Shown: positions 1-64,000 of the stretch, piece after piece
Layout: every line of letters starts with the position of its first letter
Numbering within the stretch: the first letter of the stretch is position 1
DNA from: Candidatus Promineifilum breve
GTDB taxonomy: Bacteria; Chloroflexota; Anaerolineae; Promineifilales; Promineifilaceae
NCBI RefSeq assembly: GCF_900066015.1
Contig: NZ_LN890655.1
Span: 310,001 to 374,000 of the forward strand
Direction of reading: 5' to 3'
DNA length: 64,000 bases
Translations under genes and position numbers: made by a program
The notes under the pieces: generated by a model
What the model was told of the DNA's origin: nothing
Seen by the model: only the letters and a program-made list of their open reading frames with translations
Database searches by the model: none

Positions 1-3000
1 GATCGGGCGCGTCGATCCAGGTTGTGGCTGTTTTGGTGAGGCTTAGGTGGTTGAATGGGGCGGTCGACTCGGCCGCCGACAGGGGGGCGTAACCGATGGT
101 GACGCTATTGTCAATGCGGTGGGCCTGGTCGTTGGTGGGCGCTGCGGCGGCGGTGTAGGTGAGCGAACGCTCTTCACCAGCGGCCATGACCCCCGACCAG
201 GTTAGCTGACGTTTGGCGCGATCATACGTCCAATCGCCGGCGCTGCCGCGGAAACTCAGCGAGATCGGCAGCGTGTTGGTGACCCAGACCCGCCGCGCAA
301 CGTCAGCCTCATTGGCCACAACGAGCGAATAGACGCGCGACTCCGACACCGGGCCGCTGCGCCGGTCAACGGTGAAAGTGCTATTGCCGAGGTCACTCAG
401 GTAGCCGAGGACCGCTTCCATCGCCGCGGTCTGCTGCCCGGCTGGTAGCGTCTCGAACGGCAAGGCCCAAAAGACTGCGCGCCACGGCCGGCCGTTGGCC
501 GCCGTTCCGCCGGCGGCGGTGGCGGCGACCGCGCCTTGATTGTGCCACAGGAACGGCCGGGCGTTTGCCGACGGGGCCAGTCCGTCGCTATAGTTCTGAT
601 ACGCCCCATACGTCAGCGGTTGGCTGCTGCTTAGTTGGGGGGGAGCGCCCAAGCGCTCGTCGAAGAATGCCACCGTCGGCGTGATGGATTCCTGATAAGA
701 GACTACACCCAGATAGTCACGGGCCAGCGCGGAATCGTGGTGGCGAAAGAGAAAATCCTGGCTGCTGAGGAACAGCCGGCCGCCGTGTTCCAGATAGTCG
801 GTGATCGCCGCGGTTTCCTGATGCGTCAGCGCCTGGAACCAGTCGTAGCCGGTGAACCAGATCACCAATTCGTATTCGCGCAAGAAGGCGAACGATGGAC
901 TGCCGCGTAAATCAAACGGCCAGCCGGTTTCCCAGACGTCATACGCCATTCCCAACTCATCGAGCGCTTGCTTATACACGCTTTCGGTGTGGATGAAGCG
1001 ATCATCGTCAACGATCAGCACGTAGCCGGGGGTCTTGTGGTTAATCGACAGAGCGATCGGGGTGGGGGAATCAACAGCATTCGGCCCGCGCGCCGTCAGG
1101 GCCACCTCGTGGTGGCTATCCGGCGGCTGTCCGGCGGGCACGTCAACGGTGACGACGGTATCGGCTGCGCCACAGGGCGGGATAGTCAGCGTGGGCGTCA
1201 GGACGGCCCGCGGCCACCACCCGCCACCGGCCTCAATGGCGAACGTTTGGGTCAGCACGGGGTTGAGATTGCGCAATGTGGCGGTATAGGCGTGTTGGTC
1301 GCCGCCCAGCGCGAAATCCGTCACCTCGGCCGGCTGCCAGATGGCCGCCAGGGGATCATCCGGGCCGAGCAGGACGTCGAGAGTGGTTTGCATGAGCGCG
1401 GCGCGGGCGGCGCGGCCGGAGACGCCCTCCAGGCTAAAGCCGAAATAGAGCAGCCGGAACGGCTCGCAACGCCGCGACAGCAGGGCGGCGGCCGTGCCGT
1501 CGGGGTAGAGCAAGACCGGCTGGGTCAGCGAGCCATCCCGTGGGGCCACGCGGTCGGGGGCGGTCTGGTTGCCGGCGCTGTCGGCCCCGTTCAGGGTCAA
1601 TTGATGCGCGGCAAAAGGGGTGTCCGGCGCGCCATGCAGCGGATCAGCCGGCGATGAATCGGCCAGCCATTTGGCTTTCAGATGGCGCGACCACCAGAGA
1701 GCCATCGAGCCGTTGACGCCGTCGTAATTGGCGACGTTCTGCCCGGCAATGAGCAGCCGCCCACCCAGCCCCAGATAGTCGCTGATCACGCCATTGGCGC
1801 CCAGATAGCCGGGCGAGTCGTTGGGAGCCGACCACAGGATGACATCATAAGCCGCCAACTGTTGCACGGTGGGCAATGGGGCGTAGGGGTTGGTGATCGA
1901 CCAGCGGTCGGCGAAATAGTTGTTGTCTTCCAGGGCCTGATCGTAGTAGGCGGCTTGCGAACGATATTGCCACGGGCCGGAATCGATCAGCAGCAAACGC
2001 GGCCCCGGTGTCAGCGCCACATCGACCGCGTGAGTTTGATCGGCGGCGATCGTCACGCCGACTGTCCCCAGGCGGAAGCCGGGCACTCGGGCCGTGACCT
2101 GGTACTGCCCGGTGGGTAGGCTCATCGCATAACGGCCATCCGGTTGTCGCGCCGGCTCCGGGACAGGCCGGCCGTCGGCCGTGGTAATCCGCAACGCGCC
2201 CTGTAGCTGTTCCCCGCTCCCGGCGTGGCTGAGCTGGAGCGAGAGATTGCCGGCCGGCAAGAACTCAAGTTCAACGTCGTTCACGACCACGTGGCCGGGA
2301 ATGACCTCTACTTTCCGCACGACGCCGGGCGAGTAGGCATAGGCGGCGGCTTGCAAATCATAGCGACCGGGTAGGGCCTTCACCTCGTAGCGCCCCTGGG
2401 GGTCCGTGACAAGCGTCACCGCGCGACCGGCCGGCGTGGTGACGGTGATGGTGGCCGCGACCGGCGCGCCGGTGGGATCGGAGATTCGCCCGGCCAATGT
2501 GCCGGCGGCGGCCAGCGGAGCGACGGCGGCATAGGCATCCAATTGCCCCCAACCGCGCGCCGGGTCGTGGACAGGGTTGCCGGCGGCGGCGGCCAGCCTG
2601 CTCTTCACGTCGCCCGGCGAAAGACGCGGTTCGGCCGACAACATGAGGGCCACCGCGCCGGTCACGTGGGGGGTCGCCATTGACGTGCCGTTCATCAGGG
2701 CGTAGCGTTCATTGGGATAGGACGACAGGATTTGCGCCCCCGGCGCGCTGAGCAGCGGCTTCGGCTCGGCGGTCAGGGGGGACGGGCCGTGGGACGAAAA
2801 CCAGGTGACGGCCCCCGTCGCGTCGGTGGCGGCCACGCTGATCGCGCCGGGATAGCTGGCGGGGGCGTTGATCGAGCCATCACCCGGCCCACTGTTGCCC
2901 GCGGCAAAGACGGCCACGATCCCGGCCGCATCCAGCACACGCACATCATCCAGGAAGGCGGCGTGCGCGCCGGACGATCCCCACGAATTATTCACCACGT

Positions 3001-3949
3001 CGGGGGCCAGCGCCGGATCGCCGCCGGGGGCCAGCAGCCACTCGAAGGCGGCATGAATATTGCTGTCCCGGATGATGCCATGCTCGTCGGCGATGGCGAC
3101 GGCGATCCAATTGGCTCCGGGGGCGACGCCGATACCCTTATGGCCGACGGCCGTGCCGGCGACGTGGGTGCCGTGGCCGTGGAAATCGACGGGAACGGTT
3201 TGTGTCGGCTGCACAGTGTTGTACCAGTTACCGTGGTGGACGGCCGTCTCGCCCCGGCCGCCGCGGTAGTTCTGGCGCAGCGCGGGATGCTGCCAATCGA
3301 CGCCGGTATCGACGATGGCGACGGTGACGCCCGCGCCGTCGTTGCCCAACAGGTTCCAGACGGCCGGGGCGCGCATGGCGTCGATAGACCAATTAGCCGC
3401 CTCGCCCGCCTCGGCCGTCGGCGCGTCGGCCAACCCGGCGAAGCGAAAGTCAGGCGCGCCGCCGGAGTCTGTCATGGCGACGGCCGGCTCACCGAACGCC
3501 TCGTGCTGCTGGTCGAGGGCGACGTTGGCGACGCCGGGCCGGGCGGTCAGCTCGCCGGCCAGTTCCGGGGTCACCGTGGCGGCTATGGCATTGATGATCC
3601 AAAAGGAGCGAACATTCTGTACCCGGCCGGCCCTGGCGAAGGTGGTCAGCTCGGCCAATAGGGGCGCTTGCGATGCCGCGGCCACGCTCTTCAGTTGGTC
3701 GATGATGGCCCCCCGACGTTCCACACTGTTGCCAATCCTGGCCGAAGCCGACAGATCGGCCGCCTGCTCCATCCGGATGATGACGTCCACCATACCCGCG
3801 GCAGAATCGCCCGGAGACGTGGCGCTCGGCGCGTCCGGCGGGTAACTTTCCGGTTGGGCCGTTGCCACCACCATGAGGCGCAACAGCAGGAATAGCGCCG
3901 CGCCGGCGGCCAGACAAGCGATGAAGATGGGGGCGGGACGAGCCGACAT
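1..3949 (-). CDS. Secreted subtilase-family (S8) serine protease, C-terminus beyond window
   Basis: At least 1316 residues are visible on the minus strand in one uninterrupted frame; the gene runs off the window start. Residues about 8-28 are a hydrophobic signal or anchor, and residues 45-165 resemble an I9-type propeptide. The catalytic triad is clear: Asp214 in AIVDTGVDW, His259 in HGHGTHVAG and Ser423 in NGTSMATPHV, with the oxyanion Asn in VNNSWGS. After the protease come a carboxypeptidase-regulatory-like beta sandwich (GRISDPTGAPVAA, about residue 465), a second such domain, and two segments that start LLLIDSG and YVLIVDDD. The visible end (LSLTKTATT) looks like a DUF11-type stalk repeat. 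It is an extracellular protease, probably surface-attached. The start ATG at 3949 is the first in frame before the signal segment. Substrate unknown. Confidence 0.9.
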   Translation of the reverse strand, partial: MSARPAPIFIACLAAGAALFLLLRLMVVATAQPESYPPDAPSATSPGDSAAGMVDVIIRMEQAADLSASARIGNSVERRGAIIDQLKSVAAASQAPLLAELTTFARAGRVQNVRSFWIINAIAATVTPELAGELTARPGVANVALDQQHEAFGEPAVAMTDSGGAPDFRFAGLADAPTAEAGEAANWSIDAMRAPAVWNLLGNDGAGVTVAIVDTGVDWQHPALRQNYRGGRGETAVHHGNWYNTVQPTQTVPVDFHGHGTHVAGTAVGHKGIGVAPGANWIAVAIADEHGIIRDSNIHAAFEWLLAPGGDPALAPDVVNNSWGSSGAHAAFLDDVRVLDAAGIVAVFAAGNSGPGDGSINAPASYPGAISVAATDATGAVTWFSSHGPSPLTAEPKPLLSAPGAQILSSYPNERYALMNGTSMATPHVTGAVALMLSAEPRLSPGDVKSRLAAAAGNPVHDPARGWGQLDAYAAVAPLAAAGTLAGRISDPTGAPVAATITVTTPAGRAVTLVTDPQGRYEVKALPGRYDLQAAAYAYSPGVVRKVEVIPGHVVVNDVELEFLPAGNLSLQLSHAGSGEQLQGALRITTADGRPVPEPARQPDGRYAMSLPTGQYQVTARVPGFRLGTVGVTIAADQTHAVDVALTPGPRLLLIDSGPWQYRSQAAYYDQALEDNNYFADRWSITNPYAPLPTVQQLAAYDVILWSAPNDSPGYLGANGVISDYLGLGGRLLIAGQNVANYDGVNGSMALWWSRHLKAKWLADSSPADPLHGAPDTPFAAHQLTLNGADSAGNQTAPDRVAPRDGSLTQPVLLYPDGTAAALLSRRCEPFRLLYFGFSLEGVSGRAARAALMQTTLDVLLGPDDPLAAIWQPAEVTDFALGGDQHAYTATLRNLNPVLTQTFAIEAGGGWWPRAVLTPTLTIPPCGAADTVVTVDVPAGQPPDSHHEVALTARGPNAVDSPTPIALSINHKTPGYVLIVDDDRFIHTESVYKQALDELGMAYDVWETGWPFDLRGSPSFAFLREYELVIWFTGYDWFQALTHQETAAITDYLEHGGRLFLSSQDFLFRHHDSALARDYLGVVSYQESITPTVAFFDERLGAPPQLSSSQPLTYGAYQNYSDGLAPSANARPFLWHNQGAVAATAAGGTAANGRPWRAVFWALPFETLPAGQQTAAMEAVLGYLSDLGNSTFTVDRRSGPVSESRVYSLVVANEADVARRVWVTNTLPISLSFRGSAGDWTYDRAKRQLTWSGVMAAGEERSLTYTAAAAPTNDQAHRIDNSVTIGYAPLSAAESTAPFNHLSLTKTATTWIDAPD

Positions 3950-4001
3950 GGCGTTGATTATACTGCCGCCATGGCCGTAAACCCACGGGCGGCCGGCAAC
4001 A

Positions 4002-4031
4002 AAAAAGCCATCCCGCGATGGATGGCTTTTT
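4002..4031 (-). terminator. Rho-independent terminator after the DUF59 gene
   Basis: Inverted repeat with 12-base arms (4002-4013 and 4020-4031) and a 6-base loop. The arms end in runs of A and T, so it can work in both directions. It lies between the stop of the DUF59 gene and the start of the subtilase gene, both on the minus strand, and separates the two transcripts. Confidence 0.8.
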
Positions 4032-4061
4032 GAACCGTTGCATGTCGTACGTGGTCGCGGG

Positions 4062-4367
4062 CTAAAACAGCCCCCAATCGCCGCCGGCCCCTTCTTCCAT
4101 CATCGACGGATCCCACAGCTCCATGCCGATCTCGACCAGGACGCCGCCGGGTATGACTTGATTGCCCACCATACGTACCTGCTCGATCAGTTGCGGCCCA
4201 TAGGGGCAAAACGGCGTGGTCAGGATCATGGTGATTTTCATTTTGTCCGTGTCCGGGTCGGCTTCCACGGCCCGCACCAACCCCAACTCCACGATGTTCA
4301 AGCCGATCTCCGGGTCGATTACGGAGCGGAGAGACTCCATCAGTTGTTCTTCTTTACTGGCGATCAT
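4062..4367 (-). CDS. DUF59 / MIP18-family iron-sulfur assembly protein
   Basis: 101-residue PaaD/SufT-like protein. It shows the family signature DPEIGLNIVELGLV near residue 18 and the conserved cysteine in TTPFCPYG. Members help mature or transfer Fe-S clusters in the cytoplasm. I chose ATG 4367 because GAGG sits just upstream and family similarity begins there; the longer in-frame extension overlaps the upstream gene and looks non-coding. It starts 17 bases after the stop of the SufR-like gene, so the two form a small operon divergent from sufCBD. That context supports a role in the SUF pathway. Confidence 0.9.
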   Translation of the reverse strand: MIASKEEQLMESLRSVIDPEIGLNIVELGLVRAVEADPDTDKMKITMILTTPFCPYGPQLIEQVRMVGNQVIPGGVLVEIGMELWDPSMMEEGAGGDWGLF

Positions 4368-4384
4368 TCTTGCCTCGCTAAACG

Positions 4385-5083
4385 TTAGTTCATTTCTTTG
4401 ACAGTTTTGATGACAGTGGCCGGTTGCCCGCCGGTGTCGATGGTAAACTGGCAGCAACTGGCCCCGTGGAGCATGCAGCTTTCCTGGTGGACGCGCAATT
4501 GCAGCACGCCACTCATCAATTGCCGGTCGAAATTGCATACCTCGGCGTGGGTGCTGCCGATTGACAGGTAAGGGCAGCTATACTCCACCAGCCGATAGCC
4601 ATCCGGTGTCCGCTCCCACGTCGAGAGGAAGCCTTCCTCGGACAGCAGCTTCACCAGATAGTCCAGCCGTTGCTCCAGCGCCAGATGCTCAAATTCGCCG
4701 CGATGTTCCCGCAGGACGGTATCCACAACCCCTTCGAAGATTTCGGCCAACAGCTTCTCCGGGAGACGATCTTTCATCTCATCCAGCAAGCGGCTGGTCA
4801 GGCGGACGTAGCGCTTGGGAAACAGTTCCTGGCCGCGCTCGCTCAGGGAGTAGACGTAGTAGGGGCGGCCGACCTTGCGGCGAATCGTGGCCGATTCAAT
4901 CGTCCCTTCGGCCTGGAGCGCGTTTAGATGATGGCGAACGGTGACGGGGGAGATATCGGCCGCTCCGGCCAACTCCTCGACCGTCGATTGCGGCGACGAC
5001 TTGATCGTATGAAGGATGATATCGCGCGTCGTCCGTTTCTTGTGGTTGGGCCGGCTATATTCGTCCGCTTGCATACGCATCAT
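4385..5083 (-). CDS. sufR: SufR-like winged-helix repressor with cysteine cluster
   Basis: 232-residue transcriptional regulator. Residues about 17-75 form a DeoR/ArsR-type winged helix (ILHTIKSSPQSTVEELAGAA, then SPVTVRHHLNAL). The C-terminal half holds five cysteines, Cys170, Cys183, Cys203, Cys210 and Cys211. The Cys-x12-Cys spacing of the first pair matches the start of the cluster motif in cyanobacterial SufR, which binds an Fe-S cluster and represses the suf operon. It is divergently transcribed from sufC, as in cyanobacteria. Cluster binding is inferred. The ATGs at 5083, 5080 and 5074 are all possible; no clear Shine-Dalgarno sequence decides. Confidence 0.88.
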   Translation of the reverse strand: MMRMQADEYSRPNHKKRTTRDIILHTIKSSPQSTVEELAGAADISPVTVRHHLNALQAEGTIESATIRRKVGRPYYVYSLSERGQELFPKRYVRLTSRLLDEMKDRLPEKLLAEIFEGVVDTVLREHRGEFEHLALEQRLDYLVKLLSEEGFLSTWERTPDGYRLVEYSCPYLSIGSTHAEVCNFDRQLMSGVLQLRVHQESCMLHGASCCQFTIDTGGQPATVIKTVKEMN

Positions 5084-5131
5084 TGTTGGTGGGATAATCG
5101 TCCGGGCTTGTTATAGGGAACTGGTCGCTTT

Positions 5132-5163
5132 GGTTGGGTAAGAGATTGAACCCTTACCCGACC
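5132..5163 (-). promoter_or_regulatory. Inverted repeat in the sufR mRNA leader
   Basis: Arms 5132-5142 and 5153-5163 (GGTTGGGTAAG with its complement, one G-T pair) around a 10-base loop. It lies downstream of the minus-strand promoter and upstream of the sufR start, so it would be a hairpin in the leader or a protein-binding site. Confidence 0.45.
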
Positions 5164-5217
5164 GGGATAATAAGTTTACTGGACATTATACCCACACTTA
5201 AAATCATTCCCCGTGGC

Positions 5218-5246
5218 ATTATAGCAATTCCTATCAATGATGTCAA
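5218..5246 (-). promoter_or_regulatory. Consensus sigma-70 promoter for sufR
   Basis: On the minus strand TTGACA (5241-5246), a 17-base spacer and TATAAT (5218-5223): exact consensus at both boxes. A second TATAAT on the same strand is at 5184-5189, without a good -35. Confidence 0.85.
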
Positions 5247-5257
5247 TTTATGGTATT

Positions 5258-5277
5258 TTTATCATCATTATGATAAA
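5258..5277. promoter_or_regulatory. Palindromic operator candidate between divergent suf promoters
   Basis: TTTATCAT (5258-5265), four bases, then its exact complement (5270-5277). It sits between the two -35 boxes (5241-5246 minus; 5280-5285 plus), two bases from the plus-strand box. A dimeric repressor here could block both promoters. The sequence is not the CAAC-N6-GTTG site described for cyanobacterial SufR, so assigning it to SufR is inference. Confidence 0.6.
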
Positions 5278-5279
5278 TA

Positions 5280-5308
5280 TTGACGCTCTAATAACGCTAT
5301 GCTATAAT
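5280..5308 (+). promoter_or_regulatory. Sigma-70 promoter for sufCBD
   Basis: TTGACG (5280-5285), 17-base spacer, TATAAT (5303-5308). Predicted transcription start is near 5315, giving a leader of about 95 bases with a GAGGAG ribosome site before sufC. Confidence 0.85.
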
Positions 5309-5408
5309 TTTGACTGCCTGTCCCTAGCAGGCCGCCTATAACAAAACCAATTTGCGGGCAAGCCATCTGAATCACTCCCCGCAATCGCTTTGAGGAGCTC
5401 ACTGTACG

Positions 5409-6191
5409 ATGACTGTTGCGTTGGAAATCAATAATCTCCACGTCAATATTGGAGAAAACCGCATCTTAAAAGGCATCAACCTGTTGGTGAAACAGGGTGA
5501 GATTCACGCCCTAATGGGGCCGAACGGCTCGGGCAAGAGTACATTGGCCTACACCCTGGCCGGCCATCCAGCCTACGAGCCTTCGGCAGGGCAGGTCACC
5601 TTTGACGGCAAGGATCTGCTGGAGATGGAAGCCGACGAGCGTTCGCGCGAGGGCCTGTTTCTGGCCTTCCAATATCCGGTGGCCGTGCCCGGCGTGACGG
5701 TCGCCAAGTTCTTGCGCCAGGCCATCAACTCCCGCCGCAAGGCCCTCAACCCCGACGACAAAGGCATGCCCATCCCCGAATTTCGCCGCCTGCTGCGCGA
5801 CAAGATGGACATCCTGGGCATCGACCAGAAATTCGCCGGCCGCTATCTGAACGAAGGCTTCTCCGGCGGCGAGAAGAAGCGGGCCGAGATCTTGCAGATG
5901 GCGATGCTGGAGCCGAAGATCGCCATCATGGATGAGACCGACTCCGGCCTCGACATCGACGCCCTGCGCATCGTGGCCGAAGGGGCGGGCCGGTTGCACG
6001 ACTTGAATCAGATGGGCGTGCTGGTCATCACCCACTACCAGCGCATCCTCAACCACATCCAGCCCGATCACGTCCACATCATGCTCGACGGCCGCATCGT
6101 CGAGAGCGGCGGCTCTGAGCTGGCCCTGCATCTGGAAGAGAACGGCTACGACTGGCTGCGCGAGAAGTATGGCACAGCGGAGGTGGCATAG
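5409..6191 (+). CDS. sufC: SufC, ATPase of the SufBCD scaffold
   Basis: 260-residue ABC-type ATPase of the Fe-S cluster assembly scaffold. Walker A is GPNGSGKST, the signature is the SUF-specific FSGGEKKRAE, and Walker B is AIMDETDSGLD. SufC binds SufB and SufD in the cytoplasm and drives the conformational change needed for cluster assembly; it is not a transporter. GAGGAG lies 12 bases before ATG. The stop is directly followed by the sufB start, so the genes are translated from one mRNA. Confidence 0.97.
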   Translation: MTVALEINNLHVNIGENRILKGINLLVKQGEIHALMGPNGSGKSTLAYTLAGHPAYEPSAGQVTFDGKDLLEMEADERSREGLFLAFQYPVAVPGVTVAKFLRQAINSRRKALNPDDKGMPIPEFRRLLRDKMDILGIDQKFAGRYLNEGFSGGEKKRAEILQMAMLEPKIAIMDETDSGLDIDALRIVAEGAGRLHDLNQMGVLVITHYQRILNHIQPDHVHIMLDGRIVESGGSELALHLEENGYDWLREKYGTAEVA

Positions 6192-7631
6192 ATGACTGAA
6201 CAACTCCTGGAACGCGACGTAACCGAAAACGAAATGCTGGCCGGCGTCAATGATGATTACGCCACCAAGTATGGCTTTGCCGATGTCGAGGATTACGTCT
6301 TTAAGGCCGAGCGCGGACTGGATGAGAAAGTCGTCCGTTCCATTTCGGCCATGAAGGGCGAACCGGAATGGATGCTGAACATACGTCTTCAGGCCTACCG
6401 CAACTTCCTGGATCGGCCCATGCCGGACTGGGGGGCTGATCTGTCCGGCATTGATTTCGCCAACATTTTCTACTACATCAAGCCCTCGGCCCAGCAGGAA
6501 GATTCGTGGGAGGACGTGCCCGGCTACATTAAGGACACGTTCAACAAGCTGGGCATTCCCGAAGCGGAGCAGAAGTTCCTGTCGGGCGTGGCCGCGCAAT
6601 ACGAATCCGAGGTGGTCTACCACAGCATCAAGAAAGAGCTGGAGGCGAAGGGCGTCATCTTCCTGGGCATGGACGATGGCCTGGCCCAATACCCCGACCT
6701 CGTAAAAGAGTATTTCGGCACGATCATCCCGCCCAACGATAACAAATTCGCGGCGCTGAACACGGCCGTCTGGTCGGGCGGCAGCTTCATCTACGTGCCG
6801 CCGGGCGTCCACATCGAGATGCCGCTGCAAGCCTATTTCCGCATCAACGCCAAGAACGTGGGCCAATTCGAGCGCACGCTGATCATCGTCGATGAGGGGG
6901 CTTACGTCCATTACGTCGAGGGCTGCACCGCGCCGGTCTATTCGTCCGACTCGTTGCACTCGGCCGTGGTCGAGATCATCGTCAAGAAGGGCGGCCGTTG
7001 CCGCTATACGACCATCCAGAACTGGTCGAACAACGTCTACAATCTGGTCACCAAGCGGGCGATGGCCTACGAAAACGCCACAATGGAGTGGGTTGACGGC
7101 AATCTTGGCTCCAAGGTGACGATGAAATACCCGGCCGTCTATCTGATGGGCGAGGGCGCGCACGGCGAAATCCTGTCCATCGCCTTTGCCGGCAAGGGCC
7201 AGCACCAGGACGCGGGCGGGAAGGTCGTCCACATGGCGCCCCGCACCAGCAGCCGGATCATCTCCAAATCGATCAGCAAGGGGGGCGGCCGTGCTTCCTA
7301 TCGTGGCCTGCTCAAGGTGGCCGAGGGCGCGTTCGACTGCAAGTCCAATGTCGTCTGCGATGCCCTGCTGCTGGACGAGAACAGCCGGTCGGATACCTAT
7401 CCCTACATCGAGATCAACGAGCAAGACGTGACCATCGGCCACGAGGCATCGGTCAGCAAGGTCGGCGAGGAGCAGGTCTTCTACCTGATGAGCCGCGGCA
7501 TTGCTGAGGACGAGGCCAACGCCATGATCGTCAACGGCTTCATCGAGCCGCTGGTCAAGGAATTGCCGATGGAGTACGCCATCGAAATGAATCGCCTGAT
7601 TCAACTGCAAATGGAGGGTAGCATTGGCTGA
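6192..7631 (+). CDS. sufB: SufB, Fe-S cluster scaffold subunit
   Basis: 479 residues, the usual SufB length. The core beta-helix motifs are present, including [20 protein letters not shown] and the C-terminal [18 protein letters not shown]. Cys389 in VVCDALL aligns with the conserved cysteine that accepts sulfur in SufB. It assembles clusters with SufC and SufD. The start abuts sufC and the last 8 bases overlap sufD, which indicates translational coupling. Confidence 0.97.
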
Positions 7632-8931
7632 GTTGTTGCCCTTTAGCCGCGATGCCGTCCTGAAGTTGTCGGCGTCGCTTGCCGAACCGGAGTGGATGCT
7701 GGCCCTGCGCTTGCGCGCCTGGGAAATCTACGCGTCTCTGCCGGTTCCCACTACCCAGGATGAAGCGTGGCGGCGCACCGACATCCGGCGCTTCAAGCTG
7801 GATTCGTTCGGCGTGTCGCTCAACGGCAATGGCGTCAGCGCGACGGATATTCCCGCCCATCTGGGGGCGCAGTTGACCGAAGAGGCTGCCGGCGGCGTCC
7901 TGGTGGAAGCCGACGGCGTCCTGAAGACCTATGAACTGAGCGACGAGTTGCGGGCGCAGGGGGTCATCTTCTGCGACATGCACACCGCCGTGCGCGATCA
8001 TGGCGATCTGGTGCGCCGCTACTTTATGACCCAGGCCGTGCGCATCGACGAGGGTAAGTTCGCCGCGCTCCACGGCGCGTTTTGGCGGGGCGGCGTGTTC
8101 CTCTACGTGCCGCGCAACGTGACCGCCGCCGCGCCGCTGCACAGCGCCCTGTGGGCCACCAGCGGCCGGACGTTCACCCACACCCTGGTTGTGCTGGACA
8201 CGAACTCCGAGGCGACCTTCATCGATGAGTATGCCTCCCCGGCGCGCGGCGAGGGCCAGGCCCTGCATAACGGGGCGATCGAGTTGATCGTCGGCGATGG
8301 GGCCAGCCTGCACTACGCCTCGTTGCAGGATTTCGGCTCTAACGTCTGGCAATTCAATCACGAATGCGGCCGGGTCGGCCGCGACGGCAAGCTGGACTGG
8401 ATCACCAGCGTCATGGGCACGCGCCTGACGAAAGCGTTCCAGACGGCCGAACTGGACGCGCCCGGCGGCTGGGCGCGCATGTCGGGCATCTTCTTCACCA
8501 ACGGCCGCCAGCACGTCGATCTGGACACGCAGCAGAACCACAACGCGGCCGACACAACGAGCGACCTGCTCTATAAGGGCGCGCTGAAGGATAACTCCCG
8601 CTCGGTCTGGCAGGGGATGATCAAGGCTCTGCCCGATTCGCAGCGCATCGACGGCTTCCAGGCCAACCGCAACCTGATGCTCGACAAGACGGCCCGCGCC
8701 GATTCCATCCCCGGCCTCGAGATTCAGGCGGATGACGTGCGATGTACCCATGCCTCGACAGTCGGCAAACTGGACGAGGAAGAGATCTTCTACCTGATGA
8801 GTCGCGGCATCCCGCGGATGGAGGCGATTCGCATGGTCATCCAGGGTTTCTTTGACCCGGTGATGCAGCGCATTCCGTTTGAAGGGGTACGCACGCGAAT
8901 CTTCGACCGAATTCTTGAGAAAGTGGGCTGA
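7624..8931 (+). CDS. sufD: SufD, SufBCD complex subunit
   Basis: 435-residue SufB paralogue. His376 in CTHASTVG corresponds to the conserved SufD histidine thought to act in cluster formation, followed by [12 protein letters not shown]. The N-terminal helices carry [14 protein letters not shown], the same segment as in SufB. The start is TTG at 7624, overlapping the sufB stop by 8 bases, with GGAGG inside the sufB end as ribosome site. Confidence 0.96.
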
Positions 8932-8966
8932 CGTTCACTTTCCCCTCACCCTCGTTACTGCTTGCC

Positions 8967-9017
8967 GCCGGCTATTGTCCCGCTCCTGTCCCGGATAGGA
9001 GCGCGACGATAGCCGGC
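8967..9017 (+). terminator. Long hairpin after sufD
   Basis: 21-base arms (8967-8987 and 8997-9017) with one G-T pair, one mismatch and a 9-base loop. There is no clear T-tract. It probably marks the 3' end or a processing site between sufCBD and the sulfurtransferase gene. Confidence 0.6.
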
Positions 9018-9081
9018 GTTTGCCGTTATTCCCTGTTGCAACGTTCAAAACATTGTGCAATTCGAAAAGGAGATAAACAAC

Positions 9082-9954
9082 GTGGCTGATAATGAATATG
9101 CAAAAGCGGACGTACTGGTCAGTACCCAATGGGTGGCCGACAATCTACAGCGGACTGACAAGATCAGAATCGTCGAATCGAACGAGGATGTCTTGCTCTA
9201 TGCCACCGGCCACATCCCCAACGCCGTCCACATCGACTGGGTGGCCGACCTGAATGATTCGATCCGGCGGGATTACCTGGACGAAGACCAATTCGCCGCC
9301 CTGCTGTCGCGCAGCGGCATCGGAAATGACACGACTGTCGTGTTCTACGGCGACAAGAACAACTGGTGGGCGACCTACGCCTTCTGGGTCTTCAAGCTGT
9401 TCGGCCACGAGGATTGCCGCATCATGAACGGCGGCCGTCAGAAATGGATCGCCGAGGGGCGCGAACTGGTGAAGGACAAGCCGTCCTATCCGGCGGCCGA
9501 CTACAAGCCCGCCGCCCGCGCCGACTATAAGATTCGCGCCTTCCGCGATCAAGTGCTGGCCCACGTCAACGCCGGGCAGCCGCTGGTCGATGTGCGCAGC
9601 CCGCAGGAATTCAGCGGTGAGCTGCTCCACATGCCCGGTTCGCCGCAAGAAGGGGCGTTGCGCGGCGGTCACATCAAGGGCGCGGCCAGCGTGCCCTGGA
9701 GCCGGGCCGTGGCCGAGGACGGAACTTTCAAGACGGCCGATGACCTGCGCGCCATCTACGAGGGCGAGAAAGGACTTTCGCCGGACCGCAACGTCATCGC
9801 CTATTGCCGCATCGGCGAACGCAGCTCCCACACCTGGTTTGTTCTGACCTACCTTTTGGGCTATCCTAACGTCCGCAATTACGACGGCTCCTGGACGGAA
9901 TGGGGCAATCTCGTCGGCGTGCCGATTGAGAACCCGTCACGGACGAAGAGTTGA
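9082..9954 (+). CDS. Thiosulfate sulfurtransferase (tandem rhodanese)
   Basis: 290-residue two-domain rhodanese. The second domain has the active loop [12 protein letters not shown], as in actinobacterial CysA-type thiosulfate sulfurtransferases; the first domain ends in the inactive [12 protein letters not shown]. It transfers sulfane sulfur through a cysteine persulfide. I start it at GTG 9082 because AAGGAG lies 9 bases upstream; the frame is open for 27 bases further. Its place between sufD and sufS suggests it supplies or handles sulfur for cluster assembly. Confidence 0.93.
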
Positions 9955-9966
9955 CCTTTTCTATTA

Positions 9967-10014
9967 GGTCAGTAGGTCAGTAGTCAGTGCAGACTGAATG
10001 CTGACCTACTGACC
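9967..10014. repeat. Palindrome made of tandem GGTCAGTA words
   Basis: Exact 14-base arms (9967-9980 and 10001-10014) flanking a 20-base spacer that can itself pair. The left arm is a tandem of GGTCAGTA/GGTCAGTA. It fills the gap before sufS. It resembles, in design but not in sequence, the palindromes at 15278, 19582 and 56737. Confidence 0.75.
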
Positions 10015-10032
10015 AGCGAAACAAAAACCACC

Positions 10033-11262
10033 ATGTACGACATCGAGCGCGTTCGGGCCGATTTCCCGATTCTGAATACCGAAGTCTATCCCGGCGTGCC
10101 GCTCGTCTACCTGGACAGCGCCGCCTCATCCCAAAAGCCGCTGCCGGTTTTGCGGGCGATGGACGACTATTACCGGGGCTATCACGCCAACGTGCATCGC
10201 GGCATCCACCGGCTGAGCGAACTGGCGACGGCGGCCTATGAGGCGGCGCGGGTCAAGGTCGCCGGGCTGATCGGCGCGCCCACGCCGGAAGAGATCATCT
10301 TCGTCAGCAACGCCACCGAGGGCTTCAATCTGGTGGCCTATAGCTGGGGTCGGACCAACGTGGGGGCGGGCGACGAAATCCTGCTGACCGAGATGGAGCA
10401 CCACGCCAACATCGTCCCCTGGCAAATCCTGGCCGCCGAGAGGGGGGCCACGGTGCGCTATCTGCCTATCCGTGAGGATGGCACGCTGGCCCTGGAGCGG
10501 CTGGATGAATTCCTGACCCAACGTACACGGCTGTTCTCGTTCACCGCCGCTTCCAACGTCTTGGGGACGATCAACCCGGTGCGCGCATTGGTGGACGCGG
10601 CCCACGCCGTGGGGGCGGTGGCGATGGTCGATGCCGCGCAACTCGTGCCGCACCGCGCGGCCGACGTGGTGGCCCTCGATTGCGATTTCATGGCCTTCTC
10701 GTCCCACAAGATGTGCGGCCCGACCGGCATCGGCGTGCTCTACGGCAAGCGTGACCTGCTGGAAGCCATGCCGCCGTTCATGGGCGGCGGTGACATGATC
10801 CGTCGCGTCACGTTCGACGGCTTTATCCCCAACGAATTGCCCCTCAAGTTCGAGGCCGGCACGCCGCGCATTGCCGAGGCTATTGGATTGGGCGCGGCCG
10901 TCGATTATCTGCTGGCGCTGGGGCTGGATGACATCCATGCCCACGAGGTGGCGCTGGCCGATTACGCGCTGGAAGCGCTCAGCGAGATACCCGGTCTGAC
11001 AATGCTTGGCCCGCGCGCTGGGCAGCGCGGCGGCCTGGCGACCTTCACGCTGGAGGGCGTTCATCCGCACGACATCGCCGAGATACTGGACAAGGACGGC
11101 ATCGCCATTCGCGCCGGGCATCACTGCGCCATGCCGCTCCATCACAAGCTGGGCATCAATGCCTCGGCGCGAGCCAGCTTTTACGTCCATACCACGCAGG
11201 CCGAGATCGATCAGTTGGTCACGGCCTTGCATCGCGTTCGTTCCGTGTTTAGACTTGAGTAG
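10033..11262 (+). CDS. sufS: SufS-type cysteine desulfurase
   Basis: 409-residue PLP enzyme that converts cysteine to alanine and a protein persulfide. The PLP lysine is Lys226 in SSHKMCGPTG, and the persulfide cysteine is Cys365 in RAGHHCAMPLH, the group II (SufS) arrangement. It lies upstream of sufU, its usual sulfur acceptor, with 44 bases between them. The conserved N-terminal FPIL and YLDSAASSQKP motifs support ATG 10033. Confidence 0.96.
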   Translation: MYDIERVRADFPILNTEVYPGVPLVYLDSAASSQKPLPVLRAMDDYYRGYHANVHRGIHRLSELATAAYEAARVKVAGLIGAPTPEEIIFVSNATEGFNLVAYSWGRTNVGAGDEILLTEMEHHANIVPWQILAAERGATVRYLPIREDGTLALERLDEFLTQRTRLFSFTAASNVLGTINPVRALVDAAHAVGAVAMVDAAQLVPHRAADVVALDCDFMAFSSHKMCGPTGIGVLYGKRDLLEAMPPFMGGGDMIRRVTFDGFIPNELPLKFEAGTPRIAEAIGLGAAVDYLLALGLDDIHAHEVALADYALEALSEIPGLTMLGPRAGQRGGLATFTLEGVHPHDIAEILDKDGIAIRAGHHCAMPLHHKLGINASARASFYVHTTQAEIDQLVTALHRVRSVFRLE

Positions 11263-11306
11263 GCTCGTCAACGAGCGTCTGAGAGTAGAACGCCGGAGGA
11301 GTCATC

Positions 11307-11708
11307 ATGGACACCAGCATCTATCGCGAGCAGATCATCGACTTGTACGAACACCCCTTGAATTATGGGGCGGTTGAACAGCCGAATTTCACCTACGAGG
11401 AAGACAATCCGCTGTGCGGCGACGTCATTCGCATCGATGTCCGCCTCGATGAGCAGAATCGCGTGGCCGAGGTGGCCTGGAGCGGCGACGGCTGCGCCAT
11501 CAGCCAGGCGGCGGCCTCGCTGCTGACCGAGGAGATCAAGGGCAAGACGCTCGACGAGATCAGGGCCTTCACCAGCGAAGAGCTACTGGCGCTGGTGGGC
11601 GTTCCGCTCAGCATGGCCCGCGTCAAGTGCGCGTTGCTGGCGCTCAAAGTTCTCAAGGCCGGGGCGTATGGCATCCCCGATCCCGGCACGATGCGTTCCC
11701 ATGAGTAA
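11307..11708 (+). CDS. sufU: SufU/IscU-family sulfur acceptor or scaffold
   Basis: 133 residues. Metal/sulfur ligands are Cys37 and Asp39 (NPLCGD), Cys63 (GDGCAIS) and Cys108 (RVKCALL). The residue before Cys108 is Lys, as in SufU, not the His of IscU. However the Cys63-Cys108 spacing is IscU-like, so the insertion typical of Bacillus SufU is missing. Genome context (next to sufS) favours the SufU role of accepting persulfide. GGAGG lies just before the ATG. Its 3' end overlaps the Rieske gene. Confidence 0.9.
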   Translation: MDTSIYREQIIDLYEHPLNYGAVEQPNFTYEEDNPLCGDVIRIDVRLDEQNRVAEVAWSGDGCAISQAAASLLTEEIKGKTLDEIRAFTSEELLALVGVPLSMARVKCALLALKVLKAGAYGIPDPGTMRSHE

Positions 11709-12021
11709 ATTAATCCCGGTTGTCGCCGTGGCTGACCTGCCGCCCGGCGCGCGCCTGCACTTCGATCTGGCGGAAGAGTCGGTCATCCTGCTCAATATCG
11801 ACGGCGACTTGTACTGTATCGCCGATCTCTGTACCCACGACGGCGGGCCATTGACCGACGGCAACGTTTGCGATCACCAGATCGAATGCCCCCGCCACGG
11901 CGCCCGATTCGACGTGCGCTCCGGTCGGGTGACGCGGCCACCGGCGGCCGACCCCATTCCGACCTATCCGGTGCGCATCGAGGACGGCATCATCCTGATC
12001 GAAGAGCCGGATTACTGGTAG
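11701..12021 (+). CDS. Rieske-type [2Fe-2S] ferredoxin
   Basis: 106-residue small Rieske protein of the dioxygenase-ferredoxin/NirD type. The cluster motifs are CTHDGGPL and CPRHGARFD (Cys-x-His and Cys-x2-His). ATG 11701 overlaps the sufU stop by 8 bases, so it is coupled to the SUF operon. A Rieske ferredoxin as the last gene of a suf cluster is common in Gram-positive-like bacteria; it may supply electrons or be a client, which the sequence cannot decide. Confidence 0.93.
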   Translation: MSKLIPVVAVADLPPGARLHFDLAEESVILLNIDGDLYCIADLCTHDGGPLTDGNVCDHQIECPRHGARFDVRSGRVTRPPAADPIPTYPVRIEDGIILIEEPDYW

Positions 12022-12092
12022 GCAGACCCTTCTCGGAATGGTTAGAAACCCCGATCAACTGCTATGCCGCGCGGCGTAATCCCCTGTTTGCC

Positions 12093-12121
12093 GTTGACAC
12101 CTTCCCTCAAATTGCCTATAG
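12093..12121 (+). promoter_or_regulatory. Sigma-70 promoter for gyrA/parC homologue
   Basis: TTGACA (12093-12098), a 17-base spacer and TATAGT (12116-12121). The predicted start of transcription is near 12128, giving a leader of about 50 bases. Confidence 0.8.
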
Positions 12122-12177
12122 TTGAGCCGATTTAGAACAAATATTCAATCCCACGGCCGCCGTTCGGCCGAAGAATT

Positions 12178-14679
12178 GTGCCATTTATGGAAGTCGGTTT
12201 AATCAAACAGGTCAATATCGATCAGGAGATGCGCGAGAGCTACCTGAGCTACGCGATGAGTGTCATCGTGTCGCGCGCCCTGCCCGATGCCCGCGACGGG
12301 TTGAAGCCGGTGCAGCGCCGCATCCTCTACGCCATGTACGACATGGGTCTGCGGCCCGAAACCTCCTACAAAAAATCAGCCCGCGTCGTGGGCGAAGTGT
12401 TGGGCAAGTATCACCCGCATGGCGACCAGCCGGTTTACGAGGCGATGGTGCGCATGGCCCAGGATTTCTCCATGCGCTATATGCTGGTCGATGGGCAGGG
12501 CAATTTCGGCTCGATTGACGGCGACGCCGCGGCAGCCATGCGCTACACCGAGGCGCGCATGTCGTCGATGGGCTTTGACCTGCTGGAAGACATCGACAAG
12601 AACACCATCGACTTTGAGCCGAATTTCGATGATTCGCTGCGCGAGCCGAGCGTGTTGCCGGCCACCATCCCCAACCTGCTGGTCAACGGCTCATCGGGCA
12701 TCGCCGTGGGCATGGCGACGAGCATCCCGCCCCACAACCTGGGCGAGATCGTCGGCGCGCTGGTCTACATGCTCGACAACTGGGCCGGCCTCGACGACAT
12801 CTCCGTGGCCGACCTCATGCGCTTCGTGCAGGGGCCGGACTTCCCGACCGGCGGCCTCATCGCCCGGCAGCGCGGCGACGGCGACGAGACCGACGCTATC
12901 GCCGCCGCCTATGCCACCGGCCGCGGCCGGGTCGTCGTGCGCGCCCGCGCCCACATCGAGCAGATGGGCCGCAACAAATCGCGCATCATCATCACCGAGA
13001 TCCCGTATCAGGTCAACAAGACCAACCTGCTGGGTCGCATCGCCGACCTGCACCGCGATGGCCGTCTCGAGGGTCTCACCGACCTGCGCGACGAGTCCGA
13101 CCGGCGCGGCTTGCGCATCATCATCGAGACGACGCGCACCGTCGATGCCGAAGACGTGCTGGCCGACCTGTTCCGCCTGACCCCCTTGCAATCGACGTTT
13201 AGCATCTCGCTGTTGGCTCTGGTCAACAACGAGCCGCGCGTGCTGACCCTCAAGCAAGCCCTGCGCTACTATCTGGAGCACCGGCTGGAGGTGATTCGCC
13301 GCCGCAGCCAGTACGATCTGGATAAGGCCCGCCAGCGCGCCCACATCCTGCAAGGATTGCTCATCGCTCTCGATCATCTGGATGAGGTCATCGAACTCAT
13401 CCGCCGCTCGCGCTCGGCCGACACGGCCAAGACCAACCTCATCGAGCGCTTCAAGCTGTCCGAGGAGCAGGCCCAGGCCATCCTCGATATGCAACTGCGC
13501 CGGCTGGCGACGCTGGAGCGCAAGAAGATTCAGGACGAATACAAAGAAAAGGTGGCTCTGATCAAGGAGCTGGAAAAGCTGCTCGACCACCCGGAACTGA
13601 TGCGCCAGCAGATCAGGAAAGAACTGCTGGAGGTCAACGAGAAGTTCGGCGACAAACGCCGCACCCAGATCGTCGATACCGTCAACGGCGGGGTACTGAC
13701 CAGCGCCGGCCTGTTGCCCGACGAACAGGTGTGGGTCATGGTCGGCGAGAAGGGCACGCTGGGCCGCGCCGCGGCCGTGCCGGCCATGGCCCGCAAGCCG
13801 CTGGAGCAGCCGGCGGCCCTGCTGCGCGCCGGCACGCGCGACGTCCTCTACCTGCTGTCGGCCTCGGGTCGCGCCGTGGGTTTGCCGGTGCACCGCATCC
13901 CGGAGAGCGAGGAGATCGGCAAGGGGGAGTCGTGGACCAACCTGACCCCCTTGGGACGCGCCGATCATCTGGCGGCCGTCTTCTCCCTGTCGCCCGATGA
14001 ATCGCGCGAGGGCTACCTGTTCCTGACCACGCTGGCCGGTGTCGTCAAGCGCGTACGGCTGGAAGATCTGCCGGGCGTGACGACCGAGCCGTTCACGGTC
14101 ATCAACGTGGCCGAGGATGATGCGCTCGGCTGGGCGCGGCTGACCAACGGTGGGCAGGAAGTGTTGCTGGCTTCCTCCAGCGGCCAGGCCATCCGTTTCA
14201 GCGAGGACAGCGTGCGGCCGATGGGCCTGCCCGCGTCCGGCGTGTTGGGCATCAAGCTCGACAGCGATACCGACGGCATCGTCGGCATGGATGTGGTTTC
14301 GCCCAATAGCTTTGTCTGGAGTATAACCGACAATGGTCTGGCCAAGGCGACGCCGATTGACGACTACCCGCTGCAAAACCGGTATGGTCAGGGGGTCATC
14401 AACCTGCGCCTGCCCAAGGGGGCCAACGAAGTCGTCGCCACCACGCTGCTGACGAAAGGGGCGACGCTGATCGTCACTACCAGCGGCGGGGTGACCAAGC
14501 GCATTGGCCTGAGCGACACCGTGCTCGGCGCGCGCAGTGTGCGGCCCCAGGCGGCCCTGACCCTGGCGGCCAAGAGCCGGGTCACCGGCGTTGTCCTGCC
14601 GCTGGCCGACGGCGCGACACCCAAAAAAGATGTCAGCGCTTCTGAACCACCAAAGAAGCGTCGTAAAGCTACCCCATAG
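12178..14679 (+). CDS. gyrA: Type IIA topoisomerase subunit A (GyrA/ParC family)
   Basis: 833 residues, normal for GyrA. The catalytic tyrosine is Tyr123 in [24 protein letters not shown] and the coiled-coil gate are intact. It cuts and reseals DNA with a GyrB/ParE partner. The C-terminal beta-pinwheel from about residue 505 is present, but I find no QRRGGKG-type GyrA box, the motif needed for introducing negative supercoils. In the quinolone pocket, Gln84 and Glu88 replace the usual Ser and Asp. It may therefore be a topoisomerase IV-like or variant gyrase subunit. The start is GTG 12178; ATG 12187 is an alternative, and neither has a clear ribosome site. Confidence 0.93.
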
Positions 14680-14704
14680 ACTAGAGTGAACCTGGAGAAT
14701 TGAC

Positions 14705-15274
14705 ATGAACTTTCGAGATCGTTGGGCGGAAAATGAGGCGGGCGAACGCTATGTCTTTACCGTGGAGATGCAGCGCCGTCTGAGTCAGGCGGGATTGCCC
14801 CTTGACCCGTCGTCCTTGCCCAAATTGGCCGCCATGCCCAGCGCCGCCCGCCCCCCGCGCGAGCAGCGCAATGATTGGGGCGATCGGGAGCGCGCTGATC
14901 GTCCGGAGCGCGAACGCAACGACCGGCCGGAGCGGGAACGCCCGGAGCCGGCCGCCCGTCCGCAGCAACAGCCGCAGGCAGCCTATCAGGACGATCGCCC
15001 CGCGCGCGAAGCCGAGATCGTCGGCCCGGAGACGATCCAGATCGATCCCATGACCGGCAAGTACATCGGCCGGGTCAAGTGGTATAACACCAAGAAGGGC
15101 TATGGCTTCATCGTCCGCGGCGCGGGCGAGGAGATTTTCTTCCACAAGTCGGCCACCGTGGGCGAGATGGAAGAGTTCGAGGAAGGGCAGTGGGTGCTCT
15201 ACGACGTGGAGACCACGGCTAAAGGCCCCGAGGCGTCGGACGTGGAGCCGTATACCGGCGAACCGGTGGAGTAG
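14705..15274 (+). CDS. Cold-shock-domain protein with charged N-terminal extension
   Basis: 189 residues. The C-terminal 65 or so form a CspA-like domain with RNP1 KGYGFIV and RNP2 IFFHKSA, binding single-stranded nucleic acid. The first 35 residues look structured; residues 50-100 are a disordered Arg/Glu/Pro/Gln stretch with repeats of RPERER type. Ordinary Csp proteins are about 70 residues, so this is a fused, longer form. It is 25 bases after gyrA with a GGAG site and may share its transcript; a long palindrome follows. Confidence 0.88.
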   Translation: MNFRDRWAENEAGERYVFTVEMQRRLSQAGLPLDPSSLPKLAAMPSAARPPREQRNDWGDRERADRPERERNDRPERERPEPAARPQQQPQAAYQDDRPAREAEIVGPETIQIDPMTGKYIGRVKWYNTKKGYGFIVRGAGEEIFFHKSATVGEMEEFEEGQWVLYDVETTAKGPEASDVEPYTGEPVE

Positions 15275-15277
15275 GCC

Positions 15278-15415
15278 GACCACCGACGACAGACCGCCGA
15301 CCGCCGTAGGAAAAACGCCAAGACGCCAAGACGCAAAGAAAGATAAATTCTTTCTTTGCGTCTTGGCGTCTTGGCGTTAAATCATGCCGTGGTCGGTGGT
15401 CTGTCGTCGGTTGTC
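15278..15415. terminator. Nested palindrome between convergent genes
   Basis: The core is a perfect 29-base inverted repeat (15314-15342 and 15350-15378) with a 7-base loop; each arm contains tandem AAGACGCC words. Outside it, GACCACCGACGACAGACC (15278-15295) pairs with 15398-15415 with one mismatch. It lies between a plus-strand and a minus-strand gene and overlaps the end of the permease gene, so it is well placed as a bidirectional terminator. Confidence 0.75.
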
Positions 15416-16403
15416 ATTCTTTGGCTACCCCGCTGCCGTGTACCAGCCGCGGGTCGAGCGCGTCGCGCAGGCCGTCGCCCAACAGGTTGAAGGCCAGCAC
15501 GGTGACCATGATCGCCAGGCCGGGGAAGAAGACCAGGTGGGGCGCGCTGAAGACCTGATTGCGCTCGATCGCCAGCATGGAACCCCACTCCGGCGTCGGC
15601 GGCTGCGCGCCGAGGCCGATGAACGACAGGGCGGCCGTGTCCAGAATGGCCGTGGCGATACCCAGCGTCGCCACGACGATGAGCGGCGGCAGCGAATTGG
15701 GCAGGATGCGGCCGAAGAGGATGCGCCAGTTGCTGGCCCCCAGCGCCCGCGACGCCTCAATGAAGGCCATCTCGCGCACCGAGAGGACGCTGGCCCGCGT
15801 CACGCGGGCATAGACGGGGACGCTGATGACGGCAATCGCCAGCATGGCGTTGGTGAGGCCCGGCCCCAGGACGCTGACGATGGCGATAGCCAGCAATAGA
15901 AAGGGGAAAGCCAGCACCACGTCGAGAATACGCATAATTACGTTGTCGAGCCAACCGCCCAGGAAGCCGGCGACCGCCCCCAGCATCGTCCCGGTGATGA
16001 CGGCGAAGCTGACCGTGAGCAAGCCGACGTAGAGGGACACGCGCGTGCCGTAGATAATGCGGCTGAACACGTCGCGGAAGTTGCCGTCGATGCCCATGAT
16101 GTGCTGAGGGCGATCCGACGGGCAACCCAGGATGTGGATGCACGGCCCTTCGCGCTTGCCCACGTCCTCGATACCGATGAGCGGCTGTTCCGGGTCATAG
16201 GGGGCGATCAGCGGCGCAAAGATAGCGCTGAAGATCAGCAGCCCCAACAAGATCAGCCCCAGAACGGCCGAACGTTGCCGGAAGAGCCGGCGGTAGGTCA
16301 GCCGCCACAGGCTATTGGCGCGGTAGCTGCCGATGTTGCCGATGTGGGCATCATCCAGCGGCGGCAGGGTGGTGACGGGGGTCGGCTCGGGCACGGTTTC
16401 CAT
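15414..16403 (-). CDS. ABC transporter permease, DppC/OppC type
   Basis: 329-residue inner-membrane permease of peptide/opine/nickel importers. It has the N-terminal OppC_N segment (SLWRLTYRRLFRQRSAVLGL) and the EAA loop IEASRALGASNWRILFGRIL that docks the ATPase. Five to six membrane helices are apparent. It is the third gene of a binding protein-DppB-DppC operon, starting 3 bases after the DppB stop. No ATPase gene is adjacent, so ATPases must come from another locus. Confidence 0.93.
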   Translation of the reverse strand: METVPEPTPVTTLPPLDDAHIGNIGSYRANSLWRLTYRRLFRQRSAVLGLILLGLLIFSAIFAPLIAPYDPEQPLIGIEDVGKREGPCIHILGCPSDRPQHIMGIDGNFRDVFSRIIYGTRVSLYVGLLTVSFAVITGTMLGAVAGFLGGWLDNVIMRILDVVLAFPFLLLAIAIVSVLGPGLTNAMLAIAVISVPVYARVTRASVLSVREMAFIEASRALGASNWRILFGRILPNSLPPLIVVATLGIATAILDTAALSFIGLGAQPPTPEWGSMLAIERNQVFSAPHLVFFPGLAIMVTVLAFNLLGDGLRDALDPRLVHGSGVAKE

Positions 16404-16406
16404 GTG

Positions 16407-17486
16407 TTAGTCCAGTTGAATGCGCGGATCAAGGATGGCGTAGGACAGATCGACGATGAGATTGACCATCACATAGCCGATGGCGATGACGACGACGAAG
16501 CCCTGGATGATCGGATAATCCCGGGCGGTGATGGCTTCATAGAGGCTGCGGCCGACACCGGCCAGGCCGAAGGTGGTCTCGGTCAGGATGGCCCCGCTGA
16601 GCACCAGACCGAACTGCAAGCCGATGATGGTGACAATCGGCAACAGCGCATTGCGAAAGGCATGCTTCATGACGACTTGCTGTTGCCGCAGACCCTTAGC
16701 CTTGGCCGTGCGCACGTAATCCTGGCCCAGCACTTCCAGCATGGCCGAGCGGGTCATGCGGGCAATGATCGCCAACGGGATAGTTGCCAGAGCGACGGCC
16801 GGCAGAATTAAATGGCGCACGGCGTCGATGAACACTTCCCAGTCGGCGGTGATAAGCGAATTAAAAATGTAGAAATTACTGATGAATTCGGCCAGGCTGG
16901 CGCGGAAAGTCCCTTCCGTCAATTGCCAGCCGTACACCTCGTAGAAGGGTATGGGATTGACGCCGGGCGATAGGCGGCCGCTGGGTGGTAACTGAAAGGG
17001 CGTGTCCTTCAGCAGCAGGGCAAAGATGTAGATCAGCATGAGGCCGAGCCAGAAGACCGGCATGGAGACACCGATGTTGGCCCCGACCATTGTCGCCACG
17101 TCGGTAAGGGAATTGCGGCGCAGGGCCGAAATAATCCCTAAGGGAATGCCGATGGAGACCGCGAGGATGACCGACGTCATACCCAGTTCAATGGTTTGCG
17201 GCAGGCGCTCGATGAGAATTTCCATTACCGAACGCTTGAAGCGAATGGACTCGCCAAAGTCGCCGCGCAGCATGTCACGGGCAAAGATGGCGAATTGGGT
17301 GGTGAGGGGTTTGTCCAGCCCTTTTTCGGCGTTAAAGACGGCGCAGACTTCCGGCGTGGCCTTTTCGCCAAACATCGCGGTGCATGGCTCGCCGGGGATA
17401 GCGCGGGCCAGGGCGAAGGTAACGATTAGGACACCGATGACCACGGGGATGGCGGCCAGGAGACGACGAATTGCATATTGGGTCAT
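16407..17486 (-). CDS. ABC transporter permease, DppB/OppB type
   Basis: 359 residues with the canonical N-terminus YAIRRLLAAIPVVIGVLIVT and EAA loop VRTAKAKGLRQQQVVMKHAF. The periplasmic loop after helix 1 includes two cysteines (EPCTAMF and EVCAVF). It forms the translocation pore with the DppC-type protein downstream. It is 124 bases after the binding-protein gene, with a hairpin in between. Confidence 0.93.
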   Translation of the reverse strand: MTQYAIRRLLAAIPVVIGVLIVTFALARAIPGEPCTAMFGEKATPEVCAVFNAEKGLDKPLTTQFAIFARDMLRGDFGESIRFKRSVMEILIERLPQTIELGMTSVILAVSIGIPLGIISALRRNSLTDVATMVGANIGVSMPVFWLGLMLIYIFALLLKDTPFQLPPSGRLSPGVNPIPFYEVYGWQLTEGTFRASLAEFISNFYIFNSLITADWEVFIDAVRHLILPAVALATIPLAIIARMTRSAMLEVLGQDYVRTAKAKGLRQQQVVMKHAFRNALLPIVTIIGLQFGLVLSGAILTETTFGLAGVGRSLYEAITARDYPIIQGFVVVIAIGYVMVNLIVDLSYAILDPRIQLD

Positions 17487-17525
17487 ACTGCACCTTCGGT
17501 TACTGCGCGCGGCCCGGATGATAGC

Positions 17526-17561
17526 GCGGCGGGATGGGGGCCTAGCCCGCCATCCCGCCGC
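17526..17561 (-). terminator. Hairpin between binding-protein and permease genes
   Basis: Exact 12-base arms (17526-17537 and 17550-17561), and the 12-base loop contains a further GGGC/GCCC pair. No T-run follows on the minus strand. It may stabilise the upstream binding-protein mRNA or cause partial termination before the permeases. Confidence 0.6.
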
Positions 17562-17610
17562 CTAATGTCTACAGAGTTACATGGTACGTTTCGCTAACTT
17601 GCCGGAGCGC

Positions 17611-19439
17611 TTACTCGGCCGGGGGAGCATTCAGGAAGCCGCCCCACAGCGCCGAGAAGTAGGAGAACGCGCCGGTGTTGCCGACGTGGAGCGGATGGGC
17701 CGCATCCCACTGGATAACGTAGGACATCACCACGTCGTTGGCGTCCAGGGCCGAACCATCGTGGAAGGTGACGCCTTCGCGCAGGGTGCAGGTCCAGACG
17801 GTCAGGTCTTCGTTGGGCGTGCAGGCCGTAGCCAGCGCCGGCTCGACAGCCGTGCCACCCACTTCATAGGCCAACAGCGCTTCGGTGACCTGCTCGCAGG
17901 CCCGCAGCGACTCGCCGTCGGTCTCGTCGGCGCAGTAGAGGCTGATCGGCTCGGCGTTCTGCATCCAGACAAAGGTGTCCTTGCCCGGATCCATCTTGGA
18001 GAACGCTTCGTTGCCCAGCGGGCTGACGTGGGCGTTCTGGACGGCGGCCAGGTAGGCCACGCCGGAACCGCCATGCGCCACCGGAATCATGGGCACCAAC
18101 TCGCGGATCAGGTTGTTGGCCTCAATATAGAGCGGCTCGCGGTCGGCATCGCTGGCCAACGAGGCGGCCTCAGCCAACACGGTGGTCAACTCCTCGTGGT
18201 GATCACCGAATTGGGCCGAGGAGCCGGCGCCGAAGTGGTAATCAACGAAGTTGGTCATGTCGGGGTAGTCGGCGCCCCAACCCAGCAGATGCAGCCCTTC
18301 AATCGTGCCGGCGTCGGCCGCTTCCAGGAACGCGCCGGACTCCATGACCACGATCTCGGCCGTGATGTTCAGGTTCTCGGCCAACTGGGCCTGGATGTCC
18401 TGAGCGACGATGTTGGGGTCGGGCAGATAACCGCGCACGACGTCACGATAGGAGATCGTCGTCTCGAAGCCATCGGGGAAACCGGCCTCGGCCAGCAGTT
18501 CGCGGGCGGCCTCGGGGTTGAACTCATGCCACGGGTCGCCGGCGCAACCATTGGGGATGGAGCACGGCGTGAAGTGGCTCGCCACCTCGGAGCCGGGCGG
18601 GTAGAAGTTATCGACGATGCGGCCCCGGTCGATACCCATGGCGATGGCCTGGCGCACCAGAACGTTGTCGAACGGCGCGAAGGTGTTGTTCATGCCCACG
18701 TAGAAGATGTTGAGGGCCGGGCGCTCCAGCAGTTGCAGGTTGGCGTCGGCGGCGATCGACTCGAAGTCATCCGGGGCGGGGTTGTCGATACCGTCAACCG
18801 TGCCGGATTGCAGCTCCAGCAGTCGCGCGGCCGACTCGGTCTGCCAACGGAAGACGAGCGTCTCGGCGACGGCCGGCTCGCCCAATAGTTGGCGTTCTTG
18901 GTGAAGGTCAATTCTTCGCCACGGCTCCACTCTTCAACCATGTAGGGGCCGGTACCGATGGGGGCCTCCAGCAGGTCGCCCGTGGCGCCGGTGGCCTCCA
19001 GATTCTCGGACGGGTGAATGGCGAACGAGGTAAAGGCTGCCTTCGACGGGAAGGCCGGATCGGGGGCGCACATCGTAAACTGCACCGTCAGGGGGTCGAT
19101 CGCGGCGATCTCCTTGAACAGACCGGTGTAGCCTTCGGTGTCGCATTCGGTGCCGACAACCATCAGGTCGCCGGCCGGTTCTTCGGCGACGGGTTCGGCC
19201 GTGGCTTCGGCGGTCGCTTCGCCGCCGGCCAGTTCGGTCGCGGCGGCCGCAACGGTTGGCGCGACTTCCTCGACGGCGGCCTGGACGGTCGGGGCCAGTT
19301 CGGTCGCGGCGGCGGCCAGGGTCGGCGCTACTTCTTCAATCGCTTGCTGGACATCGCCGCTTGTAGCTGTACAGGCGGTGATGGCCAGAGCGGCGAGGAG
19401 AAGTAATCCCAATAACAACAACACACGATTCTTCTTCAT
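17611..19439 (-). CDS. Family-5 solute-binding lipoprotein, circularly permuted, with one-base frameshift
   Basis: About 609 residues when the frameshift is bridged. The N-terminus is a lipoprotein signal (lipobox ITAC), then a helical linker repeating EEVAPT and AAAATELA. The SBP_bac_5 domain is in unusual order: it opens with the middle of the fold (AIDPLTVQFTMC, then IGTGPYMVEEW and NANYW), continues through the normal C-terminal half, and ends with what is normally the N-terminal part (PISLYCADETDGESL, then LREGVTFHDGSALDANDV about 57 residues from the end). A missing G at 18880-18883, just after Trp186, changes the frame from NYW to GEPAVAETLVF; no other lesion is seen. ATG 19439 has AAGGAG 8 bases upstream. 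It binds peptides or similar solutes outside the membrane for the two permeases. Confidence 0.88.
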
Positions 19440-19496
19440 CTCTTTCACTCCTTGCGTGACTTAAGCCCGGCAGACGCGGGCCTTATAAGGGTCAGA

Positions 19497-19524
19497 AGAA
19501 TAGCATGATGGAGGGAAAAGGCAA
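19497..19524 (-). promoter_or_regulatory. Possible promoter of the permuted binding-protein operon
   Basis: On the minus strand TTGCCT (19519-19524), a 16-base spacer and TATTCT (19497-19502). The predicted leader is about 50 bases. Confidence 0.45.
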
Positions 19525-19581
19525 GGCTTTGGCGTATAAGTGGCATTGAAGGGTCAAAATAGTGGCGGGTGGCGGGTAGCA

Positions 19582-19650
19582 AGTAGCGGGTGGCGGGTAG
19601 CGGGTGGCGAGTAACCCTAACTCGCCACTCGCTACCCGCCACTCGCTACT
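19582..19650. repeat. 31-base palindrome of tandem GGCGGGTA-like words
   Basis: Arms 19582-19612 and 19620-19650 with two mismatches and a 7-base loop. Arms consist of degenerate repeats such as GTAGCGGGTGGCGG; similar words continue outward from 19561. It lies between divergent genes, so it is not a simple terminator. Confidence 0.8.
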
Positions 19651-19665
19651 CGCCCCTCCTCACTA

Positions 19666-19671
19666 TATAAT
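19666..19671 (+). promoter_or_regulatory. -10 box placed for a leaderless polX mRNA
   Basis: TATAAT ends 7 bases before ATG 19679. The expected transcription start therefore falls on or next to the start codon. No good -35 box is visible; the palindrome occupies that position. Confidence 0.5.
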
Positions 19672-19678
19672 GGTACGA

Positions 19679-21415
19679 ATGAAGAATCGTGAGATCGTGG
19701 AAATATTCAGCCGGGTGGCCGATATGCTCGCCATTCGCGGCGACCAGATTCATCGCATCCTGGCCTATCGCAAGGCGGCCGAGAGCATCGAGGCCCTGGG
19801 GCGCGATGTCAACGTCGTCTATGCCGAGGGCAAGCTGACCGACATCCCCGGCATCGGCGATACCCTGGCGGCCAAGATCGAGGAGATGCTGACCACCGGT
19901 CGGCTGGCGTTCTACGACAAGCTGGCGGCCGAGATTCCGCCGTCGCTGGTCGATATGCTGCGCGTGGAAGGGCTGGGGCCGAAGCGCGTCAAGCAGGTTC
20001 ACGACGTGCTGAAAATTTCCACCCTCGATGAACTGACCGTGGCCGCGCGCGAGGGCAAGTTGCGCGATTTGCCCGGCATGGGGGCCAAGTCGGAAGCCAA
20101 GTTGCTGGCGGCTATCGAGGCGCTGGCCCGCCACGGGGACGCGCGTATTCCGCTGGGCGTGGCCTTGCCCATTGCCCAACAGATGCTGGCCGAGTTGTCC
20201 AAAGTACCCGGCGTCGTGCAGGCGGCCGTGGGCGGCTCGTTGCGACGTATGCGCGACACCACCGGCGACATCGACTTGCTGGTGGCCGCCGCTGATGTGG
20301 CCGCGGTCATGGATCGCTTCGCCGCGCTGGATAACGTCGAGTCCGTGGCCGGCCGCGGCCCGACCAAGACCAACGTCGTGCTGTTGAACGGCCTGGGCGC
20401 CGATCTGCGCGTGTTGCCCGCCGAGCGGTGGGGCACGCTGCTGGTTTATTTCACCGGCAGCAAAGACCACAACGTCAAATTGCGCGAGATGGCCCTGAAG
20501 CGCGGCCTCAGCCTGAACGAGCACGCCTTCACTCCCCTCGACGGCGGGCCGGAAATCCTGTGCGCCACCGAAGAGGAAGTCTATCATCGCCTGGGGCTGC
20601 CGTTTATTCCGCCCCGTCTGCGCGAGGATCGCGGCGAAATCGAGGCCGCCTTGGCCGGCAAGCTGCCCACCCTGGTGACAGAGAGCGACATCCAGACCGA
20701 CCTGCATATGCACACCACCTGGTCCGACGGCTCGCTCAGTGTGCTGGAGATGGCGAGGGCGGCTCAGGCGCGCGGCCTGCGGGGCGTCGTCATCACCGAT
20801 CACTCGGTCAGCCTGGGCATCGCCAATGGCCTGTCGGTGGAGCGCCTCAGGCAGCAGGCGGCCGAGGTGCGGGCCGCCGACGCGGCCATGGGGCCGGACT
20901 TCCGCGTGCTCCACGGCACGGAGATGGAAATTCGCGCCGACGGCTCGCTCGATTATCCCGACGAGGTGCTGGCCGAACTGGACGTGGTCGTCGCCAGTCT
21001 GCACACGGCCCTGAGCCAGCCGCGCGAACAGGTGACACAGCGCCTGCTGAACGCCATTCGCAACCCCCACGTGGACATCATCGGCCATCCGACCGGCCGG
21101 CTCCTGCCCGATCGGGCCGGGGCCGACCTGGACATGGATGCCGTCATCGCCGCCGCGGCCGAGACCGGGACGATCCTGGAGATCAACGCCAACCCGGTGC
21201 GGCTCGACCTGCGCGACGTCCACGCCCGGATGGCGATCGAAAAGGGGGTCAAGATCGCCATCGATACCGACGCCCACAGTCCCGGCGAGTTCGACCTGCT
21301 GCCCTACGGCGTGGCGACGGCGCAGCGGGGCTGGGCGACGGTGGCCGATGTCGTGAATACGTGGCCCATCGCCGACCTGTTGCGCTACGTCAATCGCCCC
21401 CATGCCGGAGGATAA
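19679..21415 (+). CDS. polX: DNA polymerase X family protein with PHP domain
   Basis: 578 residues, the usual PolX length. Helix-hairpin-helix motifs (DIPGIGDTLAAKI; LPGMGAKSEAKL) are followed by the nucleotidyltransferase centre GGSLRRMRDTTGDIDLLV, with the catalytic acidic pair in GDID. The C-terminal PHP domain starts DLHMHTTWSDGSL and ends IDTDAHSPGEF; it usually gives a metal-dependent 3'-5' exonuclease. The protein acts in gap-filling base-excision repair. ATG 19670 is a second candidate 9 bases upstream, but a TATAAT overlaps it. Confidence 0.95.
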   Translation: MKNREIVEIFSRVADMLAIRGDQIHRILAYRKAAESIEALGRDVNVVYAEGKLTDIPGIGDTLAAKIEEMLTTGRLAFYDKLAAEIPPSLVDMLRVEGLGPKRVKQVHDVLKISTLDELTVAAREGKLRDLPGMGAKSEAKLLAAIEALARHGDARIPLGVALPIAQQMLAELSKVPGVVQAAVGGSLRRMRDTTGDIDLLVAAADVAAVMDRFAALDNVESVAGRGPTKTNVVLLNGLGADLRVLPAERWGTLLVYFTGSKDHNVKLREMALKRGLSLNEHAFTPLDGGPEILCATEEEVYHRLGLPFIPPRLREDRGEIEAALAGKLPTLVTESDIQTDLHMHTTWSDGSLSVLEMARAAQARGLRGVVITDHSVSLGIANGLSVERLRQQAAEVRAADAAMGPDFRVLHGTEMEIRADGSLDYPDEVLAELDVVVASLHTALSQPREQVTQRLLNAIRNPHVDIIGHPTGRLLPDRAGADLDMDAVIAAAAETGTILEINANPVRLDLRDVHARMAIEKGVKIAIDTDAHSPGEFDLLPYGVATAQRGWATVADVVNTWPIADLLRYVNRPHAGG

Positions 21416-21416
21416 T

Positions 21417-22697
21417 GTGCCAATAACGGACTTTTCCGGCGCGGCGGCGGCCGACGACTTCCTGGCCGTTGAGGAGAGTAACACGCTCGATGCCCATATG
21501 GTCGGCGTTCTCCAGCGTATTGCCGACGTTAAAACCTATCCGGCCGATACCACGCTGGTGCATCAGGGGGAGCGCGAGCGCACCTTCTACGTGGTGGATA
21601 GCGGCAGCGTGGTCGTTCTGCGCCGTACTGAGGATGGCGAAGACCGCCAACTGGGCTTGCTGGGGCCGCGCCAATCGTTTGGCGAGATGGCCCTGGTGGA
21701 CGATAGCCCCCGCCTGGCGACGGTGCGGACGCTGACCGAGACGACCGTGCTGGAGGTGACCGCCGATCGCTTCAAGGCGCTGCTCCACACCGATCCCGAC
21801 CTGGCCTTCCACATTACTCGGCGCATCCTGTCCAATCTGCGCAAGCTGGATCAATTGGCCCTCCACGACCTGCGCACCAAGAATGAGTTGCTCCAGCAAG
21901 CCTATCAGGATTTGCAGGCCGCCCAGTTGGTGCTCATCGAGAAAAAGCGGCTGGAGCGCGAGATGGAACTGGCGGCCGAGATGCAGCGCAGCCTGTTGCC
22001 GGCCGTCCTGCCCAGCTATCCCGATTATCACTTCACGTCATACCTGGCCCCGGCCCGGCACGTAGGCGGCGACCTGTTCGACGTGCGCGCGCTGGACGAG
22101 GAGCACGTGGCCTTGCTCATCGCCGACGTGGCCGATAAGGGCGTCCATGCCGCGCTGCTGATGGCCGTGACGCGCACGCTGTTTTTTCAGGAAGCCCTGC
22201 GCTCCCTTTCGCCGCGCGACGTCGTCTACGCCGTGCACCAGGGGCTACTCTCCATTGGCGGCGCAACCGAGGGGTATGGCATGGATGCCTTTGTCACGGC
22301 CTTTTATGCCGTCCTCCACCGGCCGAGCGGGCGACTGCGCTACGTGCGCGCCGCCCAGGATCGGCCCTTGCTGCTGCGCCGGGGCGAACCGGTGGTGGCG
22401 TTGCCGGGGGATGGGCGCTTCCTGGGGATGCTGCCCGATCTGACGCTGCAAGAACACGAGACGACCCTGAGGCCGGGCGATTTTTTGTTGCTCTATAGTG
22501 ATGGCGTGCCCGACGCGCGCAACACGCATGATGAAGCGTATGGCCTGGAACAGCTAAAATCGGCCCTGCGCGCCGCGCTAGAGAGGGATGAGAATCGCGT
22601 GATGGATTGGCTCGTCGGCGATATTAATCGGTGGCGGGCCGGAGCACCGGCGTTTGATGATGTAACCATGTTGTTGGTTCGTGCGCTGGACGGGTAA
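21417..22697 (+). CDS. Cyclic-nucleotide-binding domain fused to SpoIIE/RsbU-type phosphatase
   Basis: 426 residues. Residues about 25-140 form a CAP-ED domain (QSFGEMALVDDSPRLATVR is the phosphate-binding cassette), followed by a coiled coil (QQAYQDLQAAQLVLIEKKRL) and a PP2C-type phosphatase (AEMQRSLLP, HVGGDLFDV, IADVADKGVHAALLM, LLLYSDGVPDARN). This suggests a cAMP- or cGMP-controlled phosphatase acting on an anti-sigma antagonist. GTG 21417 has GGAGG 5 bases upstream and starts just after the polX stop; ATG 21402 in the same frame is an alternative. Confidence 0.92.
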   Translation: MPITDFSGAAAADDFLAVEESNTLDAHMVGVLQRIADVKTYPADTTLVHQGERERTFYVVDSGSVVVLRRTEDGEDRQLGLLGPRQSFGEMALVDDSPRLATVRTLTETTVLEVTADRFKALLHTDPDLAFHITRRILSNLRKLDQLALHDLRTKNELLQQAYQDLQAAQLVLIEKKRLEREMELAAEMQRSLLPAVLPSYPDYHFTSYLAPARHVGGDLFDVRALDEEHVALLIADVADKGVHAALLMAVTRTLFFQEALRSLSPRDVVYAVHQGLLSIGGATEGYGMDAFVTAFYAVLHRPSGRLRYVRAAQDRPLLLRRGEPVVALPGDGRFLGMLPDLTLQEHETTLRPGDFLLLYSDGVPDARNTHDEAYGLEQLKSALRAALERDENRVMDWLVGDINRWRAGAPAFDDVTMLLVRALDG

Positions 22698-22733
22698 TCC
22701 GGCCGGTCGCGGGCCGATATTGGCAAAGACTCT

Positions 22734-25363
<2,630 letters not shown>

Positions 25364-25370
25364 TTTGCCA

Positions 25371-26624
25371 ATGGCCGAATTCTTCAACGTGCTGCCCCCC
25401 GACGACGCGCGCGAGCTGTTGCTGCGCCATATCCGGCCGATTGACGAGATCGAGCGCGTGGCGACGGCCGATGCCCTGGGGCGGGTGACGGCTGAGGCAC
25501 TCTTCGCCCCCCATGCGTTGCCCACATTTCGCCGCAGTACGATGGACGGCTACGCCCTGCGCGCCGCCGACAGCCACGGGGCGACGGACAGCCTGCCCGC
25601 CCTGTTGCGTGTCGTGGGCGAGGTGGCGATGGGCCGGGCAGCCGACGTGCCTTTCCGGCAGCCGGGCCAGGCCGTCATCGTCCACACCGGCGGGATGCTG
25701 CCCGATTGGGCCGACGCCGTCGCGCCGGTCGAGCACACCCAGATCGTGGCAACCGTTGCCGAGCCGGGCGAGAACGAGATCGAACTGTATCGCGCCTGTG
25801 CCGCGGGGCAGAACGTGATTCAGATCGGCGAGGACGTTGCCCAAAATGGCGAGGTGCTGCCACAAGGGACGCCTCTCCGGCCGCAGGATATCGGTGGATT
25901 GCTGGCCTTTGGCATCACCGCGATCGCCGTGACGCGCCGCCCGCGCATTGCCATCCTGGCGACCGGCGACGAGGTCGTGCCGCCGGAGGCGACGCCGGAG
26001 CCGGGGCAGATTCGGGACATCAACAGTTACACGATTGGCGGTTTGTGCCGCCGGGCAGGGGGCTTGCCGCAAAGCTGGGGCATCATCGCCGATGATCTGC
26101 CGGCCCTGCTGGCGGCGACCGGCGCGGCGCTGGCCCAGAGCGACATGTTGGTCATCACCGCCGGGTCATCGGTCAGCGCGCGGGATATGACGGTGCAGGC
26201 AATTGCCGCGCTGGGCCGGCCGGGGGTGCTGCTCCACGGCGTGGCAACCCGACCCGGCAAGCCGACGATCCTGGGCGCGATAGACGGCAAGCCGGTGCTG
26301 GGGCTGCCCGGCAATCCCGTCTCGGCCATGGTGCAATTCGATATGCTGGGTGTTCCGGCCATTTACCGGCTACAAGGGGCGACGAGCCGGCCGCCGCGCA
26401 GCCGGATATGGGCTACTCTGACGCAAAACGTGCCCAGCGAAAGCGGCCGGGAGGATTACGTCCCGGCGCGCCTGACCGAGACGGCCGCGGGCTACACGAC
26501 CACGCCGGTCTTCGGCAAGAGCAATCTGATCTTCACCCTGGTGCAGACGGACGGGTTGATCAAAGTGCCGCTCAATAAAGGCGGTCTATTGGCCGGGGAA
26601 ACCGTGGAAGTCATCCTCTTCTAG
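25371..26624 (+). CDS. moeA: Molybdopterin molybdotransferase
   Basis: 417 residues. It has the MoeA N-terminal domain (RSTMDGYALRAAD), the MPT-binding core (ATGDEVVPPEATPEPGQIRD; ITAGSSVSARDM; VLGLPGNPVSAMVQF) and the C-terminal domain IV. It inserts molybdate into adenylylated molybdopterin. The glycine-rich motif usually reads TGGxS(x)G; here it is TAGSSV. ATG 25371 is preferred over TTG 25365. No other molybdenum-cofactor gene lies nearby. Confidence 0.94.
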   Translation: MAEFFNVLPPDDARELLLRHIRPIDEIERVATADALGRVTAEALFAPHALPTFRRSTMDGYALRAADSHGATDSLPALLRVVGEVAMGRAADVPFRQPGQAVIVHTGGMLPDWADAVAPVEHTQIVATVAEPGENEIELYRACAAGQNVIQIGEDVAQNGEVLPQGTPLRPQDIGGLLAFGITAIAVTRRPRIAILATGDEVVPPEATPEPGQIRDINSYTIGGLCRRAGGLPQSWGIIADDLPALLAATGAALAQSDMLVITAGSSVSARDMTVQAIAALGRPGVLLHGVATRPGKPTILGAIDGKPVLGLPGNPVSAMVQFDMLGVPAIYRLQGATSRPPRSRIWATLTQNVPSESGREDYVPARLTETAAGYTTTPVFGKSNLIFTLVQTDGLIKVPLNKGGLLAGETVEVILF

Positions 26625-26643
26625 GGCAAGTCCGAACGTCAGG

Positions 26644-27900
26644 TTACGGCAAGTCGGCGGCGCAACGAAAGCCAATCGTCCGGTCGGCGTTGTCGGGCGC
26701 GGATGGGAAGCGAATCGTGGCGGCCATGAAGTTGGCCGTGTCGAACCACGAACCACCGCGCACCACGCGCTCGTCGCCCGTCGCCGGGCCGGTGGGGTTG
26801 GCCGCGGGCGATTGGGCATAGTAATCAGCGGCAAACCAATCGCCGACCCATTCCCAGACGTTGCCGGCCATATCGTACAGGCCGGACGGGCTGCGGCCGT
26901 CCTCGAAGTGAGCCACCGGGGCCACCTCGGCGAAGCCGTCGTCGAAATCGGCGTTGGCTTGCGGCTCTTCGCAAGAGGCGTCGCAGAAGTTGACCGCCGT
27001 GCCGTCGAACTCATCCCCCCACGGATAGCGCCGGGCGGTGGCGCTCTCCGCATCCCAGGCCGCGGCCTTTTCCCATTCGGCTTCGCTGGGCAGGCGCGCA
27101 TCGCGCCAGGCGCAGAAGGCCGCCGCGCCATACCAGGTGACGCCCGCCGCCGGATTGGCGAAACTGCCATCCCGCGACACGTAGACGCCATCCTGGGGGG
27201 TCATCTGGCTCTGATCCTCGTCCAGGCAGGGCTGCCCGTCACAGAGAGGATCAGGCCCGATTTCATTCAGAAAAGTGGCGAAAGCGGCGTTGGTCACCTC
27301 GTGCAGGTCGATATAGTAGCTGCCCAGCAACACGGTATGAACCGGCTCCGAAGCGGCGAACCAGTCCGCCTGGCAGCCTTCACGGAAGGCGGCGCACTCC
27401 TCGGCCAGCGCGTCGGCCGTCGCGCCCATTTGATAATAGCCGCCGGGGATGAGGATCATCACCCCGCCGGACACGTCAACCTGATCGGGAAGTGGCGCTA
27501 TCGTCGCTGACGGAACTATCGTCGGCGAAGGGGCGACCGTGACCGTGGGCAATGGGGTGGCGGTGGGTGGCTCGGCCGGTATATCCGTGGCCTCGGTCGG
27601 CGAGCTGCCTGCCGTGGGCGAGGGCATTTCTGTCGCCGCCAATTCAGTTGTCGCGGGTTGGGCTTCGACGGTCGCCACGGCCGCCGCAGGGCGCGTGGTC
27701 AGGTTTTGGGCATTGGCCACAGCCGTGGCGCTCCACGGCTCGAGCGTGGCTTCCAGGTGTACCGCCGCGGTCGAGATAGCCGAGGCCACCTCATCGCGGG
27801 TACAAGCCGTTTGGCCCAGCAAGCCGGCCAGCAGGAGGAGTGATGCGGCCATCACCCGCCCGTTTGATACGAGACCAGAGATACTGCTTTTGGTTGGCAT
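26644..27900 (-). CDS. Lipoprotein with formylglycine-generating-enzyme-like (SUMF1) domain
   Basis: 418 residues. Signal with lipobox QTAC, a Thr/Pro/Ala-rich linker of about 100 residues, and a C-terminal SUMF1 domain (GGVMILIPGGYYQMG, LHEVTNAAFATFL, LPSEAEWEKAA, GLYDMAGNVWEWVGDW, RVVRGGSW). The segment after GGSW where true formylglycine-generating enzymes carry their catalytic cysteine pair has none, so it is likely a ligand-binding or structural version of the fold. Surface-exposed. It converges with moeA, 19 bases apart. Confidence 0.9.
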   Translation of the reverse strand: MPTKSSISGLVSNGRVMAASLLLLAGLLGQTACTRDEVASAISTAAVHLEATLEPWSATAVANAQNLTTRPAAAVATVEAQPATTELAATEMPSPTAGSSPTEATDIPAEPPTATPLPTVTVAPSPTIVPSATIAPLPDQVDVSGGVMILIPGGYYQMGATADALAEECAAFREGCQADWFAASEPVHTVLLGSYYIDLHEVTNAAFATFLNEIGPDPLCDGQPCLDEDQSQMTPQDGVYVSRDGSFANPAAGVTWYGAAAFCAWRDARLPSEAEWEKAAAWDAESATARRYPWGDEFDGTAVNFCDASCEEPQANADFDDGFAEVAPVAHFEDGRSPSGLYDMAGNVWEWVGDWFAADYYAQSPAANPTGPATGDERVVRGGSWFDTANFMAATIRFPSAPDNADRTIGFRCAADLP

Positions 27901-27954
27901 CGAACTTCCCTTGCCGGCCGGATTGGAGGGAGGGCCGGATTGACGGAACCTGGG

Positions 27955-27992
27955 GGAGCGGGCCGGTAACTCATCGTTGGCCGGCCCGCTCC
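27955..27992 (-). terminator. GC-rich hairpin downstream of the secreted-protein gene
   Basis: Exact 12-base arms (27955-27966 and 27981-27992) with a 14-base loop, 26 bases after the stop of the gene ending at 28019 on the minus strand. No T-run follows. Confidence 0.6.
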
Positions 27993-28018
27993 TACTTCAC
28001 GGATAAGACGTTCGTCTC

Positions 28019-28861
28019 TTAACGAACCTGGGACGGATCCCAGCGAACCTCAGTGTAGTTCGTGCAAATGCCCTCGTGATCCTTCCAGTCTTCGGGGCGG
28101 CTATTGCACCAGTTGTAGAAGCCGTTCTCGGTGTTCAGCGTACCGTCGGCGGCCACAATGCTGATGTCGTCGATGATGAACATCGTCCAGCCGAAGAACT
28201 CGGGGAATTTGCGGCCGACTTGCAGGTGGAAGTATTGGCCGGGGTTGATCTGCACCGTCTCATCACGGCCAACGTAGTTGCAGACACCGTCGCCGTTATC
28301 GCATACGAATTGATCGGGGAACAATTCGCGCCAATCGGTGACGGCCGCCGGGTCGGGCGAATCGCTGATGGCGTACCAGGCCACGCTATTGTAGGGGCCG
28401 GTCTTGCCGTCGGAGAAGGCCGTGGCGCTAACGCTGACGTAGTAGAGGCCGGCGACCGGGATGCGTGTCAATTGCTGGTACGCGCCGGCATAGTAGCCGC
28501 CTTCCTTCGCGCCGGAGTGCTGGATGAACCAGCCCATGCCGTTGTTGATGCCTTCCGGGTTGGCCGGCAACGCCAGATCGACTTCGTGCAGGCGGCCCGC
28601 CGTCCAGCCGGCCTTGGTATCCCGCCAGAACGTCCACGGATCGGCCGGGCCGAGGGTGGTGCCCCACTGGGTGAAGGCGCCATTGTCGATCAGGCTGTTG
28701 GCCGTGGCCTGGGCGATGCGCTCCTCGGTGTCCTCGATGTTGATCTCGCTGCGGGTGTCGTCACTCGAGGAATACGTGACGACCAGCTCGGCGAAGGCGC
28801 TGGCGCTGAGGCCCAACACCAGCAAAATGCCGAGTAAGAGTGCCAATCTTGCTTTTGTCAT
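28019..28861 (-). CDS. Secreted protein of unknown function
   Basis: 280 residues with a clear signal peptide ending near SASAFA. The mature part is Trp/Tyr/Gly-rich (WGTTLGPADPWTFWRD; YYAGAYQQLTRIPVAGLYYV; FFGWTMFIIDDISIVAADG), a pattern like extracellular beta-sandwich carbohydrate-binding modules that describe a 'figure and its legend' jelly roll. Cysteines come in pairs (CDNGDGVC; CNSRPEDWKDHEGIC), suggesting disulfides. I do not recognise a named family. AAGGAGAT precedes ATG 28861. Confidence 0.8.
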   Translation of the reverse strand: MTKARLALLLGILLVLGLSASAFAELVVTYSSSDDTRSEINIEDTEERIAQATANSLIDNGAFTQWGTTLGPADPWTFWRDTKAGWTAGRLHEVDLALPANPEGINNGMGWFIQHSGAKEGGYYAGAYQQLTRIPVAGLYYVSVSATAFSDGKTGPYNSVAWYAISDSPDPAAVTDWRELFPDQFVCDNGDGVCNYVGRDETVQINPGQYFHLQVGRKFPEFFGWTMFIIDDISIVAADGTLNTENGFYNWCNSRPEDWKDHEGICTNYTEVRWDPSQVR

Positions 28862-28886
28862 TGTTCGCTATCTCCTTAACCTATAC

Positions 28887-28976
28887 TTCAAGTGTGATTA
28901 ACCAATACGGGGCATTCAAGTGTGGATGTAAGTCGCTTGCCAATAACCCTCCTTTCGCCACACGTGGGTTCACGTG
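28887..28976. promoter_or_regulatory. Paired direct repeats upstream of the secreted-protein gene
   Basis: TTCAAGTGTG occurs at 28887-28896 and 28915-28924 (28 bases apart), and CACGTG at 28961-28966 and 28971-28976 (10 bases apart, one helical turn). All lie in the 284-base divergent gap. They look like regulator sites; no strong promoter was recognised there for the minus-strand gene. Confidence 0.4.
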
Positions 28977-29129
28977 ATCGCTCCATGGTGCATAATTCTC
29001 TCTCTTTGTTTGTACCACAAGTTCGTTTTGCCGGGCGTGAATCGGCTGTTAATAATGAGTGATGAGGAGGGGAATCGGGACCGCGCCGACAGGCGGCGGC
29101 ATCGGCTACCCGCCCGCCGGCCGAGGGGA

Positions 29130-29135
29130 TATAAT
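29130..29135 (+). promoter_or_regulatory. -10 box just before the membrane-protein start
   Basis: TATAAT ends 10 bases before ATG 29146, so the mRNA leader would be a few bases at most. No matching -35 box seen. Confidence 0.45.
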
Positions 29136-29145
29136 CATTGCTACT

Positions 29146-29688
29146 ATGGCGGAAAACCCACCGATGATCAGCGGCGTTCACTTCGAGCAGACGCCGGAAC
29201 GGTTGAAAATTGTCCTGGCGGCCCGACGGAAGTGGCCGTTTTTGCTTCTCTATAGCGCGCTGGTGTTGGTCTGGCTGGTGATGATGATCGGGGGGTTTGT
29301 ATACCTCATCCAGATCGTTCGTTCCGGGGCCGGCTATCGCTTCGTCTTCGCCGTGATGATCCTCGTCCTGCTGGCAATCCTCTATCGCTTTGGCCGCTTT
29401 CTCTTGCGCCAGTGGGCCACCTACCTGAGTAATCGAGAGATTCTATTCTTCAATAACGAGGAACTGATCGTGCGGCGGCCGGTGTCGATCTGGGGCAATA
29501 CCGACGTCTATGGATTGGAGCACGCCTCGGCCATCTACCGGAGCGGCAACCCGCCGGCGCTGGCTTTCGATTATGGCTACCGCCACATCTATTTTGGGGA
29601 AGCGCTATCGGCCGAATCGCGCCAGGCGCTGAAGCAATACCTGAACCAACAGTACTTTCCGGGGCAGGCCGAGCCAAACAAAGCCTAG
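29146..29688 (+). CDS. Two-helix membrane protein of unknown function
   Basis: 180 residues with two predicted membrane helices (about 30-55 and 63-85) and a soluble C-terminal half that resembles a bacterial PH-like domain (YLSNREILFFNNEELIVRRP ending ALKQYLNQQYF). ATG 29146 is chosen because the upstream extension from 29059 is low-complexity and a TATAAT box lies at 29130. It converges with the ABC exporter operon, 13 bases between stops. Function unknown. Confidence 0.75.
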   Translation: MAENPPMISGVHFEQTPERLKIVLAARRKWPFLLLYSALVLVWLVMMIGGFVYLIQIVRSGAGYRFVFAVMILVLLAILYRFGRFLLRQWATYLSNREILFFNNEELIVRRPVSIWGNTDVYGLEHASAIYRSGNPPALAFDYGYRHIYFGEALSAESRQALKQYLNQQYFPGQAEPNKA

Positions 29689-29701
29689 CGCCAGCGCCGT
29701 A

Positions 29702-30532
29702 TCATTCCACGAACTCCAGGTCTTTCCCGGCAAACAGGGTGGAGGCGATGAGGAACAGGATCGCCCCATAGAGCAGCACGACGGCCGGGGCCAGCGCCTG
29801 CGACGGCGTGAACTGCCCGGCGAGGACGGCCTCCGACATCGCCCGAAACGGCCAGAAGACGATGCCCGCGGCTTGGGTCAAGCCGGCCAGTGGGGTGTCG
29901 GCCGTCCAGGCGGCGACGTCATAGGCCAGATCGGAGAACCACATCAGATTGATGCGGTCGAAGATGTCGGCCAGAGCCAGAAAGCGGTCGGAGAACCACG
30001 TGTTCGGATTGGCGGCGGCGCTATTGAGCACAAGAGCGATGGCGATGAGGCCGAACAGGATGACCCGCGACCAGCCGGCGGCCACCAGATCGGACGCATG
30101 GACGGCCAGAACGGCGGCCAGCAGATTGAGGGAGAGCCACAACGGCGGGATCGACAGGATGCGCGCGCTCGCCAACTCCGGCCCGCGGATGAGGGCCAAC
30201 CCGGCCACCAGCGCCTGCATGATAAAGCCCAGGATCAGCGCGCTAAACAGAACCGCGACCAGATACTCGATCCGGCTGGGCAGACGCACCAGCACGGGGT
30301 AGTTCTCCAGGCGTCCGGCGCGCGAACTGACGGACAAGGCGATCAGGAAGGTGGCCGCCACGCCCCACGCCCCAACCACGATGATGTAATTCTCAATGTC
30401 GGGCGTGCCCTGGCCGGGCGGGAAGAATATGGCCCAATAGACCAGGCTGAGCACCAGCAGCAGCAAACCTGTCAGGGAGAAAAACAACGACTTGGTGAAA
30501 TATCCGGTCAGGATCAGGATGCGTTGGATCAT
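29702..30532 (-). CDS. ABC-2-type exporter permease
   Basis: 276-residue polytopic membrane protein with about six to seven hydrophobic segments (LTGLLLLVLSLVYWAIFF; VLFSALILGFIMQALVAGL; VVLLYGAILFLIASTLFAG). Sequence motifs are weak, but its start overlaps the ATPase gene stop by 4 bases (ATGA), which makes it the partner membrane subunit of an exporter. Substrate unknown. Confidence 0.8.
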   Translation of the reverse strand: MIQRILILTGYFTKSLFFSLTGLLLLVLSLVYWAIFFPPGQGTPDIENYIIVVGAWGVAATFLIALSVSSRAGRLENYPVLVRLPSRIEYLVAVLFSALILGFIMQALVAGLALIRGPELASARILSIPPLWLSLNLLAAVLAVHASDLVAAGWSRVILFGLIAIALVLNSAAANPNTWFSDRFLALADIFDRINLMWFSDLAYDVAAWTADTPLAGLTQAAGIVFWPFRAMSEAVLAGQFTPSQALAPAVVLLYGAILFLIASTLFAGKDLEFVE

Positions 30533-31407
30533 TGTACGGCCTCGGCGTAGATTTCGGCCAGCGTGACGCGGCGCTGCTCGACCTTCACGATGTCATACCC
30601 CTGATTGATGAGCATGACCAGGATTTGGCGGCGCATACCGATGGCCTCATCGCGCAGGACGACTTCGTTTTTGTCGACCAGGACGCCGGGATGCACCATC
30701 GTCAGCATCGCCTTGGCCTCGTCGAGCGGCCGGTCGACCTGGATGGCGACGTGGGGCCGCAGAGTCAGGGCCTCGGCCATCGGGTTCTGGTAGAGCACCC
30801 GGCCGTCCTTCAGGATGATGAGCAACGTGCAGACTCGGGTGACTTCGGGCAACTGGTGGGTAGACATGAGGATCGTCTTGCCGCCGGCCCGCAACTCCTC
30901 GATGTAGGATTGAATCTCTTCCTGCCCTTCGGGGTCGAGGCCGCTCGACGGCTCATCGAGCAGCAACAAATCCGGGTCACCGATGAGCGCCTGGGCCAGC
31001 CCCAGCCGTTGGCGCATCCCTTTGGAGAGGGTCTTGATCTGCTTGTTGGCCGCCGAGAGCAGGTTGACGCGCGCCAGACTCTCCAGCACGGCGTTTTCGC
31101 GAAAGGGACGGCCGATATTGACCACCCCGGCGATCATCTCCAGATATTGGCTCGCCAGCAGATTGCCGGGGAAAACCAACCGTTCCGGCTTGTAGCCGAT
31201 GGTCGGCCAGTTCGCGCCGTTGTCGTGCGCGCGCAGTTCGCCGCTGGTGGGCGTGATGATGCCGGCGATGAGCTTGATGAGCGTCGTCTTGCCCGCGCCG
31301 TTGGGGCCGAGCAGACCCACGACCTCGCCCCGGGGGATGGCGATGGTCACGCGATCCAGGGCTGTCAGCGAGTGATATTTTTTAGTGACCTGGTTAAATT
31401 CAATCAC
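30529..31407 (-). CDS. ABC exporter ATPase
   Basis: 292 residues. Walker A GPNGAGKTTL, signature LSKGMRQRLGLAQAL, Walker B LLLLDEPSSGLDP and switch His in MSTHQ. The signature is the SKGMRQR variant of the ABC-2 / antibiotic, Na+ or lipid exporter group (CcmA-like). It is the first gene of a two-gene operon with the membrane subunit. Confidence 0.93.
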   Translation of the reverse strand: MIEFNQVTKKYHSLTALDRVTIAIPRGEVVGLLGPNGAGKTTLIKLIAGIITPTSGELRAHDNGANWPTIGYKPERLVFPGNLLASQYLEMIAGVVNIGRPFRENAVLESLARVNLLSAANKQIKTLSKGMRQRLGLAQALIGDPDLLLLDEPSSGLDPEGQEEIQSYIEELRAGGKTILMSTHQLPEVTRVCTLLIILKDGRVLYQNPMAEALTLRPHVAIQVDRPLDEAKAMLTMVHPGVLVDKNEVVLRDEAIGMRRQILVMLINQGYDIVKVEQRRVTLAEIYAEAVQ

Positions 31408-31520
31408 GAGTCAATCCGAATGGTGTGGTATGTCCGTGCCATATGGCAACCGTGAAGTGTATCACACCGGCCGCCCGTCGCAATTTCCGATGAAAAAACT
31501 TAACTCTTGGCGATAGAGAT

Positions 31521-31549
31521 TCGACGCCCCAACGCCTTTTGGCTATAAT
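31521..31549 (+). promoter_or_regulatory. Promoter of the secG operon
   Basis: TCGACG (31521-31526), 17-base spacer, TATAAT (31544-31549). The leader to secG is about 55 bases. Confidence 0.65.
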
Positions 31550-31610
31550 CCCGCGTTCGGACAGTAAATTTCCCGGTTCGGCCGGTTAGCTGAGGTAATC
31601 AAAAAGCATC

Positions 31611-31865
31611 ATGAATTTTGCACCCTGGGCTCCCTATCTGAGTATTATCGAAATTATTCTGGGCCTGGCTCTGACGGCTCTGGTTCTTGTCCAATCAAAG
31701 GGGCAGGACCTGGGTGGGTTTCTGGGCGGCGGCGGCGGCGATGGCGGCGCGTTCCGCACCAGGCGCGGTATTGAAGTCGTCTTGCACCGCCTGACGATCA
31801 TCATCGCCGTCATCTTCTTCATCAACACCTTGCTGGCCTTCCTGGCCTGGGGGCAGGTCAGCTAA
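31611..31865 (+). CDS. secG: SecG, preprotein translocase subunit
   Basis: 84 residues with two membrane helices (SIIEIILGLALTALVLVQ and LTIIIAVIFFINTLLAFLA) separated by a glycine-rich loop (GGFLGGGGGDGGAF) and the SecG-typical RTRRGIE. It assists SecYE-mediated export. It opens a locus devoted to export: secG, a solute-binding protein and tatABC. Confidence 0.93.
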   Translation: MNFAPWAPYLSIIEIILGLALTALVLVQSKGQDLGGFLGGGGGDGGAFRTRRGIEVVLHRLTIIIAVIFFINTLLAFLAWGQVS

Positions 31866-31893
31866 GGGGGCAATAACAACCGCCCCCAACCGC

Positions 31894-33567
31894 ATGAAAC
31901 CCGATATCCGCTGGCAGGCGTTATTGGCCCTGGCCGGTTTGGCTTTGGTATGGATGCTGCTCTCCTACCAGGTGCAATCGGCCGCACTGTGCTCCGTCAG
32001 CGTACCGGCGGCGGGCGGCACCTTCGTAGAGGGGATGGTCGGCCGGCCGCTGACGCTCAACCCGCTCCTCAGCGATTCCTATCCCGTGGATCGCGAATTG
32101 ACCGATCTGATTTTCGACGGGTTGATCCGCTATGACGAGGAGGGCCAACCGCAACCGGCATTGGCCCAGGAGTGGACGCTGAGCGACGACAACCTGACCT
32201 TCACCTTCACCTTGCGGGAAGGGGCGACCTGGCACGATGGCCGGCCGGTGACGGCCGAGGACGTGGCCTTCACCTACGGTCTCATCCAAAACGAAGCCTT
32301 CCCCGGCCCGGAACACCTGCGCAACCTGTGGCTGCCGGTCACAATTACGGTCATCGACGAACGCCACATCGCCTTTACCCTGCCCCAGCCCTACGCCCCC
32401 TTCTTGCAGGCCACCACGCGCGGCATCCTGCCCGCCCACCTGCTGGGCGACGTGGCCGTGGCCGATCTGGCGTCGGCGGCGTTCAATCAGGCCCCGGTCG
32501 GCAGCGGGCCGTTTATGGTGCAGCCCGGCCAGGATTGGGCGCGGACGGCGCGCCTGCGCCTGACGCCCAATGCGGCCTATTGGCGCGAGGGAACCCAGCT
32601 GAGCGACATTGAAATACGTTTCTTTGCCGAAGCCGAGGCGATGCTGTCGGCCTTCGCCGCCGGCGAGCTGCATGGCCTCAACGGTCTGACGCCGGCGCTG
32701 ACGCCCCAGGCCGCGGCGATGGACAACGCGCGCCTGTTCACCGCCGTGGCCCCGCGCTATTCGTCCCTGCTCTTCAACGTCAGCGGCACGGGCGCGGCGG
32801 CCCTGCTGACCAAAGAGGTGCGCCAGGCGTTGGCCTATGCGCTGGACAGGCGCGCCCTGGTCGATACCGTCCTCAACGGCCAGGGTATCGAGTTCGATGG
32901 GCCGTACCTGCCCGATCATTGGGCGGCCCGCCCCGACCAGTTGACGGCCTACACCTACCAACCGGAGACGGCCGCGGCCTTGCTGGATGGAGCCGGCTGG
33001 GTGGGGGCTGGGGTGCGCGCCCGCGAAGGCGCGCCGCTCACCCTGCGGCTGCTGGCGCTGGATCGCGCCGATCACCGGGGCTTGGTCGAGGAGATCGCCC
33101 GGCAATGGCAGGCCAGCGGCATCGAGGCGCAGGTGACGCTGGTGCCCGACGTCAACGCCCTGCGTCAAACGTTGAGCGAGCGCAACTTCGACATTGCCCT
33201 GGTGGAGATCACGCCGCCCAACGACCCCGACCTCTACGACTTCTGGAGCCAGGAAGCGACGGTGCGCGGCCAAAATTTCGGCGGCTGGAACAACCGCCGG
33301 GCCAGCGAGGCGCTCGAAGCCGGGCGGCAAATTTACCCCCAGGCCGAACGCGCGCCGTATTACGAGGCATTCCAGCGCCAGTTTGACGGCGATCTGCCGT
33401 CATTGACGCTTTACCAGCACGTCGATGCCTACGTCTTGCGCGACGACGTGCAGGGGGCCGAGATCGGGCTGGTCTGGCAGCCGCGCGACCGCTTCCAGAC
33501 GTTGGCCGCCTGGTTTCTGAACTATCGCGAGGTGGCGGTCAGTTGCCCGCCGGCAAACTCAGGTTAA
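31894..33567 (+). CDS. Family-5 solute-binding protein of an ABC importer
   Basis: 557 residues. N-terminal signal or anchor (LLALAGLALVWMLLSYQV) followed by SBP_bac_5 in the normal order: LTLNPLLSDSYPVDREL, LREGATWHDGRPVTAEDV at about residue 107, VGSGPFMVQPG at about residue 202, and the C-terminal half. Peptide or related ligands are expected. No permease genes are adjacent; it lies 28 bases after secG and probably shares its transcript. It is a useful in-window comparison for the permuted protein at 17611. Confidence 0.9.
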   Translation: MKPDIRWQALLALAGLALVWMLLSYQVQSAALCSVSVPAAGGTFVEGMVGRPLTLNPLLSDSYPVDRELTDLIFDGLIRYDEEGQPQPALAQEWTLSDDNLTFTFTLREGATWHDGRPVTAEDVAFTYGLIQNEAFPGPEHLRNLWLPVTITVIDERHIAFTLPQPYAPFLQATTRGILPAHLLGDVAVADLASAAFNQAPVGSGPFMVQPGQDWARTARLRLTPNAAYWREGTQLSDIEIRFFAEAEAMLSAFAAGELHGLNGLTPALTPQAAAMDNARLFTAVAPRYSSLLFNVSGTGAAALLTKEVRQALAYALDRRALVDTVLNGQGIEFDGPYLPDHWAARPDQLTAYTYQPETAAALLDGAGWVGAGVRAREGAPLTLRLLALDRADHRGLVEEIARQWQASGIEAQVTLVPDVNALRQTLSERNFDIALVEITPPNDPDLYDFWSQEATVRGQNFGGWNNRRASEALEAGRQIYPQAERAPYYEAFQRQFDGDLPSLTLYQHVDAYVLRDDVQGAEIGLVWQPRDRFQTLAAWFLNYREVAVSCPPANSG

Positions 33568-33604
33568 GAATCGGCCCAGCCGGGTCACCCTGTGTGTGAA
33601 TCTT

Positions 33605-33613
33605 TGCTATAAT
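33605..33613 (+). promoter_or_regulatory. Extended -10 promoter for tatABC
   Basis: TGCTATAAT, an extended -10 (TGn before TATAAT at 33608-33613), 42 bases upstream of tatA. No good -35. AGGGAG at the right distance serves tatA translation. Confidence 0.6.
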
Positions 33614-33655
33614 CAGCGGTGAGATCGGTAATTAAATCTGTAGGGAGTTGAAATC

Positions 33656-33862
33656 ATGGGATCTATCGGATGGCCGGAGTTGTTAATCGTGTTGGCAGTC
33701 GTCTTGTTGATTTTTGGCGTCGGCCGCATCGCGCGCGTCGGCGGCGAGCTCGGTAAAGGCGTGTCGGCCTTTCGCGAGGGCTTGAAAGACGAAAAGCAAA
33801 CGACCGCGGAAAAAGAAGCGGCCGAGAAGCAAAACGATCTAACCGGCGGCCCAACACTCTAA
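33656..33862 (+). CDS. tatA: TatA, twin-arginine translocase pore subunit
   Basis: 68 residues: a short N-terminal helix (WPELLIVLAVVLLIFGVGRI), the FG hinge, an amphipathic helix (GELGKGVSAFREGL) and a charged tail. The usual Pro after FG is replaced (FGVGRIARVG). It polymerises to let folded proteins pass. tatB follows after 8 bases. Confidence 0.92.
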   Translation: MGSIGWPELLIVLAVVLLIFGVGRIARVGGELGKGVSAFREGLKDEKQTTAEKEAAEKQNDLTGGPTL

Positions 33863-33870
33863 GGGTACCA

Positions 33871-34413
33871 ATGGACAATATTTTCGGCATTGGCTTGCCG
33901 GAATTTGTTCTGATCCTGGTGATTGCCGGGATGGTCATGGGGCCGGAGCGGATCGCCCGTTCGGCGCGGACGCTCGGCCGTCTCACCGCGCGCCTGCAAG
34001 CCGTTTCGCGCACCTTCTTCCGCCAGCTCCACGCCGAATTGGACTCGGTGGATGAGGGCGGTGAACTCAGGAATACCGTCGATGAACTGAATCAGTTGCG
34101 GCGGCAGGTCGCCGATCTGCGCAGCGAGGTCTTCACCCTGGCCGCGGGCACGTCGGCCGACACCCGGCAGGCCTTCCGCGACATCAAGCGCGAGGCCGAG
34201 CAGACCATCATGCCGCCAAATCTGGGCCGCCCCGACGCCACCCCCGCGCCGTCCGCTCAAGCCGGGAAGGATGCGCCGGTTTTCCGGCCGCCATCCCTGG
34301 CCACGGCTACCGCGCCGGCCGCCCCTAACAATACCAACGGCGGCTCAACCCCCGCCCGCCCGACGCCCAAACTACCGCAGCGGCTGGACATCGCCGAGGA
34401 CATGGACGAATGA
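33871..34413 (+). CDS. tatB: TatB, twin-arginine translocase receptor subunit
   Basis: 180 residues. The N-terminal GIGLPEFVLILVIAGMVMGP is a TatB/TatA-type helix with a hinge Gly-Pro; a long amphipathic helix and coiled coil follow, then a Pro/Ala-rich disordered tail. The greater length and position between tatA and tatC favour TatB. The stop overlaps the tatC start (ATGA). Confidence 0.88.
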   Translation: MDNIFGIGLPEFVLILVIAGMVMGPERIARSARTLGRLTARLQAVSRTFFRQLHAELDSVDEGGELRNTVDELNQLRRQVADLRSEVFTLAAGTSADTRQAFRDIKREAEQTIMPPNLGRPDATPAPSAQAGKDAPVFRPPSLATATAPAAPNNTNGGSTPARPTPKLPQRLDIAEDMDE

Positions 34414-35213
34414 GCGGCAGCGAATCGCCGTTACTGCCCCCGCCCGTGGCCGAAGAAGCGGCCGTGATGAGCATCTTCGCTCATCTGAACGAGTTGCGCA
34501 TCCGGCTGTCCTATGCCGCCGTGGCCCTGCTCATCGCCACGGCGTTCAGCTTCATCTTCGCCGATCGCTTGCTGGAATTCCTGATGCAGCCCTATGCGGC
34601 CAGCATCGAGGGCGAGGTCGCCTTGCAGACGTTGCGGCCGACGGAGGGCATCGAAACGTTCTTCCGCGTCTCGCTGCTGGCGGGTGTTATCCTCGCCATG
34701 CCGGTCATCCTCTTCGAGTTCTGGCAGTTCATTCGCCCCGCGCTGAGCAAAAACGAAGAACGCTACATCTATTTCTTTATCCCCAGCGCGTTGTTCCTGT
34801 TCCTGCTAGGCATCGCCTTTGCCTGGTACATCCTGGCCCCGGCGGCGATCTATTTCCTGGCGAACTTCATGCCCGACATCTTCCGGGCGGAGTGGACGGG
34901 GCAAGAGTACATCAGTTTTGTCACCCGCCTGTTGTTGTGGATTGGTCTGGCCTTCCAGATGCCGATTATCATCTACGTGGTGGCCCGCGTCGGGCTGGTG
35001 TCGGCGGTTACCCTGCGCCAGCAATGGCGGGTGGCCGTCGTGGGGGTGGCCGTGCTGGCGGCGGTGATCACGCCGTCGGTCGACCCGGTGACGATGCTGC
35101 TGACGATGGCCCCCTTGTTCGCGCTCTACATCCTCAGTTTGGGGCTGGCCGTCATCGGCGAACGGCAATTCGCCCGCTCGATGGCCGAGATCGAGAACCG
35201 CCCGGCCCTCTAG
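34410..35213 (+). CDS. tatC: TatC, twin-arginine signal receptor
   Basis: 267 residues and six membrane helices. The conserved cytoplasmic Glu is in HLNELRIRLSYA; PTEGIETFFRVSL and FEFWQFIRPALSKNEERY are family motifs. The periplasm-proximal acidic position reads AFQMPI (Gln for the Glu of E. coli), as in many non-proteobacterial TatC proteins. A Tat lipoprotein substrate is encoded at 48001. Confidence 0.96.
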   Translation: MSGSESPLLPPPVAEEAAVMSIFAHLNELRIRLSYAAVALLIATAFSFIFADRLLEFLMQPYAASIEGEVALQTLRPTEGIETFFRVSLLAGVILAMPVILFEFWQFIRPALSKNEERYIYFFIPSALFLFLLGIAFAWYILAPAAIYFLANFMPDIFRAEWTGQEYISFVTRLLLWIGLAFQMPIIIYVVARVGLVSAVTLRQQWRVAVVGVAVLAAVITPSVDPVTMLLTMAPLFALYILSLGLAVIGERQFARSMAEIENRPAL

Positions 35214-35797
35214 CCACGGCGCGGACTGTAGTAGAAGGCGGCCACTGCCCCGCCCAGCAAGCCGAACAAATGGCTCTGCCAGGAGATACCCCCGGCCGTC
35301 GGCCAAATCCCGACCAGCAACCCGCCATACATCACGATCACCAGCAGGGCCAGCAAGACCGCGGCGAAACTGCGCTCGAACCAGGCATTGACCACCAGAA
35401 AAGCGAAATAGCCGAAGATGAGGCCGCTGGCCCCGATGTGGACGGTATTGACCGGGGCGATGAGCCACGTCCCCAGGCCGCTGATCAGCAGGATGAGGGC
35501 CGAGACGATGATCATATGGCCTCGGTGGCGCACTATGACCAGGAAGCCCAGGATCAGAAAGGGCACGGTATTCGCCAGCAGGTGGGCAAAACTGCCGTGG
35601 AGAAAAGGGGCGAACAGGATACCGCGCAAGCCGGCCAGTTGTCGGGGGACAATGCCCAGTTGATCGAGCGCTCGGCCGAAGAACAGGCGGTCGATGATTT
35701 CAATTAGCCAGACACAAGCGATCAGGATCAGCAGGGGCCGCACCAGCCGTTTGGCCTCGTTGCCCCGCCGGCGGACTGTTTCTTCATAGGTGCTCAT
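35210..35797 (-). CDS. Rhomboid-family intramembrane serine protease
   Basis: 195 residues, about six membrane helices. The catalytic Ser124 is in HIGASGLIFG and His176 in SWQSHLFGLLGG; the HGSFAHLLANT motif supplies the oxyanion region. It cleaves membrane proteins within the bilayer. ATG 35797 (MSTYEETV) is preferred to the longer frame from 35836. It converges with tatC and both stop codons share the palindrome CTAG at 35210-35213. Confidence 0.92.
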   Translation of the reverse strand: MSTYEETVRRRGNEAKRLVRPLLILIACVWLIEIIDRLFFGRALDQLGIVPRQLAGLRGILFAPFLHGSFAHLLANTVPFLILGFLVIVRHRGHMIIVSALILLISGLGTWLIAPVNTVHIGASGLIFGYFAFLVVNAWFERSFAAVLLALLVIVMYGGLLVGIWPTAGGISWQSHLFGLLGGAVAAFYYSPRRG

Positions 35798-35843
35798 ACT
35801 GTCCAACAATACGCGCGGCGGCGGCCGAAGTCGCACGAATTGG

Positions 35844-36191
35844 TTATTCCAGACCGAGGCACCAGCCGATCAGGCGGCGCACGAAATCGGCCGTGGGGTA
35901 GGGCTTGCTGTCGTGTCGCCAGCGTGGCACGTCGATTTGTTTCGCGCCGGGCGCGCGCGGGAAGTCCGGGCCTTCGATGGTCAGCCCTGCGGCGGCATCA
36001 CCGGCCTGCGGGATGCGGTAGTGGACGATAAAACGCTTGTTGGACGAGATGATATGCAGCGTGCGGGCCGGTTCTGCCTCTTGCACAAAGCCTTGCTCCG
36101 GCACGCGCGGCGGGTCGTTGTCCGTCACGTGCCAGATATATTGCCGGCCCTGCACGTTGACCTTGCGTTTGCCTTTGGTGCTGACAGCCAA
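35844..36191 (-). CDS. Small conserved protein of unknown function
   Basis: 115 residues starting at TTG 36191 with GGGAG seven bases upstream. It opens VSTKGKRKVNVQGRQYIWHV and has a basic N-terminus, a beta-rich middle (LHIISSNKRFIVHYRIP) and a C-terminal helix (PTADFVRRLIGWCL). I do not recognise the family. It lies between the RIO kinase terminator and the rhomboid gene on the same strand. Confidence 0.65.
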   Translation of the reverse strand: MAVSTKGKRKVNVQGRQYIWHVTDNDPPRVPEQGFVQEAEPARTLHIISSNKRFIVHYRIPQAGDAAAGLTIEGPDFPRAPGAKQIDVPRWRHDSKPYPTADFVRRLIGWCLGLE

Positions 36192-36212
36192 GTTCGCTCT
36201 CCCACGGTTGGC

Positions 36213-36259
36213 GGGGAACGCGTCGTCTGCCGCGCTGCGTGGCCCACGACGCGTTCCCC
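36213..36259 (-). terminator. Hairpin after the RIO kinase gene
   Basis: Exact 14-base arms (36213-36226 and 36246-36259) with a 19-base loop, 18 bases after the kinase stop on the minus strand. No T-run. Confidence 0.65.
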
Positions 36260-36276
36260 GAAGCCCCAATTCAGAT

Positions 36277-37227
36277 TTACAAGTCGCCCATATAGGGTTC
36301 CCACAAAGTATGGGTGATCTGGGCCGGATTGGACTTCACCTTGAAACGGGCGAAGTAATCGCAGATGCGCGTCACGTCGCGCTGCAACAGCATCCGGGCG
36401 TTGGGATTGACGCGGGCATTCACCACTTGCGGGAAGTCGATGATATAGATCTCTTCCTCCCAGTACAGGATGTTGAACGCCGACAGGTCGCCATGCACGA
36501 AATGGTGTTCCAGCATGAGGCGGATATTATCCATGATCACGTCGAACAGCACGGCCGCTTCCTCGCGGTCGAGGGAGACGTCACTGAGGAGCGGCGCGGC
36601 CTGTCCGGCGTCGCCCACGTAATCCATGAGGATGGTGTTGCCGTTGTGGCCGATGGGGCGTGGCACGTCGGCCCCGGCCTCGAAGAGCGTCCGCTGGACC
36701 GAGTACTCGTTGTTGATCCACCACACCATATCGAGATGCTGCCCGAAACGGCTCTTCTGCACCAGGGCCAGTTTTTCGCGGCGGCCTTTGATGAGCTTGC
36801 CTTCCTCGTTGCGCAGGTCGCGGCCGGATTTATAGAGGGCATCGTTTTTAAGCGTGCGCAACATCCGCGGCCGGTAGAGTTTGGCGGCGATCAATTCGAC
36901 GCCGGCCGCCGGATGGGCCGTACAGCAGTAGACGTTGGCCTCTTTGCCGCCCTTCACGCGGCGGGTCACGTCGGTGATGACGTTATCGCGATAAAACGGC
37001 GCGACCGACTCGATTAGCCAGGCGCGCTCATGGTGCAGCGGGTCCAAAGACGCGGCATAGCTGGGCACCCAGGTCGTCGCGTCGTCATCAAAATCGGTTA
37101 GAGCGGGGGCCGGTTTCTTTTTCTGTTTGGCCGCCGGGCGCGGTTTCTGAGCGCGTCGGGGCTGCCCCAGTTCATCGTATTCTTCTGCAAAATCCAGGTA
37201 TTTATCGAAAGCTTCGTAACTGTCCAT
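36277..37227 (-). CDS. RIO-type serine/threonine protein kinase
   Basis: 316 residues. The flexible ATP loop is VKGGKEANVYCC, the phosphate-binding lysine lies in AAKLYRP, the catalytic loop is HGDLSAFNILYW and the metal-binding segment is IIDFPQVVN, all typical of RIO1-like kinases. The N-terminal 70 residues are acidic then Lys/Pro-rich (QKPRPAAKQKKKPAPALT). RIO kinases serve ribosome maturation in archaea and eukaryotes; the bacterial role is not established. Confidence 0.92.
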   Translation of the reverse strand: MDSYEAFDKYLDFAEEYDELGQPRRAQKPRPAAKQKKKPAPALTDFDDDATTWVPSYAASLDPLHHERAWLIESVAPFYRDNVITDVTRRVKGGKEANVYCCTAHPAAGVELIAAKLYRPRMLRTLKNDALYKSGRDLRNEEGKLIKGRREKLALVQKSRFGQHLDMVWWINNEYSVQRTLFEAGADVPRPIGHNGNTILMDYVGDAGQAAPLLSDVSLDREEAAVLFDVIMDNIRLMLEHHFVHGDLSAFNILYWEEEIYIIDFPQVVNARVNPNARMLLQRDVTRICDYFARFKVKSNPAQITHTLWEPYMGDL

Positions 37228-37554
37228 CGTTGGTTAGAACCTGATCAAATGGTGCGAGCATGAAACCATCTGGCCGGCGCGAGGCCGGGCAAATAGAGGC
37301 CGACAGGGATAGCAAAAACGACAAGATAAGGTCATCTTATCAAGTACGCACCGTCGGCGGCCGCTAATTCGATTGGGTTACAACGGGGAAGTTAGCGAAG
37401 AGACGCGGACGGGCGCGAGCTATCGGCAAGCGATTGTTCAAGGATTATTCTTTTGGCTTGCATCAGTTAGCACCTCCGCGATAGTTTAGGCCGAAGCCGC
37501 AGACAGCATAGCATAAGCGCCATAGGCTCGTCAAGGGGGGTGGGGGCAATTGGG
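37228..37554. other. 327-base gene-free region upstream of the RIO kinase
   Basis: No convincing ORF. It contains a short inverted repeat, GATAAG-GTCAT-CTTATC (37325-37341), that may be a regulator site, and the end of the envelope-stress-like operon lies at its right edge. No clear consensus promoter for the kinase was found. Confidence 0.5.
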
Positions 37555-37938
37555 CTATTCGACGAAGATCTCGACCCGCTCGCCGTCTTCTTCGTCGGTG
37601 ATGTCCATCACTTTGCCTATCTGGCCGCTGCGCACGGCGTTGAGGATGCCTTCCAATTGCGGCCCCTCAATCTCCGGGGCGAAGCGCGCCCCCATCTTGA
37701 TGCCGACATTGACCAGGCCCATGGGGATGTTGATGTTGACCTTGTTGCGGCCGGTGTTCACGTCGGTCACCCGCACGCGGAACCAGCGCGGCGCGCTGGC
37801 CCCTTTCATCGGCTCCGGCGCGGGGTATTTTTCGCTTTTCGTATCCAGGGCGCGCAACAGCTCCGCCCCCTCGGCGGCGCTAATCTTGCCCTCTTCGATC
37901 ATCTTGAGTATTTGCAGCCGTTCTTCGGTGGTTGCCAT
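37555..37938 (-). CDS. SHOCT-like domain protein, paralogue of the gene at 40305
   Basis: 127 residues. The N-terminus is the helical motif LQILKMIEEGKISAAEGAEL; the C-terminal domain (RWFRVRVTDVNTGRNKVNIN, then GLVNVGIKMGARFAP and DEEDGERVEIFVE) is clearly paralogous to the C-terminal domain encoded at 40305-40826. It is the last gene of the block. GAGG precedes the ATG. Membership of an envelope-stress group is inferred from the YvlB/LiaX-like N-terminal motif. Confidence 0.85.
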   Translation of the reverse strand: MATTEERLQILKMIEEGKISAAEGAELLRALDTKSEKYPAPEPMKGASAPRWFRVRVTDVNTGRNKVNINIPMGLVNVGIKMGARFAPEIEGPQLEGILNAVRSGQIGKVMDITDEEDGERVEIFVE

Positions 37939-37957
37939 GATAGTTACCTCGCGTATT

Positions 37958-38944
37958 TCAGCGGGAAATAGCCAGCCGCATGTGGGTCAATGTGCGCTGG
38001 CTGGTGAAATGGGCTTCTTGTAGCAGGTGGCCCGTTAGCTGATCGGTTTCGGGATGATCGACGCGCACGTTGCGCCGGGGCACGTAGTTCAGGCGGCGCA
38101 AGGCCTTAGCCAGTAAGGGTCGCTCCAAGGCGCCCGTCCATTCGGGATGGACACGCAACGTGAGCAGATAGCTGCGCCCCCATTCGCCGGAGAGCGTCAC
38201 CAGCCCGGTGAGCCTATCCCGGTTATCCATCGTCGACCACCCTTCAAAGTGCCGCCCGTTCATAAAATCCAGACCCTTCTGCCACCACGAGCGGCGGTAG
38301 GCGTCGCGTTGCAGCGGTTCCGGCCAGTTGAGATCAGGATGGACGTGGGCGGTATCCAGTTCGTAGGCCTCGCGCCAGCGCCGTTCAGGTAGCTGGACGA
38401 TGGCCGGAGCCGTCTCGTCGGTCGCCGTCTCCGGGATGGGCCGCACCCGCGCGCCGGTCGCATACCAGGTCGTCATATTGCCTAGCGGCGTATAGCCCAG
38501 CGCGAGATACAGATCGATGGCCGATTGGTTATCCTTGACCACCTGGAGGAGTATCTCGCGGCCGCCGCGCTGGCGAACGGAGGTCGTGATGGCTTGCATC
38601 AGGTTGCGGGCGATGCCCTGGCGACGGTAGGTGGGATGCACGGCCACGTTGGCCACCAGAAATCGATCCCAGGCCCTGGTCGTCAGGAGGGTGGCATTGG
38701 CGACGATGCGCCCATCGGCCTGCCACACAAAGCCGTTGGACAGACGCTGGGCAAACGGGTAGAACCGATAATACAGTTCGTTGACCGGCCCCGGCACGCC
38801 CTCGCCGAGCATATTGTGCCCATCCGCCTCCAGGGCCTCCCCGAAAACCAGGCGCAGTAATTCGACGATCTGCGGCAGATCGTGGGCCATGTTGACCGGA
38901 CGTAATCCATCACCCGCCCGCGTAGCCGGAATTGAGAGTGCCAT
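37958..38944 (-). CDS. GNAT-family N-acetyltransferase (two-domain)
   Basis: 328 residues from ATG 38944. The first half is a complete GNAT fold with the acetyl-CoA loop VAVHPTYRRQGIARNLMQAI followed by NQSAIDLYLALGY; the second half resembles a degenerate second copy. A GTG at 39055 in the same frame overlaps the DUF4097 stop (GTGA), but the extra 37 residues show no family similarity and include TTGGCT-18-TACAAT on the minus strand, a possible internal promoter, so I prefer the shorter form. Substrate unknown. Confidence 0.8.
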   Translation of the reverse strand: MALSIPATRAGDGLRPVNMAHDLPQIVELLRLVFGEALEADGHNMLGEGVPGPVNELYYRFYPFAQRLSNGFVWQADGRIVANATLLTTRAWDRFLVANVAVHPTYRRQGIARNLMQAITTSVRQRGGREILLQVVKDNQSAIDLYLALGYTPLGNMTTWYATGARVRPIPETATDETAPAIVQLPERRWREAYELDTAHVHPDLNWPEPLQRDAYRRSWWQKGLDFMNGRHFEGWSTMDNRDRLTGLVTLSGEWGRSYLLTLRVHPEWTGALERPLLAKALRRLNYVPRRNVRVDHPETDQLTGHLLQEAHFTSQRTLTHMRLAISR

Positions 38945-39051
38945 AGCTCGCTTAAGACATGCCACCTCGCGCCGCAGCCCAACCTTTCCGGGCTGTCGCG
39001 CCAAGAGGGTTGTATTGTAATCCGGGACGGGGTGGATAGCCAAAGCGAGAT

Positions 39052-40269
39052 TCACGACTCCAATGCCTCCAGCAACATGCCGGCCTCTTCCGGCGAAATC
39101 TTGCCCGATTCGACCATCTTGAGGATATGCAACTGTTCGGCCGTGGAGGCCGGCTTGGGCGGCGGGCCGGGCGGCGCGTTGAAATCGGGGCCGGCGCTCC
39201 GGCCGCGGGTGTCCATGCGGCGGCGAAGGTGGTCGGCCGCTTTGTCGGCCTTGCGCGCCATGCGCTCGGCCATGCGCTGGCCGAAATCAGCGCCGAACCG
39301 CGTTTCCATGTCGCGCGAGACGCGGGCCAGATGGTTGTTCACCTCGGCCTCAATGCGCGCGGCGATACCGGCCATCTCCATCTCCACGTCGAACTCCATC
39401 TCGCCGCCGTGGCCGCCCCAGCTTTCATGGGCGGTCTCGGCCGGGCGCACGATCACTCGCCCGGCGGCGGCCAGGGTGAGATTCGTGTCACCTTTACCGA
39501 TGCGGCCGGTCAGGCTGCCCTTCTTTTCGGTGACATCTTCCAGGGCGATGCGATGATCGACCTGTGCGCCGGAGGCGACGAGGTTGAGCGGCAGGTCGGC
39601 CGGCCAGCGCACGACGATGTCGCCGCGCGCGGCCAGCGCATGGTCGCCGCTTTCCAGCCCGCCACGCAGGCGAATATCCCCGGTCACACCGGCCACGTCG
39701 ACCGTGCCGCCGACGCCGGTCAGGTTGACATCGCGGAACCCTTGCCGGATCGAGACGTCGCCATTGATCGTGCGCAGGTCGGCGTCACCGTGGATCGATT
39801 CGATGGTCACATGGCCGTCCACGAGGCGGGCGCTCAGATCGCCATGGATGGCACTGAAAGAACTGTCCCTGACGCCACGCAACGATACGTCCCCATTGAC
39901 CTCGGCCGCGGCCAGTGCGCCGATCAGATTCCGGCCGACCAGATCACCGTGGATGGTGCCGAGTTCCATGTCGCCGGTGTGGGACAGGGTGGCGTCCCCC
40001 TGGACGTAATGCACCGCGCCGGCCCCGGTCAGATGCCGGATGACCAGATCGCCGCCGACGTGATCGACGGTCAGCGTCGCCTCGCCGGGCACGGACAGCC
40101 GTAGCCCGCCCTGGCCGACCAGGCGATACCCCTTGGTCGATTCTTCGAGCCGGTAATCCCCTTTCACCTCGATGGCCGTCTCAGCCCAGCCGCGCACGGT
40201 CAGGTCGCCATCACAGGTATCGATCAGGATTGCCGGGGCTTCGTTGGTTTTAATGCGCTCTTTACTCAT
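39052..40269 (-). CDS. DUF4097 beta-helix protein with C-terminal SHOCT-like motif
   Basis: 405 residues. The first 280 or so repeat GDxxxR-type strands (GDVSLRGVRD, GDLSARLVDG, GDADLRTING, GDIRLRGGLE) as in DUF4097 adhesin-like or YvlB/LiaX proteins. A basic amphipathic segment (RMAERMARKADKAADHLRRR) follows, and the C-terminus is LHILKMVESGKISPEEAGML. In Firmicute LiaX/YvlB that helical motif is at the N-terminus, so the order is reversed here. ATG 40269 lies 6 bases after GAGG; ATG 40272 is equally possible. Confidence 0.85.
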   Translation of the reverse strand: MSKERIKTNEAPAILIDTCDGDLTVRGWAETAIEVKGDYRLEESTKGYRLVGQGGLRLSVPGEATLTVDHVGGDLVIRHLTGAGAVHYVQGDATLSHTGDMELGTIHGDLVGRNLIGALAAAEVNGDVSLRGVRDSSFSAIHGDLSARLVDGHVTIESIHGDADLRTINGDVSIRQGFRDVNLTGVGGTVDVAGVTGDIRLRGGLESGDHALAARGDIVVRWPADLPLNLVASGAQVDHRIALEDVTEKKGSLTGRIGKGDTNLTLAAAGRVIVRPAETAHESWGGHGGEMEFDVEMEMAGIAARIEAEVNNHLARVSRDMETRFGADFGQRMAERMARKADKAADHLRRRMDTRGRSAGPDFNAPPGPPPKPASTAEQLHILKMVESGKISPEEAGMLLEALES

Positions 40270-40304
40270 CATACGCCTCAAGTTTGGATGAAGGTGGTAA
40301 GCAA

Positions 40305-40826
40305 TTAATCGAGATAGATCTGGACGTGATGGTTATCCTCTTCGTCCTCGACGTCGACGATGACGCCGCGCTCGCCGTCCTTGATCAGCCGCCACACCTC
40401 TTCGACGTTATCCATCTCATCAAAGTCGGCCCCAAAGCGCCTGGCGACGCCAAGGCCAAAATTGACCAGGCCCAGGGGCAGGGTGACGGTCGCCCGGTTG
40501 CGCCCGGAGTCCAGCTCGCGGACGCGGATTTTCAGCCACCGTGGCGGCTGGCCGTTCTTGCCGGGGGCCACGACGTCGTCTTCGGTGATGGTGATGCCGT
40601 CGAACGACTCCGCCTGGCCGGTCGACTTTTTCCACTCGGCGACGCTAAACTCTTTTTCGGCCGGCGGCATTGCTTCCTTGGCCTTCAGGCTGGCGACCGG
40701 CTCGCCCGTGGACGGGGCGGCGACCGGTTGAGCCGGTTGTTTGTCCAACAGTTCAATCGCCTCGGCCGCGGTGATCTTGCCGTCGGCCAACAGTTGCAGG
40801 ATTTCGTTTCTGACGCTGGGGTTCAT
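40305..40826 (-). CDS. SHOCT-like domain protein
   Basis: 173 residues: N-terminal motif EILQLLADGKITAAEAIELL, a Pro/Ala-rich linker, and a C-terminal domain (PRWLKIRVRELDSGRNRATV, GLVNFGLGVARRFGADF, DEEDNHHVQIYLD) shared with the protein at 37555. GGAGG precedes ATG 40826, and the gene starts 16 bases after the DUF2089 stop. No membrane segment is visible. Confidence 0.85.
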   Translation of the reverse strand: MNPSVRNEILQLLADGKITAAEAIELLDKQPAQPVAAPSTGEPVASLKAKEAMPPAEKEFSVAEWKKSTGQAESFDGITITEDDVVAPGKNGQPPRWLKIRVRELDSGRNRATVTLPLGLVNFGLGVARRFGADFDEMDNVEEVWRLIKDGERGVIVDVEDEEDNHHVQIYLD

Positions 40827-40842
40827 TTTGTTTAGCCTCCAA

Positions 40843-41232
40843 TCACTCGCTATTGCCCCGCAACAGGTGCAAGGCTTCTTCGGCCGTCAACCGGCCGGTC
40901 TGCAATTCGTTGAGGATGTCGCGGCGCACTTCTTCGGGCATCGCCCGCGCCGTGGCCTGGCTTTCGCCCACTTCGTAGCCCAGCGCGCGGATCACGTCGT
41001 TGAGGCGCGCCCGCACGGCCGGATAGGACAGGCCAATCTCTTGCTCGACGCGGTTGATCTTGCCCTCGCAGCGCATGAAGATTTCGACAAACTCCAGTTG
41101 CTCCGGCGAAAGCTGGTAAAGGCGGCCGAGGGTGAAATGGCCGTCAATCGTCGTATCGCAATGGCGACAATTCAGGCGTGTCACGTGCAAGGTGTTGGCG
41201 CAAATGGGACACTGACCAATCACTGGATTCAT
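40843..41232 (-). CDS. DUF2089 zinc-ribbon/HTH regulator
   Basis: 129 residues. A four-cysteine zinc ribbon (CPICANTL and CRHCDTTI) precedes a helix-turn-helix (INRVEQEIGLSYPAVRARLN), the DUF2089 layout, and the C-terminus ends with the same helical motif as its operon neighbours (ILNELQTGRLTAEEALHLL). It leads the block and its promoter is covered by a palindrome, so autoregulation is likely. ATG 41232 has AGGAAG 8 bases upstream. Confidence 0.88.
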   Translation of the reverse strand: MNPVIGQCPICANTLHVTRLNCRHCDTTIDGHFTLGRLYQLSPEQLEFVEIFMRCEGKINRVEQEIGLSYPAVRARLNDVIRALGYEVGESQATARAMPEEVRRDILNELQTGRLTAEEALHLLRGNSE

Positions 41233-41292
41233 AAAAATCACTTCCTATGTGAATATCCTTGATATGATCCCATGAATAATCACGTTATGAGG

Positions 41293-41316
41293 TCATCATA
41301 AATTATCTTATGATGA
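41293..41316. promoter_or_regulatory. Palindromic operator over the DUF2089 promoter
   Basis: TCATCATAA (41293-41301), six bases, then its exact complement (41308-41316). It spans the -10 box and most of the spacer of the minus-strand promoter, the position expected for a repressor site. Confidence 0.7.
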
Positions 41317-41323
41317 TTGTCAA
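41295..41323 (-). promoter_or_regulatory. Sigma-70 promoter of the DUF2089 operon
   Basis: On the minus strand TTGACA (41318-41323), a 17-base spacer and TATGAT (41295-41300). Flanking DNA is strongly AT-rich. The leader is about 55 bases. Confidence 0.8.
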
Positions 41324-41369
41324 TAGATATATTGAATTTTATGATATTGATATTGATATTTCTTAGGAT

Positions 41370-42806
41370 TCAGGAAATTATCGCTGCCACCGGCTTGGGG
41401 GTCCGGCTTTCTCTCAATCCGAGGAGGGCGACGTAGCTGAAACTGAGCACGGCCGTGAGCAGAAAGACGATAGCGCCGCTATTGCCAAGGGAGATCGCCA
41501 AGAACAGGGCGGTGGCCGAATAGACGGTCAGGGCCACTTCGACGGCCAACATGCGGCCGGGGGACAGATGATAGCCGGCGGTCTGGCCTTTGGGGGTACG
41601 GATAAAGACGACGTCACGGCTGAATAACCCGCGCCAGACCGCCCAGGAATTGTTGGGGGCCATCCCGAAGGCGATCAGCAGCAGGGCGGGCAACCGTCGC
41701 AGCCGGGTGGGCCAGTCGGGGTAGAGGGTCTTTTGGGCCAGGGCGAACAGGATCGGCTGCCCCAAACCGGCCAGACCCAGCGGCATGAGCCAGACCGGTA
41801 AGCGCGCCTCGCTGAGCAACAGCGGGATTTGCACCAGCACCAAGAGAAGGACGAGCGCATTGCTGAAGTAGGCCGACATGGTTAACAGGGCATAGAGCCG
41901 GGCGAAGGGCGTCTGGCGCGCCCGGCAGATCGGCGCGGCATATTTGGTCAGGCATTGCGTCCCGCCCATGGCCCAGCGCGCCTGTTGCGCTTTGTAGGCG
42001 GTGATCGTCGGCGGCAACTCGGCCGGGGCCACCACGTCGGCGGCGAAGTAGAACTTCCAGCCGGCGAGGACGGCCCTCGTGCTTAGGCACAGGTCTTCGC
42101 AGACCGTGTCGTCCTGCCAGCCGCCCACGTCCACCACACAGGCCCGCCGCCAGACGCCGGCCGAGCCGTTGAACTTGGGGAAAAGCTCGGCCCGGAAGCG
42201 CACCAACTGCTCGATGATGAAATGCTTGTCCAGCGCCACGGCCTGCGCGCCGGTCAGGATGGATTCGGCATCGTTCAGGTGGCCCCAGCGAGCCTGCACC
42301 GCGCCGACGGCGCTATCGGCCAGCAAGGGGGGAACTGTTCGCAAGAGAAAGTCGGGGGCGGGCACGAAGTCGGCGTCGAAGATGGCGATGAATTCACCGC
42401 GCGCCGCGGCTAATCCTTCGCCCAGCGCGCCGGCCTTGTAGCCGCGACGATTGGCGCGATGGACGAGGCTGATGTCGAGACCCGCCGCCGCGTATTCGGC
42501 TACAGCCTCAGCGGCCAGCGCGGTCGTCTCATCGGTCGAGTCATCGAGAACCTGGATTTGCAAGCGATCGCGCGGGTACTCCAGCGCCGCCGCGGCCGCG
42601 ATGAGGCGGCCGATGACCGCCCGTTCGTTGTAGACCGGCAGCTGCACGGTGACGGCCGGCAGCGTTTGCCAATTCACCGGGGTAGTCGCCTGCCCGCTGT
42701 CATGGCGGTGGCGCAGGAAAAGCCCCAACGCGCAAAACCCCAGCAACCCATAGACGGCCAGGCCCAGAACCGTGACCACATACAGCCCCACGAGAGCGTT
42801 TGTCAT
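41370..42806 (-). CDS. Membrane glycosyltransferase, family 2
   Basis: 478 residues. One N-terminal membrane helix, a GT2 domain ([60 protein letters not shown]) and four C-terminal helices. The D, DxD, ED and QxxRW motifs are those of processive, cellulose-synthase-like enzymes, closest in form to synthases of beta-glucan or glucomannan type. It makes an exported polysaccharide or glycolipid. It starts directly after the DUF951 stop. Confidence 0.9.
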
Positions 42807-43007
42807 CTATTCCGGCCCGGAGGAAGTGGTCAGGATCGCTTTGAGTTGCTTGTTGAACTCGCCGCGGGCCAGGAGAATACGACGCCCGCAACCGCGACAG
42901 ACCAACCCAATATCCGCGCCCACCCGAACGACAGTCCATTCGTCGCTGCCGCAGGGATGCTTCTTCCGTAAGCGCACGGCATCGCCCAGATGAATTTCAA
43001 TATACAT
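42807..43007 (-). CDS. DUF951 family protein
   Basis: 66 residues. It has the family pattern [37 protein letters not shown], with three conserved cysteines that probably bind metal. Function unknown; members are widespread in Firmicutes and Chloroflexota. A TATAAT box lies 8 bases before the ATG and there is no ribosome site, so the mRNA is probably leaderless. The stop abuts the glycosyltransferase start. Confidence 0.9.
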
Positions 43008-43015
43008 CGCGGAGG

Positions 43016-43021
43016 ATTATA
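43016..43021 (-). promoter_or_regulatory. -10 box placed for a leaderless DUF951 mRNA
   Basis: TATAAT on the minus strand, 8 bases from ATG 43007. No well-spaced -35. Confidence 0.5.
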
Positions 43022-43047
43022 TCATGCTTCCAATCGGTAAGTTCCAG

Positions 43048-43076
43048 TTGGCAAATGAAACGTGTTGACCCATAAT
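43048..43076 (+). promoter_or_regulatory. Promoter giving a leaderless SirB1-like mRNA
   Basis: TTGGCA (43048-43053), 17-base spacer, CATAAT (43071-43076). The expected start of transcription, near 43083, coincides with ATG 43084. It faces away from the DUF951 promoter about 30 bases away. Confidence 0.55.
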
Positions 43077-43083
43077 GATGGGC

Positions 43084-43905
43084 ATGGGTCAATGGATGTT
43101 TCGCGATGAGTTGCAGTTGTTGGAAATCAACGTGCCGCGCGCGGCCTTGCAGCTGGCCCGCACCATCGCTTACCCCCAACTCAACGTCGCCGACTACATG
43201 GGCGTCCTCCACGAACTGAGCGAAGAGGCGGCCGATTACGTGGACATCGCCGCCCCGGTGGCCGAGCAAGCCGAACAACTGGCCGCCTACCTGTTTCGCC
43301 GCCGCGGTTTCCAGGGCAATCGCCACACCTATGCCGACCCGCGCAACAGCTATCTGAACGAAGTCATCGACCGGCGGCTGGGTATCCCCATCACCCTGTC
43401 CATCCTCTACATCAGTGTGGCCGAGCAACTGGGCCTGCCGGCCTACGGGATTGGCCTGCCGGGCCACTTCATCGTCGGCATCCGCGCCGAAGGCGCCGAC
43501 CGCTGGCTCGATCCGTTCCATGAAGGTCGTTGGCTGGATCTGGCCGATTGCGCCGACCTGATCCGCCTCTCTTCCGGCTATGCCGGGCCAATCGAGGCCA
43601 GTTGGTTCTCTCCGGTCAAGGGGCGGGTGATCCTGGCGCGCCTGCTGAGCAATCTTCGCGCTAACTACGTCTCCACCGGGGCCTGGGCGCAGGCCGCCGA
43701 AGTCATCCAACTACTACGCCAGACCCAGCCCAGCGAAGCGGAACACCTGCGCGATCTGGGGCTGGTCTACTACCACCAGCACCGCTTGCCGCAGGCGGCC
43801 CACTATCTGAACGCCTACCTCCAGCGTATGCCTGACGCGGAGGATGCCCACGTCATTCGCGACGGTATCAAGCGTGTGCTCGATGAATGGGCGCCGATGA
43901 ATTAA
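43084..43905 (+). CDS. SirB1-like transglutaminase-fold protein with tetratricopeptide region
   Basis: 273 residues. The SirB1/transglutaminase-like core shows NSYLNEVIDRRLGIPITLSI, the GLPGHFIVG motif with conserved His, and the Asp in RWLDPFHEGRW; the usual catalytic cysteine position is not evident. The C-terminal 90 residues are TPR-like helices (HLRDLGLVYYHQHRLPQAAH). Function unknown. Start ATG 43084 or 43075; the promoter position favours 43084. Confidence 0.85.
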   Translation: MGQWMFRDELQLLEINVPRAALQLARTIAYPQLNVADYMGVLHELSEEAADYVDIAAPVAEQAEQLAAYLFRRRGFQGNRHTYADPRNSYLNEVIDRRLGIPITLSILYISVAEQLGLPAYGIGLPGHFIVGIRAEGADRWLDPFHEGRWLDLADCADLIRLSSGYAGPIEASWFSPVKGRVILARLLSNLRANYVSTGAWAQAAEVIQLLRQTQPSEAEHLRDLGLVYYHQHRLPQAAHYLNAYLQRMPDAEDAHVIRDGIKRVLDEWAPMN

Positions 43906-43930
43906 GCCACAGGTCTGTATAGGTATCCTC

Positions 43931-45598
43931 ATGTCAGAGCCATTTAGCGCCACCATTGCCCGTTACTTACGTACGTTACGCGCCTCGCCACGGCGCGCGA
44001 TCATCCTCCTGCTGGGGCTGATCGTCGTGCTCGCCCTGATGGCCCTGGGGATGTGGTTCATCGCCCAGCAGAACCGCTCGCTGGCCATGCTCAACTGGCT
44101 CAATCTACTGCTCATCCCCGCGCTCCTTGGCCTGGCCGCGATCTGGCTGACCAATTCCTGGCGGCGCACCCAACTGGAAGTCGCCCGGCTGCGCGATGAG
44201 CGGGCCATGATCGAAGCCTATTACGACCGGCTAACGGATTTGTTGTTGAGCCGCAATCTGCGGGATGCTGCCACCGAGGATGAAACGGCCCGCGCCGCCC
44301 GCGCCCACACCTTGACCATCTTTCGCCAACTCGACGGCGAGGGACGCGGCCAAATCGTGCGCTTCTTATACGAGTCAGCCCTGTTGAACGCCGGGGGGCC
44401 GATCGTCGATCTGCAATCGGCTGAGTTGCAGGGGATCGTGCTCGACCGCACCCACATGCCCGGCATCAATTTACGCAACGTCGATCTGGGGCAGGCGCGT
44501 CTGGGCGCGGCCGAGCTGCCCGCCTCCGACCTGCGCGAGGCCAGGCTTGATGGCGCCGACCTGACCGGCGCCGATTTGAGCGAGTCCTATCTGCGCGGCG
44601 CGACCTTGCGCGATGCCCAACTGAGTAACGCCAACCTACGCAATGCCATTCTGACAAAAGCCATCTTAGTGGGGGCCAATTTGCGCGACGCCGATCTGAC
44701 CGACGCCAATCTGTCCGGGGCCGATCTGAGTCAGGCCGACTTGACCAATGCCAATCTCAAAGGCGTCAAGCTCAATGGGGCCAACCTGTCGGCCGCCATT
44801 CTGGACGACGCCGATATCAGTCTGGCGAATCTGAACAAGGCCAACCTGACCGGTGTCGTCGCCGGCGGAGCCAATCTGAGCGGGGCCAATCTGGCCGGGG
44901 CCATTTTGGTGGGGGCCAGGCTGAACGGAGCGATCCTCGGCGGCTCCATCCTGAGCGAAGCCGATCTGTCCGACGCGGAACTGCGCGAAGCCAATCTGAA
45001 TCTGGCCAATCTGCGGGGCGCGATTATGAATCAGGCCATTCTGACCGGGGCCAATCTGCGCGATGCCATCATGGGCCGCGTCTCCATGAGCGGCGCGGAT
45101 TTGACCGGCAGCGACCTGAGCCGGGCCAACCTCAGCATTGCCAACCTCAACCGGGCCATATTGAACCGCGCCAATCTGGAAGAGGCCGGTCTCAGCGGTG
45201 CGGACTTGCGCGGGGCGCAACTACGCGGCGCCAATTTGCGCGGTTCCATCCTGCGCGGGGCTATCCTGGGCGATGCCGATCTGAGCCGCGCCGATCTGAC
45301 CAAGGCCAATCTGCGTTGGGCCAATCTCAATAATGCCAACCTGACCGGCGCCGACCTGACCGAAGTCGATCTGACCGACGCCGAAGTGACGCCGCAAACG
45401 CTGGCCAAGGCCCGCTCAGTGACGAAAGTAGACCGGTCGGACCCAGGTCACTTTGAATCGGCCCCGGCGGTTATCGCCCCGACGCCGTCCGGCCCGCTGC
45501 CGGCAGCCCGTAATCCCAGCTACCAGCGCCCGGCCGGCAGCCGCGCCAATCCGGCCGATAAACCACCGGCCGGCCAGAAGACAACCCCCGGCGAATGA
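43931..45598 (+). CDS. Membrane-anchored pentapeptide-repeat protein
   Basis: 555 residues. Two N-terminal membrane helices (about 24-46 and 54-73), a coiled coil to about 115, then roughly 60 pentapeptide repeats from about residue 165 to 490 (A[D/N]LxxA units such as ADLTGADLSESYLRGATLRD). The repeats should form a long right-handed quadrilateral beta helix. A Pro/Ala-rich tail follows. Some such proteins mimic DNA to protect gyrase, but with membrane helices and no target motif that cannot be claimed. It starts 25 bases after the SirB1-like gene. Confidence 0.92.
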   Translation: MSEPFSATIARYLRTLRASPRRAIILLLGLIVVLALMALGMWFIAQQNRSLAMLNWLNLLLIPALLGLAAIWLTNSWRRTQLEVARLRDERAMIEAYYDRLTDLLLSRNLRDAATEDETARAARAHTLTIFRQLDGEGRGQIVRFLYESALLNAGGPIVDLQSAELQGIVLDRTHMPGINLRNVDLGQARLGAAELPASDLREARLDGADLTGADLSESYLRGATLRDAQLSNANLRNAILTKAILVGANLRDADLTDANLSGADLSQADLTNANLKGVKLNGANLSAAILDDADISLANLNKANLTGVVAGGANLSGANLAGAILVGARLNGAILGGSILSEADLSDAELREANLNLANLRGAIMNQAILTGANLRDAIMGRVSMSGADLTGSDLSRANLSIANLNRAILNRANLEEAGLSGADLRGAQLRGANLRGSILRGAILGDADLSRADLTKANLRWANLNNANLTGADLTEVDLTDAEVTPQTLAKARSVTKVDRSDPGHFESAPAVIAPTPSGPLPAARNPSYQRPAGSRANPADKPPAGQKTTPGE

Positions 45599-45620
45599 GA
45601 CGGCCCCGGAGCTTGGCCGC

Positions 45621-46616
45621 CTAATTCCAATCCAGCCCGCCGCGCGTCCGCCAATACTGTTCTGGCGCTTCCACCAGGCCCGATAGTCGCTCGTCCAGTT
45701 CGTCGCGCCACACCACGTCGAGCGCCCTGAGATTCGATGCAAGGTGCGCTGCCTGGGCCGCGCCGCTGAGCACCACGTCGGCCCACGGCTGGGCCAGGAC
45801 GGCGGCCAGCGCCAGGGCATCGATGGTGACGCCCGCGTCGTCGGCGGCGTCCTGCAAGAGGCGGCGTCGGGCGGCGAAGGCCGGGTCGTCGTTACGCGCG
45901 GTCAGGCGGCCGTTAGCCAGCGCCTCCTTGATGATGACCCCCATCCCGGCCGCATGGGCCTGCCGCAAGGCGTCGCCCGCCTCGCGCGCCAGCAGATTCC
46001 AGGTGGCCTGCACCGCGCCAAACAGAGGTGCGCCGCCGCTCCGGATGTCGATGGCCTTCAGCAACGTTTTATCTTGCGCGGGGCCGCTCAAAGACAACCC
46101 GATGACCAGACCCTCATCGCGCAGATCGGCCAACGCGGCCAATACCTCGCGGTTGTCCAGCACGCCGCTGTCCAGCGTGGCCGAGTGAATCTGATAGAGA
46201 TTGAGGAAGCCGCCCAGCAAGGCCCGGCTCTCGCCAATCTGGCGGCGCAAGACGGGCAGCGTATGGTCTTTCACCTCATGCTTTTCGGCCTCGATCCGCC
46301 AACCGGCGGTATAGGTATAGCCCCATTTCGACCCCACGGTGACCGCTTCCGGCGCGATGGCGCGGGCACGTAGCCACGAGGCCAGGAATTGCTCGGCGCG
46401 ACCATACGAGCGCGCGGCATCGAAATAGCGCACGCCGCCGGCCCAGGCCGCATCCAGCACGCCGTGGGCGTGGGCTTCCATCTTTTCCACGTCGTAGTCG
46501 CCGCTCAGGTCGGCGGCATGGCCCAGGTTGATGTAGCCCGGCCGTCCCAGAGCGGCCAGACCCAGACCCAGCGGGGTGACTTTCAGGCCAGTTTGGTTGA
46601 ATCGTTCTCGAATCAA
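45621..46616 (-). CDS. Aldo/keto reductase
   Basis: 331 residues. Family motifs are VTPLGLGLAALGRPG, YFDAARSYGRAEQFLASWL (catalytic Asp and Tyr), GSKWGY (catalytic Lys) and NLYQIHSA (the His). It reduces carbonyl compounds with NADPH; the closest subgroup by appearance is the L-fucose/D-arabinose dehydrogenase type. The start is TTG 46616, overlapping the stop of the DUF1638 gene, with AGGAG 5 bases upstream, so the two are coupled. Confidence 0.88.
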   Translation of the reverse strand: MIRERFNQTGLKVTPLGLGLAALGRPGYINLGHAADLSGDYDVEKMEAHAHGVLDAAWAGGVRYFDAARSYGRAEQFLASWLRARAIAPEAVTVGSKWGYTYTAGWRIEAEKHEVKDHTLPVLRRQIGESRALLGGFLNLYQIHSATLDSGVLDNREVLAALADLRDEGLVIGLSLSGPAQDKTLLKAIDIRSGGAPLFGAVQATWNLLAREAGDALRQAHAAGMGVIIKEALANGRLTARNDDPAFAARRRLLQDAADDAGVTIDALALAAVLAQPWADVVLSGAAQAAHLASNLRALDVVWRDELDERLSGLVEAPEQYWRTRGGLDWN

Positions 46617-47227
46617 AGGTTCTCCTCTTCCACCTGCGCACAAGACGGCGTCGCCATCCACTCACATAATCGTCGTTCCAGCAATCCATACCCCGTGTGT
46701 CTTATCTCTAGCGGCAGCCGGAGCGTATCGGCAATCTCCTGCGCTTTGGCCGTCAGGCTATCGTCCGGTTGCTGCACCAGGTAAACCAGCCGCTTGTAAT
46801 TGCGAAAGTATTCGTCAAGCAGTTCGGGGTAGCGGTCGAGGCCCAGACCGCGCCAGACCGTGCCGCGAAAGCCGCGCACGAGGAAATCGGTCAGGAAAAA
46901 GGTGCCCGGCTCTTCGTCCATCAGCGTGTCGAATTGAGGCCCGCCGTACATTTCGTAGCAATGCGGGCCGTCGATGCGCGCCAGATCGTGGCGGGCGAGA
47001 AACGTATCCAGCGCGCCGCGCGTGCCGCAATCGCCATAGACGACCAGGACACGGTCATACCGCTCGCGAATCGCCAGAAATTTCCGTTCCACAGCCGGGG
47101 CGATGCGTTCGGGGGTCATGTGCTCGATGGCCGGGATGCCAAACACGTCCACCGTCCAGCCTTGCCGTTTGACGATCGCCACCACTTCGCGAGCCAGCGC
47201 GCCGCAGATGATGAAGGCGGTGGTCAT
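46613..47227 (-). CDS. DUF1638 family protein
   Basis: 204 residues with the DUF1638 pattern: FIICGALAREVVAIVKRQGW, VFGIPAIEHMTPERIAPAVE, VVYGDCGTRGALD, and the conserved HCYEMYGG. Four cysteines occur in conserved spots. Members occur near corrinoid methyltransferases elsewhere, but none is present here. Its start overlaps the DinB stop by 4 bases and its stop overlaps the reductase start. Confidence 0.85.
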   Translation of the reverse strand: MTTAFIICGALAREVVAIVKRQGWTVDVFGIPAIEHMTPERIAPAVERKFLAIRERYDRVLVVYGDCGTRGALDTFLARHDLARIDGPHCYEMYGGPQFDTLMDEEPGTFFLTDFLVRGFRGTVWRGLGLDRYPELLDEYFRNYKRLVYLVQQPDDSLTAKAQEIADTLRLPLEIRHTGYGLLERRLCEWMATPSCAQVEEENL

Positions 47228-47736
47228 GGCAATCGCCCGCCATCCTCGGTAGTGGTTGAGATGACGGCCGCGGCCCGGCTATTGCGCCACGTCTGGCGGA
47301 TTTCCACCAATTGGTTGGTGTGCTCGATGTCGTGCTCGACCAGACGCTGCACCAGCGTACGCAACGAGATGCGCCCTCTGGTTTCGTGCATCGCCTTGCG
47401 CTGCCAATCGCCGGCCGACAAGCCGCGCAGGATTGACAGGGTCGCCTCGCGTGATTGCCGAAATCGTTCGGCCGCCGTCGCCACACTTACCCCCGGTTGA
47501 TGCTCGGCCGGAGGAGGGAATGCCGTCAGTAGCGGTTCGTTTTCCTCGATGATGCGCCGAATGTGGCCCTGGTAGGCGTGCTCAACCGCCAGGAGATGCC
47601 CAATCAGCGCGCCGGGTGACCACGCGCTGGCGTCGGTTTGCCGGGCGGCATTGGATTCATCCAGTCCGCGGATGAGCCGCTCGATGTCGGCCGGCGTTGA
47701 GGCCAAGGCTTGAAGCAATACGGCGCGTTGGGTCAT
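47224..47736 (-). CDS. DinB-family four-helix protein
   Basis: 170 residues. Conserved metal-ligand histidines appear in ALIGHLLAVEHAYQGHI and RLVEHDIEHTNQLVEIRQ, as in DinB/YfiT metal-dependent hydrolase- or thiol-transferase-like proteins. First gene of the DinB-DUF1638-reductase operon. Substrate unknown. Confidence 0.87.
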   Translation of the reverse strand: MTQRAVLLQALASTPADIERLIRGLDESNAARQTDASAWSPGALIGHLLAVEHAYQGHIRRIIEENEPLLTAFPPPAEHQPGVSVATAAERFRQSREATLSILRGLSAGDWQRKAMHETRGRISLRTLVQRLVEHDIEHTNQLVEIRQTWRNSRAAAVISTTTEDGGRLP

Positions 47737-47959
47737 TCCATTTCAACTTATTCGCGGCCCGGACAAAAGGATCGAAAAGCGAGCAAATCAGCGGAGAAGG
47801 TGCATGATCAAGGCGCGCGGATTATAACGCCGGCGGCCGACGACCACAATACCCGGTTGGCGCAACCTTGAACATAGATGAGCAGGAAATGTTAAGCATC
47901 GCCAGACCCCATTCATTCGCTAAAATACTGCCGTTCACCCACCTCATCCGAGTTGTGTG

Positions 47960-47965
47960 TATAAT
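47960..47965 (+). promoter_or_regulatory. -10 box of the dipeptide transporter operon
   Basis: TATAAT 35 bases upstream of ATG 48001, in the 264-base divergent gap with the DinB gene. The best -35 (TTCACC, 47934-47939) has a 20-base spacer, so this promoter may need an activator. Confidence 0.45.
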
Positions 47966-48000
47966 CGCCAGAAGTCGTTTCAGTTTTGGAGAAGAACACG

Positions 48001-49719
48001 ATGAACTTTAGAAGAATCACGAAGAAGCAGATGGAGCAGGTTCACCCGGCCATCCCCGGCGCCTATGATCAATTGGCCGCCGGACGCATCTCCCGGCGTG
48101 AATTCATGCGCTTTGCCACCCTGTTGGGCATGTCGGCCGGCATGGCCTCCATCGCCGCCGCCTGCGCTGCCCCCACCGGCACCGATGTCTCCACCCCGGC
48201 CGCCACCAGCGCCGCCGTGGGCGAAACCGCGCCGACGACCGCCCCCGCCGCCGGGCCACGGCGCGGCGGCCGCATCACCAAAGCCATGAAGCTGCAACTG
48301 CTGGATCATCCGGCCCGTCTGGCCTGGCTGGAGGGGGCCAACGTGGTGCGCCAGTTTGGCGAATACCTGACCGAGACGGGCAGCGACAACATCACCCGCC
48401 CCTATCTGCTGGAACGCTGGGAAGCCAGCGAAGACGTCAAGACCTGGGATTTGTATCTCAAGCAGGGCGTCACCTTCAACAATGGCGACGCGCTGACGGC
48501 CGATGACGTGATGTTCACCTTCGGGGAATGGCTCAATCCCGACGTTGGCTCCTCCATGCTGAGCCTGATGTCCTATCTGGGCGGACTACAGAACGTGGAG
48601 AAGGTCGATGACCACCACATCCGGCTGCATCTGGACGCGGGCAACATCGGCGTGCCGGAAAATCTGTTCCACTATCCGGCCATCATTTTGCACCGTTCGT
48701 TTGGCGGCGACATCGTGCGCGAGCCGCTGGGGACGGGCGCGTTTCTGTTGCAGGAATATGCCGAAGGCGAGCGCGCCGTCCTGCGCCGCCGCCCCGATTA
48801 CTGGCGCATGGGCGCGGATGGACTATCGTTGCCCTACCTGGATGAGATCGTCTACGTCTCGCTGGAGAAGGACGCCAGCGTGGCCGCCATGCAGTCGGGC
48901 CAGGTGGATTCGATGTACGATCCGCGGCCGTCCGATTGGCAAGCCCTGAAGGACGTGGCCGGGTTGGCCACCCGCTCCGTCAGTACCGCGCAATCGCTGA
49001 TCCTGCGGATGCGCGTTGACGTTGATCCCTGGAATGACAACCGCGTCCGCTCCGCCTTGCGCATGGCCCAGGACAGAGAGCAAATCCTGCAACTCTCCTA
49101 CTTCGGGGAAGGGGAATTGTCCATCGACGCCCACGTGGCGCCCATTCACCCGGAGTTCTGCGAGATGCCCATCCCGGCCTATGACCCCGATGGGGCGCTG
49201 GCCCTCATGGAAGAGTATGCCGCCGAGAAGGGGTTGGAGTTGCCGGTCAAAGTCGTCTTGTCCACCAAGAACGATCAGAACGAGCCGGAGATCGCCCAGG
49301 CCCTGAAAGAGCTGGCCTTGCCCGCCGGGTTCGATATCGAGCTGGACATCACCGACCCCGACGGCTACTGGTCGCGCTGGACGGAGGTTCCGCTGGGCAT
49401 CACGGCCTGGACCCACCGGCCGCTGGGCACGATGACCCTGTCGCTGGCCTACGTCGAATCGGCCATTGGCGAGTGGAACGAGACGCGCTGGGTAGACGAG
49501 GAGTTCGAGACGGTGCTACGCGAGGCGGAAGCCACGCTGGACGTGGAAGCCCGCCGCGCGTTGATGTGTACCCTCCAGGACATCATGCAGAAGCGCGGCC
49601 CCATCGGCAATAGCTACTGGAAGAACGTCTGGAACATCACCCACGAGCGGTTCGAGGGCATCATGGCCCACCCGACGGCCTACGATTTCTTCTACGAGAT
49701 CTACGACAATACGCTTTAG
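48001..49719 (+). CDS. Tat-exported family-5 solute-binding lipoprotein
   Basis: 572 residues. The leader has a twin-arginine motif (SRREFMRFATLLGM) and ends in a lipobox (IAAAC), so it should be folded and exported by Tat, then lipidated. SBP_bac_5 follows in normal order (LKQGVTFNNGDALTADDVMF at about 155, LGTGAFLLQEYAEGERAVLR at about 245). GGAG lies 11 bases before ATG 48001. It is the binding subunit for the permeases and fused ATPase downstream; the ligand is probably a peptide or sugar-like solute. Confidence 0.92.
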   Translation: MNFRRITKKQMEQVHPAIPGAYDQLAAGRISRREFMRFATLLGMSAGMASIAAACAAPTGTDVSTPAATSAAVGETAPTTAPAAGPRRGGRITKAMKLQLLDHPARLAWLEGANVVRQFGEYLTETGSDNITRPYLLERWEASEDVKTWDLYLKQGVTFNNGDALTADDVMFTFGEWLNPDVGSSMLSLMSYLGGLQNVEKVDDHHIRLHLDAGNIGVPENLFHYPAIILHRSFGGDIVREPLGTGAFLLQEYAEGERAVLRRRPDYWRMGADGLSLPYLDEIVYVSLEKDASVAAMQSGQVDSMYDPRPSDWQALKDVAGLATRSVSTAQSLILRMRVDVDPWNDNRVRSALRMAQDREQILQLSYFGEGELSIDAHVAPIHPEFCEMPIPAYDPDGALALMEEYAAEKGLELPVKVVLSTKNDQNEPEIAQALKELALPAGFDIELDITDPDGYWSRWTEVPLGITAWTHRPLGTMTLSLAYVESAIGEWNETRWVDEEFETVLREAEATLDVEARRALMCTLQDIMQKRGPIGNSYWKNVWNITHERFEGIMAHPTAYDFFYEIYDNTL

Positions 49720-49729
49720 TTGCTTGTTC

Positions 49730-49786
49730 GGACATGGCGGACATCGACTCCAATGCGGATCGGTGTTCGCCGTGTCCTTCTTTTTT
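49730..49786 (+). terminator. Terminator between binding-protein and permease genes
   Basis: 18-base arms (49730-49747 and 49760-49777) pair fully in RNA with three G-U pairs, with a 12-base loop and a T-rich tail (49778-49786). It lies inside the operon, so partial termination would keep permease levels below those of the binding protein. Confidence 0.85.
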
Positions 49787-49810
49787 CGCGATCTGGAGGA
49801 GCTTAGATAG

Positions 49811-51109
49811 ATGGCGCGCTTTCTCCTGCGCAGCGTCCTATCCACCTTGGTCACGATGTTGCTCGTGTCCGTTTTGCTGTGGCTGCTGCTCGACATCGCC
49901 GCCGGCGACGTGACGGTCAAACTGTTGGGCGTTTTCGCCACGACCGAGCAGCGCGCCTCCTACCGCGCCCAACTGGGTCTGGACGCCTCCAGCGGGCAGC
50001 GCTATCTGGATTGGCTCATCGGCTCCGACTGGCGCGCCGCGGCCCAGGTTGGCTTGCCCCTCGTGACCTTTCGGGACGACCTGACCGGCGAGCAGGTGTG
50101 GTGGGCCGAACAGGACGGCGCGCCGACGCAGTGGCTGATGGCGGCGGGCGAGCTGACGGCCCGGCGACGCCAACCGGACGGCCGGGTTGAGACTGTGCCC
50201 GCCGCCGTCGCTTGGGTCATGGCCGAGGATGGCAGCGAATACTTCTGGGGCGTTGACGATCATAACAACGCCGTCAAGTGGGTACGGGGGCAGGGGGCCG
50301 AGGTCTGGGTGCTGACCGATTCCGGCCTGCGGCGCGAAGGGGACGGCCCGCAACAATACATCCCCTTGCGCAAGGGATTATTGCGCGGCGACGCCGGCAT
50401 GTCGTTGCAGACGGGCCGGCCGGTCTCGGTGACGCTCTTCCCCCGGTTGCGCAATTCGCTGGTGCTGGCGGCGGTGGCCTTTGCCGTGGTTATGCCGCTG
50501 GCCTTGTTGCTCGGCATCGTGGCCGGAGTGAACGAGGGCAAGGCCATCGACCGGGCGATCTCGGTCGCCGGCCTGACGCTGACGGCCACACCCGAATTCG
50601 TCACCGGGCTTTTCCTGATCATGATCTTCGGCATCTGGCTCAAGTGGGTTCCCGCCGTGGCGATCTTCACCTCGCCCAACGCTATCTTCGAGAACCCGGC
50701 CTTGCTCGTCCTGCCCGTGATGACGCTGACCGCGGCCGAACTGGGCTACGTGGCCCGCATGACCCGCGCCAGCATGGTCGAGATCATGGGCATGGCCTAC
50801 ATTCGCACGGCCATCATCAAGGGGATGCCGTTCCGCCGGGTCGTCATGCGCCATGCCGTGCGCAACGCCCTGCTCGCGCCCATCACCATCATCATGCTCC
50901 ACGTGAACTGGTTGATCGGCGGGCTAGTCGTGGTCGAGGTGATTTTCGGCTTCCCCGGCTTGGGGCAGTATATCTATGACGCGGCCGTCTTCGGTGATTA
51001 CAACGCCATCGAAGCGGCGGCGATGATCCTGGTCGTGGTGGCCGTCGGCACGCGCCTGCTGGGCGACTTTTTCTATACCTTGCTGAACCCACGGATTCGC
51101 TATAGTTGA
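49811..51109 (+). CDS. ABC permease, DppB type, with large extracytoplasmic insertion
   Basis: 432 residues, about 100 longer than usual DppB. Helix 1 (LLRSVLSTLVTMLLVSVLLW) and the C-terminal core with EAA loop IRTAIIKGMPFRRVVMRHAV are canonical. Residues about 75-190 form an added beta-rich domain (EQVWWAEQDGAPTQWL; DGSEYFWGVDDHNNAVKWVR) in the loop after helix 1, outside the membrane, where it could contact the binding protein. GGAGG precedes the ATG. Confidence 0.92.
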   Translation: MARFLLRSVLSTLVTMLLVSVLLWLLLDIAAGDVTVKLLGVFATTEQRASYRAQLGLDASSGQRYLDWLIGSDWRAAAQVGLPLVTFRDDLTGEQVWWAEQDGAPTQWLMAAGELTARRRQPDGRVETVPAAVAWVMAEDGSEYFWGVDDHNNAVKWVRGQGAEVWVLTDSGLRREGDGPQQYIPLRKGLLRGDAGMSLQTGRPVSVTLFPRLRNSLVLAAVAFAVVMPLALLLGIVAGVNEGKAIDRAISVAGLTLTATPEFVTGLFLIMIFGIWLKWVPAVAIFTSPNAIFENPALLVLPVMTLTAAELGYVARMTRASMVEIMGMAYIRTAIIKGMPFRRVVMRHAVRNALLAPITIIMLHVNWLIGGLVVVEVIFGFPGLGQYIYDAAVFGDYNAIEAAAMILVVVAVGTRLLGDFFYTLLNPRIRYS

Positions 51110-51124
51110 GCCGACCGAAGAAAT

Positions 51125-52054
51125 ATGACCGCTGCCCCTTCAACTTCCACATCCCCGGCCGCGCCATCGCGCCGGGCCAGGCTGCGTGAAACCGTCGGCA
51201 TCGTGCGCCAGTCGCGCGCGGCGACGGTGGGCCTGCTGATGGTCACCTTCTGGCTCGTCGTTGGCCTGATCTCCTTTGTCTGGACGCCTTACCCGCCCAA
51301 CGCCTCCCTCTTCGAGCAGAACCTGCCGCCCAATCGGGTCAACATCCTGGGCACCGACAACCTGGGGCGGGATACCCTGTCGCGGCTCATGGTCGGCACG
51401 CAGGTCGTCTTGCTGAAGACGCGCATCCCCCTCGGCGAGGAGACCGTCTCCATCCCCATCGGCGTCGCCATCTGGGGCGTCATCGGTTCGCTGACATTGG
51501 GCACGTTGCTGGGCCAGGTGGCCGGCTATCGGCGCGGCCGGTGGGATCAGGGCATCATGCAACTGGTCGACGCTTTCGTGGCTTTACCCGGCATCGTCCT
51601 CTATCTCGTGTTCATCGCCGCGCTCGGCCGGGGCGATCTGATCGTCATCCTGGCGATCACCATCACCGGCGCGCCGGGGGTGGCCCGGCTGGCCCGCAGC
51701 CTGACGCTCGACATCAGCACCCGCGACTACATCCGCGCCGCCGAGACCCGTGGCGAAAGTCACTGGTACATCATGTTCCGCGAGATACTGCCCAATGCCC
51801 GCGGCCCCTTGCTGGTCGATGGCATGTTGCGCGTGGGGTACGCGATCTTCGCTATCGGTACGCTGGGCTTCCTGGGCCTGGGCTTGCCGCCGCCCGATCC
51901 CGATTGGGGATCGATGGTCAACGAAGCGCGCCGCTTCATGTATACGACGCCGTGGGGGGTCATCTGGCCCTCGCTGGCGATTGCGTCGCTGGTGGTCGGG
52001 CTAAGCTTGCTGGCCGACGGCCTGCGCGAGGAATTGACCCGCTATCAACGCTGA
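51125..52054 (+). CDS. ABC permease, DppC type
   Basis: 309 residues with EAA loop IRAAETRGESHWYIMFREIL, LGTDNLGRDTLSRLMVG and six predicted helices. It pairs with the preceding permease. The segment between LMVGTQV and IGVAIWGVIG carries an extra charged insert (LLKTRIPLGEETVSIP). Confidence 0.93.
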   Translation: MTAAPSTSTSPAAPSRRARLRETVGIVRQSRAATVGLLMVTFWLVVGLISFVWTPYPPNASLFEQNLPPNRVNILGTDNLGRDTLSRLMVGTQVVLLKTRIPLGEETVSIPIGVAIWGVIGSLTLGTLLGQVAGYRRGRWDQGIMQLVDAFVALPGIVLYLVFIAALGRGDLIVILAITITGAPGVARLARSLTLDISTRDYIRAAETRGESHWYIMFREILPNARGPLLVDGMLRVGYAIFAIGTLGFLGLGLPPPDPDWGSMVNEARRFMYTTPWGVIWPSLAIASLVVGLSLLADGLREELTRYQR

Positions 52055-52070
52055 GAGAACCGACTAGCCG

Positions 52071-54212
52071 ATGACCGAACCCTTGAACAGCAACGCCTAT
52101 CCGGCCGCGCCTCTGACCTCTTCGCCCAACTCCCCGGTGCTGGAAGTGGACAACCTGGCCGTCGCCTATCGCACCCGCGGCGGTGAGGTCGAGGCCGTGC
52201 GCGATATTTCCTTCGCCATCGGCCGCGGCGAGACGTATGGCCTGGTGGGCGAGTCCGGCTGCGGCAAGACGACGACGGCCTGGGCCATCCTCAACTTTCT
52301 GGGGGCCAACGGCTACGTTAAAAAGGGCCGCATCCGCTTTCAGGGCGAAGAGTTGGTCGGCCGCAGCGGCGAAGAGTTGCGCCGCCTGCGTGGTGACCGG
52401 ATCGCCATGGTCTACCAGGACCCCATGCAATCCCTCAACCCGTCGCTGCGCCTGGGCGATCAGCTGCGCGAGGTGCTGACCGTCCACCGGTGCATGGATG
52501 ATGCGGCGGCCACGCGCCACTGTCTGGCGATGCTGGAGCGCGTCAACATGCCCGACCCGGCCGGCATCATGGCCCGCTATCCGCATCAGATTTCCGGCGG
52601 CCAGCAGCAGCGGGTGGTCATCGCCATGGCCCTGTTGAACAATCCGGCGCTGCTGATCATGGATGAGCCGACGACCGCCCTCGACGTGACGATTGAGGCG
52701 GCCGTCCTCGATCTCATCAACGAGTTGCGGCGCGATTTCGACACCGCTATCCTGTTCATCAGCCACAACCTGGGAGTCATCGCCCGCGTCTGCGATCGGG
52801 TGGGGGTCATGTATGCCGGGGAACTGGTGGAAGAGGCGGCCGTCGCCTCGCTCTTCGCTGATCCCCAACATCCGTACACGCAGGGCCTGCTCCGTTGCCT
52901 GCCGCGTCTGGGGGCCGACAAGGCGGACGACGTTCTCTACCCCATTCGCGGTCGTGTGCCGCCGCCTGGCCTGCGTCCGGCCGGGTGTGCCTTCGCGCCG
53001 CGCTGCGATTATGCCCGCGAGCGGTGTCAGGCGGAACATCCGCTCTTACGCCCCTTACCCAACGGCGCGCTGGTGCGCTGCCACTTCGCCGAAGAGATCG
53101 ATCCGTCGCTCTGGACGCCCCCGGTCGATAGCGAGGTCGTGCAACCGCTAAGCAACCTTGAACCGGAGAACCCGCCGCTGCTGGAACTGGTTGATCTTCA
53201 AAAGTATTACCCCTTACCGGGCAACACGCTGCGGGACGTCCTGGGATTGGGGGAAAAGCAGACGGTCAAGGCTCTCGAAAGCGCCTCATTTCGCCTGGCC
53301 GCCGGCCAGACGTTGGGCATCGTGGGGGAATCGGGCAGCGGCAAGAGCACGCTGGTGAAAGCGATTATCGGTCTGGAAGGCAGCACCGCCGGCACGGCCG
53401 AATTCATGGGCTTCGACATCACCGGCGAGTTGTCGCGACGAACGACCGATTTGATCCGCGAGATGCAAATGGTCTTCCAGAACCCCGATGCGACCATGAA
53501 TCCGGCCTACACGGTTGGCACCCAAATCGGGCGGCCGATGATCCGCTTCGGCCTCGTGGGCAAGGCGCACGTGCGCGGCGAGGTGATCCGGCTGTTGGAT
53601 GCCGTCCGGCTGGGCGAGGAGTATTTTGATCGCCTGCCCCACCAGTTGAGCGGCGGCGAGAAGCAGCGTGTCGGCCTCGCCCGCGCTCTGGCCAGCCGCC
53701 CCGACCTCATCCTGTGTGACGAACCGGTCAGCGCCCTCGACGTGTCGGTGCAGGCCGCGCTGCTCAACCTGCTGCTGGCCGTGCAGCGCGAGTTCGGCAT
53801 GGCGATGCTCTTCATCTCCCACGATCTCAGCGTGGTGCGTTTCCTGGCCGATCAGGTGGCGGTACTATACCTGGGCGAGATCGTCGACATCGGCCCGGCC
53901 GAGGCCATCTATGCACCGCCCTATCATCCCTATACGGAAGCCTTGCTGTCGGCCGTGCCTATCCCCGACCCAGCCGCCCCGCAGCGACGCGTCCGTCTGG
54001 CCGGGGCCATGCCCAGCGCCGTCGCGCCGCCGCCCGGCTGCCGCTTCCACACCCGCTGTCCGCGCCGCGTGTTGCTGCCCAATGGCGGCGCGATCTGTGA
54101 AGTCGAGCGCCCGCCCTGGCGTGAGGCGGGTGGGGGGCAGCGCATCCTCTGCCACATTCCCATCGAGGTGCTGGCTTCGTTCCCGCCGGTCATCGACGAC
54201 CGTTCCGTCTGA
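52071..54212 (+). CDS. Fused peptide ABC transporter ATPase (DppD-DppF)
   Basis: 713 residues with two complete ATPase domains. First: GESGCGKTTT, SGGQQQRVVIAMAL, LLIMDEPTTALD, C-terminal oligo_HPY cysteines (CAFAPRCDYARERC). Second (from about 365): GESGSGKSTL, SGGEKQRVGLARAL, LILCDEPVSALD and again an oligo_HPY tail (CRFHTRCPRR). DppD and DppF are usually separate proteins; here they are one chain. It powers the permeases upstream and could also serve the ATPase-less system at 15414-19439. Confidence 0.95.
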   Translation: MTEPLNSNAYPAAPLTSSPNSPVLEVDNLAVAYRTRGGEVEAVRDISFAIGRGETYGLVGESGCGKTTTAWAILNFLGANGYVKKGRIRFQGEELVGRSGEELRRLRGDRIAMVYQDPMQSLNPSLRLGDQLREVLTVHRCMDDAAATRHCLAMLERVNMPDPAGIMARYPHQISGGQQQRVVIAMALLNNPALLIMDEPTTALDVTIEAAVLDLINELRRDFDTAILFISHNLGVIARVCDRVGVMYAGELVEEAAVASLFADPQHPYTQGLLRCLPRLGADKADDVLYPIRGRVPPPGLRPAGCAFAPRCDYARERCQAEHPLLRPLPNGALVRCHFAEEIDPSLWTPPVDSEVVQPLSNLEPENPPLLELVDLQKYYPLPGNTLRDVLGLGEKQTVKALESASFRLAAGQTLGIVGESGSGKSTLVKAIIGLEGSTAGTAEFMGFDITGELSRRTTDLIREMQMVFQNPDATMNPAYTVGTQIGRPMIRFGLVGKAHVRGEVIRLLDAVRLGEEYFDRLPHQLSGGEKQRVGLARALASRPDLILCDEPVSALDVSVQAALLNLLLAVQREFGMAMLFISHDLSVVRFLADQVAVLYLGEIVDIGPAEAIYAPPYHPYTEALLSAVPIPDPAAPQRRVRLAGAMPSAVAPPPGCRFHTRCPRRVLLPNGGAICEVERPPWREAGGGQRILCHIPIEVLASFPPVIDDRSV

Positions 54213-54247
54213 TTCGACAGGCGGCGCGGCCGTGGTAAAACTGCGCC

Positions 54248-55411
54248 GTGTCTCAGATAACCCGGCTACTGCTTGCCCCGGCCCGGCTCTCGGCCCACGG
54301 GCCTGAACTGACTCATTCCATCGGCGTCGTGGTCGATGATGCCCGCGTCTATTGGGGCGATTGCCATCTTCCCGCCGCCACGGATGGGCCGCCCGCCGGC
54401 CGTGTGCTGGATGTCATGGCCTCGGCCCTGGTGGGGCAGGAACTCTCCGATTTTAGGGAACTTTGCGCGTCAATACCGGCGATCGATGCCGCGACGCTGG
54501 AACAATCCGGGGCATTTATCGGGGCAGGGCAACAGGCATTATTGGCGGCCGTGGCGGCCACAAGGCAACAGACAGCGGCCGAGACATTGGCCGAAGCGTA
54601 TGGCTTCCCGGCCCCCCAACACGCGCCGATTGAAGTGCCGCTCTTCCTGGAGATAAGCGATTTCGCCGCCACAGCTGAGCGCATTGACCGGATGCTGGCC
54701 CTGCGCCCGGCGGCCGTCGGCTATCGCCTGACCGGCGGCCAGGTAGCGGAAGCCATCGGCCCCAATGCCGAATATTTGCAGCGCTTTGTCCGCGAACTGG
54801 CGGGACGAATTGCCACTCAGGCTGACGGGGAAGGGGGGTGGCCGGCTATCTATCTCGGCCTCAATGGCGCGCTGGGGGCGCTAGTTGGCGATCCGCGGCG
54901 ACAATTGGGCCAGGTGCTCGGCCATTGCGCCGGTCTGCAATCGGCCGTCGGCGGTCTGGATTTATATCTGGAAGACCCCTTTGTGCTGGATGATGCCATT
55001 GCCCAACCGGCGCTATTCCACCAGCTTAAGGATTATTGCCGGCGGTCATCGGCCTTCGACAAGCAACCTTTCCTGGTCGCCCGCGCCCCTGGCCATGATC
55101 ACGACAGCGTGAGTGCTTACGGCGATATCGGGGCGGTCGATGGGCTGGTATTCGATCTGGCCGCCGGCTGGTCTATCGACCGACTGATGACGCAATTGGT
55201 GGCCTTGCGCGGGGCAGGGGCGAGGGCGATTATTTCGCATAGTACGTTAGAACTCGTATCGCACCACTGGCCGGCAACAATTGCCGATATGGCGATTGCC
55301 GGGGCAACGGCGCTGCTGCTGAGCTATGACCACAGCCCGAACAGCCAACTGGCGACGACCACAGGGCGCATCGCCGAAGTTACCGCCTGGTTGGGGCGGG
55401 GCAACGGATAA
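54248..55411 (+). CDS. Enolase-superfamily-like protein (methylaspartate ammonia-lyase-like)
   Basis: 387 residues from GTG 54248, 35 bases after the ATPase gene. The N-terminus (GVVVDDARVYWGDC) and the middle (IEVPLFLEISD, then GPNAEYLQRFVRELAGRI, then LDLYLEDPFV) resemble methylaspartate ammonia-lyase. The stretch where the catalytic lysine would lie (QxKxPDxG in the family) appears to read VFDLAAG, so the known reaction may not be performed. A role in processing the imported solute is inference. Confidence 0.55.
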   Translation: MSQITRLLLAPARLSAHGPELTHSIGVVVDDARVYWGDCHLPAATDGPPAGRVLDVMASALVGQELSDFRELCASIPAIDAATLEQSGAFIGAGQQALLAAVAATRQQTAAETLAEAYGFPAPQHAPIEVPLFLEISDFAATAERIDRMLALRPAAVGYRLTGGQVAEAIGPNAEYLQRFVRELAGRIATQADGEGGWPAIYLGLNGALGALVGDPRRQLGQVLGHCAGLQSAVGGLDLYLEDPFVLDDAIAQPALFHQLKDYCRRSSAFDKQPFLVARAPGHDHDSVSAYGDIGAVDGLVFDLAAGWSIDRLMTQLVALRGAGARAIISHSTLELVSHHWPATIADMAIAGATALLLSYDHSPNSQLATTTGRIAEVTAWLGRGNG

Positions 55412-55499
55412 TCTATCCCATTTATCCCTGAAAATTAGTAAAAATTTCGTGTAGAAGAATTATTCGACACTGCACCCTTCTGCGCACGGGGCAGGGGGA

Positions 55500-56603
55500 T
55501 TACAGTGTATCCAGAATATTCTGCACCCGCTCGTCCACCGCGTAGCCGCTATTGGGATCGTTGAGCGCATCGCGCGGAGTGACATCGAGATTATCCAGCC
55601 ACTCCGTGACCACCTGGACACCCAGAACAGGGGCATAGATATTGCGCGTGGTCGTAACGTCGGCGTGGCCCAGAAATTCCTGCACCACTTCCAGCGGCAT
55701 ACCCGCCCGCAACAGTTGGGTGGCGCGATAATGGCGAAAGTCGTGGGCCGATAGGCTCTCGTGTAGATGCAGGGCGTTGACGGCCCGCTTGACGACGTTG
55801 TGCACCGAGGTGATGCTCAGACGCGCATCGCCCGAGTTGCGACTGTGGGAGACAAACAGGGCCTGGTTGGTGTCGCCGCGCTCGGCCAGATAGGCCACCA
55901 CCGCCTCGCGGGCGTAGGCCCGAATGTGCAGGGTGCGCCCCTTGTTGCCCTTGCCGACAATCGTGGCGTAGGCGGCGCGGCCGTGGCCGACGTTGGCCCG
56001 GTTCAGCGATACCACCTCCGAGATGCGCGCCGCCGTCGAATAGAGCATCCGCACGATGGCCCGATCGCGCAGCACCGTCAGCCGGCGATTATAGCGGTCG
56101 TTGTCACCGGGCAGGGGCAGGGTGTCGTAGTATTCGACGATGCGCGGCACGTCCTGCCGGGCCAGGTCGAGATCGATCACGTTTTCGGCCTGATTGCGTT
56201 CGATCTGGCGGCGCGCCATCTGCCGTTGCAGCTTGCCCAGTTGCATCGTGTCCGGCAGCCGGTCATAGCCGTCCAGGAAGTTCAGATAGCCGACGATAGC
56301 GGCCATGTAGGTCGTCACCGTCGATTTGGCCCGGTTCGCCAGCAGCCAGCCGCGATACTCCAGCACGACGTCGGTGGTCAGTTGGCCGGGGGCCAACGGC
56401 CAGGCGTCCTTGCGCGAGTAGCCGGCCTTGCGATAATGTTGCAGCCAATCGGCGAACAGCCGCAAGCCGCTGCGATAGGTGGTCTCGGTCTTGAGGCTTT
56501 GCGCGCCGGCCTCGCGCAGGAAAGCCTCTTCATCGATCCACATCGGCCCCTCCGGCAGCGGCCGTTCCGAGATGGGCAATAGATTGGCTTCATGGCGGGC
56601 CAT
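55500..56603 (-). CDS. Tyrosine recombinase / site-specific integrase
   Basis: 367 residues. The catalytic set is complete: Arg193 (AARISEV), Lys218 (GKGNKG), His287 and Arg290 (SAHDFRHYRAT), His313 (LGHADVTT) and Tyr323. An N-terminal SAM-like core-binding domain (TETTYRSGLRLFADWL) precedes it. ATG 56603 has AAGGAG 7 bases upstream; the longer frame is rejected. No phage, transposon or attachment-site signs are nearby, so it may be an isolated chromosomal recombinase or the remnant of an integration. Confidence 0.93.
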   Translation of the reverse strand: MARHEANLLPISERPLPEGPMWIDEEAFLREAGAQSLKTETTYRSGLRLFADWLQHYRKAGYSRKDAWPLAPGQLTTDVVLEYRGWLLANRAKSTVTTYMAAIVGYLNFLDGYDRLPDTMQLGKLQRQMARRQIERNQAENVIDLDLARQDVPRIVEYYDTLPLPGDNDRYNRRLTVLRDRAIVRMLYSTAARISEVVSLNRANVGHGRAAYATIVGKGNKGRTLHIRAYAREAVVAYLAERGDTNQALFVSHSRNSGDARLSITSVHNVVKRAVNALHLHESLSAHDFRHYRATQLLRAGMPLEVVQEFLGHADVTTTRNIYAPVLGVQVVTEWLDNLDVTPRDALNDPNSGYAVDERVQNILDTL

Positions 56604-56736
56604 CGTCAACTCCTTCCGGGGCAGGGTGTATTGTGCCCAGGTGTGATGAGGCGTAACTTTCATACTTAAATTAACATACATTATTACAAATTAAACATTA
56701 CGTCAAGTTATCCACTAGTCCAACGATGGGAAGAGG

Positions 56737-56812
56737 AACGCGGAGCACGCGAAGGGAAGACGCGGAGCACGCAGAGATAACTAAGCGCAGAATTCTCCGC
56801 GATCTCCGCGTT
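56737..56812. repeat. Imperfect palindrome of tandem CGCGGAG words
   Basis: Arms 56737-56754 and 56795-56812 match at 15 of 18 positions. The words CGCGGAGCACGC recur within the left part (56740 and 56761), and CTCCGCG recurs on the right. It lies in the 295-base divergent gap between the recombinase and acyl-CoA dehydrogenase genes. Apart from this the gap is AT-rich near the recombinase start. Confidence 0.65.
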
Positions 56813-56898
56813 ATCTGACTTTAGTAAACCCCAGAAGAACAGTCAGCATTAATCGACTTGAGCGCCGGAGTTCGGTAACATAGACCCACGAGGTGAAT

Positions 56899-58107
56899 AT
56901 GGACTTTGAATTGAGTGAAAGCCACAAGATGGTCGAGCGGACGGTCTACGACTTTGCGCGCAAGACTGTTATGCCGCTGATCAAGGAACACGACCGCGCC
57001 CACACGTACCCCCACGAATTGCTGCCGCAGATGGCCGCGCTGGGCTTCCTGGGCATCTGCCTGCCGGTGCGCTACGGCGGCGCGGGGCTGGATTATCTGT
57101 CGTTAGCCATCCTGTCCGAGGGGCTGGAGTATGCCGACTCATCGGTGCGCGAAACCATCGCCGTCCACCTGGGTCTCCACGCGTTGCCCATCTTCCAATG
57201 GGGCACGGCCGAGCAGAAAAGCGCCTTCCTGCCGCCCCTATCCAGCGGCGAAAATATAGCCTGCTTTGGTCTGACCGAGCCTGGCGCGGGTTCGGACGTG
57301 GCCGCCATGAACAGCCGGGCGCGCCGGGATGGCGGCGATTACATCCTCAACGGTGAGAAGATGTGGATCACCCTGGCCGATGTGGCCGACCGTTTCCTGG
57401 TCTTCGCCAAGACGGACCCGGACAAGGGCGCGAACGGCATCACCGCCTTCATCCTGGAGCGCGGCTGGCCGGGTCTGACCACGGGCACGATTGAGGGCAA
57501 GATGGGCGTGCGGGCCAGCAACACCGGCTGGGTCAACATGGCCGACGTGCGCGTGCCGGATAGCCACCGCCTGGGCGAAGAGGGCGAGGGCTTCAAGATC
57601 GCCATGAGCGCCCTGGACAACGCCCGGTATGGCGTGGCCGCCGGCGCGGTCGGCATCGTCAAGGCCTGTCTGGACGAGTCAATCGCCTATGGCCGGCAGC
57701 GCCAGACATTCGGCCGGCCCATCGTGGAGTACCAACTCGTCCAGCAGATGCTGGCTAATATGCAGCAGAGCATCGACGCCGGGCAGTTACTCGTCTGGAA
57801 GGCGGGCTGGCTGAAGAATCGCGGCGTGCGCAACACGCGCGAGACGAGCATGGCTAAGTGGTTTTGCACCGAGGCCGCCAAACGGGCCGCCGACGATGCC
57901 GTGCAAATCCATGGGGCCTACGGCTACTCCGACGAATACAACGTCGAGCGCCACCTGCGCAATAGCAAGAGCGCCGTCATCTATGAAGGCACGTCGCAGA
58001 TTCATACCTTGATGCAGGCCGAATACGCGCTGGGCAACCGGCAGACACGGGCCATGCGCTGCGAACTGCCCGCCTACGATCCGGTTGAATGGGAAGCGGA
58101 GAACTGA
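56899..58107 (+). CDS. Acyl-CoA dehydrogenase
   Basis: 402-residue flavoprotein. FAD and substrate motifs include [32 protein letters not shown], and [16 protein letters not shown]; the catalytic base is Glu363 in [10 protein letters not shown]. It oxidises acyl-CoA at the alpha-beta bond, probably in fatty- or branched-acid breakdown; the chain-length class is not clear. ATG 56899 has GAGG 5 bases upstream. No other beta-oxidation gene is adjacent. Confidence 0.94.
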
Positions 58108-58131
58108 CAAGCCATTAATAGGCAATTGACG

Positions 58132-58157
58132 GGATAGGGAGTAGAATCGCCCTATCC
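58132..58157 (+). terminator. Short hairpin after the acyl-CoA dehydrogenase gene
   Basis: GGATAGGG (58132-58139), 10 bases, then its exact complement (58150-58157). No T-run follows. Confidence 0.45.
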
Positions 58158-58261
58158 ACCTCGGTTACCAAACGCATCGCGGCGATTCAGGAGAACTATC
58201 ATCGCGCCTGTCCGCTTGCGGAGGAATCAATCGAGAGAATTCAACGATTCTCAGCCTGATA

Positions 58262-60472
58262 ATGAGGGAAGAAATGGAAACCACGTCGCTAGATCCGGGC
58301 GCGTTGGACGCGATTATTGGGGGCTACATCGGCGCTCCATTTGATGTTCTGGGGCCGCACCTGATGGGTACGGATCTGGTCATTCGTACCATGCAGCCGG
58401 ACGCGGCCCACGTTACCGTCATCACTTCCAAGAAGAAAGCCATCCCGATGACCCAGATTCATCCGGCCGGCTTATTCGAGGCAGTCATTCCCGGGCGCAA
58501 GAAAATAGAGTCCTATCAACTGGATATAGCCTATCATAACGCCACCACTGGGCTAATCGATGACCCCTACGCTTTTCCGCCCACCTTTACCGACTTCGAC
58601 TCCCATCTGATGGCTGAAGGCACGCATCTCCACATCTACGATCGCCTGGGCGCCCACATTATTGAGTTGAATGGGGTCAAGGGCGTCTTGTTTGCCGTGT
58701 GGGCCCCAAACGCACGGCGCGCCAGTGTGGTGGGCAATTTCAACAATTGGGATGGCCGCCGCCACCCCATGCGCTTCCACCCGGCCAACGGCATCTGGGA
58801 GTTGTTCATTCCGGCGCTGGACGAAGGCGAAATTTATAAATACGAGATCAAGACCCACTACCAAAACTATACCGTCACCAAGGCCGACCCGGTGGGCTTT
58901 GCCGCCGAGCTGCGGCCGAATAACGCCTCGGTCGTCTGGAATATCAATAAACACGAATGGCAGGACGAGGCCTGGCTGAACGGCCGCGCCGAGCGCCACG
59001 ACGTGAAGAAGCCCATCAGCATCTATGAACTGCACCTGGGTTCCTGGCGGCGCCGGGACGGCTGGCAATGGCTGACCTATCGCGACCTTATCACCGACCT
59101 GATTCCCTACGTCAAGGAGATGGGCTTCACCCACATTGAGTTATTGCCGGTGTCGGAGCATCCCTTCGACGGCTCGTGGGGTTATCAGGTGACCGGCTTT
59201 TTCGCGCCCAGTCGCCGCTATGGCACGCCGGAAGATTTCATGGCCTTCATCGATGCCTGTCATCAGGCCGAGCTGGGGGTCATCGTCGATTGGGTGCCGG
59301 CCCACTTCCCCACCGACGAGCATGGCCTGGGATTTTTCGATGGAACACATCTATACGAACACGCTGACCCGCGTCAGGGTACGCAGCCGGATTGGGGAAC
59401 CTACGTCTTCAATTACGGCCGCAACGAAGTGACCCAATTCCTGATCAGCAATGCCGTCTTCTGGCTCGATAAGTACCATATTGACGGCCTGCGCGTCGAT
59501 GCGGTGGCCTCCATGCTCTACCTCGATTTCTCGCGCAAGCCAGGCGAATGGGTCGCCAATCGCTACGGCGGCCGCGAGAACCTCGACGCCATTGCCTTCA
59601 TCCAGCGCTTCAATCACGAGCTCCATCGTCTATTCCCCACGGCGATCACCATCGCCGAGGAGTCAACCTCCTTCCCCGGCATCACGCGTTCCACGACCGA
59701 GGGAGGATTGGGTTTCGACTATAAATGGAATATGGGCTGGATGCACGACACGCTGCAATATTTTGAGAACGAGACCATCTTTCGCTCCTTCCATCACGGC
59801 ACGCTCACCTTTTCACTGCTCTATGCCTTCAGCGAAAAGTTCCTCCTGCCCTTCTCCCACGACGAAGTTGTCCATCTGAAAAAAAGTATGCTCGATAAGA
59901 TGCCGGGCGACGTGTGGCAGAAGTTCGCCAACTTGCGCCTGCTCTTTGCCTACCAATGGAGCCATCCGGGCAAGAAGCTATTGTTCATGGGCAGCGAGTT
60001 CGGTCAATGGCGCGAGTGGAGTGAGGAGCGCAGCCTGGACTGGCATCTCCTCGATCAGGACCCGAAGCATCGCCAATTGCAGGACTGCCTGCGCCGTCTC
60101 AATGGGCTATACCGGACGGAAGCAGCCTTGCATGAAGAAGAGTATTCGTGGGAAGGATTTCAATGGGTTGATCTCCACGACTACGAACGTAGCATATTGG
60201 GTTATGCGCGGATTGCGCCGACCACGGGCGAAACGGTGCTGGTGTTCCTGAACTTCACGCCGGTCGTGCGCCATAACTATCGCATCGGCGTGCCCAAGGC
60301 GGGGGTCTATCGCGAGCTATTCAATACGGACGCGGCCGAATTCGGCGGCAGTAACGTCGTCAACCAGCCTCAGACCACCACCGACAAGCCCTACCACAGC
60401 CAGGCTCAATCGATCGAGGTCACACTGCCGCCGCTGGGCGCGGTCTTTTTCAAGCGCGTTACGGATGAGTAA
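58262..60472 (+). CDS. glgB: 1,4-alpha-glucan branching enzyme
   Basis: 736 residues, full length GH13. Two N-terminal CBM48-like sandwiches, then the barrel: IELLPVSEHPFDGSWGYQ, DGLRVDAVASMLYLD with nucleophile Asp413, IAEESTSFPG with the acid/base Glu, and SHDEVVH. It makes alpha-1,6 branches in glycogen. ATG 58274 (METTSLDP) is an alternative start with AGGGA upstream. The 3' end overlaps manA by 8 bases. Confidence 0.96.
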   Translation: MREEMETTSLDPGALDAIIGGYIGAPFDVLGPHLMGTDLVIRTMQPDAAHVTVITSKKKAIPMTQIHPAGLFEAVIPGRKKIESYQLDIAYHNATTGLIDDPYAFPPTFTDFDSHLMAEGTHLHIYDRLGAHIIELNGVKGVLFAVWAPNARRASVVGNFNNWDGRRHPMRFHPANGIWELFIPALDEGEIYKYEIKTHYQNYTVTKADPVGFAAELRPNNASVVWNINKHEWQDEAWLNGRAERHDVKKPISIYELHLGSWRRRDGWQWLTYRDLITDLIPYVKEMGFTHIELLPVSEHPFDGSWGYQVTGFFAPSRRYGTPEDFMAFIDACHQAELGVIVDWVPAHFPTDEHGLGFFDGTHLYEHADPRQGTQPDWGTYVFNYGRNEVTQFLISNAVFWLDKYHIDGLRVDAVASMLYLDFSRKPGEWVANRYGGRENLDAIAFIQRFNHELHRLFPTAITIAEESTSFPGITRSTTEGGLGFDYKWNMGWMHDTLQYFENETIFRSFHHGTLTFSLLYAFSEKFLLPFSHDEVVHLKKSMLDKMPGDVWQKFANLRLLFAYQWSHPGKKLLFMGSEFGQWREWSEERSLDWHLLDQDPKHRQLQDCLRRLNGLYRTEAALHEEEYSWEGFQWVDLHDYERSILGYARIAPTTGETVLVFLNFTPVVRHNYRIGVPKAGVYRELFNTDAAEFGGSNVVNQPQTTTDKPYHSQAQSIEVTLPPLGAVFFKRVTDE

Positions 60473-61475
60473 CCAGCCGGATTCCCCCCTCTATCCGCTC
60501 CTCATGCAGCCGGTGCTGAAGGATTACGTGTGGGGCGGGCGAAACCTGGAACGGCGGCTGGGGCGCGCGCTACCGCCGGGCCGGATAGCCGAGAGTTGGG
60601 AGATCGCCGCCCATGAAGACGGTGATTCCATCGTGGTCAACGGCCCCCTTGCCGGGTTGTCGTTGCGCGCCGTCCACGGCCGCTTGGGCCTGGATTTGAT
60701 CGGCCGGAACAACGCCTGGGCCGAGGAGCGCCACAAGTTCCCCCTGCTCATCAAGCTGCTCGACGCCCACGACAAGCTGTCGGTCCAGGTTCACCCCGAT
60801 GACGCCTACGCCCTGGCCCACGAGGGCAACGAACTGGGCAAGACCGAGATGTGGGTTGTCCTCCACGCCGAGCCGGACGCTCAATTAATCGTCGGCTTGC
60901 GCGCCGGAACGGATCGGGCGGCCTTTCAGCAAGCCATCGCCGACGGCACAGTGACCGACCATTTGCACACGATCCCCGTGGCCGCCGGCGATTACGTCTG
61001 TGTGCCCAGCGGGACAGTCCACGCCATTATGGGCGGCGTCCTGATCGCCGAGATTCAACAGAACTCGAACACCACCTATCGCGTTTACGACTGGGGCCGC
61101 ACCGCGAACGGGCAAGCCCGGCCGCTCCACGTGGCCCAGGCCCTGGCGGTCATCGACTTCAACGCCGCCGATGAACCGCAGTTGCAGCCCCCGACGCTCG
61201 TCAGCGAGGCCGATGGGGTCAGGCGATGGCGTCTATGCCGCAATCGCTACTTCACCACCGAACGGGTGGCGCTTGACGCAGGGGCAGTCTATCGGGGCGA
61301 TCTCAACGGCGACACGCTGGAAATTTGGGGGGCCATCACCGGCCGGATTGAAGTGAATGGCGTCGCGCTATCGGCCGTTGGCTTCACGTTGTTGCCCGCC
61401 GCACTCGGCCCGTTCCAGGTTGTGGCCGCCACACCGGCTATCTGTCTGCGCGTTTTCGTGGAAGGAGCAACCTAG
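60465..61475 (+). CDS. manA: Mannose-6-phosphate isomerase, class I
   Basis: 336 residues. Zinc ligands are Gln108 and His110 (SVQVHPDD), Glu128 (GKTEMW) and His186 (PSGTVHAI); QNSNTTYRVYDWGR is the family motif. It interconverts mannose-6-P and fructose-6-P. It starts inside the end of glgB, so expression is coupled with glycogen synthesis. Confidence 0.95.
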   Translation: MSNQPDSPLYPLLMQPVLKDYVWGGRNLERRLGRALPPGRIAESWEIAAHEDGDSIVVNGPLAGLSLRAVHGRLGLDLIGRNNAWAEERHKFPLLIKLLDAHDKLSVQVHPDDAYALAHEGNELGKTEMWVVLHAEPDAQLIVGLRAGTDRAAFQQAIADGTVTDHLHTIPVAAGDYVCVPSGTVHAIMGGVLIAEIQQNSNTTYRVYDWGRTANGQARPLHVAQALAVIDFNAADEPQLQPPTLVSEADGVRRWRLCRNRYFTTERVALDAGAVYRGDLNGDTLEIWGAITGRIEVNGVALSAVGFTLLPAALGPFQVVAATPAICLRVFVEGAT

Positions 61476-61480
61476 CCGCC

Positions 61481-61993
61481 ATGTCGCCCAGCCCCGGCCT
61501 GTACCAAAAAAAGGTTTGCTTATTGGGTGAGTTTGCCGTCGGCAAAACCAGCCTGATCCGCCAATACGTGGAAGGGCGCTTTGATGAAAAATACCTCACG
61601 ACGGTCGGCACCGTGGTCACCCGCAAGGTGGTGGAGGTTCGCGGCTACACGGTCAACCTGCTCATCTGGGACCTGGCCGGGGGGCGGGATTTTGGCCGGT
61701 CGCGCAACCTGGTCGGACTGGCCGGCGCGCTGCTGGTTTGCGATTTAACGCGGGCCGACACGCTGGACGCTCTGCGCGGCTATGCCCAATTGATCAATCA
61801 GGCCAATCCGGACGGGACGCTGATTGTATTGGCCAATAAAGCCGACCTGGTTGACGAACGGGTGATCACTGACGAGCAACTATGCGCCGTCGCTCATGAG
61901 CTGCAAGCGCCGCTGTTTTTCACCAGCGCCAAGACCGGCGACCAGGTAGAGTCGGCGTTTACCCTGTTGGCCGATCGTCTGGCTCCATCGTAA
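61481..61993 (+). CDS. Small Ras/Rab-like GTPase
   Basis: 170 residues. P-loop GEFAVGKT (16-23), a switch Thr in LTTVGTV, G3 WDLAGGRD, G4 NKAD (119-122), G5 TSAK (148-151). The residue matching Ras Gln61 is Gly68, so hydrolysis may need an external activator. No lipidation cysteine at the C-terminus. Five bases after manA. Its last 35 bases overlap the convergent cyclase gene. Partner unknown; a link with the cyclase is inferred from position. Confidence 0.93.
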   Translation: MSPSPGLYQKKVCLLGEFAVGKTSLIRQYVEGRFDEKYLTTVGTVVTRKVVEVRGYTVNLLIWDLAGGRDFGRSRNLVGLAGALLVCDLTRADTLDALRGYAQLINQANPDGTLIVLANKADLVDERVITDEQLCAVAHELQAPLFFTSAKTGDQVESAFTLLADRLAPS

Positions 61994-63074
61994 ATCCCTT
62001 GCGGGGCGTGCCCAACTCGTAGACCTTCACCAGCTTTCGCCGGCGCTTCAGCTGGAACTCCCCTTTTTCGACGGTCTGAACGTAGTCGGCCACGGCCAGG
62101 GCCGTCGTTTCACTGAGCAGAATGCGGCCGGCGGCGGCCAACGAGCTGAGATGAAAGGCGACGTTGGTGGCATCGCCGACGACGGCATAGCGAAAACGCT
62201 GCTGCATCCCCAGATAGCCGGCAATGACCGGGCCGGTGCTGATGCCTACGCCAAACTGGACGGACGGAAACCTGGAATCGGCCGTTTTGTTGAACGCCAA
62301 CAAACTTTGCTGAATATCCAGCGCCGCGCGCACGGCGCGCAACGGGTGGTCGGCCTGCTCCTCGGGCACGTTGAAGACCCCCATGACCATATCCCCGACG
62401 AGTTGCACCAGGCTGCCCTGATGGCGCAAGATCGCCTCGGCGATGATTGCCAGATAGGTATTGAGGAAATCGAGCGTGTCGGCGGGCTGGTATACTTCGG
62501 CAAAGACGGTGAAGTCGCGCATGTCGGCGAAGAGGATCGTTGCCTCGCGCTGCATCTCGCCCCCTGGTTCGGGCATCTGACGATTGGCAATCATCATCCT
62601 GGCTACCGATTCGGGCACTAGGCGTTTGAGAATATAACTCAATCGTTCGTTTGTCTGGGTCAATTGCGCCGATAGCAACTTCACTTCATTGTGCTGCTGC
62701 TGCAAGAGGAATTCCTGACGTGTTTTGCGGGTGGCATCCGAAGTGGTCAGCAGTAGATGATCATCGCCGGGCAGACGGATGATTTGGATGTCAAAAAACA
62801 TGCCGAGTTCATCGGCCGACGGCCGGAAGATTGCCTCCAGACGATACGCATCTTCGCCGACGCCGATCATCGCCAGGGCGATTTCACTACCGATCAATTC
62901 AGGTATCGCCTCGGTCACATTGCGGCCCACGTAATCGCGGTAGGAGTGGCCCAGCCAGCGGTCAACGTGGGGGTGGCCGTCGCGAATTGTCAGATCATGT
63001 TCCAGAAGAAGATAGCCAATCTCATACGTCTGAACGGTCAGAGATAGCAACCCATTGCGAAGCTGTTCATCCAT
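61959..63074 (-). CDS. Class III adenylate/guanylate cyclase with PAS-like sensor
   Basis: 371 residues: PAS-like domain (about 15-115), coiled coil (120-150), catalytic domain (170-360). Metal aspartates are Asp184 (LFADMRDF) and Asp228 (LVGDMVMG). The transition-state Asn304 is present, but the Arg four residues later is His308 (TNVAFHLSS). Activity may therefore be changed or need a partner. A product cNMP could act on the cyclic-nucleotide phosphatase at 21417. The 3' end overlaps the GTPase gene by 35 bases. Confidence 0.92.
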   Translation of the reverse strand: MDEQLRNGLLSLTVQTYEIGYLLLEHDLTIRDGHPHVDRWLGHSYRDYVGRNVTEAIPELIGSEIALAMIGVGEDAYRLEAIFRPSADELGMFFDIQIIRLPGDDHLLLTTSDATRKTRQEFLLQQQHNEVKLLSAQLTQTNERLSYILKRLVPESVARMMIANRQMPEPGGEMQREATILFADMRDFTVFAEVYQPADTLDFLNTYLAIIAEAILRHQGSLVQLVGDMVMGVFNVPEEQADHPLRAVRAALDIQQSLLAFNKTADSRFPSVQFGVGISTGPVIAGYLGMQQRFRYAVVGDATNVAFHLSSLAAAGRILLSETTALAVADYVQTVEKGEFQLKRRRKLVKVYELGTPRKGFTMEPDDRPTG

Positions 63075-63150
63075 AGTGCGGGGCGTGGAGGCAGTGACGA
63101 ATCAAAATAACGAACGGCTAATTATATAGGCGCGGCCGGGCTAGGGCCAC

Positions 63151-63178
63151 TTGCCATATTTCCTGTTTGTGTTAATAT
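63151..63178 (+). promoter_or_regulatory. Promoter of rpsT
   Basis: TTGCCA (63151-63156), a 16-base spacer and TAATAT (63173-63178). The leader is about 50 bases and contains GGAGG. Confidence 0.6.
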
Positions 63179-63234
63179 TCACTGGCTCTCACGCCTCCAA
63201 TCATAAAAGAGGCTATCATTTCGGAGGATTTGAA

Positions 63235-63531
63235 TTGGCAAATACGGAATCTGCAAAGAAGCGCATTAGACAGACGGAAAAGCGCACCGAGCGCAACCGC
63301 CATTATCGCGGCTCGGCGCGTACCTACGTGAAGAAAGTTCGTCGTCTGATTGCCGAGAATAAACTCGACGAAGCGGAAAAGGTAGCGCACGATGCCTACC
63401 AAACGCTGGACAAGGCGGCGCGCCGGAACGTCATCCACCCGCGCAATGCCGCGCGCCGTAAGGGGCGCCTGATGGCCGCTCTGGCCGCGGCGCGCACCGC
63501 CACCCCCGTGGCGAAAAGCGCCAAGAAGTAA
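63235..63531 (+). CDS. rpsT: 30S ribosomal protein S20
   Basis: 98 residues, Lys/Arg/Ala-rich helical S20: ESAKKRIRQTEKRTERNRHY, then AYQTLDKAARRNVIHPRNAA. It binds 16S rRNA early in small-subunit assembly. The start is TTG 63235 with GGAGG 7 bases upstream; in E. coli rpsT also has a non-ATG start (TTG) linked to autoregulation. A strong terminator follows. Confidence 0.96.
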   Translation: MANTESAKKRIRQTEKRTERNRHYRGSARTYVKKVRRLIAENKLDEAEKVAHDAYQTLDKAARRNVIHPRNAARRKGRLMAALAAARTATPVAKSAKK

Positions 63532-63602
63532 AGGCTACCGTATCCGCTGGAGCAGCCTGATTCCATCGCTGCTCCGGCGCGTAGCGCACTAAAATTAGAT
63601 GG

Positions 63603-63633
63603 GAGCATCGCCCAGCGCGGCGATGCTCTTTTT
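63603..63633 (+). terminator. Rho-independent terminator of rpsT
   Basis: Exact 10-base arms (63603-63612 and 63619-63628), a 6-base loop and TTTTT (63629-63633). A weaker hairpin (GGAGCAGC, 63549 and its complement near 63570) precedes it. Confidence 0.92.
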
Positions 63634-63671
63634 GTGTTGGGGAAGCGGCGGCCGGCGGGAGGCCGCGAGCA

Positions 63672-64000
63672 TCACGACGGTTCGACCGGATGGGCCTTGT
63701 CGGAATTTGTCTTCGGCGGCTCGATGCGCAATAGATACCCCTGGCCGCGAACGGTAGTCAGCAATTGCGGATGGCTGGGGTCGACTTCGATACATTCACG
63801 CACCCAACGAATGTGCACGTCAAGCGTGCGCGTATCGCCGATAAAATCGGTTTGCCACACCCATAGCATCAATTGCCGCCGGGTGAGGAGTTCGTTGGGG
63901 TGGCGAATGAACTGCTCGAGGAGGGACGCCAGCTTGGGCGTCAGCGCGAACTCCCCCTTACCTATTACATCCACGGAGCGCTTGGTGCGGAAGAGTGTCA
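63672..64000 (-). CDS. OmpR-type response regulator, DNA-binding end (N-terminus beyond window)
   Basis: The last 109 or so codons are visible and the frame is open to the window edge. They form a winged helix of the Trans_reg_C type (LTPKLASLLEQFIRHPNELL, DTRTLDVHIRWVRECIEV, LLTTVRGQGYLLR). The receiver domain would lie upstream, outside the window; a stand-alone regulator is possible. The short form starting at GTG 63974 is unlikely because family similarity continues upstream. Confidence 0.88.
   Translation of the reverse strand, partial: TLFRTKRSVDVIGKGEFALTPKLASLLEQFIRHPNELLTRRQLMLWVWQTDFIGDTRTLDVHIRWVRECIEVDPSHPQLLTTVRGQGYLLRIEPPKTNSDKAHPVEPS

Follow-up and report, generated by a model that had tools for sequence, protein, structure and literature searches.

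A natural circular permutant has already been described among the solute-binding proteins (SBPs). TpMglB-2 (Tp0684) of Treponema is a circularly permuted cluster B glucose-binding lipoprotein, for which its authors proposed the term 'cluster Bc'; they suggested that the permutation is an adaptation to tethering, and a segment swap had been considered (PMC4990184). It is the nearest precedent for the family described here. Both are lipid-anchored at the N-terminus and occur as natural SBP permutants in a bacterial clade, but the present family belongs to another SBP cluster (TpMglB-2 is of cluster B, for sugars) and has another break point. Moreover, the permuted part of TpMglB-2 is poorly conserved, whereas the segments of the present family are all clearly homologous and co-evolving, and the family holds several permutations. 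In the open-access papers searched, no description of a permuted family-5 SBP was found. The other described proteins that serve for comparison are DppA and GbpA (HbpA), of cluster C and Pfam family PF00496 (SBP_bac_5). Their chains run from the N-terminal segment (N) through the middle (M) to the C-terminal lobe (C). The protein described here is homologous to them over its whole length once it is rotated, keeps the equivalents of DppA Asp408 and Arg355, has the same predicted lobes, and is encoded alongside DppB/DppC-type permeases. In contrast to DppA and GbpA, its order is M-C-N and not N-M-C, its lipid anchor enters at the accessory domain, it has a clade-specific cysteine pair, and ATPase genes are not adjacent.

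The gene occupies positions 17611..19439 of the window, that is, the whole stretch of 64,000 nucleotides of Candidatus Promineifilum breve analysed here. The gene and its operon are encoded on the minus strand, to which all coordinates of their parts refer. The product is a family-5 solute-binding lipoprotein of circularly permuted order, and its frame is split by a one-base frameshift. As read from the sequence, it begins with a putative signal peptide with a lipobox (..ALAITAC; 19371..19439), whose lipid-anchor Cys codon is at 19371-19373, followed by a low-complexity Ala/Glu/Thr/Pro linker (19167..19370) leading from the anchor to the core. The first part of the folded core is segment M (18682..19166), the usual middle, equivalent to DppA residues of about 122-260, as placed by PF00496 positions 64-148, a segment HMM and PDB mapping. 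Segment C (17980..18681), the usual C-terminal lobe with the chain end, was placed by its segment profile and PDB mapping. Segment N, which corresponds to DppA residues up to about 118, is here the last part (17623..17979; PF00496 2-50; PDB mapping E 1.3e-16). It contains the motif LREGVTFHDG (17755-17784), which begins 57 codons ahead of the stop codon, as the preliminary description had stated. In the alignment, the old C-terminus and the old N-terminus are joined at 17974..17997 (..K-MDPGK-DTFVW..) by a linker of only a few residues.

The out-of-order arrangement reported in the preliminary description was confirmed: Pfam, PDB-sequence and segment-profile mapping all agree on M-C-N. In order of translation, the PF00496 pieces are 64-148 (E 7.9e-17), 146-365 (6.3e-39) and 2-50 (5.7e-13). 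The two open reading frames of the window gene score 183 and 63.2 bits against the cut-off of 32.4, a clear match to SBP_bac_5, while the co-linear N-to-C order of the profile is absent. Among the 12 family-5 loci of the genome, 11 are co-linear, including the two at 31894 and 47986/48001 that had been named as controls of normal order, and only the window gene is out of order. The profile of the N segment aligns to GbpA (3m8u) 10-126 (E 1.3e-16) and DppA (1dpp) 33-118, so that LREGVTFHDG would hold the N-terminal position expected of it, and the M-C profile aligns to GbpA 121-502 (E 1e-66) and DppA 123-504. The two matches are complementary, meet at one point and jointly span the canonical chain; thus, they support the interpretation of the gene as a circular permutant. 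A six-frame scan of positions 14000-23000 (9 kb) found M, C and N once each, in agreement with the earlier statement that there is neither duplication nor truncation. As in a natural permutant, both parts come from one parent, each is single-copy, the coverage is full, and the old ends are joined.

Is this order peculiar to one genome? I analysed 400 genomes sampled evenly across the phylum Chloroflexota. By segment profiles applied to all fetched open reading frames, the distinct frames comprise about 99 M-C-N, 34 canonical, 2 C-N-M and 2 C2-N-M-C1 proteins, row counts that take in related sequences from a sampling partly drawn from the same taxa. By the count of listed rows, M-C-N proteins occur in 56 of the 400 genomes (54 with full-length proteins, the window genome and G208), and their carriers belong to at least 13 families. 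They include three single-contig genomes (G048, G063 and G389) and a culture record, that of Chloroflexales bacterium ZM16-3. A lipobox was found in 81 of the 99 M-C-N rows. It had been asked whether the order marks a clade spanning the Anaerolineae. The clade was recovered; its limit to the Anaerolineae was not, as other classes have it too and further permutations exist.

A tree of 98 rows, rotated to a common order, contains three changes of order in total. The N-only tree and the M-C-only tree each part the M-C-N and C-N-M rows from the rest with one change, and the N and M-C distances correlate with r = 0.93. Since the segment trees are concordant and the distances correlate so closely, N shares the history of M-C; one gene has been re-threaded, and no tail was recruited. 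On the tree, the M-C-N form is an ancient clade of single origin across the Chloroflexota, with long branches and an unsure deep branching and M-C-N root. The deepest M-C-N row, of L111, is unplaced on the tree. The lone match from an Acidobacteria MAG (L058) nests inside the window's own Chloroflexota family, and is likely a bin contamination rather than a transfer.

Several loci have further peculiarities. In three genomes of one family (L101, L102 and L103), a divergent M-C-N gene adjoins an opposite-strand canonical N-M-C family-5 gene. L112 has a tandem pair of M-C-N SBP genes whose frames slightly overlap (3041-6482). In L011, L013, L025, L031 and L109, a whole family-3 SBP domain is fused ahead of the M-C-N core, so that a single chain holds two receptors. 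A haem-binding CxxCH stretch is present as well in L013, and a fasciclin domain in L024. The canonical member of L111 has an upstream domain of the family-3 SBP kind too. An N-terminal SBP_bac_3 fusion was considered as the cause of the permutation and dropped, because canonical members such as that of L111 also carry upstream domains.

The fold was predicted with AlphaFold2 for an intact relative (L034), using 25 sequences and no templates; the model has a pLDDT of 83.6 and a pTM of 0.79. An order-dependent structural aligner placed model residues 13-396 on residues 144-531 (entry numbering) of GbpA (3m8u), with Z 29.2 and an rmsd of 2.8 over 382 residues. The N segment went unmatched by this aligner, and its position was matched by sequence only; it is left over at the wrong end, as expected of a permuted chain under an aligner that depends on order. 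The predicted fold is of the cluster C type with an accessory domain, as modelled for residues 13-396 and as matched by sequence for the N part. No homology with the cluster B (type I) sugar-binding proteins was found: PF00496 is the sole Pfam family matched by the window gene, the sequence matches of the N and M-C profiles to solved structures are family-5 proteins, and no sugar-type cluster B protein is among the structural-aligner matches listed, which span model residues 1-396. When folded alone, the N segment gave a pLDDT of only 42.6, while within the whole chain most of it reached about 80-96, with lower values over roughly the last 20 residues. Since it is modelled poorly alone and well within the chain, the N segment would belong to the fold itself and would not be a domain added to it.

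The residues that contact the ligand in the relatives are largely kept. The Arg equivalent to DppA Arg355, which I take to be a peptide-binding residue, is encoded at 18433..18435, and the Asp equivalent to DppA Asp408 at 18268..18270, both as placed by alignment. The former is present in 91 and the latter in 95 of the 99 M-C-N rows, and all C-N-M and C2-N-M-C1 rows have both. In DppA, Asp408 forms a salt bridge to the amino terminus of the peptide (PMC3295651). These two residues suggest a peptide-like ligand class for the M-C-N proteins. The window protein is not claimed as DppA, because the DppA equivalog profile NF043070 gave 182.8 and 221.3 bits for two relatives, far below the cut-off of 1005.

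In the permuted clade only, the alignment rows have a Cys8-type codon near the new N-terminus (19143..19145 in the window) and a Cys33-type codon at the end of the next strand (19068..19070), a candidate disulphide partner. Both cysteines occur together in 90 of 97 M-C-N rows and 2 of 2 C-N-M rows; the 29 canonical rows all lack the pair. It may be that a Cys8-Cys33 disulphide staples the new N-terminus to the next strand.

The gene heads an SBP-DppB-DppC operon, which is kept in relatives. The permeases are BPD_transp_1 proteins of the DppB type (16407..17486; PF00528 and PF19300) and the DppC type (15414..16403; PF00528 and OppC_N). No ATPase gene adjoins the operon. A gene for a PolX-type DNA polymerase with a PHP domain is divergent beside the SBP operon, both in the window (19604-21415) and in a related species (L060:2557-4302). 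At 14705-15274, the window also encodes a cold-shock-domain protein whose N-terminus is extended by a long stretch rich in Arg, Asp, Glu and Pro. By homology, predicted fold and operon, the window protein would belong to SBP_bac_5, and by the order of the profile it would not; it is best described as a permuted variant.

It was revealed that the family contains two further orders. The C-N-M order was found in two Thermoflexales genomes, at L061 (Thermoflexales bacterium BIN20; G503 is the same place) and at L115 (G524), whose proteins are about 90% identical over the aligned core. Their break probably lies at the lobe boundary, in the loop that leads up to VRQAIAM, close to GbpA residue 272-278. 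The C-N-M rows nest inside the M-C-N rows, next to an M-C-N protein (L122). Their N-M junction (FLEVPPATATDTKYEAPNCDYGG) consists of an M-C-N-type C-terminal tail followed by an M-C-N-type N-terminal start, and the clade-specific cysteine pair is present as well. Because of the nesting, the retained tail and start and the cysteine pair, the alignments indicate that the C-N-M form is a re-permutation of an M-C-N ancestor.

The C2-N-M-C1 order, in which the chain starts and ends within lobe C, was found in two species of the window's own family (L106 in G016 and L107 in G018). Over their length, these proteins share about 70-73% identity with canonical ones such as those of L136 and L143; by segment, L106 is 82% identical to its canonical relatives in N, 75% in M and 71-74% in C. 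The C2-N-M-C1 rows nest among canonical proteins on the tree, and their break falls where a loop stretch carried by canonical members (SEVTIAEDILDAEGNVVYKAGDKIP) is gone. This form derives from a canonical ancestor. Taken together, the sequences show that the chain order has been altered at three different places in one family, on at least three separate occasions.

The reading frame of the window copy requires comment. The preliminary description had taken 17611-19439 as a single open reading frame, joining two frames without comment. The frame is not open in the assembly; it is broken at about 18882 into two open reading frames (18690-19448 and 17611-18930), which leaves the conclusion on the order unaffected. 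Relatives have one intact frame, and comparison with them places the frameshift at 18881..18883, where they read GGGG and the window reads GGG. In the comparison with L034, the part before the shift has a dN of 0.112 and a dS of 0.697, and the part after it has 0.069 and 0.435. It is possible to read the frameshift as the mark of a pseudogene decaying in the source genome, but this is unlikely, since dN/dS is about 0.16 on either side, close to the 0.13 of an intact pair of relatives, and the missing base comes from a run of G. The rates indicate that both sides are under purifying selection, which makes a sequencing slip the probable cause of the frameshift. The assembly (5.03 Mb in 3 contigs) suggests long reads, and the dropped G is probably a homopolymer error typical of them, a recent genuine frameshift being the less likely cause.

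The order itself might be mimicked by an assembly chimera or by read-through of two neighbouring SBP genes, a danger that had been recognized from the start. The window copy is indeed frameshifted, and SBP genes adjoin in some relatives (L101-L103, L111 and L112). However, unrelated assemblies, the single-contig genomes and the ZM16-3 culture record among them, yield the same order in about 99 distinct frames; these form one clade, their N and M-C trees agree, and the 9 kb scanned around the gene hold no second copy of N, M or C. I regard such an artefact as extremely improbable. A segment swap, in which the original N was lost and an N-like stretch was recruited at the C-terminus from a different SBP gene, might account for N being somewhat better conserved against canonical proteins than M and C are (51% versus 42% and 36% for L033). 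It is nevertheless quite improbable: the N-only tree puts all M-C-N and C-N-M rows on one side of one branch, like the M-C tree, the distances correlate as given above, and all the C2-N-M-C1 segments agree on their canonical relatives (82, 75 and 74%). A domain-swapped oligomer, with the lobe of one chain completed by the N segment of another, is compatible with the sequence and with the modelled failure of the N segment to fold alone, but the C-N join is only a few residues long and the single-chain model folds with a pTM of 0.79, and I consider such an oligomer highly improbable.

The explanation that I favour, with a probability of about 0.91, is that the window gene encodes a membrane-anchored, DppA-like (SBP cluster C) binding lipoprotein of dipeptide/oligopeptide type, part of an ABC importer, and that this protein has genuinely been circularly permuted in nature. 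The opening would lie in a loop of the small accessory domain (at about DppA residue 119-122), and the former C- and N-termini, both in domain I, would now be linked by a few residues. The likely route is the usual one, in which the gene is duplicated in tandem and the two outer ends are then lost; tandem M-C-N pairs such as that of L112 exist. In solution, the protein would still adopt the Venus-flytrap fold with its usual two lobes, hold peptide-like ligands between these and pass the ligands on to the neighbouring DppB/DppC permease pair, with ATPases supplied from elsewhere. The permutation would leave the ligand cleft intact. Since the lipid Cys and linker are always ahead of whichever core segment comes first, the tether would now attach to the accessory domain and not to domain I. 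More tentatively, the Chloroflexota family-5 SBPs may be a naturally re-threading fold, in which three loops (of the accessory domain, the lobe hinge and domain III) were opened in three or more independent events, including one re-permutation. The permuted forms might have persisted by virtue of an anchor moved to another face and a new disulphide staple, altering how cargo is presented to the permease.

It is rare, and valuable, for a natural circular permutant to have close relatives that are not permuted. Permuted proteins of this kind are probably annotated as truncated, because standard family profiles match only pieces of them. SBPs are common scaffolds for biosensors, where break points tolerated by evolution would be useful. 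With canonical, once-permuted and re-permuted members in one transporter family that is both large and conserved, the Chloroflexota would provide a natural test bed for re-threading, and a permutant about 73% identical to canonical proteins would allow a direct test of what chain order costs or gains in folding, ligand closure and anchoring.
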